A stretch of 46,830 bases of DNA from Thiogranum sp. (GCA_030148915.1 JASBSN010000054.1:1-46830), one strand, 5' to 3'; shown: positions 1 through 46,830, counted from the stretch's first letter. A program made the numbers and translations. Notes: generated by a model not told the origin, from the sequence alone.

Positions 1-93
1 GGGATAGGCAGTTGCATCAGGGAAAAATCGCTCGTAAGCTCAGAACCGCACTAAGAAAAACAGGGAGGGTTACGACGAAGGGCGTCAGGCATA

Positions 94-678
94 GTGTTCC
101 CCGGTCAGTATTATGATCGGGAAACCGGATTACACTACAACTACTTCAGGTATTACGATCCCAGTACCGGGCGGTACATCACTTCGGATCCGATTGGCCT
201 GGCGGGCGGGCTCAATACCTATCTTTATGGTAATGCGAACCCAAATAGGTTCATTGACCTGCAAGGCCTAAATGCAGGGCTCGGGGTCGGCACTGGTATT
301 GGTGCTGGCACCATATTATTTTGCACAAGAAATCCGAGTGCATGTGCTGCTGGAGCTGTAGCGTTATGTAAGCTTATGGGCGCATGTTCCGTTCCTACAG
401 ACAATACTGACTCGTCCAGCGAGGCCGCAAATGACGAGCCGAAGCAGTGCGAGGCAACTGACGATTTTTGCCTTAAGAATGCACAAAGGCTGAACGCTGA
501 GCGAAATTTCCTCATTGACGCACAAGATTTAGTTGGAAAAATGAATGACAATGCTTCGTCCATCGCATTAAACAACGATATAGTAAAATTCAACAGAGAA
601 GTTGAAGCACATAATAGAATGTGTCCAATCAAAGTGTTGCCGCTCAGGACACTCAGTCAGCAGGGGTTAGACTACTAG
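94..678 (+). CDS. Orphan Rhs C-terminal tip 1 (core fragment plus variable tail)
   Basis: The first ~55 residues are a classic Rhs core end: [20 protein letters not shown], then a [12 protein letters not shown] block and a short [11 protein letters not shown] block. After the core come a hydrophobic Gly/Ala/Cys segment (about 60-95) and a charged tail (about 105-194) with several Cys that I cannot place in a toxin family. A full Rhs protein exceeds 1000 residues, so this is only the last part. It opens at GTG 94, but homology to the other tips starts at the nearby 'tagtgttcc' words, suggesting a recombination junction rather than a normal gene start. The parent rhs gene would lie to the left of the window. 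In polymorphic-toxin loci such tips are silent cassettes that can recombine onto a full-length rhs. Expression in place is uncertain. Confidence 0.75.
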
Positions 679-682
679 GCTT

Positions 683-1054
683 ATGGGAAGTAACGAAATC
701 GTAGAATTCTTTTTGAAGGATGTGTCTACCTCAGAAACTGATCAATATGTAACTTCGATATCTTTCGTATTAGATAGCGGTTACATTGCTGTCGGTGAAT
801 GGCCGGATATGCAGGATGGGAATGAGCTCTATTTGCGAATTAACGACAACACCTTCCCTAATTGTATAGCTCACGTTGACCTGTCAGAAAAGAGCATAAG
901 TATTAAACTTAATTCAACGATTGATCCGTATCCCAAAAGTCGTAATTACGTTATTAATTTTGACATGTCGAATGACAAATATACTGATCTCAAAAGAGCT
1001 GCCAGCAATCTATTGTCGAGATATCCGGATGTTTGGGATCAGGGTATTAGTTAA
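683..1054 (+). CDS. Putative immunity protein for Rhs tip 1
   Basis: A 123-residue soluble protein, acidic in its first half, with no signal peptide, membrane segment or recognisable motif. It starts at ATG 683, four bases after the stop of Rhs tip 1. That is the invariant position of the immunity gene in Rhs toxin-immunity pairs. I do not recognise the family. The immunity role rests on position and size alone. Confidence 0.55.
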   Translation: MGSNEIVEFFLKDVSTSETDQYVTSISFVLDSGYIAVGEWPDMQDGNELYLRINDNTFPNCIAHVDLSEKSISIKLNSTIDPYPKSRNYVINFDMSNDKYTDLKRAASNLLSRYPDVWDQGIS

Positions 1055-1235
1055 TTAATCAGCTAATCGCATCAGGACATAATTGTACATTGGCTAGCCT
1101 GACTGGCTAATGCAGGGGGTAAGTCATTAGAATAACCAAAAAATACTGGGATTAATTCTCCCCAAGTATAGTGTTCCACAGATTACAACTACTATCGTTA
1201 CTATGACCGGCTACTGGTTGTTATCTGAATGCAGA

Positions 1236-1253
1236 TGACCGTACCCCCGTAAA
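1236..1253 (+). repeat. IS3 left inverted repeat
   Basis: Starts TGACCGTACCCC. It matches the right end for 12 contiguous bases and 14 of the first 16. The left copy of the CAGA target duplication is immediately outside. Confidence 0.9.
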
Positions 1254-1309
1254 CCGAGCCACCCTGTATGTGGGATTTCCCTATAATTGTGACCCAGGGA
1301 GGTTCCGAA

Positions 1310-1576
1310 ATGAAGCGAAAGAACTACACCGACGAACAAATTATCCGCATCCTGAAAGAATATGAGGCCGGTGCCAAGGTACCCGATTTATCACGGCGAC
1401 ACGGGGTGAGCGAGCAGTCGATTTACCGCTGGAAGAGCAAGTTCGGTGGAATGGAGGTCAGTGAGGCCAAGCGGCTGCGGGAGCTGGAAGCCGAGAACGC
1501 AAAGCTGAAGCGGTTATTGGCCGAGGCCGAGCTGGACAAGGCGGCGCTCAAGGAGATTGCTTCAAAAAAATGGTAA
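1310..1576 (+). CDS. IS3-family transposase OrfA
   Basis: An 88-residue DNA-binding subunit. A helix-turn-helix (residues about 5-45, including [19 protein letters not shown]) is followed by a leucine-zipper-like coiled coil (about 52-80), as in IS407-type OrfA. I chose ATG 1310 because a strong ribosome site GGGAGG (1297-1302) precedes it; an in-frame start at 1268 has none and lies closer to the repeat. The stop overlaps the start of orfB by 7 bases. Confidence 0.93.
1564..1570 (+). promoter_or_regulatory. A7 slippery site for -1 frameshifting (OrfAB)
   Basis: Seven consecutive A just before the orfA stop, at the point where orfB opens in the -1 frame. This is the standard IS3 programmed frameshift position. 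Confidence 0.8.
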
Positions 1577-2388
1577 CGCCCGCTGCCCGCAGGCTGGCCG
1601 CCGGTCACGTGGTGAGCGAGCTGGGGTTATCTGAGCGGCGGGCGTGTCGCCTACTGGAGCTGTCCCGTTCCGTGTTCCGTTACCGTTCCTCCCGACCGGA
1701 TGACAGTCGGCTGCGAGGTCGCCTGAAGGCGCTGGCTGAACAATACCCGAAGTATGGCTATCCAACCCTACACGACATGCTGAAGACCGAAGGACTGGTG
1801 CAGAACCGCAAACGGACCTACCGGCTGTACTGTGAAGAAAAGCTGCAGGTACGGACCAAAAGACGCAAGAAGCTGAAGCGTCCACGGGCACCGATGCTCG
1901 TTCCCAGTGGGATTAACGAACGCTGGTCCATGGACTTTGTCAGCGATCAGCTGGCCTGTGGTCGCCGCTTCCGGGTACTCAACATCGTCGATGACTACTC
2001 GCGCGAGTGCGTAGGCCAGGTGGTCGACACATCTATCTCCGGGCAGCGTGTGACACGCTACCTGGATGAGTTGGCCGAACGTCGTGGACTACCGAAGATT
2101 ATCGTCTGCGACAACGGTCCGGAGTTTACTAGCAAGGCGCTGTTCTTCTGGTCGCGTGAGACTGGCGTCAAGCCACACTTCATCCAGCCCGGCAAGCCGA
2201 CCCAGAACGCCTTTGTGGAAAGCTTCAATGGCAAGTTCCGGGATCAGTGTCTGAACCTGTACTGGTTCCGTGACCTGGCGGATGCACAACGAACCATCGA
2301 GGACTGGCGTGTGCATTACAACGAAGTCCGGCCACACCGCTCATTGAATGGCCAGCCACCCGCGGTGTTCGCAAAACAGGCAGCCTGA
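1570..2388 (+). CDS. IS3-family transposase OrfB (rve integrase domain)
   Basis: A 272-residue catalytic part of the transposase. An HTH_21-like N-terminal region leads into the retroviral-type integrase core with D122 (WSMDF), D181 (VCDNGPEF) and E217 (NAFVESFNG). The D181-E217 spacing is that expected of D-D-35-E. A C-terminal [13 protein letters not shown] motif is typical of IS3 OrfB. It is in the -1 frame relative to orfA, so the active transposase is expected as an OrfAB fusion made by frameshifting at the A-run. Confidence 0.95.
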
Positions 2389-2421
2389 TATGATTAACTT
2401 TCCCACATCAGACGCGGTACT

Positions 2422-2439
2422 GATTCAGGGGTACGGTCA
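2422..2439 (-). repeat. IS3 right inverted repeat
   Basis: Read on the minus strand it starts TGACCGTACCCC, matching the left end. The right copy of CAGA follows at 2440-2443. Confidence 0.9.
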
Positions 2440-2833
2440 CAGATCCCATTGGTCAGCTTGGCGGTATCAATCTCTATACTTACTCACTGAACAATCCAGT
2501 TCGTTACACTGATCCGTTAGGGCTCAATCCGGCAGCAGGTGCAATTGGTGGTGGCCTTATCGGTGGGCCGCGGGGTGCGGTTATTGGCGGATTGATTGGT
2601 TTTGGTGCTGGTATTCTGATCGGTGATAAGCTGTTTAACGAAGATGGTAATGAACCAACTGATGAGCCTGCTGATGATCCAAAGCAATATAGTGATGAGG
2701 AGAAAAGGAGGAAAAATTGCCAAGCTCTCAAAGACAGCATTCTAAATACTTGCTATGGTTTGCCGCCGAAGAAAAGAATGAAATGTTTTGAGGCTGCAAA
2801 CACAGCATTCCGCCAATGTATGGGCTATGAATA

Positions 2834-3154
2834 ATGGATACTGATATGAAAAAGGCTATTGCAGAAAGAGAGCTTTTATATTCATTAAAAGGGAACTCTG
2901 TCCGAGAGAAGCTTGTTGTCAGAATTTGTGAACCTTACCTTGTTGATAAAAATATGGTGAATTTTAAATGTGACCCTGGTACAGCTGGTTGCACAATCGA
3001 ATTTGACGGCCTACCTGAAGGTGATGTTGATGTATACGGAGTTGATACGATTCAAGCCTTGCATCTCGCATCAGATCTAGAGCCTTATTTAAAGGGCTTG
3101 GAAAAAAAGTATGATTTATACTGGTCATCCGGAGAGCCATATTTTGATGAATGA
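2834..3154 (+). CDS. Putative immunity protein for Rhs tip 2 (DUF6968-like)
   Basis: A 106-residue soluble protein beginning MDTDMKKAIAERELLYS and containing VDVYGVDTIQALHLASDLEP. The IAEREL...GVD.IQALHLA pattern recalls the small DUF6968-type proteins found beside polymorphic toxins; this is from memory and unchecked. Its ATG overlaps the stop of the tip-2 tail by one base (TAATG), so the pair is translationally coupled. The cognate toxin is disrupted upstream, which would leave this as an orphan immunity gene. Confidence 0.6.
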   Translation: MDTDMKKAIAERELLYSLKGNSVREKLVVRICEPYLVDKNMVNFKCDPGTAGCTIEFDGLPEGDVDVYGVDTIQALHLASDLEPYLKGLEKKYDLYWSSGEPYFDE

Positions 3155-3192
3155 TCGCGAAAAGAACGGGACGTATTTATTTGAAGGAAGCA

Positions 3193-3215
3193 TTACTGCT
3201 AATTCATTGCAGTAA
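3193..3215. repeat. Perfect 7-bp inverted repeat at the left junction of the island
   Basis: TTACTGC and GCAGTAA separated by nine bases, in the 96-bp gap between the tip-2 immunity gene and csrA. There is no U-run typical of a terminator on the plus strand. It lies where the Rhs array gives way to the island, so it may be a recombination site or a csrA leader hairpin; the sequence does not decide. Confidence 0.35.
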
Positions 3216-3250
3216 CAAAAAAATCAACCCACGTTGGAAAGGAGTCCGCC

Positions 3251-3445
3251 ATGTTGATACTCACGCGCCGTGTTGATGAAACCCTTCTAATCGGTGACGA
3301 TGTCGAAGTCACAGTGCTGGGTGTGAAAGGCAACCAAGTGCGTGTTGGCGTTGAAGCGCCTAAAATCATTCCTGTCGTTCGTGAAGAGCTGCTAACACGT
3401 AACCGAAACCAGACAGCCATCCCGGCAGCAACAGGTTCCTTATGA
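3251..3445 (+). CDS. csrA: CsrA-family post-transcriptional regulator
   Basis: A 64-residue CsrA/RsmA homologue starting [17 protein letters not shown]. CsrA dimers bind GGA motifs in mRNA leaders and control translation. The RNA-contacting residues L4, R6, R7 and R44 are present. G9 is replaced by Asp and H43 by Val, so it is somewhat divergent from housekeeping CsrA. A good ribosome site (GGAAAGGAG) precedes the ATG. It lies in an accessory island beside an HD hydrolase and an antitoxin gene, suggesting a mobile-element csrA paralogue of the kind carried by some integrative elements, rather than the core copy next to alaS. Its targets are not visible here. Confidence 0.9.
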
Positions 3446-3498
3446 AGGCGCTTCGAAGTACGCCTATCTTAACAGGTGATTGCCAACGCATCTGACTT

Positions 3499-4026
3499 CT
3501 AGCTACGCTGTAGCGCAATAGCATCTGCTATTTTAACAATATTCAAATCCCCAAAATTAGACTCGACATCCCGAGCCAGTTGGTTTGTAAACCTGGCATA
3601 CTTATTCCACTTCTCTATACTCATCCAGGACGCATCTAACAAGTTAGACGTTTTATCATAGAGTTTGAGCAAGCGCACGGTCTCGCTACGTGACCAAATG
3701 TCATCAACTTCATTTGAGAATGAGTCAAATGTCATATCTTGAACAAGCTCGACTACAACAGGCGCTGTTGTCGCGGGCAGTTCCAGGTCAGCGTCTTCGA
3801 TAACATCGTGAAAGAGTAGCGCTAGATACCCTGGCAGACGTATCTCATCGGGTAATGATGTTTCAGTCAACAAGGTCATTGCACACCAACACGGATGGAT
3901 CAAATAAGGTGTAGCCATATCCCAGAAACGCACGGCATCTGCAGGAGTTTTTGGGTGATCAATATGCGCTTTTGCCGTAAAACGAATTCCCGCCAATATT
4001 TCGTCAGTAATTTGCCTGGTATCCAT
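3499..4026 (-). CDS. HD-domain phosphohydrolase, SpoT/MESH1-like
   Basis: A 175-residue protein with the ligand set of the HD superfamily: H44 (IHPCW), H73-D74 (FHDVIED) and D124 in LYDKTSN. The order H, HDVIED, LxDKxxNL matches the hydrolase domain of SpoT and small alarmone hydrolases (ppGpp to GDP/GTP plus pyrophosphate). It is cytoplasmic, with no membrane segment. It converges on csrA from the other strand with only ~50 bp between stops. Whether the substrate is really (p)ppGpp is inference; it could be another nucleotide. Association with csrA and an antitoxin suggests an accessory stress or defence role. Confidence 0.65.
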   Translation of the reverse strand: MDTRQITDEILAGIRFTAKAHIDHPKTPADAVRFWDMATPYLIHPCWCAMTLLTETSLPDEIRLPGYLALLFHDVIEDADLELPATTAPVVVELVQDMTFDSFSNEVDDIWSRSETVRLLKLYDKTSNLLDASWMSIEKWNKYARFTNQLARDVESNFGDLNIVKIADAIALQRS

Positions 4027-4267
4027 CTCGTCTCTGATCCCCGTAAAAAACCACTATGCCTAGCTATACGTATTTCTTGCCAGAAAGTTTACCACTGAAA
4101 ACATGTTCTCATGTCCCGGCACATGTCTGTCTTCCGACAACAGCAAGAGAACATCACCCAGAATACTCCACTGATTTTTAGATAATTTTCAAGATTCCGG
4201 TGGAGCCTGTTATTTTTAGCACATTGTGTACTAGCATAGGCTGTACTCAACCAAATCAATACGCATC

Positions 4268-4624
4268 ATGACTGACAGAACCACACCCCACGCAACATGC
4301 TCTGAATCCCTTTCAAAGGCCCTTCTCAAAGCAGGTAAGGTGCTGGGCCTAAACCAGGGTCAGCTTGGGCGGATCGTGGGCCGGGATCTGTCCAGTCAAG
4401 CTCCAGAGCTGGATCCGGACAGTAAAGCGGGTGAACTCGCGCTGATGCTCATCCGCTGTCACCAGGGGCTGTTCGTCCTTATGGGTGGTGAAACCAGGAC
4501 CATGCAACACTGGATGTCTACCTATAACCACCATACCCGTGGCATTCCGGCCGAACAAGTCCAAACCATCACGGGTCTTGGCTACGTGCTCGACTACCTT
4601 GAGACGATGTGCGGTAAAGCCTGA
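4268..4624 (+). CDS. Xre/MbcA/ParS-type antitoxin (DUF2384), orphan
   Basis: A 118-residue protein with an N-terminal Xre-like helical region (about 12-45, LLKAGKVLGLNQGQLGRIVG) and a C-terminal toxin-binding MbcA/ParS domain (about 55-115, including MQHWMSTYNHHTRGIPAEQV and GLGYVLDYLETM). Members usually neutralise a RES-domain NAD-degrading or related toxin encoded immediately downstream. No RES gene follows here; the next 474 bp are without a credible ORF. It may therefore be an orphan antitoxin or anti-addiction factor. It starts at the ATG right after the in-frame spacer; the ribosome site is weak. Confidence 0.75.
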   Translation: MTDRTTPHATCSESLSKALLKAGKVLGLNQGQLGRIVGRDLSSQAPELDPDSKAGELALMLIRCHQGLFVLMGGETRTMQHWMSTYNHHTRGIPAEQVQTITGLGYVLDYLETMCGKA

Positions 4625-5098
4625 TCTGATTGTACCGATCAACCCATTGAAGTTATTTCGTCGCATTTGCTTCCTCGATGAAACTGTCACTGACATCATA
4701 ACTGTGACGGTTCGGTACAGTTACACCATCGCCGATAAATCTCCCTATAAACAAAAGACCGCAAGAGGTATCAAATACTTTAGCTTGTTCCACAGCCACA
4801 GGTTAGCCTCTAAAGGCGGAACGGTTTTGCTTATATTGATAGCACAGATACGGATTCTATGACACTAAGAATGTATGACTCTGTGTGAGGTGGATATACG
4901 ACTATCTCGCCTTAGCTGGCAATCTAAATCACGCTGGCAACACTTTTCTGGATTCGGTGGTCAGGGCTGGCTGAAGCGCTGGCATTTTTACTCTGGAATA
5001 TGCAGCTGCGTATTCCACGCGAAAGCTCCAGTAACTCCAAAATTAACTTGTCACCAAAACCAGAAAAGTTTTTCCACCATTATTCAATTTGCCAGAAT
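4625..5098. other. Gene-free 474 bp with IS21-end-like repeats
   Basis: No ORF here looks coding: the open frames are short, start without a ribosome site and have no family features. The right half contains the tandem GCTGGC-type repeats described separately. It may be a decayed insertion-sequence end or the remains of a toxin gene that once followed the antitoxin. Confidence 0.5.
4915..5016. repeat. Tandem GCTGGC repeats and a 22-bp palindrome, IS21-end-like
   Basis: GCTGGC occurs four times (4915, 4933, 4966, 4978). Two copies extend into similar ~25-base units: GCTGGCAACACTTTTCTGGA and GCTGGCATTTTTACTCTGGA. The last ends in an imperfect palindrome at 4995-5016 (GGAATA ... TATTCC, 20 of 22 symmetrical). 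IS21-family ends are known for multiple internal terminal repeats with CTGGAAT words. istA lies 1.65 kb to the right, so this could be the left terminus of the larger element or a relic of another IS21. Confidence 0.4.
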
Positions 5099-5905
5099 TC
5101 AGATGCATTTAGTGATCAGCTGATCATTTTTCTTATTGATTTCAAGGAAAACCTCTTTAGGAGGTAGCTTTATTCCACGATTACGTGCTTTTTTCTCCTC
5201 ACTCTCCATTTCATTTTCGAGGTCCTCCAGCTTCATGTCTAACCAAGGGACATTTACTTGCTTACCAGGGAATGACCAGACCAAGTTTTTGTAACGATGG
5301 GCGAGCAATGGCCATCGGATGAAGAGTTGCGGCGTGGAGCAGACTGCTTTTGCGAAAATAGATCTAGCATAATATGCGCATTGGGTGCTCGATTTTATTT
5401 TTAACTGGTCTCGAGCTTCTCGTGCCCATGCTGTCAACGTAACCAGGGATTGAAAATTCTCATAGCCTGCCACAGCCCGTATGAGTTTCAGGTTTGTGTC
5501 AAAGCGCATTGGCCGCGAATCTCGCTCAGAATCATCCGAGTACGCCCAGATGTGCCGCCGCATGCCCCCGTCTACTACGCGTAGGGCGTTCTCTATGTCG
5601 GCAATCCCTATTTGGGCATGGACCAGCAGTATCCAGTAAGCATGGTTACGCCACAGTAGAATGTCCCCTCCCTTCTGCTCCTTCTGAATTCTTCTGCAAC
5701 TTGGAGGTTCTGGAAGAACACCCTTCAGCATCTTACGGTACCGTCCGGTAGACCCCTCGATCTGAAGCTCTAGATCCAGTTTGTCTTCCAGAGAATCGGG
5801 GTCCCACTCCCGGTTAGCAATCGCGATTACTGCATAGCATGCAGATCCCGCTAAGACACGGATATATTTATCTTTAAGCGGTGAGTCTTTTGGGTACGGA
5901 GACAT
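5099..5905 (-). CDS. Unknown 268-residue protein beside the mobile-element genes
   Basis: I do not recognise this protein. It is soluble and basic, with an aromatic central part (ILLWRNHAYWILLVHAQIG, about 82-100) and a Lys/Glu-rich, probably helical C-terminal third (EDLENEMESEEKKARNRG). It has no signal peptide or Walker or nuclease motif that I can see. It is transcribed divergently from the small HTH gene across a 144-bp spacer holding helically phased GTCA(C/T)G repeats, which suggests shared control. Its position just outside istA suggests it belongs to the element as accessory or regulator. Confidence 0.65.
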   Translation of the reverse strand: MSPYPKDSPLKDKYIRVLAGSACYAVIAIANREWDPDSLEDKLDLELQIEGSTGRYRKMLKGVLPEPPSCRRIQKEQKGGDILLWRNHAYWILLVHAQIGIADIENALRVVDGGMRRHIWAYSDDSERDSRPMRFDTNLKLIRAVAGYENFQSLVTLTAWAREARDQLKIKSSTQCAYYARSIFAKAVCSTPQLFIRWPLLAHRYKNLVWSFPGKQVNVPWLDMKLEDLENEMESEEKKARNRGIKLPPKEVFLEINKKNDQLITKCI

Positions 5906-5920
5906 TATTCAATACGTTTG

Positions 5921-5965
5921 GTCACGCTAAGTCATGTCAAGTCACGATATAGAGCTTAACGTGAA
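5921..5965. promoter_or_regulatory. Phased GTCA(C/T)G repeats, candidate operator
   Basis: GTCACG, GTCATG and GTCACG start at 5921, 5931 and 5941, exactly 10 bp apart. A reversed relative (TTAACGTGAA) follows near 5956. They lie between two divergent genes. Ten-base phasing puts the words on one helix face, as in cooperative repressor sites or iterons. A loose GTAACG/CGTGAC pair recurs near 6400. Confidence 0.5.
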
Positions 5966-6049
5966 GTGATCCTCTGTCCAGTTGTGATCTACGATCGCGC
6001 GGTCATGAGAGAACCACTTTTAAATATGCCGATCTCGGAGGAAAAGGTG

Positions 6050-6277
6050 ATGGAATATGAGCTGTCTCTAATAAAGCTATATGGGGCTGTCGTGGGAGGT
6101 AAAGATTTACGACACCTCCTGGGTTACCGCACGGGCGATTCCTTCCGACAGGCGGTACGGCGCGGGAAATTACCAGTTCCTACCTTTGTCCCTGAAGGCA
6201 GGCGTATGCGTATGGCAAGGACACGTGATATCGCCAAGTGGCTTGCCTCAATCGATTCATTCCTGGATGGGACATGA
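6050..6277 (+). CDS. Small AlpA/excisionase-like HTH protein
   Basis: A 75-residue protein beginning MEYELSLIKLYGAVV. The segment GGKDLRHLLGYRTGDSFRQA, then VRRGKLPVPTF and RMRMARTRDIAKWLAS, has the layout of MerR/AlpA-type winged helices: recognition helix, P.P wing, arginines, and a final D(I/V)..WL helix. I chose ATG 6050 because GGAGG (6037-6041) lies 8 bases ahead; the longer frame from 5966 would run through the phased repeats' downstream region without a ribosome site. Such proteins act as recombination directionality factors or regulators of integrases, fitting the recombinase genes downstream. Confidence 0.6.
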   Translation: MEYELSLIKLYGAVVGGKDLRHLLGYRTGDSFRQAVRRGKLPVPTFVPEGRRMRMARTRDIAKWLASIDSFLDGT

Positions 6278-6667
6278 ACAGAAGGGCGCGAATGAGCGGA
6301 AGTTGCTTGAGTCGGCGTGACTATGAGCTTGCTGGCATTGCTTTTTAATCGTGATAAACAGGTAAATCTTTCTTACATACCAGGAGGTGAAGCATGACGT
6401 AACGTAACCGAGCGTGACTATTGGTTTAGCGACAATTGAAATACGAGGCCCAGAAACGAAAAAGCCCGGGAGATTCGGCTCCCAGGCTGATTCTATTCGG
6501 TGTGTCGAGATATGCAGTTGACCATTGAACTCTAGTTTCTGTCTCCGGATTTGTCAATAGGTATTGGTGTTTTTTCACCAACCCTTTGGTGTCTCTGTGC
6601 CTCCTACTTCCAACTTATTCGATGGGCTCAATACGGGCTTGTCACCTATTGATTAAAGGAGATTTCA
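6278..6667. other. Non-coding 390 bp upstream of istA
   Basis: No credible gene. It contains a hairpin at 6463-6486 (GCCCGGGAG and CTCCCAGGC, one mismatch) preceded by five A, which would act as a terminator only for minus-strand transcripts. A second hairpin at 6565-6583 (TTGGTG, six T, CACCAA) lies within the inverted repeat described next. The region probably holds the istA promoter and possibly an element end. Confidence 0.5.
6554..6653. repeat. 9-bp inverted repeat flanking the istA leader
   Basis: TCAATAGGT (6554-6562) and ACCTATTGA (6645-6653) are perfect inverted copies ~82 bp apart, the second ending 14 bp before the istA start. They could be transposase or repressor binding sites or a leader stem. 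No further extension of the match is seen. Confidence 0.4.
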
Positions 6668-8194
6668 ATGAATAAATTGAGAGAGGCTATACGGCTTATT
6701 TTAAACACGAAGCTTTCTAACCGTAAGATTGGACTTGCCACTGGTTTGGCGCACACGACAATTTCGAAATATCGCAGAACACTTTCCCAACAGGAGAAAG
6801 ATTGGATATTTGTCAAAAGTCTAAACGACACTGATGTAGAGCGCTTGTTGAAAACATCAAGAAAACGAGTTCAAACAAAAAGGCTCCCCGACTGGGCTCA
6901 TATACATCATGAAATGCAAACTCCTAACGTCACTTTGCAAACGCTGTGGGAGGAGTATTGCATTGAAGCTCCAAATACGGCGTACGGCTATTCTTCATTT
7001 ACCCAAAAGTACCGAAAGTACCGGCGTAAGCTGGGTATCTCGATGCGCCAATCGCACCGGGCAGGTGAATGTGTTTTCATCGACTTTGCAGGCACGACCA
7101 TTCCCTATTGCAACGCAGACACAAACGAGAAGCGCAACGCGCAAATCTTTGTGGGGACGCTGGGATGTTCTAACTATACCTTCTGCTGTGCGCTTAAGTC
7201 ACAAGGCTTGCCTGATTGGATAGAAGCGCATAATAAGATGTTCCAATACTTTGGCGGTATACCTGAGCTAATAGTGCCAGACAATTTGAAGTCGGCGGTA
7301 ATTCGTGCTGGCAGAGAGCCATCAATTAACCGAACCTACCTGGAACTATGCCAATACTACGGCGTAGTCGTTCTCCCGACACGTGTTCGGCACCCCCAAG
7401 ATAAAGCGAAAGCTGAGGTAACCGTGCTGATTGTTACGCGATGGATTATTGCAAAATTACGCCATCGAAAATTCTTCAGTATCGAAGAAATTAATCAGGC
7501 AATCCTGGAACTGTTGTGGCAGCTAAATGAGCGGCCCTTCAAGAAACTACCTGGTTGTAGGAGAAGCCGTTTCGAAGAGCTGGATAAACCCCTGTTAAGA
7601 CCGTTGCCATGTGAACCATTTGAGTATGCCGAGTGGTTCGGGAAACAAAAAGTGGTGTCTGACTACCATATTCATGTAAATGGTCATTACTACTCAGTTC
7701 CCTATCAATTAGTCGGTTCACAAATTGAGGCGCGCGTCACCTCAAAAACTGTAGAGGTCTTTCATCTTGGGCGCCGTATAGCAAGTCACTTAAAAAGTTA
7801 TGATATTGGTGGGCATACCACGCAAACGGCGCATCAGCCGAAATCGCACCGACTGTATGCACAACAGACACAACAACAGATACTTGAATGGGCGCACTCA
7901 ACTGGTGAAGCCGCCGTCGCAGTGGTGGAGGACCAATTTCAACGTTGTAAGCATGAGGCGCTGGCCGTAAAGGCCTGCGGAAATCTCCAAAAACTTGCAA
8001 AGGAGCACGGCGAGGAGCGTTTCGAAGCAGCGTGCAGACGGGCTCAATATATTGGATCCCTGACGGTTAAGAGTGTTCGTGCAATCTTGCAGCGTCGCTT
8101 GATTGATGTGACGCCGGAAGATAGACCGATCCAGATAGATCTCCCACTGCATAATAATGTCCGTGGTGCGGATTACTACGGTGATGCGAGGTGA
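6668..8194 (+). CDS. istA: IS21-family transposase IstA
   Basis: A 508-residue DDE transposase. The N-terminal HTH (LSNRKIGLATGLAHTTISKY, residues 16-35) is followed by the integrase core with D139 (CVFIDFAG), D205 (IVPDNLKSAV) and E250 (HPQDKAKAEVTV), and a C-terminal Mu-transposase-like beta region (YHIHVNGHYYSVPYQLVG). IstA cuts and joins element ends with the help of the ATPase IstB. A good ribosome site (AAAGGAG) precedes the ATG. istB starts 5 bp after the stop. The gene is intact. Unlike a plain IS21, two further recombination/replication genes follow in the same close series. Confidence 0.93.
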   Translation: MNKLREAIRLILNTKLSNRKIGLATGLAHTTISKYRRTLSQQEKDWIFVKSLNDTDVERLLKTSRKRVQTKRLPDWAHIHHEMQTPNVTLQTLWEEYCIEAPNTAYGYSSFTQKYRKYRRKLGISMRQSHRAGECVFIDFAGTTIPYCNADTNEKRNAQIFVGTLGCSNYTFCCALKSQGLPDWIEAHNKMFQYFGGIPELIVPDNLKSAVIRAGREPSINRTYLELCQYYGVVVLPTRVRHPQDKAKAEVTVLIVTRWIIAKLRHRKFFSIEEINQAILELLWQLNERPFKKLPGCRRSRFEELDKPLLRPLPCEPFEYAEWFGKQKVVSDYHIHVNGHYYSVPYQLVGSQIEARVTSKTVEVFHLGRRIASHLKSYDIGGHTTQTAHQPKSHRLYAQQTQQQILEWAHSTGEAAVAVVEDQFQRCKHEALAVKACGNLQKLAKEHGEERFEAACRRAQYIGSLTVKSVRAILQRRLIDVTPEDRPIQIDLPLHNNVRGADYYGDAR

Positions 8195-8198
8195 TGAC

Positions 8199-8954
8199 AT
8201 GTTGAATCAAGCGACAATTAACAATCTCTTAGCGTTACGGCTTAAAGGAATGGTGAAGGCGCTCGAGGAGCAACGCACGAATACTGCGATGCAGGCACTG
8301 AGCTTTGATGAGCGATTTGGAATGATAGTGGATAAGGAGATGCAGGATCGCGAGAAACGGAGGCTTGAGCGCTCGATCAAATCGGCAAGATTCAAGGAAT
8401 CGGCCTGTCCAGAAGACATTAGCTATCGTGCGTCGCGCAATCTTGACCGTCAAGTAATGAGTTATCTTCTAACATGCGATTATATCGAGAAGTCGCTGAA
8501 TGTCATCATGACCGGCTCAACCGGAGTAGGCAAGACCTGGTTAGCTTGTGCTTTAGGTCTGCAAGCAGTTCGCAATGGATATTCCGTATTATATGTTAGG
8601 TTAGCGCGTTTGCTCGAAGATCTAGAGATTGCACATGGTGTCGGAGGCCTTGTTAAAGCAAGGGCCAAACTCGCTAAGGTTAATCTGCTCATATTGGACG
8701 ACTGGGCAATGGCTCCCATTACACCCCGTGGACGACATGAATTGCTGGAACTCGTCGACGATCGTATTCGTTGCGGCTCAATTCTGATTACCTCACAGCT
8801 GCCTGTCGAAAAATGGCACGAATACCTCGGTGAACCAACCATTGCCGATGCGATTCTCGATCGGCTGGTCCATCGTGCACATCGCATCGAGTTACGTGGC
8901 GAATCACTACGTAGTACGCAGCGCCCAGACGTCGTTGCAGAGACGAAGGAGTGA
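8199..8954 (+). CDS. istB: IS21-family helper ATPase IstB
   Basis: A 251-residue AAA+ protein related to DnaC, which prepares target DNA and activates IstA. Walker A is GSTGVGKTWLA and Walker B is NLLILDDWAM, with a downstream ILITSQLPV sensor and an ILDRLVHRAH arginine-finger region. I chose ATG 8199, just after the istA stop, with a purine-rich GAGGTGA upstream. The next gene begins 3 bp after the stop, so it is translationally coupled to the primase-helicase gene. Confidence 0.93.
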   Translation: MLNQATINNLLALRLKGMVKALEEQRTNTAMQALSFDERFGMIVDKEMQDREKRRLERSIKSARFKESACPEDISYRASRNLDRQVMSYLLTCDYIEKSLNVIMTGSTGVGKTWLACALGLQAVRNGYSVLYVRLARLLEDLEIAHGVGGLVKARAKLAKVNLLILDDWAMAPITPRGRHELLELVDDRIRCGSILITSQLPVEKWHEYLGEPTIADAILDRLVHRAHRIELRGESLRSTQRPDVVAETKE

Positions 8955-8957
8955 GCC

Positions 8958-11900
8958 ATGGGCGAGTTAATCGATTCCGCCCCTACGTGTGCGGGAGGTA
9001 ATCTGGCGCTGGTTGCACGTGTCAAGGCCGCTGGCGTCACTCTATCCCGGGACGGCCCGGTCTGGATTGGAACCTGTCCGTTTCACAAGGATGACGGCCA
9101 GTTCCTATTGGTCGATCCCAGCCGAAATCACTGGCAGTGTGACGGTGAATGCCAGACCGGCGGGTCTGTCGTTGACTGGATCATGAAGACTGAGCACGTA
9201 TCACGTGCCCATGCAATGGAGCTGCTGAGGCGGGATGTACCTGCCTCGGCATCAATCGACACGGAGGCCGGCCGCACGACCGTCCGCAAACTTGAAGCCC
9301 CGTTCGATCCCGATGAGGATGACCAGCAGGTTCTTCGTCATGTCATCGAGTACTACCACAGTACACTACAGGCGTCGCCGGACGCCCAGTCATATCTTCA
9401 GAAACGGGGCATTTGCAGTGACGCGCTCGAGCATTTCAAGCTGGGCTTCAGCAATCGAACGCTTTGCTACCGACTACCCGAGAAAAATCGTAAGGCTGGA
9501 GCGACCCTGCGGGGTCGCTTGCAGCGCTTGGGCGTCCTACGCGCCAGTGGTCACGAGCATTTCAGAGGGTCAATCGTCGTGCCCATAATCAACGACGGGC
9601 ATATCAAGCAGGTCTATGGGAGGAAGATCAGCGACCACCACCGTAAAGGTACCCCACTGCACACCTATCTGTGGGGACCGCGCAAAGGAGTTTTTAACCT
9701 GGAAGCTGTTCAGATCAGTGATGAACTGGTGTTGTGTCAGTCTGTGCTCGATGCCTTGACGTTCTGGTGTGCCGGCCACCGCAACGTCACGTGCAGTTAT
9801 GGCATTGAAGGGTTTGCTGACGAGCATCTGGCGGTTTTCAAACAGTATGCCATCAAACGCGTGCTCATTGCCTACGCGGCCAACGAGGCTGCTGAACGGG
9901 CCGCGGTTACTTTGGCCGACCGACTGATCGATTCGGGCATTGATGTCTATCGTATAGAGTTTCCGCGACATCTGGATGCGAATGCTTACGCGGTTCAAGC
10001 AAACTCCGCTTCGCAGGCTCTGGGTGATGCGATTAGAAAGGCCGTCTGGCTGGGCAAGGGACAGGCGCCTGAGGGGCCGCGTTCTGGGATGGCAGTTAGT
10101 GATGCAGAAGAGGACACGGCGAAATCGCTGCCAGATTCGCAGCATCCTGAACCCAAAGAAGATTATCCGCCCAAGCTGCCAAAGGTGGGGACGGACGCCG
10201 CCGCGGAGGTGTCATTAGACAACGAACACGAGGACGATGATGACCGGCTGCCTGCGGTTGTTGCACCCCCGGCCCCGGTCGAGCTTGACGCCGAAATTAA
10301 GGACAAGGAAGTCACCGTCAGTATAAGTGATCGCCGTTACCGCGTCCGAGGGCTGGACCGGAACCTGAGCTGCGATCAGTTGAAAGTGAATATTCTCGTC
10401 TCATGCCAGGAAGCCCTGCATGTGGACACGTTTGATCTGTATGCCACCCGGCCTCGTGCTGCGTTTATACGGCAAGCGGCCATAGAACTGGGAGTGTCGG
10501 ACGATCTGGTCAAACAAGATCTGAGCAAACTGTTATTGAAGCTGGAGGTGCTGCAGGACGCACAAATTCAGCAGGCGCTGGCACCCAAACCCTCGGAAAC
10601 CACGCTCAGCAAGAAAGCCCGTACGGATGCCATGGCTCTGCTCAAGTCGCCTAATTTGATTCAGCGGATACTCGACGACTTCCAGCGATGCGGTGTGGTG
10701 GGTGAGCAAACCAACAAGCTTGTGGGCTACCTGGCGACAATATCCCGTAAGTTGGACCACCCGCTGGCCATCGTTATTCAAAGTACCAGCGCAGCCGGGA
10801 AAAGCGCTCTGATGGATGCTGTATTGGCGTTTGTTCCGGAAGAAGACCGTCTCCAATACTCGGCCATGACCGGGCAGTCTCTGTTCTACATGGCGAGCAT
10901 TGATCTTCGACACAAGATACTGGCCATTAGCGAGGAAGCCGGGGTCAGTCACGCTGCCTACGCGCTAAAACTCTTGCAGAGCGATGGACAGCTCACCATT
11001 GCGACCACAGGCAAGGATGCAAACTCGGGCAAACACGTCACGCATGAGTACAAAGTGGATGGACCCGTGATGATTTTTACCACCACAACGGCGATCAATA
11101 TCGATGAAGAATTGCTAAACCGCTGTCTGGTGCTGACAGTTGATGAGGAACGATCGCAAACTGAGGCGATCCATGAGTGGCAACGTTATCAGGAGACGCT
11201 GGATGGCATGCTCGCCGCACAGGCTCGGGAGGATATTATAACCATACACCGTAATGCACAGCGGCTGCTAAAACCGCTGAAAGTGGTGAACCCCTATGCC
11301 AGACAGCTGACCTTCTTGAGCGATAAGACCCGGTGCCGGCGTGATCACACTAAATACCTCGCGTTGATCCGCAGTATCGCACTGCTCCATCAGTACCAAC
11401 GTGAGGTCAAAACCGCCTACGTCAAAGACAAGGCGCTACCCTACGTCGAGGTGACCCTCGACGACATTGCCCTGGCCAACCAGATCGCACATGAGGTGCT
11501 CGGTCGTTCACTGGACGACCTACCGCCCCAAACCCGTCGCCTGTTGCAGCTGATCGACCGGATGGTGACTGAGCGTTGCCGTAGCCAGGGTATCAGCCGC
11601 AGCGAGTATCAGTTCGGGCGGCGGGACATCTGCGAGTACATAGGCTGGGGCGACACTCAGCTCAAAGTGCACCTAAAGCGTTTAGAGGCGATGGAATATC
11701 TGCTGATTCTCCGAGGCGGTCGCGGTCAGCGGATTGTCTATGAGCTGCTGTATAACAGCGAGGGACAGGATGGCACACCCTTTCTGGCGGGCTTGATCGA
11801 CGTTGAGACGCTCAGAGAGGCCGTGACGGAGGAAGATCAGGTTACTGAATCGTCGTCAGGTACCAGACGGCACAAAATCGGTGGGCTGTCGGGTAGAAGT

Positions 11901-12041
11901 CGGGGACAATTAATGGGCTTAATAGTTAACACTAACAATAAGTTAGATGATTATCGCGGCGAATCCGGTCTTATTGCAGGCTACCAGACCAAGTCGATTC
12001 AGCAACATACCCGTAACGCGGATCACGGCGTGGAGCTGTAG
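8958..12041 (+). CDS. CHC2 zinc-finger primase-helicase with degenerate Toprim
   Basis: A 1027-residue cytoplasmic protein. The N-terminal CHC2 zinc finger has C40, H43, C61 and C65. A DnaG-like segment (about 110-250) leads to a Toprim-like fold (about 250-335), whose usual Glu is Gln (VLCQSVLDALTF) and whose D-x-D motif reads IAYAANEAAE. An acidic low-complexity linker (about 365-450) follows. Then comes a P-loop ATPase with Walker A STSAAGKSALMD (about 608-620) and an acidic Walker B-like ILAISEEAG (about 654). A winged-helix-like part (about 875-920) closes the protein. This suggests helicase/initiator function with altered or lost primase chemistry. It sits 3 bp after istB and 6 bp before the recombinase, implying a role in element replication or transfer. 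Confidence 0.85.
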   Translation: MGELIDSAPTCAGGNLALVARVKAAGVTLSRDGPVWIGTCPFHKDDGQFLLVDPSRNHWQCDGECQTGGSVVDWIMKTEHVSRAHAMELLRRDVPASASIDTEAGRTTVRKLEAPFDPDEDDQQVLRHVIEYYHSTLQASPDAQSYLQKRGICSDALEHFKLGFSNRTLCYRLPEKNRKAGATLRGRLQRLGVLRASGHEHFRGSIVVPIINDGHIKQVYGRKISDHHRKGTPLHTYLWGPRKGVFNLEAVQISDELVLCQSVLDALTFWCAGHRNVTCSYGIEGFADEHLAVFKQYAIKRVLIAYAANEAAERAAVTLADRLIDSGIDVYRIEFPRHLDANAYAVQANSASQALGDAIRKAVWLGKGQAPEGPRSGMAVSDAEEDTAKSLPDSQHPEPKEDYPPKLPKVGTDAAAEVSLDNEHEDDDDRLPAVVAPPAPVELDAEIKDKEVTVSISDRRYRVRGLDRNLSCDQLKVNILVSCQEALHVDTFDLYATRPRAAFIRQAAIELGVSDDLVKQDLSKLLLKLEVLQDAQIQQALAPKPSETTLSKKARTDAMALLKSPNLIQRILDDFQRCGVVGEQTNKLVGYLATISRKLDHPLAIVIQSTSAAGKSALMDAVLAFVPEEDRLQYSAMTGQSLFYMASIDLRHKILAISEEAGVSHAAYALKLLQSDGQLTIATTGKDANSGKHVTHEYKVDGPVMIFTTTTAINIDEELLNRCLVLTVDEERSQTEAIHEWQRYQETLDGMLAAQAREDIITIHRNAQRLLKPLKVVNPYARQLTFLSDKTRCRRDHTKYLALIRSIALLHQYQREVKTAYVKDKALPYVEVTLDDIALANQIAHEVLGRSLDDLPPQTRRLLQLIDRMVTERCRSQGISRSEYQFGRRDICEYIGWGDTQLKVHLKRLEAMEYLLILRGGRGQRIVYELLYNSEGQDGTPFLAGLIDVETLREAVTEEDQVTESSSGTRRHKIGGLSGRSRGQLMGLIVNTNNKLDDYRGESGLIAGYQTKSIQQHTRNADHGVEL

Positions 12042-12047
12042 AACATC

Positions 12048-13037
12048 ATGACTATGCCATCTGATGCGAACGATGACACGGGCATGACGCCGTATCTGCG
12101 ACGATTTCTGGAGTGGTCCGCGGCAATGAACTACAGCAGCGAGACCATAAAAACGCGAGCGAACTGTTTGCGCCGCTTTAACATGTGGTGTCAACAACGC
12201 GGGCTGGAAAAGCCGCAGGACATCACTAGCTCGATCTTGGAGCGCTATCGGAGCCATTTGTTTCATTACCGGAAGCACAATGGAGAGCCACTGAGTTTCA
12301 GTACCCAGCATAGCCATCTGGCACCCCTGAAGGCCTTTTTCAAATGGCTCAACAAGGAGAACTACATTCTCTTTAATCCGGCCTCCGACTTCGAGTTACC
12401 CAGGGTGCCGAAGCGCTTGCCCAAACATATTCTGTCTGTCGACGAGATCGAGGACATGCTGCGCCAAACGCATATCTACGGCGAGATTGGCCTGCGCGAC
12501 CGTGCCATTATCGAAACCTTCTACTCCACCGGTATCCGGCGCATGGAGCTGGTCAATCTAAAGATTCATGATCTCGATATGCACCGGGGCACGCTGACCA
12601 TTTCCGAGGGCAAAGGCAAAAGGGATCGAGTGGTACCTATCGGTGAGCGTGCCTGCGCGTGGATACGAAAATATTTGGATGACGTGCGACCAAAGCTGCT
12701 CAGTGACGGTGACAACGGCTATCTATTCCTAACCGAGTACGGAGAACCCTTTATTCGGAATCGTATCTCGGATCTGGTCAAAAAATACAAAGAAGCGGTA
12801 GGTATCGATAAACCAGGTGCCTGCCACCTGTTTCGGCATAGTATGGCAACCCATATGCTCGAGAATGGAGCTGACATTCGCTACATCCAGATAATCCTGG
12901 GACACGTGAATCTCTCATCAACGGAAATCTACACGCAGGTATCGATCAAGAAGCTGAAACAGGTTCACACAGCCACGCATCCAGCCAGATTAAGCAGAAG
13001 CGCCCCGCAAGAGACGTCAAATGATAAATTTGACTGA
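12048..13037 (+). CDS. Tyrosine site-specific recombinase (XerC/D-like)
   Basis: A 329-residue integrase/recombinase. It has an N-terminal SAM-like core-binding domain (about 14-105) and a catalytic domain with R164 (STGIRRMEL), a Lys in SEGKGKRDRVVP, H260-x-x-R263 (CHLFRHSM), H286 (LGHVNLSS) and nucleophile Y295 (EIYTQV). All catalytic residues are present, so it should be active. It makes covalent 3'-phosphotyrosine intermediates to join DNA sites. It lies 6 bp after the primase-helicase gene and overlaps the next ORF by 17 bp. A tyrosine recombinase in one transcription unit with a DDE transposase pair is unusual. The short basic C-terminal tail is not part of the catalytic fold. Confidence 0.93.
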   Translation: MTMPSDANDDTGMTPYLRRFLEWSAAMNYSSETIKTRANCLRRFNMWCQQRGLEKPQDITSSILERYRSHLFHYRKHNGEPLSFSTQHSHLAPLKAFFKWLNKENYILFNPASDFELPRVPKRLPKHILSVDEIEDMLRQTHIYGEIGLRDRAIIETFYSTGIRRMELVNLKIHDLDMHRGTLTISEGKGKRDRVVPIGERACAWIRKYLDDVRPKLLSDGDNGYLFLTEYGEPFIRNRISDLVKKYKEAVGIDKPGACHLFRHSMATHMLENGADIRYIQIILGHVNLSSTEIYTQVSIKKLKQVHTATHPARLSRSAPQETSNDKFD

Positions 13038-13380
13038 GGCTGAACAACAGATTGTCGATGTTCTGAGTAAGCGTCAATCGGACGTCGCTGTGTTACGTGG
13101 TGGCGATGGCGTTCTTTACTGGTGGGGTGGACTTGGTGGCTGGAGTGAGCCCGAAATGTGGGTAATGGAGGAGTACTTTGCAGAAGCTGTGGAGGCATTG
13201 CTGACGCGAGGCGTTCTTGAGACCACAGATAAGTGGCGGTCTGCGCTGTTGATGGTCACGGAAGAGATTGATGGCGAAAAGGTCGGGCGATGTGCGGGTC
13301 GCTGGGCCGAGGGGCGACTAATTAGGTTATCTAGTCAAATTCTCCCAAGACTGTTATCTATGCCGTCAGGTAAAACATGA
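13021..13380 (+). CDS. Small protein overlapping the recombinase 3' end
   Basis: A 119-residue ORF starting inside the recombinase gene (17-bp overlap) in another frame. It contains a Gly/Trp-rich patch (VLYWWGGLGGWSEPEMW) and an amphipathic helical part (MEEYFAEAVEALLTRGVLE) but no motif I know. Tight overlap suggests translational coupling with the recombinase. It could be a recombinase accessory protein. The next 190 bp contain no gene and lead to the cargo pair. Confidence 0.55.
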   Translation: MINLTEAEQQIVDVLSKRQSDVAVLRGGDGVLYWWGGLGGWSEPEMWVMEEYFAEAVEALLTRGVLETTDKWRSALLMVTEEIDGEKVGRCAGRWAEGRLIRLSSQILPRLLSMPSGKT

Positions 13381-13571
13381 TCGGGCTGTTTTGTCTCAGG
13401 TGTGTGTGGGTGAAACCGAGTATATAGGATTCTGTAATCACTACCACACCACCACTCTATCTGGCACCGACAAATTTCTACTGTTCCCAAATCAGTACGT
13501 TCTGAATACTACAAATTCTTTTCGTCGCCCCTTAGTGTACTGTTTTTATTACATTTACCCCTGTATTATGG

Positions 13572-16500
13572 GTGTCATTAGGAGGATTGGCCATCCCGGA
13601 GGGGAATGATTTGGCGAAACTTTTTCTGGTATCCGAAATATCGGGGGAGATTTTATCCCATGCGATATTTTTCCATGGCCTGCAAGGGGATCCTTTCATA
13701 ACGTGGTGCACGCCATCCAACTCGGACGACTGTTGGATTAAATGGCTTTCAGAAGATATCGAGAATTTAGCTGTGTGGACGGTTGGTTATCAAGCTGCCA
13801 CCTCAAGATGGTTTGGCCACGCCATGCATTTGAGTGATCGTGCAACAAATGTGCTGGAGAGACTTCTTCTTGAGCCGAGTCTCCAGGTGGGTGACATAAC
13901 GCTTATCGGACATAGTCTAGGCGGGCTTCTCATCAAACAGATGCTACGTGTAGCGGACAGCATGTCAGATCAACGTCCGGAAGTTGCCAGTTTTCTCAAA
14001 CGCATTCGACGAGTGGGATTTATTGCTACCCCTCACGCAGGATCTGGAATATCGACAATTGCCGACAGACTTAGGATTCTGGTCCGGCCTTCGGCAGCAA
14101 CTGCTAGCCTAGTGCGAAATGACCCTCATCTTCGTGAATTAAACTTTTGGTATCGTGAGTGGATTCAGACGCAAAGCATCGCGCATCTTACATTGGTTGA
14201 GTCTCAGCCGACTTATATCTTATTCAATGTTGTTAAACCTGATAGCAGTGATCCTGGGCTATCGGAACGCCCGATCTGCATCGATGCCGATCACTCAACC
14301 ATATGTAAGCCCAAAGATCGTTCCTCCGAGGTCTACTTACATATCCATGCATTTCTTACTAAGACTCGTGAAGTCGAAAGAACTGAGCCAGAACTTTCGC
14401 GCCTAATAATTGACCAAGGCGAGCGGATTGAGGATGTAACCCAAAAAGTCGATACGCTGATAACCAATGCGAGTATCAGGAACTATCCTAGTGAAATCGT
14501 TGATCGCGAGATTAACAAACGCTTAGAGCGTATAAAAAAGGCCCGGTTTTTTGCAAGGTTCTCATTGCTTGAGGATACACTCCAACTCGCCGAAGCGATT
14601 GAGCATGGAGAACTCTCCGGTGGCTCAAATACAGAAAAATGCAAAGTGCTTGCATGGTGTGCGCGTTTCCTGGCTCTCGGCGAAGCCGGAGACAAAGCTG
14701 ATTCTATCTTACGTGCGTCCAAACTGTTAGGACACAATGAAGAGGTTGCAATAGCTGAAGCATTGCGAATTGCTGCTAAAGACGATTTCGAAACAGCGCT
14801 GAGCAACTTATCGAACATTAAATCACCCAACTCGATCGGTGCATCCTTTCTGGTTGTTAACAACAAAAAAGGGGCTGAAGCTGCATTTGACTGGATGACG
14901 CGGTCAGGCCTGAACTTCACTAATCTAGACTCAGATGGGAAGTTTGTATTTACAAATAGGCTGTTAGAAGTCGGTCGTTGGGAGAAGGCTTTAGAGTGCG
15001 TTAATGAACTAGAGGAAACGGACTATCAGTCCGCTCCTATTCTTCTATATGTCGCTGGAATATCGTATTTAATGAAAAGCGTTCCGGACGAGCTAAAATC
15101 TTCGATTTTGAGACAGGTACCTATTGAAGCGCGTACCTTTCCTCTTGCGTCAGATGAGTCTTCGCTTATAGATAGACGAAAGGCTCGCGATTACTTCGGC
15201 AGATGTGCTGAGGAGGCGCGTAATCTCGATTGCGTAGAAGAGGCAAACGTAGCTGATGATTTTTCGCTCTGGCTGGGATTGCGAGATTCTTTAACTGAGA
15301 ATGATGCTCTTGAAGAGCTAAAAGAGAGCATGCGAGATCCAGCGCATTCACTTCGGAGGCTCCATTATGCTCTGCAATTTGGAGTAAATGTCGACCGAGA
15401 TCGCGTAGAACGGGAGATTGAGGAGCAGACTGCCGTTTCGGGTGGAAAGTCTATGGATGCAGCGATGGCTCGTTTTTCGCTGGCTTTTACCTTGGGTTCC
15501 CCCAAAGCGATAGCTAGGTACATTGCTGATCACAGGCAACAATTGCAAAAGCTATTTGAGGGGCATTCACTAGATACGATTGAAATAGAAATGCTGGCAA
15601 AAGCTGGATTATCACAACATGCACAGGAGCGACTAAATGAAGCAATCGAAGAGGGGTTGACCGAAGAGGAACAGACGCACCTTCGAAGTCGAATAGCTGA
15701 ATCTACTGGGAGCGATGCGTTTGAGATTCGCAGATCAGCATATGAACAATCAGGAGAATTCCAAGACCTGATTAACATAGTAAAGTTCCTAGAGGAAAAG
15801 GAGGATTGGGAAAGACTGCGCGAGTTTGCTGAAATATTGTACGATAAAACAGGAGATTTAGCTGATGCCGAACGATTGGTAAAAGCATTTACTGCAGAGA
15901 AATGCTACGGAGACGTCGTAGCACTGCTAAGAAAGCATGCGGAGCTTATAGAGCAGTCACTTTATATTCAATCTGTTTGGTGTTGGTCTCTCTATTATGA
16001 AGGCCTCATAAAGGAATCATTAGAAGCGCTTGAGAAGTTGCGCGCAAAGCGGGATGACCCGAATGATCGCGCTCTATTTGTCAATCTAATCATTTCGTCC
16101 GGCGACTGGAAAAGTCTTTCTCCGTATATCGAACATGAATGGAGCAACCGAGATCACAGAGACGCAGGTGAGTTATTAATCACCGCTCAACTTGCGCACT
16201 CATTAAACTCTCCGCGCGCCAAAGAACTTACTATTGAAGCCGTCAACAAGTGCAACGATGACGCTAACGTATTGGCGACAGCATATATCCTTGCCTCAAG
16301 AGCTGGCTGGGAAGACAACGAATTAGTCGCAAAATGGATGGAAGATGCGGCAAGACTTTCTGATGAAACCGGCCCTATTCAAAAAGTAGGTATTAAGGAA
16401 ATTGTTCAAAGAAAACCTGACTGGGATCGTCGTGAGTCGGAAACCTGGGATAAGCTAACTGAAGGTACTCTGCCTATCTTCGGGGTTGGCCGTTTATTAA

Positions 16501-18161
16501 ATCGCTCTTTATTCGACATGTTTCTCATGCCAGCCTTGTCAAATCCTATGGAACCTGACCCTAGAAAGCGCGCGCTTATACCAGCCTATAGCGGGGTCCG
16601 AAATCCAGTCCAATTTAGTGGAAAGAATATTGGGCTTGAAGCAACGTCACTGTTAACCTTAGCATCTCTAAAATTGCTTGAATTGACAGATGACGCATTC
16701 GAGCATATATACGTACCCCACTCCTTGATGGGTTGGTTATTCAAAGAAATTAGTGATGCATCTTTCCATCAGCCTAGCCGAATCAGGGACGCCACTAAGC
16801 TAAGTCAGCTACTTGGCTCGGGCGCATTGAAGACTTTCTCGGCAAGCGGAACAGTAAATTCTAGCCTTGCTGATGAAGTTGGAACCGAGCTGGCTAGTTT
16901 ACTTACGGAAGCCCGGACAACTACTGAAGAGACGGAAAAACAAAAACTGGTTATTCGTCCTGCACCAGTCCATCGTGTGAGATCCTTAATGGAAGAAGAG
17001 GCTGATCTTTCTTCTTACCACGACAGCTTGTGTAGTTGTTGGGCTCTAGTGCAAAAACTGAAAGCAAAAGGTCAATTAACCACAAGCGAAGAAAGCCGAG
17101 CTAAAGCCTACCTTAGTCTACATGAGAGAAATTGGCCAGGCTCGCAAGAGATACCCGACGGTGCAGTACTTTATTTAGACGACCTCTCTGTCTCATATCT
17201 ACAACACCTTGACCTCCTGGATAAGCTGAGACCAGCCGGGTTAACAGCATTCATAACTCCACATGAAGCAGGTGAAATAAGTACACTTTTAGGCTATGAC
17301 CAACTAACACAAAAGGCAGAGGAAATTGCGGAAGATCTTCGACAATTTCTTTCAAATGGAATAAAGACTGGAAAAATACAAATTGGACGACTAAATAGAC
17401 CAGATGATGAAGAGAGTTCCGAGCATCATCCAACCTTTGGGGTATTTGAGATAGCCAAAAAAGTGGACGCGATTGTTGTTGATGATAGATTCCTAAATCA
17501 ACACGGATTTATGGAAACTGATATCCCCATACTTACCTCATTGGACCTTGTGGAAATACTTTGTGCTTCAGGCAAAATCACCTTATCTCAGGCTCTAGAT
17601 CTCCGCACATCTCTGCGAAGAGCCAATTACTTATTCATACCTTTAACAGTAGAAGAGCTTGAACACCACATGAATTCGGCTGAGGTATCAGATGGGCATC
17701 TAAAGGAGTCAGCGGAGTTAAGAGCTATACGAGAGAACTTACTCAGGATCCGAATGAGCTGTTGCCTTCAAATACCCAAGGAGGCTTATTGGCTTGATAG
17801 CCTTTTTAAGGCTATTGCCAACACAATAAAATCCCAATGGAGACCCGAAGTAGATAAATCTATCGCTAAAGCACGAGCTAATTGGCTTGGGCAACTGTTA
17901 GATATTCGCGGTTGGGCTCATGTTTTGGCAGATGTTAGACACATGGGAGTGCCCGACCACGGGTATGGCGCTCATATACTGGTTCTACTTCTCACACCAT
18001 CTGATATGTCAGAAGAAATGCAAACCGAGTATTGGGCTTGGCTAGAAAAAACTATTCTAAAGAAGATTAGAGAGGAATCACCCGAAATTTATTCATGGGC
18101 AATCAACAGGGTCAAGGCGCTTATATCGGACGCCGTATCAAGATCTCTGGATAGAGGATAA
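13572..18161 (+). CDS. Alpha/beta hydrolase - TPR solenoid - dual PIN-like protein, predicted conflict effector
   Basis: A 1529-residue cytoplasmic multidomain protein. Residues ~28-265 form an alpha/beta hydrolase with oxyanion motif FFHGLQGD, nucleophile elbow GHSLGG (S115) and H241 in DADHSTICKP, like SERAC1/PGAP1-type esterases attached to signalling proteins. Residues ~290-960 are helical repeats resembling TPRs. A first PIN-like segment (~995-1130, ATSLLTLASLKLLEL, YVPHSLMGWLF) and a second (~1190-1330, VLYLDDLSVSYL, AIVVDDRFL, SLDLVE) follow, then a helical end. The last ~500 residues recall the PIN_TPR-GreABC type of predicted conflict effectors (from memory). GTG 13572 lacks a ribosome site; TTG 13611, preceded by GGAGGGG five bases away, is the likelier start. 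AT-rich codon use differs from the 25-46 kb region. Its partner begins 5 bp downstream. Enzymatic roles are inferred. Confidence 0.8.
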   Translation: MSLGGLAIPEGNDLAKLFLVSEISGEILSHAIFFHGLQGDPFITWCTPSNSDDCWIKWLSEDIENLAVWTVGYQAATSRWFGHAMHLSDRATNVLERLLLEPSLQVGDITLIGHSLGGLLIKQMLRVADSMSDQRPEVASFLKRIRRVGFIATPHAGSGISTIADRLRILVRPSAATASLVRNDPHLRELNFWYREWIQTQSIAHLTLVESQPTYILFNVVKPDSSDPGLSERPICIDADHSTICKPKDRSSEVYLHIHAFLTKTREVERTEPELSRLIIDQGERIEDVTQKVDTLITNASIRNYPSEIVDREINKRLERIKKARFFARFSLLEDTLQLAEAIEHGELSGGSNTEKCKVLAWCARFLALGEAGDKADSILRASKLLGHNEEVAIAEALRIAAKDDFETALSNLSNIKSPNSIGASFLVVNNKKGAEAAFDWMTRSGLNFTNLDSDGKFVFTNRLLEVGRWEKALECVNELEETDYQSAPILLYVAGISYLMKSVPDELKSSILRQVPIEARTFPLASDESSLIDRRKARDYFGRCAEEARNLDCVEEANVADDFSLWLGLRDSLTENDALEELKESMRDPAHSLRRLHYALQFGVNVDRDRVEREIEEQTAVSGGKSMDAAMARFSLAFTLGSPKAIARYIADHRQQLQKLFEGHSLDTIEIEMLAKAGLSQHAQERLNEAIEEGLTEEEQTHLRSRIAESTGSDAFEIRRSAYEQSGEFQDLINIVKFLEEKEDWERLREFAEILYDKTGDLADAERLVKAFTAEKCYGDVVALLRKHAELIEQSLYIQSVWCWSLYYEGLIKESLEALEKLRAKRDDPNDRALFVNLIISSGDWKSLSPYIEHEWSNRDHRDAGELLITAQLAHSLNSPRAKELTIEAVNKCNDDANVLATAYILASRAGWEDNELVAKWMEDAARLSDETGPIQKVGIKEIVQRKPDWDRRESETWDKLTEGTLPIFGVGRLLNRSLFDMFLMPALSNPMEPDPRKRALIPAYSGVRNPVQFSGKNIGLEATSLLTLASLKLLELTDDAFEHIYVPHSLMGWLFKEISDASFHQPSRIRDATKLSQLLGSGALKTFSASGTVNSSLADEVGTELASLLTEARTTTEETEKQKLVIRPAPVHRVRSLMEEEADLSSYHDSLCSCWALVQKLKAKGQLTTSEESRAKAYLSLHERNWPGSQEIPDGAVLYLDDLSVSYLQHLDLLDKLRPAGLTAFITPHEAGEISTLLGYDQLTQKAEEIAEDLRQFLSNGIKTGKIQIGRLNRPDDEESSEHHPTFGVFEIAKKVDAIVVDDRFLNQHGFMETDIPILTSLDLVEILCASGKITLSQALDLRTSLRRANYLFIPLTVEELEHHMNSAEVSDGHLKESAELRAIRENLLRIRMSCCLQIPKEAYWLDSLFKAIANTIKSQWRPEVDKSIAKARANWLGQLLDIRGWAHVLADVRHMGVPDHGYGAHILVLLLTPSDMSEEMQTEYWAWLEKTILKKIREESPEIYSWAINRVKALISDAVSRSLDRG

Positions 18162-18166
18162 CGAAA

Positions 18167-20098
18167 GTGGAGCTAACACCGCCGCAAAAGACCGCTGTTG
18201 CTCTGAATATGTTGCAGCTGTTCCCTAGTTCTATTCGAGACACACTGATTTCCGATTCTGCGTTTTGTCTCCAGTACGGAATAAAGACAGACGCAGAAGT
18301 ACAATTCTTCGGAGGGAAAGTATCATTTAAACGGTCTGTCTTCTTCAATGGAATACGCAAAATTACGCAACAAGAATGTAGAGTGGCCAAGATTTCGGAA
18401 ATATCCGGTAGAGAATGGACCGTTGAGCGCATTGAGAATGGAGGCCAATCACCTATCCGTATGTATGATGGTGAACAAGAGATTCCTCTGCCACATTTTG
18501 CCGCTTTGTCCAGTAATAGAGAGGATCGACTGACAGCGTTTGAACAAGATGCAGCTGAAGTTAATTTTTACAGCGAACAGGCCACCAAGTGGCGAGATAT
18601 TCTTACTCAAAGACCATTAACAGATATTGAGCTAGACGAACTCCAAGGGGAACTCACCTTAAATCCAATACATGTCGCGCAATCTATCATTTCAGAGATC
18701 GAAATAGGCGAAAGCAGTGTAACAACGCTTGTCCCGGATTCGACGCTGTACTACATAAGCTTAGTTGGGGCGTATTCTAATAGCCGCGATATACAAGAAT
18801 ACTCGTATCAAACTGCAAAGGGTCACATAGAACAGCTGTTGAACTGGAACCCTGTGGAGGGGCTAATCCACTCGTTCCTTCTCTCCTCGCATTCTTTTAT
18901 CACTTCAGTAATTGACGTAGGCGATTTTACCGATGAGGCGCTTGTTCAGGTATACGAACGTATTCAACACGATGGAGATCGGTTCTCTCAACTAGGTGCT
19001 ATCGAGGTTGGGTTATCGATTCTTGAAAAGCGACCTATCATTGAGCCTTATCTTACTAAACTACTAGTTCAGATTAGGGATGACACCCCGGAATCTCCAC
19101 AAAGCCAATTTGAGCTGCTTTCATCCCTTATAATGCTCGTTGAAGGTGAATTGGCTAGAAAAAAAATACTTCGTGAACCCCCGCCATTTTGGCGTCGTCT
19201 CGCCTCTATTGCTCACGCTTCTTTGCTTGAGCGCTGCATTGTCAGAGCAGGCGCGGATTATAAGTCGTTTTCAGACTGGGCTGTTCCTGCGAGAGGTCCG
19301 CTTTTTTATCTCCAGACAATGGTCGATTTACGAGTAGAGCCGCGCTGGCAACCAGATATGGTGTCTGCTGACCAACTTAAGGCGGAGTTTATTGGACGCA
19401 TTCTTGGTGCAGCAAATAAAAACAAAAAGAATATCGAGAGCACCCCCATAAAAGAACTAATATTTGGAGAAAGTACTGAAAGCATTCAAGGCCTAGCGAA
19501 ACCACCATATCCATACCTACCTGGCCCGCTAGAGGGTAGCTTCGAATCACAGAACACTCCGCCAGATGAAATTATTAATGAAATAGAAGAACGATTGAAG
19601 GCAGAAAACTTGGAGCCTAGTTCTTTTACGGGACTAGTTAACTCTGCTTTGATATTTAAGCTTGGTCCATATCATGCCCAGATGGCTGCTAAAGCACTGC
19701 GTACAGCAAAACACCGAATCTTAAGAAAAGATTCTGGAGCCGGACTTTTACCAGTACTGAACGGACTAGCTACTGTTGCTGCAATAGCAAGAAGCGATGA
19801 GCTTGCAAAGGAATTGGTAATTCTTTGCCGAAAGGCTAGATACGAGAATCCGAGCATTTTCACATTTGATCAACATCTATCAGTTGGCCTCATAACGGCA
19901 GCCGCTTATCCTGACAAAACGGCCTGGTGTCAATTTTTAGGTGATTGGTTAACTGAGCTAGCATTCCAACCGTTAGAGCCAAATGAGGCTGCGACTATGC
20001 GCACCTATGTGACCAAATTATGCAATTTAGTACCAGAGCTATGGAGAACCTGCGGGCGGGCGGATGCGGCTTTGCTGTCGATCCTACCGACATCTTAG
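18167..20098 (+). CDS. 643-residue partner of the hydrolase-TPR-PIN protein
   Basis: A soluble protein with no signal peptide and no catalytic motif I can name. The first ~115 residues look like a beta-rich domain (VQFFGGKVSFKRSVFFNGI). From ~150 on it is mostly alpha-helical, with a conserved-looking WAVPARGPLFYLQTM segment near 380 and a helical C-terminal third. A GTG start sits 5 bp after the stop of the 1529-residue gene with an AGAGGA purine run ahead, so the two are one operon. I believe related partners accompany PIN_TPR-GreABC-type proteins elsewhere, but could not check. It may regulate, restrain or sense for the effector. Confidence 0.75.
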   Translation: MELTPPQKTAVALNMLQLFPSSIRDTLISDSAFCLQYGIKTDAEVQFFGGKVSFKRSVFFNGIRKITQQECRVAKISEISGREWTVERIENGGQSPIRMYDGEQEIPLPHFAALSSNREDRLTAFEQDAAEVNFYSEQATKWRDILTQRPLTDIELDELQGELTLNPIHVAQSIISEIEIGESSVTTLVPDSTLYYISLVGAYSNSRDIQEYSYQTAKGHIEQLLNWNPVEGLIHSFLLSSHSFITSVIDVGDFTDEALVQVYERIQHDGDRFSQLGAIEVGLSILEKRPIIEPYLTKLLVQIRDDTPESPQSQFELLSSLIMLVEGELARKKILREPPPFWRRLASIAHASLLERCIVRAGADYKSFSDWAVPARGPLFYLQTMVDLRVEPRWQPDMVSADQLKAEFIGRILGAANKNKKNIESTPIKELIFGESTESIQGLAKPPYPYLPGPLEGSFESQNTPPDEIINEIEERLKAENLEPSSFTGLVNSALIFKLGPYHAQMAAKALRTAKHRILRKDSGAGLLPVLNGLATVAAIARSDELAKELVILCRKARYENPSIFTFDQHLSVGLITAAAYPDKTAWCQFLGDWLTELAFQPLEPNEAATMRTYVTKLCNLVPELWRTCGRADAALLSILPTS

Positions 20099-20356
20099 AG
20101 TTGATCTTACGTCATTATTTCTTAGCTCGAACGGACCTTGTACGGCGGATAACAATTTTGACCTTTCGGGCGGAGTGTTTTTCAATCTCAATAGCGTGTC
20201 GGAGACGCAGATAATCATAATAGCTAACATATGGAACGCGCTTGGGAAGCGGAAATACGCATTAGGGGTTTCAATTTGGTGATGGAGCAAGACAGGTCGC
20301 GATGCTCCATAACACTCTGATTATGTGGCATAATATGGGGCTGCGCATGAAGTACT
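20099..20356. other. Right junction of the island; gene-free, with an 8-bp inverted repeat
   Basis: No supported gene in 258 bp; an open frame (20064-20282) overlaps the end of the 643-residue gene and has no ribosome site. A perfect inverted repeat ATGGAGCA / TGCTCCAT (20282-20289, 20303-20310) lies ~45 bp before the next Rhs tip. The 'aagtactgtgtt' at ~20347 resembles 'aagtatagtgtt' ahead of tip 2, so Rhs homology resumes there. The island's right end should be inside this interval. Confidence 0.5.
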
Positions 20357-20893
20357 GTGTTGGGTAGGTTAGATTACAACTACTTCCGGTACTATGATCC
20401 CAACACAGGAAGATATATTACCAGTGATCCTATCGGGCTGGATGGGGGGCTAAATACATTCGGATATGCGCTCAACAACCCACTGATCTATTTTGATCCA
20501 CTTGGCTTAGTTTGTCGGCAAACCGGTAGCAGAGGTATTAGATGTAGTCCGGAGCCAGGCCAGTCTACTGGTAGCGTGGGGGTCTTTGGTTGTATAGGAA
20601 CATATTGCGTCTCTGGCAATGAAAATGGAGCAAGATGGCGTGCTGGACCTCCCTCATTGGGCGGAGGCCTAACAATTTGTAATCAAGATCAAACGCCGAC
20701 TTCATGTGAGAAAATCGAAGAGGCAAGGGATGAAGGAAATTTTTATCCGGTGGGAAACGGGAATAGGGGATTTAGTTACGGAAAGTTCGGTCTCGGTGTT
20801 GAGGTTTGGAAAGACGGTACGTTTTGCGTTAGCGTTGGCCTTCAGGCAGGATTTCCAGGCCCTATTATTGATGGAGGCGATGCGAGGCCATGA
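20357..20893 (+). CDS. Orphan Rhs C-terminal tip 3
   Basis: A 178-residue frame. Residues 6-55 are Rhs core ([20 protein letters not shown], then ALNNPLIYFDPLGL). The tail (about 56-178) is Gly/Cys-rich (CIGTYCVSGNENGARWRAGP and later FCVSVGLQAGFPGPI) and unlike those of the other tips. I do not recognise the toxin family. The GTG at 20357 opens the frame, but the FPGQYYDxETG part of the core is missing, so it looks like a displaced cassette. The next gene overlaps by four bases. Confidence 0.7.
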   Translation: MLGRLDYNYFRYYDPNTGRYITSDPIGLDGGLNTFGYALNNPLIYFDPLGLVCRQTGSRGIRCSPEPGQSTGSVGVFGCIGTYCVSGNENGARWRAGPPSLGGGLTICNQDQTPTSCEKIEEARDEGNFYPVGNGNRGFSYGKFGLGVEVWKDGTFCVSVGLQAGFPGPIIDGGDARP

Positions 20894-21132
20894 CGTATGG
20901 GGTTTGGGTGGTACTATTTTATCTGTTGGGTATTTTGTATGTGATTGATTGGTTCAAAGCACAAAAAAGATGCAAAAAGGACCAGATGTGGTTAATGTTT
21001 ACTCCGTTCTGGTTCTTCTTTCCGAACTCGTTAGAGTACGATGCTAAACGCCTATGCAGACGGGTTCAGGTGTATTTTCTGTTGGCTGCGATACTTTTTA
21101 TTGTATGGGTACTGGGTTTCGTAAATAGTTAG
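20890..21132 (+). CDS. Putative membrane immunity protein for Rhs tip 3
   Basis: An 80-residue protein with two predicted membrane helices (about 4-20 and 62-77) around a basic loop (KAQKRCKKD and AKRLCRRVQ). Its ATG overlaps the stop of tip 3 as ATGA, the standard coupling of toxin and immunity genes. Membrane-embedded immunity proteins usually protect against pore-forming or periplasm-acting effectors, which would suggest the tip-3 toxin acts at the inner membrane. This is inference. Confidence 0.6.
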   Translation: MTYGVWVVLFYLLGILYVIDWFKAQKRCKKDQMWLMFTPFWFFFPNSLEYDAKRLCRRVQVYFLLAAILFIVWVLGFVNS

Positions 21133-21162
21133 CCGTTTTTCCTGATCGCAAGTTGTGATTAA

Positions 21163-21690
21163 GCAGGCTTTCCGGGGCAGTATTATGATCATGAGACCGG
21201 GCTACACTACAACTACTTTAGATACTATGATCCCGCAACGGGGAGATACATTACGGCGGATCCGATGGGGTTAATTCCGGGGCGAGATCCCGTTCACACA
21301 CTTGTTAGTCGTCTGTCTGAACAATATGCCCTGTTTCCTTTGCAAATGGTATTGCAACAGAACCTCAACCATTCCTATACATATACTCAGAATAATCCGA
21401 TTAGGTATATAGATCCTACTGGGGAAATTATTACTATACTCGGCCCAGCACTTGTTGGTGGAATTGCTCAAGGTGGCGCGACATTATTAATGGGTGGTTC
21501 ACTAGGAGATGTGGCGAGCAACTTCGCGGGCGGATTTTTATTAGGCGCTGCAGCCGGTGCAACGTTTGGTCTGAGTACAGGCGTAGGTCAATTGGCAGGT
21601 GGCCTGATACTTGGGGTTGGACTCGATGCCATAACCGCAGGTTCTGTGCTTGGCAGCGAAAAAGAGGCGTCCAGAAAGAGCTGTGAATAA
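21163..21690 (+). pseudogene. Orphan Rhs tip 4, no start codon in the core
   Basis: The frame opens right after an in-frame TAA (21160-21162) and reads [20 protein letters not shown], then [15 protein letters not shown], a divergent insert, and [17 protein letters not shown]. The first in-frame ATG is at 21265, inside the core, so the segment is only translatable if joined to an upstream rhs. The tail (about residues 85-175) is a hydrophobic Gly/Ala-rich stretch ([28 protein letters not shown]) typical of the pre-toxin or membrane-inserting region. It ends soon after at KSCE, so a separate toxin domain may be missing. Confidence 0.7.
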
Positions 21691-21940
21691 GCTTTTTACA
21701 GTCATTTTTTTTTGGAACGCTGTTGGAGGTCTCTTGGTTTTTATGCTGGATGAGCCGTCTGGGCGATTTCCTACGCTTCTCCCGTATTGGGCTAGCGGAG
21801 TTGTATATCAAGTGGCAAATATCCTGGTCTGGTTTTCTTTGAAAAGAACAAACGTAAGCTTTGAGCGAATCCTTTATATGCTAGGTTTACTATTTATGTG
21901 TTTGGCAATTGCCACACCAGGAATTTTACGCCTGATTTGA
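21683..21940 (+). CDS. Putative membrane immunity protein for Rhs tip 4
   Basis: An 85-residue protein with three likely membrane helices (about 4-20, 36-52 and 62-82). GTG 21683 overlaps the end of tip 4 and is preceded by a purine run (AGAAAGAG). The frame can be extended upstream to 21650, but that would lie wholly within the tip-4 tail. Position and size fit an immunity protein; the family is not recognised. Confidence 0.5.
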
Positions 21941-22157
21941 TCATTTAAAACTTCATTATAACTACTTCAGATACTATGACCCAGCGAACGGGCGTTACCT
22001 GACCAGTGACCCTATCGGACTTGAAGGGGGGGCTGAATATTACGCTGATGTTGGTGGGAATCCACTACGTTATATAGATCCGACAGGTGAATTCGGGTTG
22101 GCAGGTGCAGGCACTGGGTTTATTTCTGGGTTCATTGTTTTGTCATTAAAGATATAG
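21936..22157 (+). pseudogene. Orphan Rhs tip 5, truncated tail
   Basis: The frame opens after an in-frame TGA and reads [37 protein letters not shown], then [19 protein letters not shown], stopping after a short hydrophobic end at 22157. There is no start codon and no toxin domain. No immunity-like gene follows directly. It is the most decayed complete-core copy in the array. Confidence 0.7.
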
Positions 22158-22268
22158 AGTGCAATTTGCACTTAAAGAAACAAGAAACGTGCAGGGAAGC
22201 GGCAGGTGTCAGAACTCAAATAAGAGCTCGCGCACCGTCCACAGTTCATTTCTCGGGGGAGTCATGCT

Positions 22269-22436
22269 ATGTCCATGAAAGCCATTCTCGCTGTTTTCAT
22301 AATCACGTTTAGTGTCCCTCAAGCCTGGGCCGATAAGACGACTACGGAAGCTGTCAGTATTTATCTACTAAATGGCACTGCAGTTAGAGCCGATGACCTC
22401 GCAACGCTTATTCGGCAGCCGCGGCTATGCCTATGA
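22269..22436 (+). CDS. Small ORF with a signal peptide running into rhs DNA
   Basis: 55 residues from ATG 22269 (or 22275), with GGGGGAG 7 bases ahead. The first ~21 residues form a convincing Sec signal peptide (MKAILAVFIITFSVPQAWA, cleavage after AWA). The mature part is only ~34 residues and its last third overlaps, in another frame, the Rhs repeat remnant that starts near 22405. It is probably the 5' end of an exported-protein gene cut off by recombination with rhs DNA. A true small secreted peptide is less likely. Confidence 0.4.
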   Translation: MSMKAILAVFIITFSVPQAWADKTTTEAVSIYLLNGTAVRADDLATLIRQPRLCL

Positions 22437-22575
22437 CGCCAACAGCAACCGCACCCAGCTGACCGCCGACAGCGTCACCACCCCCTTGGTCTACGCCCCC
22501 GGCAGCAACCGGCTGGACAGCGTGGGCGCGAGCCCTGTCCAACTGGATGCCAACGGCAACACCCTCTATGGCAGG
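22405..22575 (+). pseudogene. Internal Rhs/YD-repeat remnant
   Basis: The frame reads GSRGYAYDANSNRTQLTADS, then VTTPLVYAPGSNRLDSVG and LDANGNTLYG. These are YD-repeat motifs (GYxYDxNGNRT and NRLxxxxG) from the middle of an Rhs protein, not the tip. Homology stops abruptly at ~22575 and the frame continues into unrelated sequence to 22659. Its GC-richness matches a full-length rhs rather than the AT-rich tips. It is probably a recombination scar. Confidence 0.7.
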
Positions 22576-22745
22576 TTGTTCTTTTTTGATCTGTCAGAGT
22601 ATTCTATATTGAACGGATCTAAAAAAGCCGTAGCACTCCTATTAGTGGGATTTATTTAATTCAATATAACTCTGCAGGAGAACTTTTGGGGGTTGTTCTA
22701 TCCCATATACACATTGTTTTTTAGCATAAGCGTGGAGGAGTAGGT

Positions 22746-23921
22746 ATGAATAAAAGTACTTTGCGACGTATCTTAATGATTTATTTAGTGGTGTTCTGTA
22801 TTCATGGGGAAGCAGCAATCGATTCCGATGCTGCTGTCGTATATCTAAGGTCAAGCTGCAACGAAGGTGTCGACGTACTTAATAATTGTTTTACAACTAC
22901 CGTTGATCTGGCGAACTGGCTTTATAATGTGCGTGACACAGCAGCCGGCCCGCTTACCGTAGAGATTGGTCCTGGTAGATTTGCAGGTTTCGAATGCATC
23001 AGCAAGAATGACCTTTCCCTGAAGGGCTCCGGGCCGGGAGTCTCAATCTTGGGTGGGCCCGGTAACAGCATTGGCATCCGGGGAGCCGGTTGTTTTAATT
23101 TTAATGTCCAGGATTTAACTGCTGAATCCAATTTCATTTCCGTTCGATGGGATGGTAAAGGCAGTTCAAACTGGTCTAACGTCCATGTAATGCCAAATTC
23201 ATTGACTCTGGATGGATTATTCAAGCAAGAAAATACCTATGGTTGGTCCGAGAGCTGCGTTGGTATCACGAAAGCAGACCGGCCCGTGCACCGATGGAGC
23301 GGCAGTCGAATCCTCGCCACAGGCAAGACTGCTTATCTTGCAACGTGCTCGGAAAACTGGTTTTTCGGAACCCAAATCGAGGCAAATGGCGCAGGCGCTG
23401 CCGACGGCTTAAGGGGTGTTACAGTTTCAGCAATTGAAATGAACCAGAAGCCGGAGATACACCTATATGGCTCCAATCTACGGGTTGTTGCTGCACAGGG
23501 CGTCAGCTTTCCAACTCCTGCAGGTAAAGGCGATGGAATAGGTATTCTCGCTGCTGGAGTGGGATTAAATGGCGAACTCCATATGCATGGAACAGGTATT
23601 GATGCTATTGGGAATGAGCTTCCAAATGATATTGCTGCTCTGGCTGTTGATGACGGGGGAACTATCCACGCAACACAAGCTGCGTTTGTTATGAAGACCC
23701 CGTCACCAGGAAAAGTCTACCGGATCAAAAATGATGGCGGTACCGTTATGGCGCCATACTTATGGGAGGAAAGGGTGCTCTCAATAAACCTGGTTTCCGA
23801 AGACGGTGCTGATACGACGACAGATATCGTCGGAGGATTACCTCATACAATGATATATACAGGCGTTTGCAACGCGAACGGACCATGGTTTGATACCGTA
23901 ACTGGCCAGTGTCGCCAGTAA
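22746..23921 (+). CDS. Exported beta-helix-like protein
   Basis: 391 residues with a signal peptide (about 1-24, basic start then LMIYLVVFCIHGEA). The mature part has short Gly/Asn/Ile-rich turns (LSLKGSGPGVSILGG, NSIGIRGAGCFNFNVQDL, EIHLYGSNLRVVAAQG) typical of right-handed parallel beta-helix (pectate-lyase-like) proteins. Paired Cys residues (C38/C48 and a C-terminal pair) suggest periplasmic or secreted location. A strong GGAGGAG ribosome site precedes the ATG. It could bind or cleave polysaccharide, but no catalytic set is identifiable. It is a single gene between the Rhs array and vapBC, ended by a hairpin terminator. Confidence 0.7.
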   Translation: MNKSTLRRILMIYLVVFCIHGEAAIDSDAAVVYLRSSCNEGVDVLNNCFTTTVDLANWLYNVRDTAAGPLTVEIGPGRFAGFECISKNDLSLKGSGPGVSILGGPGNSIGIRGAGCFNFNVQDLTAESNFISVRWDGKGSSNWSNVHVMPNSLTLDGLFKQENTYGWSESCVGITKADRPVHRWSGSRILATGKTAYLATCSENWFFGTQIEANGAGAADGLRGVTVSAIEMNQKPEIHLYGSNLRVVAAQGVSFPTPAGKGDGIGILAAGVGLNGELHMHGTGIDAIGNELPNDIAALAVDDGGTIHATQAAFVMKTPSPGKVYRIKNDGGTVMAPYLWEERVLSINLVSEDGADTTTDIVGGLPHTMIYTGVCNANGPWFDTVTGQCRQ

Positions 23922-23960
23922 AGTTGTTTCGCTAAATAAGTTGTTTGTGGTCAGGCCGGG

Positions 23961-23983
23961 GCCGGTGTTAGCGCACCGGCTTT
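23961..23983 (+). terminator. Intrinsic-type hairpin after the beta-helix gene
   Basis: GCCGGTG and CACCGGC form a perfect 7-bp GC-rich stem with a 6-base loop, followed by TTT, ~40 bp after the stop. The U-run is short, so efficiency is uncertain. It also separates the gene from the convergent vapC. Confidence 0.5.
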
Positions 23984-23999
23984 GGCAGCTCTCACCGAG

Positions 24000-24401
24000 C
24001 TAAACCCAATTCTCGATTTTCAGTCCTTTTACTTTCATAAAGTGTTTCTGGTTATTGGTGACCAACACCGCCTTGAGACTTTTCGCGTGGGCGGCAATCA
24101 TCATGTCCATCGCGCCGATCGGGGTGCCGGCACCCTCTAAATCGGTTCGAATCACCCCGTACTGGTCGGCCGCCTCGGTATCCCAGTCCATCACATCCAA
24201 ATGCCGCACAAAGTCTTCGATGACAGGGCGATTGACCCGCTTGGAGCTGGAACGCTCGACACCGTAAATCAGCTCGGCATAGGTGACGACAGAAATGCAC
24301 AGCTGCTCCATGGCGAGTTTCCGGAAGCGCTGATGCACCCGCTCAGGGCGTTCCTTGATGATGTAACTGCACATATCCGTATCCAGCATGTAGCGTTTCA
24401 T
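24000..24401 (-). CDS. vapC: VapC-type PIN ribonuclease toxin
   Basis: A 133-residue PIN-domain endoribonuclease. Acidic metal-binding residues are in place: D7 (MLDTDM), E43 (TYAELIYG), D99 ([11 protein letters not shown]) and the N116-N117 region (VTNNQKHF). VapC toxins cut tRNA or rRNA and are held inactive by VapB. It overlaps the vapB stop by four bases (ATGA) and shares its promoter. The protein has normal length and no missing catalytic residue. Confidence 0.93.
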
Positions 24402-24634
24402 CCAAACAGCTCCCGCTTTTGCGGGGGCAGATCAATACGCTCCACCATGAAGTCTTCTGTCACGCGTGCCGGTGAATCAAAGAAATCGTCCCAGGACTCC
24501 GGCTTTTCGGACAGGATCACGCGGTTTCCTTCTTTGCGAATGAAGACTTCTTTGCCCTCAAAGCGGAAGGCCTTGGGTAATCGCACGGCCTGGCTCCGGC
24601 CGGTGGTGAAGAGTTTAGCGGTCTGAGTCATCAT
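24398..24634 (-). CDS. vapB: VapB-type AbrB-fold antitoxin
   Basis: 78 residues beginning [20 protein letters not shown]. The swapped-hairpin DNA-binding domain (about 1-48, [26 protein letters not shown]) is followed by a C-terminal toxin-wrapping tail (WDDFF and later PPQKRELFG). ATG 24634 (or the adjacent 24631) is preferred over the longer frame because a CGGAG purine run lies upstream and the operator palindrome lies just beyond. VapB represses its own promoter alone or with VapC. Confidence 0.9.
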
Positions 24635-24651
24635 TCTGCTCCGGATAATTG

Positions 24652-24669
24652 ATATGTACCAAAACATAT
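24652..24669. promoter_or_regulatory. vapBC operator palindrome
   Basis: ATATGT and ACATAT are perfect inverted halves separated by six bases, 17 bp upstream of the vapB start. This is the expected place for VapBC autoregulation. Confidence 0.6.
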
Positions 24670-24703
24670 ACCAACAATGGGGGGTTATCAAGAGGGGGAT
24701 CAT

Positions 24704-25603
24704 ACCTTGGCCAATAGCTTATGGCGCAATACGGCTCCCGATAAACATCCCCCGTTTACAGCCAAATAAGTTCATTCCGGGGCATTTAATGGAAATTTGT
24801 TGGGAATTAAAAATCTAGATTAGTATTTATATTCATGTGGTTACATGAGCCAGGAAGTGTGTCTACGAACCAGGCGGTCTGGACTCAAATTCCCGTATGT
24901 GACAAATCGGGTACAATGATTTCTCCCGCAGTTTGAGCAATTAATGCGAAACACGTGAATATCGTTCTGAAAATTAACGTAAAAATGTTACACATGATAT
25001 TGCATGTAACTGGGGGATAAGGTCGACTCCCCTTGGGGACGCCATACATAACCTGTTTTCTACCGCAATACGGTAGTGAACCGGGAAATTGAATGAGTCG
25101 GGATCAAGGACGATCTGCTATACCAAGTACCCGAGAGCTTCTTTCCATCTGTTTTGCGGTAGGCTGACAAGGTCGTCGGCGAACCCCTTCAGGATTACCA
25201 TCAACCTATGTTTCGGTAATCCCTTTCAACGCCGACTGGACAGTATGTTCACGTTCCCGGTGGCTGATTTCATCGGCCGGAATTCTCCACGTTTTCTAAT
25301 TCATTGATTTTTCATTCCCAGCTTTCCGGACAGTGTGGCCAGCATAAGTCAGAATATTCAACTTTATTTCAATATGATTGGTATTACATGAGAACGCGGT
25401 ATTACGGCCTACAAGGCATTATTGGTTTTTGTCGTCGAGGCTTTTTTATTTTGTAATGGACCGGCTTTGCGAGCGTCCGTAAAGGAATCACAGCAAAACA
25501 TGAGTAAAAGCAAGTAGTGTCTCGACCCAGGTCGGCTTAAACGACATGGGTGGAAATCCGCTTATAGAATCGGCGTCGGCTGTTTAAACAACCCGGGCCA
25601 CTT
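24704..25603. other. 900 bp without a convincing gene
   Basis: Short open frames only, none with a ribosome site or family features. Visible structure: a stem (CTACCG, five bases, CGGTAG) at 25060-25076; GTTA-CATG paired with CATG-TAAC near 24988-25012; and a GGGG/CCCC/GGGG run at 25013-25038. The GC content rises to the right, so this is the seam between the mosaic left half and the GC-rich purine cluster. It may hold decayed mobile DNA or an unrecognised RNA. Confidence 0.5.
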
Positions 25604-26416
25604 CTATCCCGGCGCGGCAATCACCGCGCTCAGCATGCGTAACGAGACCAGGCAGAGCAGTAAGCCGAACGCTTGTTTTAGGCGTCCGGCAGGCAGACAG
25701 TGGGCCAGCTTCACGCCCAGCGGCGCGGTTAGGGTACTGGTAACCGCGACAGCGGCCATGGCCGGCAGGTATATGTAGCCGAGACTGAACGCGGGTAAGC
25801 CAGGCGTGTGCCGGCCCGCGCTGATGAAGCTCAGGGCGCCGAACAGTGCGATGGGTAAGCCCAGAGCGCTGGACGTGGCGGTGGCATTTTTCATGGCGAT
25901 GTTGAAGTACACCAATAAGGGCACAATGATGTTGCCGCCACCGATACCGGCCAGCCCCGCGCCAAGGCCCGCCGTCAGACCGGTGGCGGCCGTGCCATTA
26001 TGGCCCGGCAGTTGGCGGTGCGGCGGCGGCGTCCAGCGCGCCAGCATGATCAGCGCGGCGAGCAGTAAAAAGGCGCCGATAAAACCGCGCAAAACCACCC
26101 CGGGTAATAGCTCGGCGACGTAACCGCTGGCGAAGCTGCCCAACAATACGAACGGTGTCCAGCGCCGCACAATGTCCCAGCGGATAGCGCCACGCCGGTA
26201 TTGTGCGTACACGGCGGTCGTCGAGGTGAAGACAATGGTCGCCAGCGATGTGCCGATCGCCAGGCGGATATCCAGCGGCGCGCCGATATCGAGTGTCGCG
26301 TACAGATAGACCAGTGCCGGCACGATAATCACGCCCCCGCCGATCCCCAAGGCGCCGCCGAGCAAACCGGCGACGGCACCCAGCGTTAAACAGGCCGTAA
26401 CAAATTCGCCGCTCAC
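25604..26416 (-). CDS. TauE/SafE-family membrane transporter
   Basis: A 270-residue inner-membrane protein with about eight hydrophobic segments and the two family repeats marked by GGALGIGGGVIIVPALVYL (about 20-38) and GLAGIGGGNIIVPLLVYFN (about 152-170). The family exports or takes up small organic anions such as sulfite, sulfoacetate and other carboxylates. It starts at GTG 26416, five bases after the gamma-glutamyltransferase-like gene, so the two are one operon. In this context the substrate may be an acidic purine-breakdown product; that is inference. Confidence 0.85.
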   Translation of the reverse strand: MSGEFVTACLTLGAVAGLLGGALGIGGGVIIVPALVYLYATLDIGAPLDIRLAIGTSLATIVFTSTTAVYAQYRRGAIRWDIVRRWTPFVLLGSFASGYVAELLPGVVLRGFIGAFLLLAALIMLARWTPPPHRQLPGHNGTAATGLTAGLGAGLAGIGGGNIIVPLLVYFNIAMKNATATSSALGLPIALFGALSFISAGRHTPGLPAFSLGYIYLPAMAAVAVTSTLTAPLGVKLAHCLPAGRLKQAFGLLLCLVSLRMLSAVIAAPG

Positions 26417-26421
26417 GTCCG

Positions 26422-27999
26422 TTATACGCCCAAGGCGATACCTTGCCCGCGTGGGTCGTGTACGCCGTCCGCTGTACCGTTCGCCTCGATGGCAATCAGG
26501 CCGGCCTGGCCCATCATCGGGTTGCAGGCGTCTACCACTTCGACATCGTGGCCGCGCGCGCGCAATCCGTCGATGACCGCTTGGCCTGCGTCGGCTTCGA
26601 TTTTCAGATTCTCACGGTTATCGAAAAAACTGCGGCCCAACAGAAAGCGCGGTGCACAGATGGCGGTTTCGATCGGTTGCGCGTAGTCGATGGCGCGCGT
26701 AATCAGCGCGGTCTGGGTTTGCGGTTGCCCGTCGGCGCCTTGGGTGCCGTAGATAAAGCGGGGTCGCCCGTGTTGCAGGTAGATGGCCGGGTTCAGGGTA
26801 TGCGCTGGGCGTTTCCCGGCAGCGATACAATTAGGATGATCGGCTGTGGTGCGAAATGCCGAGCCACGGTTATGCCATAGAATACCGGTATCGCCGATGA
26901 CCAGCCCGGAGCCGAAGGCGGTAAAAATACTTTGAATCAGGCTCACGCAACGGCCCTGGCGGTCGACTGCGCCCAGCCACACGGTATCGCCGCTACGGGT
27001 GGTGTCGGGCCAGTGTCGCGCTTGCGCCGGATCGATACTGGCGGCCAGGTCATGTAAATACTCGTCACTGAGCAGTGTCGCCACCGGTATGTGCTGACTG
27101 CGCGGATCGGCGAGCCAGCGATTGCGGTCGGCGAAGGCGCGTTTCACAGCCTCTACCATGAGGTGCAAGTGGTCGACGCTGCCGGCCGCGAAGCGTTGCA
27201 AATCGAAGTTGCCGAGTTGGCCGAGAATCTGCAGGCTGGTCACGCCCTGTGACGGCGGTGCCAGGTTGAGTGCCACGCCGTCGCGATACCTTAGCCGCAG
27301 CGGTTCGCCGCGCTCGCAATGCGTGGCGCGCAGGTCGTCGCGCGTGATGGCGACGCCGGCCTCACGAAAGCCCGCGTGCAAGCGATCCGCGAGACGGCCA
27401 CGATAAAAGCTATCGGCGCCTTCATCAATCAGCAGTTGCAACGAAGCAGCCAGATCCGAGCTGCACAGCCGTTCGCCGGCCTGAGGCACGTGCCCGGCCG
27501 GCTCGTAGGCGCGCGCGAAGCCCGGCTGAGCGCGAAGCAAGGTGCGGTGTTCCTGGTGCCAGAAAGCCTGTGCGGGGCTGACGTCGAAGCCCTGATCGGC
27601 ATAGGTCCAGGCGGGTCGCAGCAGGTCGGCCCAGCGCATGCGAGTGCGCCATCGGTCGCGGCTATAGGCAAAGGCGTCTGCCCAACTGGCCACCGCACCG
27701 GCGGTGGTCAATGCCGATCCGGCACCATGCATCGGCAAACTCACGCCGCTGGCGGGTACGGCTGCCGTTGCACAGTGACCGACACCGCTGATGGTCAGGG
27801 CGTGGCCGTCCGGCTCGGCGATCAGCCAGAATGCGTCCCCGCCGAGTCCAGTCATGTGCGGGTAGGCGACGCACAACACAGCGGCTGCGGCGAGTGCGGC
27901 GTCGATCGCCGTGCCGTCTTGTTGAAGTACCTCCAGGCCGGCCTGCGTAGCTATAGGGAGAGGGGTACTGATAACGCCTAGACGCGAGACAGATTGCAT
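26422..27999 (-). CDS. Gamma-glutamyltransferase-family hydrolase, HpxW-like (oxamate amidohydrolase candidate)
   Basis: 525 residues from ATG 27999. An Ntn-hydrolase of the GGT family, normally self-cleaved in front of a catalytic Thr. That Thr is T339 in SGDTVWLGAVD, followed by VSLIQSIFTAFGSG and an NRGSAF motif. It has no signal peptide, unlike periplasmic glutathione-cleaving GGT, which fits the cytoplasmic oxamate amidohydrolase HpxW of Klebsiella urate catabolism. HpxX/Y/Z-type genes occur at 42.9-44.9 kb here, supporting that reading. The start codon lies inside an operator-like palindrome; an upstream in-frame extension to 28089 would run through that site and is not preferred. Confidence 0.8.
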   Translation of the reverse strand: MQSVSRLGVISTPLPIATQAGLEVLQQDGTAIDAALAAAAVLCVAYPHMTGLGGDAFWLIAEPDGHALTISGVGHCATAAVPASGVSLPMHGAGSALTTAGAVASWADAFAYSRDRWRTRMRWADLLRPAWTYADQGFDVSPAQAFWHQEHRTLLRAQPGFARAYEPAGHVPQAGERLCSSDLAASLQLLIDEGADSFYRGRLADRLHAGFREAGVAITRDDLRATHCERGEPLRLRYRDGVALNLAPPSQGVTSLQILGQLGNFDLQRFAAGSVDHLHLMVEAVKRAFADRNRWLADPRSQHIPVATLLSDEYLHDLAASIDPAQARHWPDTTRSGDTVWLGAVDRQGRCVSLIQSIFTAFGSGLVIGDTGILWHNRGSAFRTTADHPNCIAAGKRPAHTLNPAIYLQHGRPRFIYGTQGADGQPQTQTALITRAIDYAQPIETAICAPRFLLGRSFFDNRENLKIEADAGQAVIDGLRARGHDVEVVDACNPMMGQAGLIAIEANGTADGVHDPRGQGIALGV

Positions 28000-28015
28000 A
28001 CAATAATGTATACCA
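27994..28015. promoter_or_regulatory. Operator-like palindrome A, over the hpxW-like start codon
   Basis: GCATACA, four bases, TGTATAC: inverted halves matching 6 of 7. It shares TTGCATACAA-type words with the sites near 28.2, 29.17 and 32.03 kb. It probably belongs to the adjacent GntR regulator. Confidence 0.55.
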
Positions 28016-28395
28016 GATATGGATGATTGACGCCAGCCTTCATACTTTGGGATGTTGCTCCGGCCTCTGCTGGAAGTCCCGAGGGTCACGTAGAATTTGG
28101 TAGCTATCCCCTTAGATCAGAGTGATAGCGCTGGTCGACGGGGCAGCGACAGGGTGCGATATGGCATCGGGGGATGTGCCCGTCCTGTCTTTACATTGGC
28201 GAGATTATGATGCATCGTATACAACGATGCATCTCCGCAGCGGTTTGATCACAACGATCGCCAGCTGGCTCAATGGCAGGTCAACCGCTGCAGATTCATC
28301 GCCCGGGGGCGCTTGTTTGCGACCCGGATTGGGACGAACTCGGCGAAACAAGCAGTTGCTGACGCCAGCCGCCTGCTGATAAAGGAGCATTTGCT
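28016..28395. promoter_or_regulatory. Divergent control region with operator-like palindrome B
   Basis: No gene in ~380 bp between the hpxW-like gene and the GntR gene. At 28209-28233 lies a perfect 10-bp inverted repeat (GATGCATCGT, five bases, ACGATGCATC) with GTATACA at its centre. A plausible sigma-70 pair, TTGGCG (28196-28201) and TATACA (28218-28223) at 16-bp spacing, puts the operator over the -10 box, as for an autorepressed GntR gene. Confidence 0.6.
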
Positions 28396-29085
28396 ATGAC
28401 GACTCGAAATGAAAAGTCCAGAGTGTCTTCCCAGGATATCTATAACCAACTGAAGGACATGATTCTGTCCTTCGAGCTTTATCCCGGCTCGCGGGTCACC
28501 GAGACCGAACTCGCCGCTCGCTTCCAGGTCAGTCGCACACCGGTGCGGGAAGCGCTGCAACGCCTGGAGATGGACGGATGCCTGGTCATCCGTCCCAAGC
28601 AAGGTTGTTTTATCCGCGATGTCGATATCATTGAGCTGACCCAGTACTACGATGTGCGCATCGCGCTGGAAATGCATTCTCTGCGCGGGGCCTGTCTGCA
28701 GATGCCGGATAAAGAGCTCGAGCAGCTCGCCGCGCAGTGGGATCCGGACAGTCAGAAAGGGCGCAGTGACGTGGTCGATACCATGGTGGATCTGGAGGAA
28801 TCTTTCCACATCACGTTGGCGGCCGGCTCCGGTAACGACGTGTTGGTCAAGTATCTAGAGGATATCAATAACCGCATCCGCATCATCCGCCGCCTGGATT
28901 TCACCGAAAAGGCACGTCTCGATCGGACCTACCGCGACCACTTTGAAATTGTGCAGTACCTGTTACAGCGCGACCTGGAAGGCGCGCAGCTCAAAATGCG
29001 TCAGCATATTCTCAAGAGCGCGGAGTTCGCTAAAAATCTCACCCTGACCCAGTTGGCGCAAAAACGCCGCCTGCGCCCGGCCTAA
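28396..29085 (+). CDS. GntR-family regulator, FadR/FCD type
   Basis: 229 residues. The N-terminal winged HTH (about 12-75, RVTETELAARFQVSRTPVRE, ALQRLEMDGCL) is diagnostic for GntR. The C-terminal helical FCD ligand domain (about 85-215) has the metal-site pattern D...H (DLEESFH), H (RDHFEIV) and H (MRQHI). FCD regulators usually bind small carboxylates. It sits between a divergent hpxW-like gene and the deaminase genes, and palindromes A to D all lie at promoters around it. I infer it controls the purine cluster, perhaps sensing a urate-pathway acid. A ribosome site AAAGGAG precedes the ATG. Confidence 0.92.
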   Translation: MTTRNEKSRVSSQDIYNQLKDMILSFELYPGSRVTETELAARFQVSRTPVREALQRLEMDGCLVIRPKQGCFIRDVDIIELTQYYDVRIALEMHSLRGACLQMPDKELEQLAAQWDPDSQKGRSDVVDTMVDLEESFHITLAAGSGNDVLVKYLEDINNRIRIIRRLDFTEKARLDRTYRDHFEIVQYLLQRDLEGAQLKMRQHILKSAEFAKNLTLTQLAQKRRLRPA

Positions 29086-29161
29086 GCGCCGGCGTTCACG
29101 GCCGGGTCCGATGCGCGCACAGCGTGAAAAGCCATCCCGGGGAACGTGCCACGGTTTATGT

Positions 29162-29175
29162 ATGCAACGTTGCAT
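29162..29175. promoter_or_regulatory. Operator-like palindrome C
   Basis: ATGCAACGTTGCAT is a perfect 14-bp palindrome in the 163-bp gap ahead of the 8-oxoguanine deaminase gene. It shares the TTGCAT half with sites A and D. Confidence 0.6.
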
Positions 29176-29248
29176 TATTAGATTGGGTGTCCGCTGAGTG
29201 TCAACGATTTTTTTATTTAACGAGTAATAACAAGGCATTAAACAATAA

Positions 29249-30607
29249 ATGGCGATCCTGAACAGTAGCCGCGCCGATGCGCTGTGGTTGAAAAATCCGC
29301 TCGCCGTGCTGGCGCCGGACAGCGGTGGTGGGATCGTTATCGCCGGCGATAAGATCATCGAGCAGGTCGCCAGCGGAGCCCGGCCATCGCAGCCCTACGC
29401 GCGCGTCTTCGACGCCAGCGAGCATGTGGTTCTGCCGGGACTGATCAATACCCATCACCATTTTTATCAAACCCTGACGCGGGCTTTTCCGCCGGCGCTG
29501 AATCAGCCCTTGTTTCCCTGGTTGCAGCAGCTCTACCCGGTGTGGGCCGGACTGACGCCGCCGATGTTCGAACTCGCCAACCGCGTGGCGATGGCCGAGC
29601 TGTTGTTGTCCGGCTGTACCTTGGCGGCCGACCATCACTATTTGTATCCGCCGGGCATGGAGGAGGCCGTCGATATACAGGTCGAGGCGGCGCAGGCGCT
29701 CGGCTTGCGTGTGCTGCTGACACGCGGTTCGATGAGCCTGAGTACAGACGACGGCGGATTGCCGCCGCCGCGGGTGGTGCAGGACGAAGAGGTCATACTG
29801 GCCGACTGTGAGCGGGTCATTGGCCGCTATCATCAGGCGGGCGAGGGAGCGCGCGTGCAGATCGCCCTGGCGCCGTGCTCGCCGTTTTCGGTAAGTCGGG
29901 AATTAATGCAGGGCAGCGCTGATCTGGCGCGCCGCCACGGCGTGCGTTTGCACACCCATTTGGCCGAAACCGAGGGCGAGACCGACTACTGCTTACGCGC
30001 GTTCGGGGCACGGCCTTTAGATTACCTGGAATCCGTCGGTTGGTTGCGCGACGATGTCTGGTTGGCGCACGGTATTCATTTTAGTGACGACGAAGTGCGG
30101 CGGCTGGGGCAGGCCGGCGTCGGGGTGGCCCACTGCCCGGGCTCCAACATGCTACTGGCGTCCGGTATCTGCCCGGTGCGGGATCTGGAGCAGGCCGGTG
30201 TCGCGGTGGGGTTGGCGGTGGACGGGTCGGCCTCCAACGATGCCTCCAACCTCATCCAGGAGGCGCGCCTGGCGCTGCTGGTGCAGCGCTTACGTTATGG
30301 CGCCAGCGTCAGTCACCTCGACGCCCTGCGTTGGGCGACGCAGGGCGCAGCGCGCTGTCTGGGGCGCGACGATGTGGGCTCGATTACGGTCGGCCGACAG
30401 GCCGATCTGGCGTTGTTCAGGCTGGACGAATTGCGTTTCAGCGGCCACGGTGACCCATTGGCGGCGTTGTTACTATGCGGTGCGCAGCGCGCCGACCGGG
30501 TCATGGTGGCCGGTGAATGGCGGGTTATCGACGGCGCCATCCCGGACCTGGACTGCGTGGCGTTGCGCCACCGGCACCAGAGCGCGGCGCGGACGCTGCA
30601 AGCATGA
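29249..30607 (+). CDS. 8-oxoguanine deaminase (amidohydrolase superfamily)
   Basis: A 452-residue cytoplasmic zinc amidohydrolase predicted to convert 8-oxoguanine to uric acid and ammonia. Metal and catalytic motifs are present: LPGLINTHHHFYQTLTRAFP (HxH), HTHLAETEGE (His and Glu), AHGIHFSDDE (His) and GVDGSASND (Asp). The TLTRAFPPALNQPLFPWL and ADHHYLYPPG segments are characteristic of 8-oxoguanine deaminase rather than atrazine or guanine deaminases. The ribosome site is weak. Its stop overlaps the next gene's start by four bases. It is probably controlled by the GntR site upstream. Confidence 0.88.
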   Translation: MAILNSSRADALWLKNPLAVLAPDSGGGIVIAGDKIIEQVASGARPSQPYARVFDASEHVVLPGLINTHHHFYQTLTRAFPPALNQPLFPWLQQLYPVWAGLTPPMFELANRVAMAELLLSGCTLAADHHYLYPPGMEEAVDIQVEAAQALGLRVLLTRGSMSLSTDDGGLPPPRVVQDEEVILADCERVIGRYHQAGEGARVQIALAPCSPFSVSRELMQGSADLARRHGVRLHTHLAETEGETDYCLRAFGARPLDYLESVGWLRDDVWLAHGIHFSDDEVRRLGQAGVGVAHCPGSNMLLASGICPVRDLEQAGVAVGLAVDGSASNDASNLIQEARLALLVQRLRYGASVSHLDALRWATQGAARCLGRDDVGSITVGRQADLALFRLDELRFSGHGDPLAALLLCGAQRADRVMVAGEWRVIDGAIPDLDCVALRHRHQSAARTLQA

Positions 30608-31842
30608 ATCAGACGCCGACGCTTTACCGCGCCGCGGTGATTAACCCGCTCAATAACGGCAACTGGCGCTACCTGCCGGATGCCGGTCTGCTCATCGAGC
30701 GCGGCCGGGTGGTCGACCTGCAACCGATCGGGGCCTTTGGCGCGCGCCCTGAACTGCCCTGTGTTGAACTCGACGGTGTGATCTCGCCGGGTTTTGTTGA
30801 TGTGCACACCCACTGGGTGCAATACCGGGTGCGCGGCCGGTTCCAGGCGCAGTTGCTGCCGTGGCTGAAAGAACATATCTGGCCGGAAGAAGCGAGCTTC
30901 GCCGACAGCGCGCTGGCCGGCGCGCTGGCCGAACAGTTTTTTAAAGACAGTATCCGTGCCGGCACGGTGATGGGCATGGCCTACTCGAGTGCGCACGCCG
31001 GCGCCTTGCAGGCCGCCAGCGACGTGACCCTGGGTGACTGGTTGATCGGTGACGTCGTGATGGAAACCGACGCACCCGACGCATTAGTGGCAGCGAGCGC
31101 GAAGGATATCGGCGAGTTGTCGGCGCGCGCCGGCCGTTACGGCCCGCAACGCTACGCGGTGACGCCGCGCTTTGCCTTAAACTGTTCGGCACCCTTTATG
31201 CGCGACATGGGTCAGCTCGCCCGCCAGCAAGGCTATTACGTGCAGACCCACCTGTCGGAATCGGTCGAAGAGATCAACGAAGTGCATCGCCGCTTTGCCG
31301 ATGCGCAAGATTACACCGACGTCTACGATCGCGCCGGCCTGCTGGGTGAACGCAGCGTGCTGGGCCATTGCGTACACCTGTCCCCGCGCGAATGGCGTTG
31401 CCTGGCCGCGCGCGGCAGCTGGGTGGCGCATTGCCCGTCGAGCAACGAGGCGTTGGACAGCGGCCGGATGGACCTGACGGCGCTGCGCGAGCACGGCGTG
31501 AAATACGCCCTGGCCTCGGACGTGGGCGGCGGGCCCAGTCACAGCATGCTACACGTGATGCAACGTTATCTAGATCAACACCGCGCCGCCGGCGCTGCGG
31601 TAGCGGCCGGCGAAGCTCTGTACCGCGCCACTCTGGCTGGCGCGCAGTGCATGGGCCGGGGGGCCTATGCCGGCAACTTCGCGCCCGGTAAACGCGCCGA
31701 CTTTCTATTGTTGCCCAGACTCAATGCCCATCAAAGCGTCGACAGCTGGCTGGAAGAAATCGTACAGGGCGGCATCGACGACCTGGAAACACGCGTGGCG
31801 GCTACCTGGCTAGGCGGTATCCGCCAGAACGGCACGCGTTAA
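30604..31842 (+). CDS. Amidohydrolase, guanine-deaminase-like
   Basis: 412 residues from ATG 30604, which overlaps the 8-oxoguanine deaminase stop (ATGA). Amidohydrolase motifs: GFVDVHTHWVQYRVRG (HxH), YVQTHLSESVEEI, LGHCVHLSPRE and LASDVGGGPSHSMLHVMQ. The DVGGG and S.S..H pattern and HTH-x-Q segment match guanine deaminase (guanine to xanthine plus ammonia). A related aminohydrolase such as one for another 6-aminopurine is possible. The frame could extend upstream into the previous gene, but the coupled start is more likely. Confidence 0.78.
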   Translation: MNQTPTLYRAAVINPLNNGNWRYLPDAGLLIERGRVVDLQPIGAFGARPELPCVELDGVISPGFVDVHTHWVQYRVRGRFQAQLLPWLKEHIWPEEASFADSALAGALAEQFFKDSIRAGTVMGMAYSSAHAGALQAASDVTLGDWLIGDVVMETDAPDALVAASAKDIGELSARAGRYGPQRYAVTPRFALNCSAPFMRDMGQLARQQGYYVQTHLSESVEEINEVHRRFADAQDYTDVYDRAGLLGERSVLGHCVHLSPREWRCLAARGSWVAHCPSSNEALDSGRMDLTALREHGVKYALASDVGGGPSHSMLHVMQRYLDQHRAAGAAVAAGEALYRATLAGAQCMGRGAYAGNFAPGKRADFLLLPRLNAHQSVDSWLEEIVQGGIDDLETRVAATWLGGIRQNGTR

Positions 31843-32010
31843 CGACGCGTACGCCCGGGAACGATTGCCCCGACATCTCGATCACCGTAACCCAAAGTAG
31901 TGCAGGGGCCGCCCCACAGGCCATACATCGGGGCGTGCCAGTCCTTTAGCCTAAGCACTAAGTTCACCTATCTTATTGTTTGGTAAGTAACAGAAGATTT
32001 GGCAAGGTGT

Positions 32011-32045
32011 TTGCATACAATATTGCATGCAAAGTTGTATACAAC
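32011..32045. promoter_or_regulatory. Tandem operator-like palindromes D
   Basis: Two adjacent palindromes just ahead of the adenosine deaminase gene. 32011-32032 is nearly symmetrical (20 of 22) with TTGCATACAA on one arm and TTGCATGCAA on the other. 32034-32045 is the perfect palindrome GTTGTATACAAC. A TTGGCA box near 32000 could be a -35 element. The start codon is at 32056. Confidence 0.65.
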
Positions 32046-32055
32046 AGAACGGATC

Positions 32056-33510
32056 ATGACCTACACCCAGTCCACCTCCCTTCTGACCTATCGGCCGTTG
32101 CTGTTGTGGCTGGTGTTGGGCCTGACCCTGTTCGGGTTCACGGCGCGCGCCGAAGACAACTGGTTCGAGGTGCTCAAGCGCGATGCGACGCCTGAGCAGT
32201 TGTACCGCTTTCTTTACGCGCTACCCAAGGGTGGCGATCTACACAATCACTTAACCGGTTCCGGCCGCCCCGAGTGGTGGTTGGCGCTGGCACTACAGCA
32301 GGCCGAGCGTGGCTACCACTATTACACCAAGGTGCGCATTAATAACTGTGCCGGGTACGGTGGTAATGAATTCGGTGCCGATCCCTATCTACTGTTATTC
32401 AAAAATCTGCAGGAATCGAACTACCTGGCGCTTGACGACTGCCGGCGCGGCGAATACCGGCGCCTGGATAAACTCGACGGCGTACAGAAAACCGCCTGGC
32501 TGAACAGCTTACGCCTGGACAAGCCTTATGAAGGTCGCAACGAATTCTTTACCACCCACTGGCCACGCCTGCGCGACCTGACGGCCAACCCTCACCTGGT
32601 TGCCGAACTGCTGGTGCGTAACATGCAGGCCTTCGGCGCCGAAGGCCTACTGTATCTGGAAACCCAGATCGGGGTGCGCGGCTATCTGAAACCCGACGGC
32701 AGCGCCTATGGCGCCGAACAGGTGTTGAGCATCTTCCGCGAGCGGCTGGCCGCGCGCGACGCGCAACGCACCGGTGTCACAGTCCGTTTCCAGTATGCCT
32801 TACTGCGTTTTACGCCCGACGCCGAACAGACGCTGGCATGGATTTATCCGTTTGTCGCCACGCATAACGATTTATACGTGGGTGTGAACATGGTCGGGCG
32901 CGAGGATAACGACAAAGGTTACCCGTTACGTTTTCTGCCGACACTGCGCGACCTGCGGCGGCGTTTTCCCGGCGTGCACCTGTCGATACACGCCGGTGAA
33001 GTCGACGAACCCAATTACCACGTGCGTGATACCCTCCTGCTGGGCGCCGAGCGCATCGGCCACGGCGTCAATCTGATCACCGACCCGCAAACGCTGGTAG
33101 CGATGCGTTATGGCCCTTATCTGGTCGAGATCAATCTCATCAGCAATTTATTGCTCGAATATATCAGCGATTTTAGCCAACACCCGTTTCCCGAGTATCT
33201 GCGCCTGGGTGTGCCGGTGGCGTTGTCGACGGATGATCGCGGCATGTGGGATTCTAATTTGAGCGATGAATACTACGTCGCCGTCACGCAGTTCAACCTG
33301 TCTTGGGCCGAGTTGGTCCAGTTGGGCAGGAACTCCCTTCAGTACAGCTTTCTGGACGCCGCCGCCAAAGACGCCTTGTTGCGTAGCTATGACCTGCGCG
33401 TACAGCGTTTCAAGGCGGCATTCATTAGTAAAGGTTGGCGCTCATTGCGTGGTGTGAAACCGGTGAGCTACGGCTTCGCTTGTCGATGGGCAACGTTGTG
33501 TACCTGGTAG
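32056..33510 (+). CDS. Exported adenosine deaminase, ADGF/CECR1-like
   Basis: 484 residues. A signal peptide (about 1-32, hydrophobic LLLWLVLGLTLFGFTARA) is followed by an adenosine/AMP deaminase barrel with KGGDLHNHLTGSG (HxH zinc ligands), SIHAGEVDEPNYHV (His/Glu), RIGHGVNL (His) and LSTDDRGMW (Asp-Asp). Export and length match the secreted ADGF group rather than the ~340-residue cytoplasmic Add. It would turn extracellular adenosine or deoxyadenosine into inosine. I chose ATG 32056 because upstream frames run through the palindromes. It is followed by a TonB receptor gene after ~200 bp without a gene. Confidence 0.88.
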   Translation: MTYTQSTSLLTYRPLLLWLVLGLTLFGFTARAEDNWFEVLKRDATPEQLYRFLYALPKGGDLHNHLTGSGRPEWWLALALQQAERGYHYYTKVRINNCAGYGGNEFGADPYLLLFKNLQESNYLALDDCRRGEYRRLDKLDGVQKTAWLNSLRLDKPYEGRNEFFTTHWPRLRDLTANPHLVAELLVRNMQAFGAEGLLYLETQIGVRGYLKPDGSAYGAEQVLSIFRERLAARDAQRTGVTVRFQYALLRFTPDAEQTLAWIYPFVATHNDLYVGVNMVGREDNDKGYPLRFLPTLRDLRRRFPGVHLSIHAGEVDEPNYHVRDTLLLGAERIGHGVNLITDPQTLVAMRYGPYLVEINLISNLLLEYISDFSQHPFPEYLRLGVPVALSTDDRGMWDSNLSDEYYVAVTQFNLSWAELVQLGRNSLQYSFLDAAAKDALLRSYDLRVQRFKAAFISKGWRSLRGVKPVSYGFACRWATLCTW

Positions 33511-33714
33511 CGCCGTCAGCGTGGCGTGCGGGCTCGCGGCGCACGCAGCCGGCGACGGCTAGGGAGTGGGTTTCCAGTGGTAAGGGTTTGATCGGAATAT
33601 CGAGTAGGGACGCTTATGGTCTTCCAGGCATTGTTACGGTGGGGTTCGACACCGGCGTGGCGATACCGGAATGGGTTTGCATGATTGAGTGTTCAGTGTC
33701 GGAGTACAAAAACT

Positions 33715-36111
33715 ATGAGTAGTGTGATGATGAATCGAACTTGGCTCGGGGCGGCTGGCGCCCTGATTTTGGGTGGCGTCCAGGGTAATCTCCTGGCGCA
33801 GGAACCCACTAAAGACGATAAAAAGGACGATGTCGTCGAACTCGAAAAATATGTCGCTGAGGACGAAGTCGAAGATAATCTGAATATGATGCCGACCGAG
33901 CCGGTCAAGTCGGTCTTCGGTTTCGACAAAACCATCCTGGAAACACCGCGCTCGGTGACCTCTATCAGTAGCGAGATGCTGCAGCGTTACGACATCACCG
34001 ACATCGACGATCTGGTGGCGCTGACACCCGGTTCGTTTACCCAATCGTTCTTCGGTGTCGCCGGGTCGTTGGAAGTCCGCGGTACGCCAGGCGAAACCTA
34101 TTTTCGCGGCGTACGCCGTATCGACAACCCGGGTAACTATCCCACACCGATCGGCGCCACCGACCGCATCGACATCGTGCGCGGGCCGGCCTCTCCGATC
34201 TACGGTCCGTCGAAAATCGGTGGCTATTTGAACTTTATCCCCAAATCGGCGCGCGCCGAATCGGGTCAGTACCTGGAAAAACCGGTGGGAGAAATGAGCT
34301 TCACCGGTGGCCAGTACGGAAAACGCATATTGCGCGGCGAGGTCGGTGGGCCGACTACCTGGGTCGGCAAGCAGGTCGGTTATTATCTGTATGCCGAGAT
34401 CGAAAACTCCGACAGCTACTACAACAACACACAAACTGATCAGACTATTCTGCAGTCGTCGTTCAACGTTGAGTTGTCGGATCAGTCGCGCATCGAATTC
34501 GGCGGCATGTACCACGAATACGACGGCAACCAGGTGGCCGGCTGGAACCGCGTCACCCAGGATCTGATCGATAACGGCACCTATATCACCGGCAGCCCGG
34601 CCGGTCTGGACGCCAACGGCGACGGCTCCATCGCGCCCAACGAAGTGCCATCCACCCTGGGCGCGTTTAATCCGCAGACTCAGTCCGATATTGATCCAAT
34701 CAACGCCCTGGTCAATCCTGGTATCGCCAAGCTCGACGGAAACAATGTGCTGGTGGCGCCGGACGACACCTTGCAGGACGACGTACTGACGCTGTATTTC
34801 GATTATTTCTACGACTTGAACAACGGTGCGAAAATAACTAACAAGATGTTTTACGAGTCGTTGGAAAATCTCAACGAAAATGCCTATGGGTTTTCTCAGT
34901 TTGCCGACACCTGGGCGGTCGAAGATCAATTGATTTTCGCGTTCAGCGCCGATCATGCCGACTGGTTTCATGCCGATTACCAGTTGTCGCCGTCGATTCG
35001 CTACACTAGCTTTGAACACGGGGGCGATTTCTTTTTCGAATATTTCGACCGTCGTGATCTTACCGGGCCATCGACGGCAATCGACCGGCGTCTGTTGGCT
35101 ACCCGTTCCGACGGCGTTTTTTACTCCAACCATAATACCGGTAGTTACACTGATTACGGCCTGTCGCTGTTAACGGACATGACGTTCGCCCGTAAACTGC
35201 ATGTCCTGCTGGGTGGGCGTTACGATATACTGGATATGAACAGCCATAACCGTAACGACTCGCTGAATAACACCAATCTCAAGGCCAGCGATACCGTGGA
35301 CGGCTTGTCCTGGACCGCCAGTCTTTCTTACGATTTGCCGTATGGCTTGAAGCCCTATGTTACCGCATCGGAACAGAAGACCGTCATCGCTGGCCAGGGC
35401 GGGGAGCTCGATCCGACCGACATCCGCGACGGCAACGCCTTCGGCGGATCCGATCTGCGAGAAGTCGGCGTCAAGGGCAGTTTCTGGGACGGTCGTTTGT
35501 ATACCAGTCTGGCCTGGTTCAATCAGGAGCGTACCGACCGTAACGCCCAGAACACGGTCACCAACAACACCACCGAATCCGAAGGTATCGAGTTCGAGTT
35601 CCGCCTGCTGGCCACCGATAGACTCACGTTTACCGGTGCCTATACCAATCTTGAAGTGATCAACAAAACGGCGGAAGAGAACGGCTCGCAGTTCAGCTTT
35701 CTAGGTGTCGAGGATCTGCCGAATATCGACCCGACCAGCTTCTTCGGCGGTGCGGTACTGGGCTTCGTCTCCAACGACAACTTTCAACGCGCCGGTATCC
35801 CAGAGAATATTTACAGCCTGTACGCCACCTATGATTTCGGCGGTCCGTTGGAAGGCTTCAACGGTATGTTGGGTGCAACCCGCGTCAGCTCGGTGTATTC
35901 GGGTTTTTCCAATAGCGTAAAGTTACCGGCCTATACCCTGGTCAATGCTGGTCTGGGCTATAAGGGAAAGCACTGGTCGGCGAGCGCTCGCGTCAAGAAC
36001 GTGCTCAACGAGAAATATTTTCGATCGAACTTCCCCGACCTTTTCGGCAGTGTAATTGTGCTTCCGGAGTTACCACGGACTTATGAGTTCACCCTGGCGT
36101 ACAAGTTCTAA
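33715..36111 (+). CDS. TonB-dependent outer-membrane receptor
   Basis: 798 residues. Signal peptide to about residue 28 (AAGALILGGVQGNLLAQ), an acidic linker with a likely TonB box (DDVVELEKYVAED), then the plug domain (about 55-170, FGFDKTILETPRSVTSIS and DRIDIVRGPASPIYGPSKIG) and a 22-strand-type barrel ending in an aromatic residue (EFTLAYKF), the usual BAM signal. It sits between an exported adenosine deaminase and a complete TonB-energising operon, so the likely cargo is a purine, nucleoside or related compound; not siderophore by context. ATG 33715 is chosen over a TTG at 33685; a GGAG lies ~11 bases before it. Confidence 0.93.
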   Translation: MSSVMMNRTWLGAAGALILGGVQGNLLAQEPTKDDKKDDVVELEKYVAEDEVEDNLNMMPTEPVKSVFGFDKTILETPRSVTSISSEMLQRYDITDIDDLVALTPGSFTQSFFGVAGSLEVRGTPGETYFRGVRRIDNPGNYPTPIGATDRIDIVRGPASPIYGPSKIGGYLNFIPKSARAESGQYLEKPVGEMSFTGGQYGKRILRGEVGGPTTWVGKQVGYYLYAEIENSDSYYNNTQTDQTILQSSFNVELSDQSRIEFGGMYHEYDGNQVAGWNRVTQDLIDNGTYITGSPAGLDANGDGSIAPNEVPSTLGAFNPQTQSDIDPINALVNPGIAKLDGNNVLVAPDDTLQDDVLTLYFDYFYDLNNGAKITNKMFYESLENLNENAYGFSQFADTWAVEDQLIFAFSADHADWFHADYQLSPSIRYTSFEHGGDFFFEYFDRRDLTGPSTAIDRRLLATRSDGVFYSNHNTGSYTDYGLSLLTDMTFARKLHVLLGGRYDILDMNSHNRNDSLNNTNLKASDTVDGLSWTASLSYDLPYGLKPYVTASEQKTVIAGQGGELDPTDIRDGNAFGGSDLREVGVKGSFWDGRLYTSLAWFNQERTDRNAQNTVTNNTTESEGIEFEFRLLATDRLTFTGAYTNLEVINKTAEENGSQFSFLGVEDLPNIDPTSFFGGAVLGFVSNDNFQRAGIPENIYSLYATYDFGGPLEGFNGMLGATRVSSVYSGFSNSVKLPAYTLVNAGLGYKGKHWSASARVKNVLNEKYFRSNFPDLFGSVIVLPELPRTYEFTLAYKF

Positions 36112-36146
36112 ATAGGTGGTCGGTGCGGCTGTTAAAGAGGCAAGTT

Positions 36147-36908
36147 ATGATGAAAACCCCTTTGTGTTTGGCGATGACGCTGGCTCTGATCGGTGCGCAG
36201 CTACAGGCGGGCGAGCTGGATAAGCCGCTCGCCACTCAGCTGCGCAGCGATCGGAGTGCTGCCACCAGCCAGAAAAAAATCGACAAGATGGCCGATCAGA
36301 CGGCCGATGCCCTGCAGACCTACCGGGCGGCGTTGCAGCGTGCCGAAAGCCTGAAGGTCTATAACGACCAACTGACACGTCTGATTGACTCGCAGCAGCA
36401 GGAAATGACGTCGATTCAACAGCAGGTCGACGACATCGACGCCATTGAAACCGGTGTATTGCCGCTGATGGTACGTATGACCGGCACGCTAAGCGAGTTA
36501 CTGGCACGGGATGCGCCGTTTCTGGTTGGTGAACGCACCAAGCGGGTCGCCGAACTTAAAACCCTTATCGACCGTGCCGATATCAGCATCGGCGAAAAAT
36601 TCCGCCGCATTATGGAGGCGTACATGATCGAGGCCGACTACGGTCGGACCATTGAAGCCTACCGCGACGAACTGGCCCAGGACGGCACGGTACTGATGGT
36701 CGATTTTCTGCGCATCGGGCGCGTGGGGCTCTACTATCAGACGCTGGACGGTACGCAAACCGGCCGCTGGAATCCCGGCGCGCGGCGCTGGGAAGTGGTG
36801 AGCGACGATTACCGACGCGCCGTGCTCGACGGTTTGCGGGTCGCGCGTAAACAGGCGCCGCCCAAGATGCTGGTATTGCCTATCGACGCGCCGGAGGGGC
36901 AGTCATGA
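36147..36908 (+). CDS. DUF3450 periplasmic protein of the TonB2-type system
   Basis: 253 residues with a signal peptide (about 1-22, LCLAMTLALIGAQLQAG), a long coiled coil (about 30-110, SQQQEMTSIQQQVDDIDAIE) and a globular C-terminal part (GRVGLYYQTLDGTQTGRWNP). DUF3450 proteins are the usual first gene of TtpC-ExbB2-ExbD2-TonB2 operons. It probably supports assembly or signalling of the energising complex in the periplasm. ATG 36147 has AAAGAGG upstream. The next gene overlaps by four bases. Confidence 0.88.
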   Translation: MMKTPLCLAMTLALIGAQLQAGELDKPLATQLRSDRSAATSQKKIDKMADQTADALQTYRAALQRAESLKVYNDQLTRLIDSQQQEMTSIQQQVDDIDAIETGVLPLMVRMTGTLSELLARDAPFLVGERTKRVAELKTLIDRADISIGEKFRRIMEAYMIEADYGRTIEAYRDELAQDGTVLMVDFLRIGRVGLYYQTLDGTQTGRWNPGARRWEVVSDDYRRAVLDGLRVARKQAPPKMLVLPIDAPEGQS

Positions 36909-38287
36909 TAAGGCACATCAAACTCGTATCGCTGGTGCACGCCGTGGTATTGGCTTGGAGCCTGTTACCGGCTCTCGGCTTTGCGGCCAACGACCTACAA
37001 AGCCTGATTAAAGAAGTCCAGTCGGCGGCCAGCAGCGAGGCGTTACACGATAAAGCACGCGAAACCCGTTTTAAGCAGTCGTTGGATGAGCGCACCCGGC
37101 TGATGGCGCAGGCCAAGGGCGAGGTCGACCGCTTGCTGGCGGCGCGCGACGCGCTCAAAACCGACTTCGATGCAAACGAAGCGGCTCTAGGCGATTTACA
37201 AGAGCAACTGGCGCGCCGCAGCGGCGACCTGGGCGAGTTGTTCGGCGTATTCCGACAAACTGCCGGCGATTCGCAGTCGATGATGTACGACTCGCTGGTA
37301 TCGCTGGACCGCCCCGAACGGCAAGACACCATCGACGCTCTGGCGAGCCGTAAAGAGGTGCCGAGCATTGCGCAGATGCAAAGTCTCTGGCAACTGCTGC
37401 TCGAGGAAATCGTCTTGTCCGGTGAGACCAGCAAGCTTAGCTCATCGGTTATCAAACCCAATGGACAGTCCTACCAGGCCGACGTCGTTCGCGTTGGCAC
37501 CTTTAACGCCATCAGCGGTGATAATTACCTGCGCTACCTGCCGGAGAACCACCAACTGGTCGAATTCGCCCGCCAGCCGGCGGGCTATATCCGCGCCGGC
37601 GCCGCCCGCCTCAGCGAGGCGCCGCCCGGCAAAACTACCGCGTTTGCCCTGGACCCGTCGCGCGGTGTCCTGCTCGGCTTGCTGGTGCAGTCGCCCAGCC
37701 TCCTGGAGCGTATCGAGCAGGGCAAGCTGGTCGGCTACGCGATTCTGTTGGTTGCCGCGATCGGCTTGCTGATTGTTGCCCAACGTCTGCTGGAGCTGTC
37801 ACGCCTGGGGCGGCGGATTAAAAAGCAATTGACCGACATGGAGCATGTCAACGACGACAACCCTCTGGGCCGGGTGCTGGCTGCCTATTACCAGAATCGT
37901 CAGTACAGTGTCGAGGTCATCGCGCGCAAACTCGAAGAGGCAATCTTCAAAGAGGTCGCCAATATCCGCAAAGGACTGCCGCTGATCAAGGTGTTGGCGG
38001 CGATTGCCCCGCTGATGGGCCTGCTGGGTACGGTAACCGGCATGATCGGCACCTTCCAGGCGATTACCCTGTTCGGCACCGGCGACCCCAAGCTGATGGC
38101 CGGTGGCATCTCGCAGGCGTTGGTGACCACGGTGTTGGGCCTGGTCGCGGCGATTCCGCTGTTGTTATCGCACAGCTTGTTGACCAGCCGCGCCACGCAA
38201 CTGGCCAAGGTGCTAGGTGAACAGGCCGCCGGCATGGTTGCCACGCAGGCGGAAATCATTGAACGCCAACAGCAGGCCGCCGCGTGA
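36905..38287 (+). CDS. TtpC-like MotA/TolQ/ExbB-family protein with periplasmic domain
   Basis: 460 residues. Signal sequence (about 1-28), coiled-coil periplasmic part (about 30-110), a beta-rich region, a membrane helix (about 277-298, AILLVAAIGLLIVAQRLLEL) and a MotA/TolQ/ExbB domain (about 350-445, APLMGLLGTVTGMIGTFQAI and LVTTVLGLVAAIPLLLSHSL). This layout is that of TtpC, the extra component required by Vibrio TonB2 systems. It starts at an ATGA overlap with the DUF3450 gene and ends in a GTGA overlap with exbB. Confidence 0.88.
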   Translation: MIRHIKLVSLVHAVVLAWSLLPALGFAANDLQSLIKEVQSAASSEALHDKARETRFKQSLDERTRLMAQAKGEVDRLLAARDALKTDFDANEAALGDLQEQLARRSGDLGELFGVFRQTAGDSQSMMYDSLVSLDRPERQDTIDALASRKEVPSIAQMQSLWQLLLEEIVLSGETSKLSSSVIKPNGQSYQADVVRVGTFNAISGDNYLRYLPENHQLVEFARQPAGYIRAGAARLSEAPPGKTTAFALDPSRGVLLGLLVQSPSLLERIEQGKLVGYAILLVAAIGLLIVAQRLLELSRLGRRIKKQLTDMEHVNDDNPLGRVLAAYYQNRQYSVEVIARKLEEAIFKEVANIRKGLPLIKVLAAIAPLMGLLGTVTGMIGTFQAITLFGTGDPKLMAGGISQALVTTVLGLVAAIPLLLSHSLLTSRATQLAKVLGEQAAGMVATQAEIIERQQQAAA

Positions 38288-38805
38288 ACGATCTGCTGAT
38301 GTTATGGCGCGATTTTTTTGCCACCGGCGGCCAGGTGTTGTGGGCCATCTTTGCCGTCACTGTCGGTGTCTGGTGGTTGATACTGGATCGCTTCTGGTAC
38401 TTGCGACGCGAGCACCCGCAGGCCTTATCCACCACCTTGCGGCAGTGGTCGCAGCGCGCCGATAAGCGTTCCTGGTACGGCGAGAGCCTGCGCCGTCAAT
38501 GGATTTCCCAATTGGAGTGCGCCATGTTGCGCAACCAGAAGCTGGTACCCAGTCTGATTGCGCTGTTACCCATGCTGGGTTTACTGGGTACGGTCACGGG
38601 CATGATCCAGGTGTTCGACGTGCTGGCCGTGACCGGATCCAGCAACCCGCGCGCTATGGCCGACGGCGTCAGCGCCGCCACGGTGCCGACCATGGCGGGC
38701 ATGGTCGCGGCGCTCAGCGCGCTGCCGTTTAGCGCCCGCCTGGAACGACGCTACCAGCGCGAGCTGCACCGTATCGCCGAAAAAATGCCTTCCGAGACGG
38801 AGTGA
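38284..38805 (+). CDS. exbB: ExbB-type proton-channel subunit
   Basis: A 173-residue MotA/TolQ/ExbB protein with three membrane helices; the signature LLPMLGLLGTVTGMIQVFD and PTMAGMVAALSALPFS lie in helices 2 and 3. Shorter than E. coli ExbB (244), as is usual for ExbB2. Together with ExbD it converts proton flow into TonB movement in the inner membrane. It starts at GTG overlapping the previous stop. Confidence 0.92.
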   Translation: MNDLLMLWRDFFATGGQVLWAIFAVTVGVWWLILDRFWYLRREHPQALSTTLRQWSQRADKRSWYGESLRRQWISQLECAMLRNQKLVPSLIALLPMLGLLGTVTGMIQVFDVLAVTGSSNPRAMADGVSAATVPTMAGMVAALSALPFSARLERRYQRELHRIAEKMPSETE

Positions 38806-38809
38806 ACTC

Positions 38810-39217
38810 ATGGCCTTCGATAACTACTCTGAACAGGACGACGAAACCCAGGTCGATATGACGCCCATGCTTGACGTGGTGTTCATTATGCTGATCTTTT
38901 TCATCGTCACCTCATCGTTCGTGCGCGAGACGGGTGTTGACGTCAGCCGCCCCAGCGCCGAAACAGCGGTCTCTACGGACGCCGGTAGTGTGCAGATCGG
39001 CATTACCGCCAACGACGAAATCTGGATCGACAAGCGACGCATCGACCCGCGCGCGGTGCGCGCCAACGTCGAAAAGGCCATGGCGGAAAACGCCGGTACG
39101 GCGGTCGTCATTGTTGCCGACGCAGGCTCCAACACCAGTGTATTGATCAAGGTCATGGACCAGGCGCGCCTGGCCGGCGCGAAAAACATCTCGGTCGCGG
39201 CGAAAAACGATCGTTGA
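38810..39217 (+). CDS. exbD: ExbD-type proton-channel subunit
   Basis: 135 residues with one membrane helix (about 20-42) bearing the essential Asp, D22 in VDMTPMLDVVFIMLIFFIVT, and a periplasmic domain (about 55-135). It starts 4 bp after exbB, with a GGAG in the exbB end as ribosome site. It forms the proton path with ExbB. Confidence 0.93.
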   Translation: MAFDNYSEQDDETQVDMTPMLDVVFIMLIFFIVTSSFVRETGVDVSRPSAETAVSTDAGSVQIGITANDEIWIDKRRIDPRAVRANVEKAMAENAGTAVVIVADAGSNTSVLIKVMDQARLAGAKNISVAAKNDR

Positions 39218-39219
39218 TC

Positions 39220-39861
39220 ATGACACGGCAAATCCCTCTGGGCGTCAGTGCGCTATTGATCGGCCTGTTCCTGTTCATGATCATGCAATTGATGATCAAA
39301 CCCGACAGCGCGCTGTTCAAGGCGGACAGTCAAAGCGCCTACCTTAACTTTGTGCGGGTTAAGCCCAATGAACGGCTAGTAGAAACCAAAGACCGGCGTC
39401 TGCCCGAGGAACCGCCGCCGGAGCCGCCACCGAAGACGCCGGATTTAAACATCGCACAGGACAAAATGCCGAACAACACCCCGCAAATGGCTATGAACCT
39501 GCCGTCACTGGACATACCCTTCAGCGCCGGCGAAGGGCCCTACATCGGCACACCCGGCGCGCTGGCCGTCGGCGCGGCGGCCTTCGACACCGACGTCATC
39601 CCGCTGGTGCAGGTGGCGCCGAGCTATCCGCGGCGGGCCAAGCAGGCGCGCGTTGAGGGTTATGTCAAATTGGCGGTCACCATCCGCCCCGACGGCAGCG
39701 TCGCCGACGCACGCGTCATCGACGCCGATCCCAAACGGCTGTTCGACCGGGCCGCCTTGCAGGCGATGCGCCGCTGGAAGTTTCGACCAAAGGTGGTCGA
39801 TGGCCGGCCGGTTGCGCAAAAGGCCGAACAGCTTATCGAATTTAAATTGGGGGGGCATTGA
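39220..39861 (+). CDS. tonB: TonB-family energy transducer
   Basis: 213 residues. A membrane anchor (about 7-27, VSALLIGLFLFMIMQLMI), a short Pro-rich segment (PEEPPPEPPPKTP, about 62-75) and the C-terminal TonB domain (about 130-213, YPRRAKQARVEGYVKLAVTI and ALQAMRRWKFRP). The short proline part is typical of TonB2. ATG 39220 lies 2 bp after exbD; a TTG six bases earlier is an alternative. It should couple to the receptor at 33.7-36.1 kb. Confidence 0.93.
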   Translation: MTRQIPLGVSALLIGLFLFMIMQLMIKPDSALFKADSQSAYLNFVRVKPNERLVETKDRRLPEEPPPEPPPKTPDLNIAQDKMPNNTPQMAMNLPSLDIPFSAGEGPYIGTPGALAVGAAAFDTDVIPLVQVAPSYPRRAKQARVEGYVKLAVTIRPDGSVADARVIDADPKRLFDRAALQAMRRWKFRPKVVDGRPVAQKAEQLIEFKLGGH

Positions 39862-39862
39862 C

Positions 39863-41107
39863 ATGCTGCGGGTGCGCGAGGGTTTGCTGAGCCTGGGCCT
39901 GACGCTGCTGCTCGGTTTTACCGCGGCCGGCCCGCTGGCCGCCGCCGAGAAGGCCACCATCGCACCGTCGACGTACAAGAAACTGACAAAAATTCAGGAG
40001 CAGATGGCTAACGGCCAGTGGCAGGTCGCCATCGACGCATTAAAACTCCTGCACGACAAGGTCAGCGACACCAGTGTCGACCAGGCCATCGTTTTACAGA
40101 CCTGGGGCTTTGCCGAAGTCAGCGCCAACCACTATAAACGTGCCGTTGCGTTGTTCGAACGTAGCCTGGCAACCACCCATTTGCCCGACGCGGCGGCGCT
40201 CAGTGTACGCTTTATGCTGGCGCAGCTGTACGCCGCCCAGGGTAACTACGCCAAGGCATTGAGCGTAGCGGAGGTCTGGATCAAGTCGGTGCCTGCGCCC
40301 AGCCCGACGCAGCATATCTTCATGGCCAACCTGTTGGCGCGGAACAAGCGCTTCGCGGCGGCGATTTCCCACGCCGAGGCGGCGATACGGACTGCCGAGG
40401 CACCGAAAGCGGTCTGGTACCAGTTGCTGCTGGCGGCGCATTTCGAGTTACGCCATTACCCGCAGGCGGCGCAGGTGCTACAGGCCATGATCGCGCATTG
40501 GCCGGACGATGCGCGTTATTGGGAACAACTCGCCAGCGTGTATATGTTGCGCAAGCAGGCGTCGCACGCGCTTGCGACCTTGCAGATCGCCTGGCGACGT
40601 GGCTTGCTGGACAAAGACGCCACACTGAAATCACTGGTGCAACTGGCGGTCAGCCGCGGCGTGCCGGAGCGCGCTGCGCGCCTGCTCGACCAGGCCTTAG
40701 AAAAACAGTTACTTCCGCCCGACCAAGCGTTTCTGAAAATGCTCGCCGATGCCTGGAGCCTGGCGCGCGAAAATCAGCAGGCGATCGACGCGCTGGCGCG
40801 CCTGGCCGCGGTCAGTAGTGACGGCGAACCCTGGTTGCGGCAGGCGCGTATTCATTTGGAACTGGGCGACTGGCCGGCGGCGCGCGGCGCGCTCGACAAA
40901 GCGCTAGAACGCGGCGTGAAAGTGCCGGGTAAAGCCTGGTTGCTGCTCGGCATCGCCGAGGTCGAAAGCCAGGATTTTTCCGCCGCCGACACCGCGCTAC
41001 GCAAGGCGCAAGCCTTTCCCGACCAGGCCAAACAGGCTTCGGCCTGGCTGGATTACGCCGCCGACCGGCGCCGCCAGGTAAAGCGGCTGGCACAAAACAA
41101 TCCCTAA
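39863..41107 (+). CDS. TPR protein of the TonB2 operon
   Basis: 414 residues with a signal peptide (about 1-29, LLSLGLTLLLGFTAAGPLAA) and consecutive tetratricopeptide-like helical pairs over the rest (AVALFERSLATTHLPDAAAL, YPQAAQVLQAMIAHWPDDAR, AARGALDKALERGV). Such a periplasmic TPR gene usually closes TtpC-ExbB2-ExbD2-TonB2 operons. ATG 39863 comes one base after the tonB stop with a G-rich run ahead. The exact role is unknown; scaffolding of the periplasmic complex is likely. Confidence 0.88.
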   Translation: MLRVREGLLSLGLTLLLGFTAAGPLAAAEKATIAPSTYKKLTKIQEQMANGQWQVAIDALKLLHDKVSDTSVDQAIVLQTWGFAEVSANHYKRAVALFERSLATTHLPDAAALSVRFMLAQLYAAQGNYAKALSVAEVWIKSVPAPSPTQHIFMANLLARNKRFAAAISHAEAAIRTAEAPKAVWYQLLLAAHFELRHYPQAAQVLQAMIAHWPDDARYWEQLASVYMLRKQASHALATLQIAWRRGLLDKDATLKSLVQLAVSRGVPERAARLLDQALEKQLLPPDQAFLKMLADAWSLARENQQAIDALARLAAVSSDGEPWLRQARIHLELGDWPAARGALDKALERGVKVPGKAWLLLGIAEVESQDFSAADTALRKAQAFPDQAKQASAWLDYAADRRRQVKRLAQNNP

Positions 41108-41123
41108 TATGATGGAGTCAGGT

Positions 41124-42215
41124 ATGCACTCTCGTTTCAATGCACTGCTGCTCGGACTGGCAATGACCGTGGGTTTGTCCGCCTGCAACACGACCCCGCC
41201 GACGCCCGTGTCGCAGGCCGCGCCGGTGCCCATTCCTATTAGGGTGGTGGTGGTATCGATGTTCGAAGTCGGCGCCGACAGCGGCGACGTGGCCGGCGAG
41301 TTTCAGCTATGGCGCGAGCGGCAAAAGCTCGACACGCGGCTGCCGTTCACCCACAGTTTTCACGATCTGTACCTTAACCCGGTTACCGGAGTGCTGGGTA
41401 TGGTGACCGGCATCGGCACGGCCAAGTCGGCCTCGGCGATTATGGCGCTGGGTCTTGATCCGCGTTTTGATTTATCCAAAGCCTACTGGTTGGTCGCCGG
41501 TATCGCCGGTATTGATCCTAACGACGCGTCGGTTGGTTCCGCGGCGTGGGCAGAGTATCTGGTCGACGCCGATCTGGCCCACGAGATCGACGCCCGCGAA
41601 ATACCGGCCGACTGGCCGACCGGTTACTTCGCCCGCTATACCAAAAAACCCTACGACCCGAACAAACCTGCGCCGACCGGCGAGATGTTCCGGCTTAACC
41701 CGGCGCTGACCGAGTGGGCCTACCAATTGACTAAAGACATCGACCTGGGCGATACGGCTACCTTACAACGCGTGCGGGCACCCTATACCGGCTACCCCAA
41801 CGCGCAGAAACCGCCCTTCGTCCTCAAAGGCGACAACCTGGCGGGCATGACCTACTGGCACGGCAAGCTGCTCAACGACTGGGCTAACGGTTGGGTCGAT
41901 TACTGGAGCGAGGGGCAGGGCGAATTCGTCACCTCGGCCATGGAAGACACCGGCACCTTGCAGTCGCTGACTTATCTCGACAAGAGCGGCAAGGTCGACA
42001 AGAACCGCGTCATGGTGCTACGCAGTGGCAGCAACTACACCATGCAACCGCCCGGCGTGACCGCGGTGGACGACCTGCTGCGCGACCATGACGGTTACGA
42101 CAGCCTGCGCCCGGCCGTGGAAGCCGCCTATGTGGTCGGAGCCCGGGTGGTCGATGACATCGTCGCGCACTGGGACACCTACCGGACGACGCTGCCGGCG
42201 GCGAGCGCGGAGTAG
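41124..42215 (+). CDS. Lipoprotein of the purine nucleoside permease (NUP) family
   Basis: 363 residues. A lipobox LSAC (C21) follows a hydrophobic signal, and Asn at +2 favours outer-membrane location. The body matches the NUP family (VVVVSMFEVGADSGDVAGEF, VTGVLGMVTGIGTAKSASAI, YWLVAGIAGIDPNDASVGSA, AMEDTGTLQSL). Despite the name, the fold is that of nucleoside phosphorylases/hydrolases, so cleavage of nucleosides outside the inner membrane is plausible. ATG 41124 has GGAG 7 bases ahead and gives a proper signal peptide. It follows the TPR gene closely, tying it to the TonB system. Confidence 0.87.
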   Translation: MHSRFNALLLGLAMTVGLSACNTTPPTPVSQAAPVPIPIRVVVVSMFEVGADSGDVAGEFQLWRERQKLDTRLPFTHSFHDLYLNPVTGVLGMVTGIGTAKSASAIMALGLDPRFDLSKAYWLVAGIAGIDPNDASVGSAAWAEYLVDADLAHEIDAREIPADWPTGYFARYTKKPYDPNKPAPTGEMFRLNPALTEWAYQLTKDIDLGDTATLQRVRAPYTGYPNAQKPPFVLKGDNLAGMTYWHGKLLNDWANGWVDYWSEGQGEFVTSAMEDTGTLQSLTYLDKSGKVDKNRVMVLRSGSNYTMQPPGVTAVDDLLRDHDGYDSLRPAVEAAYVVGARVVDDIVAHWDTYRTTLPAASAE

Positions 42216-42227
42216 GCGAGGGCCGCC

Positions 42228-42926
42228 ATGCCGGATTTAACCCTCGACGCCCAGCCTTACCCCTATCGCTTCGACCCGGCGCACAGCGCGTTGCTGGTGA
42301 TCGATATGCAGCGCGACTTTATCGAAAGCGGCGGGTTTGGTGAGTCCTTGGGCAACGACGTCAGCCGCCTGGCGGCCATTGTGCCGACCGTGCGGCGCGT
42401 ATTGGACGCCGCGCGCGCCGCCGGGCTGTGTGTCATCCACACCCGCGAGGCTCACCGGCCGGACCTGTCCGACTGCCCGCCGGCGAAACGCGTCCGCGGT
42501 GATGCCGCCTTGCGCATCGGCGACTCAGGCCCGATGGGGCGTATTCTGGTCGCCGGCGAAGCCGGTAATCAAATTGTGCCCGCGTGCGCACCGCTGGTCG
42601 ACGAAACGGTGATCGACAAACCCGGCAAGGGCGCGTTTTACAACACTCCCCTTATGGCACTGCTTGCGGCGCGCCGCATCAGTCACCTGCTGGTCGTCGG
42701 TGTGACCACCGAAGTGTGTGTGCAGAGCACGCTGCGCGAAGCCAACGACCGGGGTTTCGAGTGTCTGCTGATCGAGGACGCGACCGAAAGTTACTTCCCC
42801 GCCTTCAAACAAGCCACGCTTGACATGATACGCGCGCAAGGCGCCATCGTCGGCTGGACCGCACACGCCGAGCCCGTCATCGCTGCGCTGGCCGCCGACG
42901 TGCAACCGAAGCCAGACCATGCCTAA
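42228..42926 (+). CDS. Cysteine hydrolase, isochorismatase family (biuret-hydrolase-like)
   Basis: 232 residues with the catalytic triad D26 ([10 protein letters not shown]), K131 ([13 protein letters not shown]) and C164 ([11 protein letters not shown]). The family hydrolyses amides such as biuret, ureidoacrylate or N-carbamoyl compounds. The long [20 protein letters not shown] insertion and genomic linkage to AtzG/AtzE/AtzH genes resemble biuret hydrolase (BiuH/TrtA). It overlaps atzG by 8 bp. The actual substrate may be a purine- or oxalurate-derived amide. Confidence 0.82.
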
Positions 42927-43107
42927 GCCCGATTTCGACCCCGAATGCTGGCTGGATACACTATCGGCGCTGATGGACGTGGACATTGCTGCCGGCGACC
43001 GTGCCGGCGTGGTCGTCAACCTGGCGGTCGCTGCACAGATGGCTGAACTGTTGATGGCGTTCGAACTGCCCGACGACCTGGAGGCGGCGCCGCACTTCGC
43101 ACCATGA
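42919..43107 (+). CDS. atzG: AtzG/HpxX-like small subunit (DUF4089)
   Basis: A 62-residue helical protein ([40 protein letters not shown], ending LEAAPHFAP). Such proteins form an asymmetric complex with AtzE amidase, like GatC with GatA, and stabilise it. It overlaps both neighbours (8 bp upstream, 4 bp downstream), implying coupled, stoichiometric synthesis. Confidence 0.85.
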
Positions 43108-44501
43108 CGATACTCGCCCAACCAGCCCACGTCATCGCCGAGGCGGTGCACGATGGTACGCTCAGCGCCGTCGATGTGGTCGCCGCGACACAGGCGGCTA
43201 TCGAACGCAACGACCCCGCAATCAATGCCTTCAGTGAAGTGACTTATGAACGCGCCTTGAGCGAAGCGCTTCGAGTCGACGCCGCGCGCCGTGCCCGCGA
43301 GCCGCTCGGTCCCCTGGCGGGCGTGCCGTATGCGGTCAAAAACCTATTCGACATCGAGGGGCTGACGACGCTAGCCGGCTCGCGTATCAACGCCGGGCAC
43401 CCGCCCGCAGCCGGCGACGCGACCGTCATCAAACGCCTCAAGGGTGCCGGTGCCCTGTTGTTCGGCGCCTTGAACATGGGCGAGTACGCGTACGATTTTA
43501 CCGGCGAAAACGCCCATTACGGCGCTACCCGTAACCCGCACAATAAAGCGCATATGAGCGGTGGCTCCAGCGGCGGCTCGGCCGCTGCAGTGGCCGCCGG
43601 TCTGGTGCCGTTGGCCCTCGGTTCGGATACCAACGGCTCTATCCGCGTGCCCTCGGCGCTGACCGGTATCTTCGGTCTGAAGCCGACCTTCGGCCGTCTG
43701 AGTCGGGCCGGCTGCTTCCCCTTTTGTGCCAGCCTCGACCACGTCGGCCCGTTTGCCGGGACGGTCCGCGATCTGGCTTTGACAATGGACGTCCTGCAAG
43801 GCCCGGACAGTGCCGACCCGGTGTGCGCGACGCGTATTCCGCAAGCGGTGTCGGCACATTTAGCCCGCGGTGCCGAGGGTGTCACACTGGCCATCGCGGA
43901 CGATTACTTTCAACGCGGCCTGCATCCAGACGCTGCCGCCGCCGTGCAGCGCGTGGCAGCGGCGCTTGACGTTGAGCGCAGCGTACACCTGCCGCAAGTC
44001 GCCCGCGCCCGCGCCGCGGCATTCCTGATGACCAATATCGAAGCCGGCAACTTGCACCTGGCGCGCTTGAAGACGCGCGCGGCGGACTTCGACCCGGACG
44101 TCCGTGAGCGTCTGCTGGCCGGGGCCTTGGCGCCGGCCAGCTGGTACGTGCAGGCACAACGCTTCCGGCGCTGGTACCAGGCGGCGGTGCGGGCCGTATT
44201 TGACGACGTGGATGTCATCATCGCCCCGGCGACGCCGTGCAGCGCGCCGCGCATCGGCCAGAAAACCATGACCCTGGACGGCGAAACATTACCGGTCCGA
44301 CCCAACCTGGGCCTATTCACTCAGCCGATTTCATTTATCGGTCTGCCGGTGGTCACCGTGCCGGTCAACAGCCCCGGCCAACTGCCGGTGGGCGTACAGC
44401 TGATCGCACCGGCCTGGCGCGACGATTTGTGCCTGCGCGTGGCTGCGACCCTGGAGACATTGGGCTTTACCGCATCCCTAGCCACGAAGGAGGGTAAGTG
44501 A
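43104..44501 (+). CDS. atzE: AtzE-family amidohydrolase (HpxY-like)
   Basis: A 465-residue amidase-signature enzyme with Ser-cisSer-Lys triad K79 (PYAVKNLFDIEG), S155 (MSGGSSGGSAAAVA) and S179 (GSDTNGSIRVPS). AtzE hydrolyses 1-carboxybiuret in cyanuric-acid breakdown; close relatives (HpxY) serve oxalurate/urate catabolism in Klebsiella. Context with AtzG and AtzH-type genes is the same in both pathways, so the substrate cannot be fixed from this gene alone. The gene is complete and overlaps both neighbours. Confidence 0.9.
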   Translation: MTILAQPAHVIAEAVHDGTLSAVDVVAATQAAIERNDPAINAFSEVTYERALSEALRVDAARRAREPLGPLAGVPYAVKNLFDIEGLTTLAGSRINAGHPPAAGDATVIKRLKGAGALLFGALNMGEYAYDFTGENAHYGATRNPHNKAHMSGGSSGGSAAAVAAGLVPLALGSDTNGSIRVPSALTGIFGLKPTFGRLSRAGCFPFCASLDHVGPFAGTVRDLALTMDVLQGPDSADPVCATRIPQAVSAHLARGAEGVTLAIADDYFQRGLHPDAAAAVQRVAAALDVERSVHLPQVARARAAAFLMTNIEAGNLHLARLKTRAADFDPDVRERLLAGALAPASWYVQAQRFRRWYQAAVRAVFDDVDVIIAPATPCSAPRIGQKTMTLDGETLPVRPNLGLFTQPISFIGLPVVTVPVNSPGQLPVGVQLIAPAWRDDLCLRVAATLETLGFTASLATKEGK

Positions 44502-44884
44502 GCTTAGCTATCAATTTGCCGGAAATTATCGCCGAAGTCGAAGCGGTCTTCGCCCGCTACGGCGAAGCCCTGATCGGTAACAATGTTGAGGTACTCGACG
44601 AATTATTCTGGAGCAGCGAGTGGGCCGTTCGCTACGGCGCGGCTGAAAATCTGTACGGCTTTGCCGCCATCGCCGCGTTTCGCAGCCAGCGCGATACGCT
44701 TGGTCTGGCACGCTGCCTGATCCGCAACGTCGTCACCACCTTCGGCAGCGACTTTGCGACGGTCAATACCGAATTCCGCCTGGAAGGCAGCGGCCGCATC
44801 GGGCGGCAGAGCCAGACCTGGTTACGTACAGAGGTCGGCTGGCGGGTAGTGGCGGCGCATATCAGTTTTATCGGGCCGGAGTAA
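44498..44884 (+). CDS. atzH: AtzH/HpxZ-like protein (DUF3225, NTF2 fold)
   Basis: 128 residues of the SnoaL/NTF2-like fold (EVEAVFARYGEALIGNNVEV, LDELFWSS, RYGAAENLYGFAAIAAFRSQ, GRIGRQSQTWLRTEVGWRVV). AtzH is a 1,3-dicarboxyurea deamidase; the Klebsiella counterpart HpxZ is required for oxalurate use. GTG 44498 overlaps the atzE stop (GTGA). It is the last gene of the long plus-strand series; 90 bp separate it from the convergent MobA-like gene. Confidence 0.85.
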   Translation: MSLAINLPEIIAEVEAVFARYGEALIGNNVEVLDELFWSSEWAVRYGAAENLYGFAAIAAFRSQRDTLGLARCLIRNVVTTFGSDFATVNTEFRLEGSGRIGRQSQTWLRTEVGWRVVAAHISFIGPE

Positions 44885-44974
44885 GCGGGGACGGCTTCCG
44901 CTCGTCCAGACCACCCCGTGAATGCCGGCATGCATAGGTTCTCAGGCGGCTCGGATAGGTTGTCCGCGGTGTTG

Positions 44975-45574
44975 CTAGCGGGTTAAGTGTAACCGCTGAA
45001 ACCGTACCCAATCCTGCTCGCGATTCAGGTTCATGATGCAACGTGGATCGTGGCTGTCAATGCGCGCGACCGCCTCGCCACAGGCACGTATTTGACGGTC
45101 GAGGCGGGCCTTGGGTTGGCCGGGATCGAGGCGGAGCAGATGGGCGATCAGGTTTGGGTTTAATAACACCGGGTGGCCGTTGCGGGCGCGGTGGCGGGGT
45201 TGGGCGGCGACGTGGGTTCGGCGGGTTTGATGGAGTCTGTACAGCAGTGCGCGCTCGGGCACCGGGTTGTCCAGCGGAACGATCAGGGCGCTGCCGCGGA
45301 TGTGCGCTAGCGCGCAGCACAAGCTGGCAAAGCTGCCGCCTTGACCGCGCGGGTTGATGTGCAGGATTACGCGTCGGTGCAGGTGTTTGAGTACGCGCCG
45401 CGGGTTGATGCCGAGGACCAAATGGATGCGCCGGTAGCCAGCGCAGCGCAGGCGGTCGATCTGCGCGTCCAGCCAGCTGTGGGTTTGACCACGCCACCGG
45501 AGGCGGCGGCCGGCTTTGTGCACGCGGCCGCTGCGTGCCGAGCGGCCTGCGGCCAGAATGACGGCTGTTTTCAC
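44975..45574 (-). CDS. MobA/MocA-like nucleotidyltransferase
   Basis: 199 residues beginning MKTAVILAAGRSARSGRVHK, a variant of the LAAG.S.RMG..K nucleotide-binding motif, with VPLDNPVP in place of the usual D.P metal motif and RNGHPVLL downstream. MocA-type enzymes add CMP to molybdopterin for xanthine-dehydrogenase-family hydroxylases. It overlaps the xdhC stop by four bases. It is unusually Arg-rich. A simple sugar-nucleotide transferase is less likely given XdhC next to it. Confidence 0.75.
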   Translation of the reverse strand: MKTAVILAAGRSARSGRVHKAGRRLRWRGQTHSWLDAQIDRLRCAGYRRIHLVLGINPRRVLKHLHRRVILHINPRGQGGSFASLCCALAHIRGSALIVPLDNPVPERALLYRLHQTRRTHVAAQPRHRARNGHPVLLNPNLIAHLLRLDPGQPKARLDRQIRACGEAVARIDSHDPRCIMNLNREQDWVRFQRLHLTR

Positions 45575-46476
45575 CGGGCGTGGCGTCGTTGGAGCAGCTC
45601 GGCCAGGATGCTCACGGCGACTTCGGCGGGACGTTTACCCATACCAGGCAGGCCGATGGGCATGTGCACGTCAGTCGTGGAATGGCCGTCGCGGTTTAGG
45701 GCATGGCGAAAGCGGGCCGCCTTTGAACGGCTGCCGATGACGCCGAGATAGTGCATCGGGTACCGACACAGGCGCGTGAGCAGAGCGTAGTCCAGGTTAT
45801 GGCTGTGGGTCATGATTAAGGCTACAGCGTCCGGTGGCGGTGGGGCCAGTGCCAGGCCATCTTCGCGGTACAGGCGGGTGTGCGGCGGGAAGGCGGCGGT
45901 GTCGGCCCAGGGCGGGCGGGCGTCGACGATGTGCAGGGCGTAGTCCAGCGGCGCGGCTATCGATGCCAGGGCGCGGGCGACGTGGCCGGCGCCGTATAGC
46001 CACAGCGGGGTACGCAGGCGGCGGGCGCGAACAAAGTAACTATCGCCATACTCACCGTCGCGGCTGTCGCTGTGCAGGCCGGGCGGCGGTGGCTGGTTGC
46101 CGTGCCAGTCGCCATGGCGGTCCCAGGCGCCGAGCAGGTGCAGGCTGTCGTCGGTGCGCCGGTACAGGCGTGTGTAGTGGTCGGTCATGCAGTGGCTCAA
46201 CGTGCCCGGCAGGCTGACGATGTCGGCGCGCACGCGACCGCCGCAACACTGGTCTGAGCCGGGGCCGAGAACCTGTTCATAGGTCTGCCGGGTGTGAGCA
46301 GTGCGTTGCATTAGGCTCCACTCCAGCGCGCCGCCGCCCACGGTGCCGTGCCACTGACCGGTTTCGTCGTACAGCATGTGGTCGCCGATCTGTACGGGGG
46401 CCGAGCCCTGCACGCGGGTTATCAGTACCTCCAGCAGTGGCAGGGCTCGCAGGTGTTGGACGTTGCCGCGGGTCAT
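45571..46476 (-). CDS. xdhC: XdhC/CoxI-family molybdenum-hydroxylase maturation protein
   Basis: 301 residues from ATG 46476. The N-terminal XdhC/CoxI domain (VLITRVQGSAPVQIGDHML, GTVGGGALEWSLM, SDQCCGGRV) and C-terminal Rossmann part (PLWLYGAGHVARALASIAAP, DAVALIMTHSHNLDYALL, LGVIGSRSKAARF, HMPIGLPG.G.RPAEVAVSI) are canonical. XdhC inserts the sulfurated Mo cofactor into xanthine dehydrogenase. It overlaps the preceding ring-opening amidohydrolase stop (ATGA). The dehydrogenase subunits are not in the window. Confidence 0.93.
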   Translation of the reverse strand: MTRGNVQHLRALPLLEVLITRVQGSAPVQIGDHMLYDETGQWHGTVGGGALEWSLMQRTAHTRQTYEQVLGPGSDQCCGGRVRADIVSLPGTLSHCMTDHYTRLYRRTDDSLHLLGAWDRHGDWHGNQPPPPGLHSDSRDGEYGDSYFVRARRLRTPLWLYGAGHVARALASIAAPLDYALHIVDARPPWADTAAFPPHTRLYREDGLALAPPPPDAVALIMTHSHNLDYALLTRLCRYPMHYLGVIGSRSKAARFRHALNRDGHSTTDVHMPIGLPGMGKRPAEVAVSILAELLQRRHAR

Positions 46477-46830
46477 GGGGCGTCGCGGGCGATGATGGCG
46501 ACCGGGCCGCCGCCCAGCGGGCCGTGGTGTTCGGCACGGGTCGAGACATAGACGGCGGTGTCGCCGGTAACACCGGCCAACAGGGCGGCTACGACGCAGC
46601 GGGAATAGCGCATGTCGCTGATGTCGTCGTCGCTCCACATAGTATGGCGGCGGCCGCGAAGGGTGTGCCGCGGGTCGGCCTCGGATTTGGCGAACACGCC
46701 GACCAGGCGTTGTTGCTGTGCGGCGTTCAGTTGGCCGTCGCTCGTCAGGCCGAGCTGGCGCAGCACGGCGCGGATGCCGTCGATGTCGATAATGTCGCGC
46801 ATCACGCCGTGGGCGATACGCAGGTCGCCG
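46473..46830 (-). CDS. Ring-opening amidohydrolase (cyanuric acid hydrolase/barbiturase family), partial
   Basis: The C-terminal ~118 residues of a gene entering from the right edge; the open frame continues past the window end. The segment FAKSEADP, TLRGRRHTMWSDDD and YVSTRAEHHGPLGGGPVAII matches the third repeat of the AtzD/barbiturase family, which opens cyanuric acid or barbituric acid rings using Ser-Lys dyads. The family usually has Gly-Gly after YVS where this has Thr-Arg. It is the first visible gene of the minus-strand operon with xdhC and the MobA-like gene, suggesting action on the product of a Mo-hydroxylase. Confidence 0.8.
   Translation of the reverse strand, partial: GDLRIAHGVMRDIIDIDGIRAVLRQLGLTSDGQLNAAQQQRLVGVFAKSEADPRHTLRGRRHTMWSDDDISDMRYSRCVVAALLAGVTGDTAVYVSTRAEHHGPLGGGPVAIIARDAP

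Follow-up and report, generated by a model that had tools for sequence, protein, structure and literature searches.

A TonB-dependent receptor of purine catabolic clusters and its linked TonB system: comparative evidence for a probable route of purine nucleoside uptake

The contig analysed here (the window: the whole stretch of 46,830 bases from Thiogranum sp., so that the reading ends past the gene for XdhC) encodes an outer-membrane receptor, a TonB set and exported enzymes amid genes of purine catabolism, and these probably form a module that takes up purine nucleosides in a TonB-dependent manner and processes them in the periplasm, with an energiser of its own. TonB-driven uptake of purine compounds had been proposed in the initial annotation of this DNA, and it is now supported by comparative evidence: in 20 of 21 loci with wide flanks the receptor orthologues lie inside purine or urate catabolic clusters, an operator-like motif is common to the genes of the cluster, and no Fur box is apparent. 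We infer from these comparisons the ligand, the direction of transport, the order of the steps, the pairing of regulator and operator, and the energy coupling, including the TonB that serves the receptor. Since many marine bacteria share this arrangement, purine nucleosides, and not iron, are the likeliest import.

Gene order and genomic context of the receptor

The genes and sites of the cluster, in order of position, are the following:

26422..28089, − strand: gamma-glutamyltranspeptidase-like, HpxW-like protein (oxamate amidohydrolase type; PF01019, 7.4e-118), true start probably near 28000
27997..28011, + strand: operator-like copy at the start of the HpxW/GGT-like gene
28218..28232, + strand: operator-like copy 5' of the GntR regulator gene
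28396..29085, + strand: GntR/FCD transcriptional regulator (Pfam FCD 1.8e-23, GntR 1.6e-19)
29161..29175, + strand: operator-like copy 5' of the 8-oxoguanine deaminase / guanine deaminase pair
29249..30607, + strand: 8-oxoguanine deaminase (NF006055, 667.9 bits, exceeding the curated cut-off of 532)
30604..31842, + strand: guanine deaminase-like amidohydrolase (TIGR02967, 1.7e-89, under the curated cut-off)
32011..32044, no strand assigned: overlapping GntR-type operator-like sites TTGCATACAATATTGCATGCAAAGTTGTATACAA directly 5' of the deaminase gene (4 pattern matches)
32056..33510, + strand: exported adenosine deaminase-like enzyme (PF00962 A_deaminase, 5.9e-33)
33715..36111, + strand: TonB-dependent outer-membrane receptor (PF00593 TonB_dep_Rec, 1.3e-21; PF07715 Plug, 2.3e-13)
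33805..33846 (approximate), + strand: TonB-box-like motif DDVVELEKYVAED near the mature N-terminus of the receptor, found only with a linked TonB set
36147..36908, + strand: TtpB (DUF3450), exported (PF11932, 7.4e-87)
36905..38287, + strand: TtpC, large MotA/TolQ/ExbB-family protein (PF01618 MotA_ExbB, 8.1e-30)
38284..38805, + strand: ExbB (PF01618, 1.8e-22)
38810..39217, + strand: ExbD (PF02472, 5.4e-27)
39214..39861, + strand: TonB (PF03544 TonB_C, 3.4e-24)
39863..41107, + strand: TtpD, exported TPR protein (TPR families), closing the set as in Vibrio
41109..42215, + strand: PF06516 (NUP) lipoprotein, nucleoside phosphorylase/nucleosidase fold, "purine nucleoside permease" by name (1.1e-116)
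42228..44884, + strand: isochorismatase/biuret-hydrolase-like, AtzG-like (about 42922-43104), AtzE and AtzH-like genes (late purine/ureide catabolism, HpxXYZ-like)
44975..46485, − strand: MobA-like nucleotidyltransferase and XdhC (xanthine dehydrogenase maturation)

All the genes named in the initial annotation (ADA-like enzyme, receptor, DUF3450 protein, TtpC, ExbB, ExbD, TonB, TPR protein and NUP lipoprotein) are found on the + strand and in the claimed order between 32056 and 42215. The tight packing claimed for them holds from the receptor to the PF06516 lipoprotein (33715-42215), with overlaps or gaps of at most 35 nt, and does not extend to the deaminase, which lies 204 nt away (33511-33714). 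Overlaps of 4 nt join TtpB to TtpC, TtpC to ExbB and ExbD to TonB; the spacers measure 35 nt between receptor and DUF3450, 4 nt between ExbB and ExbD, and 1 nt both between TonB and TPR and between TPR and NUP, after which a gap of 12 nt leads to the isochorismatase/biuret-hydrolase-like gene. Upstream, 213 nt separate the exported deaminase from the deaminase pair, and due to the long gaps on both of its sides an internal promoter or two transcripts are possible. A sigma-70 scan of 31800-45000, which says little on this matter, returned no promoter-like site. The description of the flanks as purine enzymes is borne out by the 8-oxoguanine deaminase, the guanine deaminase-like and HpxW/GGT-like proteins, AtzG/AtzE/AtzH and XdhC.

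The receptor (in-frame ATG codons at 33715, 33727 and 33730) has both the plug domain and the C-terminal beta-barrel of TonB-dependent transporters (PF07715, PF00593), and its structural model, weak in detail with a mean pLDDT of 57, shows long strands and matches transporters of this class (Foldseek E 1.1e-23). The host genome encodes five further receptors that exceed the barrel cut-off.

The conservation of the context was assessed in 21 loci with flanks of at least about 7 kb on each side, chosen by receptor sequence alone, among them a Sphingobium plasmid picked likewise. The orthologues show 51-62% identity, and the cluster is carried by Cellvibrionaceae, Oceanospirillaceae, Colwelliaceae and Alteromonadaceae as well as by the alphaproteobacterial Sphingobium plasmid. 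The most constant neighbours are NUP (19 loci) and an exported ADA (17, counting the distant, 29% ADA neighbour of Sphingobium), followed by PuuE allantoinase and HpxW (14 each), a PucG-like aminotransferase (11) and an AllC-like hydrolase (10). Among permease-type neighbours, an NCS2-family gene occurs in 9 loci and an AzgA-like gene in 7, and uricase, HIUase and UraD are recurrent. The names PucG, AllC, PuuE, UraD and HIUase are presumptive, given from known sequence motifs and the surrounding cluster; the markers confirmed with Pfam are allantoicase, urate oxidase, xanthine dehydrogenase subunits, NCS2, PNP-type proteins and nucleoside hydrolase. PF06516 is rare, being present in 5 of the 369 sampled genomes of the class. 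In one Colwellia locus (L019) the block is also flanked by genes for an inosine-uridine nucleoside hydrolase and a 5'-nucleotidase. No purine neighbours accompany a paralogue of the receptor (L066), whose genome holds its other copy (L067) in a purine cluster, nor two relatives of about 51% identity with short or partial flanks (L016, L021).

Operator-like sites and exported enzymes

The operator-like sites may tie the deaminase gene to the remaining purine genes. Their pattern, YRTRCAANNWTGYAT, has only eight matches in the 3.2 Mb genome, seven of them inside the purine cluster. Six matches fall in three intergenic regions, against a shuffle mean of 0.0023, and none of 20000 shuffles reaches six; since the pattern was built from these same sites, a fairer yardstick is its concentration across the whole genome. 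The GntR/FCD protein would be the owner of these sites. Receptor induction by iron limitation with a Fur box had been named in advance as a sign that would speak against a purine role, and in a sequence scan 5' of the deaminase, the receptor and ttpB the best match was no better than in shuffles.

These observations bear on the possibility that an ordinary siderophore or haem receptor and its TonB2 system stand in a purine cluster by chance. The nearest named and solved relatives of the receptor are indeed siderophore receptors, with Fiu, FhuA and FoxA among its structural neighbours, there are TonB-siderophor family matches, and the TonB2 sets of Vibrio carry siderophores (PMC6957404). Nonetheless, its TIGR01783 siderophore-receptor score is 133.3 bits, well under the cut-off of 223.5, the Fur scan was negative, the purine context is kept over several families and two classes, and the operator-like motif is common to the purine genes. 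On these grounds an iron or siderophore role was rejected as the best reading, and we regard it as very improbable.

The exported enzymes give an indication of the ligand. The deaminase has an N-terminal signal peptide, seen by inspection, and its zinc and catalytic residues (H63, H65, H312, E315, H336, D393 and D394) are invariant in 9 homologues. It reaches 113.6 bits with TIGR01430, the housekeeping adenosine deaminase, under the cut-off of 216.6, and is below the TIGR01431 cut-off too; it is a member of the secreted ADGF/ADA2-like branch and not of the E. coli Add type. Among solved structures its closest relatives (9nte, 3lgd) are an AMP deaminase from a snail and a construct of an ADGF, which makes AMP a possible substrate.

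In the PF06516 lipoprotein, the lipobox Cys26 is nearly invariant, and E279, S308 and N309 are invariant. Its model, of modest quality (mean pLDDT 55), adopts an MTA/SAH nucleosidase-type fold (Foldseek E 1.8e-5) and matches MTAN/uridine phosphorylase, the best VIA match being the periplasmic MTA/SAH nucleosidase 5b7q (Z 12.1, 173 residues, rmsd 5.0). Profile comparison gave no reliable alignment for mapping the active site on E. coli MTAN; by eye only, the segments AMEDTG and RxxSN, of which MED and RxxSN are invariant, look like MEMEAT and RxxSD in that enzyme, with Asn for Asp. An enzyme with Asn at this base-binding position would be suited to 6-oxopurines, in the manner of trimeric PNP. 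The "purine nucleoside permease" NUP of Candida belongs to the same Pfam family, PF06516, but the protein encoded here is an exported lipoprotein with an MTA-nucleosidase-like fold, for which a periplasmic enzyme is a better reading than a permease. The signal peptide of the deaminase and the lipobox of PF06516 fit the processing outside the inner membrane that the initial annotation had put forward. We favour nucleosides as the ligand, to which the conserved exported deaminase and its nucleosidase-fold partner point; oligonucleotides, also envisaged at first, are not required by any result.

Could the receptor import purine bases, urate or xanthine instead, with the deaminase and PF06516 working on a separate, porin-borne pool? 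One receptor (L032) adjoins NCS2-family, AzgA-like and ureide genes with neither ADA nor NUP, the orthologue of genome G348, beside an NCS2-family gene, lacks these two enzymes, a context in which a base or urate is a conceivable ligand, and NCS2-family genes adjoin the receptor in several more loci where uricase, HIUase and UraD recur. However, the exported ADA and NUP belong to nucleoside-acting families and are the most constant neighbours of all, and no permease or uricase lies within reach in the window, so that we hold this alternative to be unlikely. Somewhat more unlikely still is the periplasmic trimming of a larger ligand, be it an oligonucleotide, a nucleotide, a nucleotide cofactor or a natural product that bears a nucleoside. 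TonB receptors usually import what is too large or too scarce for porins, the kinship of the deaminase with the snail AMP deaminase would agree with it, and in Colwellia (L019) the 5'-nucleotidase gene comes after the block; yet the block of the window contains no nuclease, and a 5'-nucleotidase homologue is found near the receptor in a single locus of the 21.

The energiser set and the TonB-box-like motif

Downstream of the receptor, the set TtpB-TtpC-ExbB-ExbD-TonB-TtpD is complete, in the order seen in Vibrio and in loci L073-L078. The Vibrio TonB2 system, TtpB2-TtpC2-ExbB2-ExbD2-TonB2-TtpD2, is regulated by Fur and iron and serves siderophores; TtpB2 (DUF3450) and the TPR-bearing TtpD2 are essential in it, and the need of all six proteins for transport has been shown for the TonB2 system of V. 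vulnificus only (PMC6957404). The six genes, their order and their domain families are the same here, from DUF3450 first to TPR last, and the differences lie in the lack of a Fur box, the motif common to the purine genes and the separate subgroup that the proteins form. A "TonB2-type" label thus fits the six-gene set, whereas a receptor gene directly before it is the layout of Vibrio TonB3 (PMC6957404). The TonB3 system of V. vulnificus, a receptor plus six genes also reported from Teredinibacter, is not iron-regulated and has yielded no substrate (PMC6957404); it resembles the window in the position of the receptor gene and in the absence of signs of iron regulation.

The six proteins were compared with those of purine-linked loci and of six other TonB2-type sets, from Alteromonas, Pseudoalteromonas, Vibrio, Photobacterium, Salinivibrio and Aeromonas, all of them drawn from a plasmid collection. 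Identities are 38-69% to the former and 24-59% to the latter, and the ranges never overlap for any component: TtpC shows 54-58% against 39-43%, TonB 47-52% against 32-37%, and the TPR protein 38-49% against 24-31%. In a TtpC tree the purine-linked proteins group together with support of 90/92, below the strongest grade. By these comparisons, the six energiser proteins are a subgroup travelling with the receptor. The DUF3450 protein is the sole above-cut-off match of its family in the genome, which holds five further TonB_C matches; the idea of a "private" TonB system stands in the sense of co-inheritance with the receptor, and not in that of the only TonB of the cell.

A motif near the receptor's mature N-terminus goes with the set. 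V[ED]LxxY or a close variant is present in all ten receptors with a set nearby, within a region of the form [ED][ED]xV[ED]L[EG][TK][YF] (DDVVELEKY in the window), whereas receptors without a set have VEKIEV(K/T/R)G, EEIVVTG and similar sequences there (ETLVIGD in Cellvibrio), mostly canonical-looking. For a distant receptor with VELDTY (G721) a set was then found about 7 kb away, as predicted, and a second receptor in another genome (G446), with the variant VAQLDDY, lies 13 kb from a set. Canonical-looking boxes are present in the host genome's five further receptors and in three that precede other TonB2-type sets. In the receptor tree, motif and set switch three times, always jointly (sign test p 0.25); with three independent pairs this p is the floor of the test, and the association is a lead, not proof. 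Since V[ED]LxxY occupies the position of the canonical TonB boxes of relatives, it is a putative TonB box, and the covariation suggests that receptor and linked TonB may be a cognate pair.

A more ambitious proposal, which we advance tentatively and at somewhat less than even weight, is that of an insulated purine-nucleoside line, in which the linked TonB would recognise the distinct box and the pair would operate orthogonally to the cell's TonB systems for iron, with set-less lineages having canonical-type boxes. Conversely, purine import may be true and any TonB of the cell may energise the receptor, an option that is compatible with a nucleoside ligand and is weighed separately from the alternatives above. 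We find it doubtful, if by no means negligible: the linked set is absent beside the receptor in 14 of the 21 loci and the genome has its other TonB_C proteins, but the set-less receptors differ from the set-linked ones in their boxes, and the set proteins form a subgroup of their own.

Proposed route, origin and significance

For uptake of purine nucleosides, the preferred reading, the following route can be drawn. The receptor would bind purine nucleosides and bring them into the periplasm, powered by the linked TonB, which would be held by ExbB, ExbD and TtpC, helped by TtpB and TtpD, and would engage the atypical box V[ED]LxxY. The exported deaminase would convert adenosine into inosine, and the exported PF06516 lipoprotein would split nucleosides into base and sugar. 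The base would enter the cytoplasm via a purine permease encoded outside the contig, and guanine and 8-oxoguanine deaminases, xanthine dehydrogenase and later enzymes would free its nitrogen, all genes of the cluster being under the putative control of its GntR/FCD regulator. It counts against this reading that a search of the contig brought up no inner-membrane purine permease, and that free nucleosides are small enough for porins.

Regarding the origin of the cluster, the receptor and the 8-oxoguanine deaminase are absent from all sixteen congeners searched, and therefore either the cluster is young in the lineage or the contig is misplaced. The purine half resembles the other contigs of the genome in GC content (0.617 versus 0.614) and tetranucleotide composition (r 0.87), which makes lateral gain likelier than misbinning. 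The left half has 48% GC and carries mobile and Rhs-like genes, and the genome contains no further copy of the window's IS21 element that would tie the contig in. Lateral gain is thus likely from sequence composition, with a residual probability for a misbinned contig.

In the open literature, with subscription journals mostly outside the search, no description of TonB-driven purine or nucleoside uptake was found. Tsx, NupC and NCS2 proteins deal with the same nutrient class, although Tsx is a passive channel and NupC and NCS2 are inner-membrane carriers, none of them known to be TonB-dependent. Another parallel may be PqqU/YncD (PDB 9c4o, 6v81), which takes a small heterocyclic non-iron ligand, PQQ, and is one of the structures that the receptor model resembles; it is a likeness at the level of the structural model, and PqqU/YncD has neither a purine cluster nor a private TonB set. 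What is new here is the recognition of a TonB set as a subgroup travelling with the receptor and of a TonB-box-like motif going with that set. The idea that Vibrio TonB3-like operons share the window's receptor was dropped, the V. campbellii and Photobacterium receptors (V. vulnificus being outside the comparison) not being orthologous: those before comparable sets show 19-25% identity over short stretches only and have different, canonical-looking boxes. Because of these differences in sequence and boxes, no substrate can be transferred.

Most TonB receptors are without a known substrate, and annotation defaults to "siderophore receptor". The family described here offers a concrete, conserved case, open to testing, in which bacteria of marine and soil habitats would import a purine; dissolved nucleosides are a contested nitrogen source there, and TonB3-like operons gain a candidate nutrient role. 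Furthermore, close relatives with and without a linked TonB differ in the box region, which constitutes a natural experiment on the specificity between TonB and its receptors.

The low-GC mobile half of the window

The left half of the window (48% GC) carries the following features:
94-678, Rhs-type C-terminal fragment
6668-13037, IS21-type istA/istB, then a DnaG-like primase and a tyrosine integrase, all in one direction
13572-20098, two long genes of the TPR-GreAB-C-PIN system type
20357-20893, second Rhs-type C-terminal fragment

The primase (1027 aa) has CHC2 and Toprim domains, and the stretch around it looks like a mobile element. The two long genes, typed by model matches (HTH_upstream_double_PIN, PIN-TPR-GreABC, permuted GreAB-C and a DUF676 hydrolase head), are possibly a conflict or defence system, and the tips of the two Rhs-type fragments differ.

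Late purine genes

The TonB/nucleoside block is extended downstream by:
42228-44884, isochorismatase/biuret-hydrolase-like, AtzG-, AtzE- and AtzH-like genes

These genes resemble HpxXYZ of Klebsiella; an HpxW-like gene lies on the opposite side of the block.

Receptor relatives and their TonB set

Further receptors were found at:
L062:11093-13756, L070:7970-10639 and L071:8299-10818, a second, distant lineage (about 33%)
L066:8940-11333, an extra full-length copy in genome G488

The distant lineage, from Alteromonadaceae and relatives, has 8-oxoguanine-deaminase-like and/or NCS2-family genes nearby, and perhaps serves as a receptor for another purine. No purine genes were seen near the L066 copy; G488 already has one receptor copy within a purine cluster (L067). 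At G721 C2 (L086:8495-13487), about 7 kb, including a distant amidohydrolase match, lies between the receptor and the TonB set, which indicates that the set is separable from the receptor, while the latter still keeps its TonB-box-like motif.
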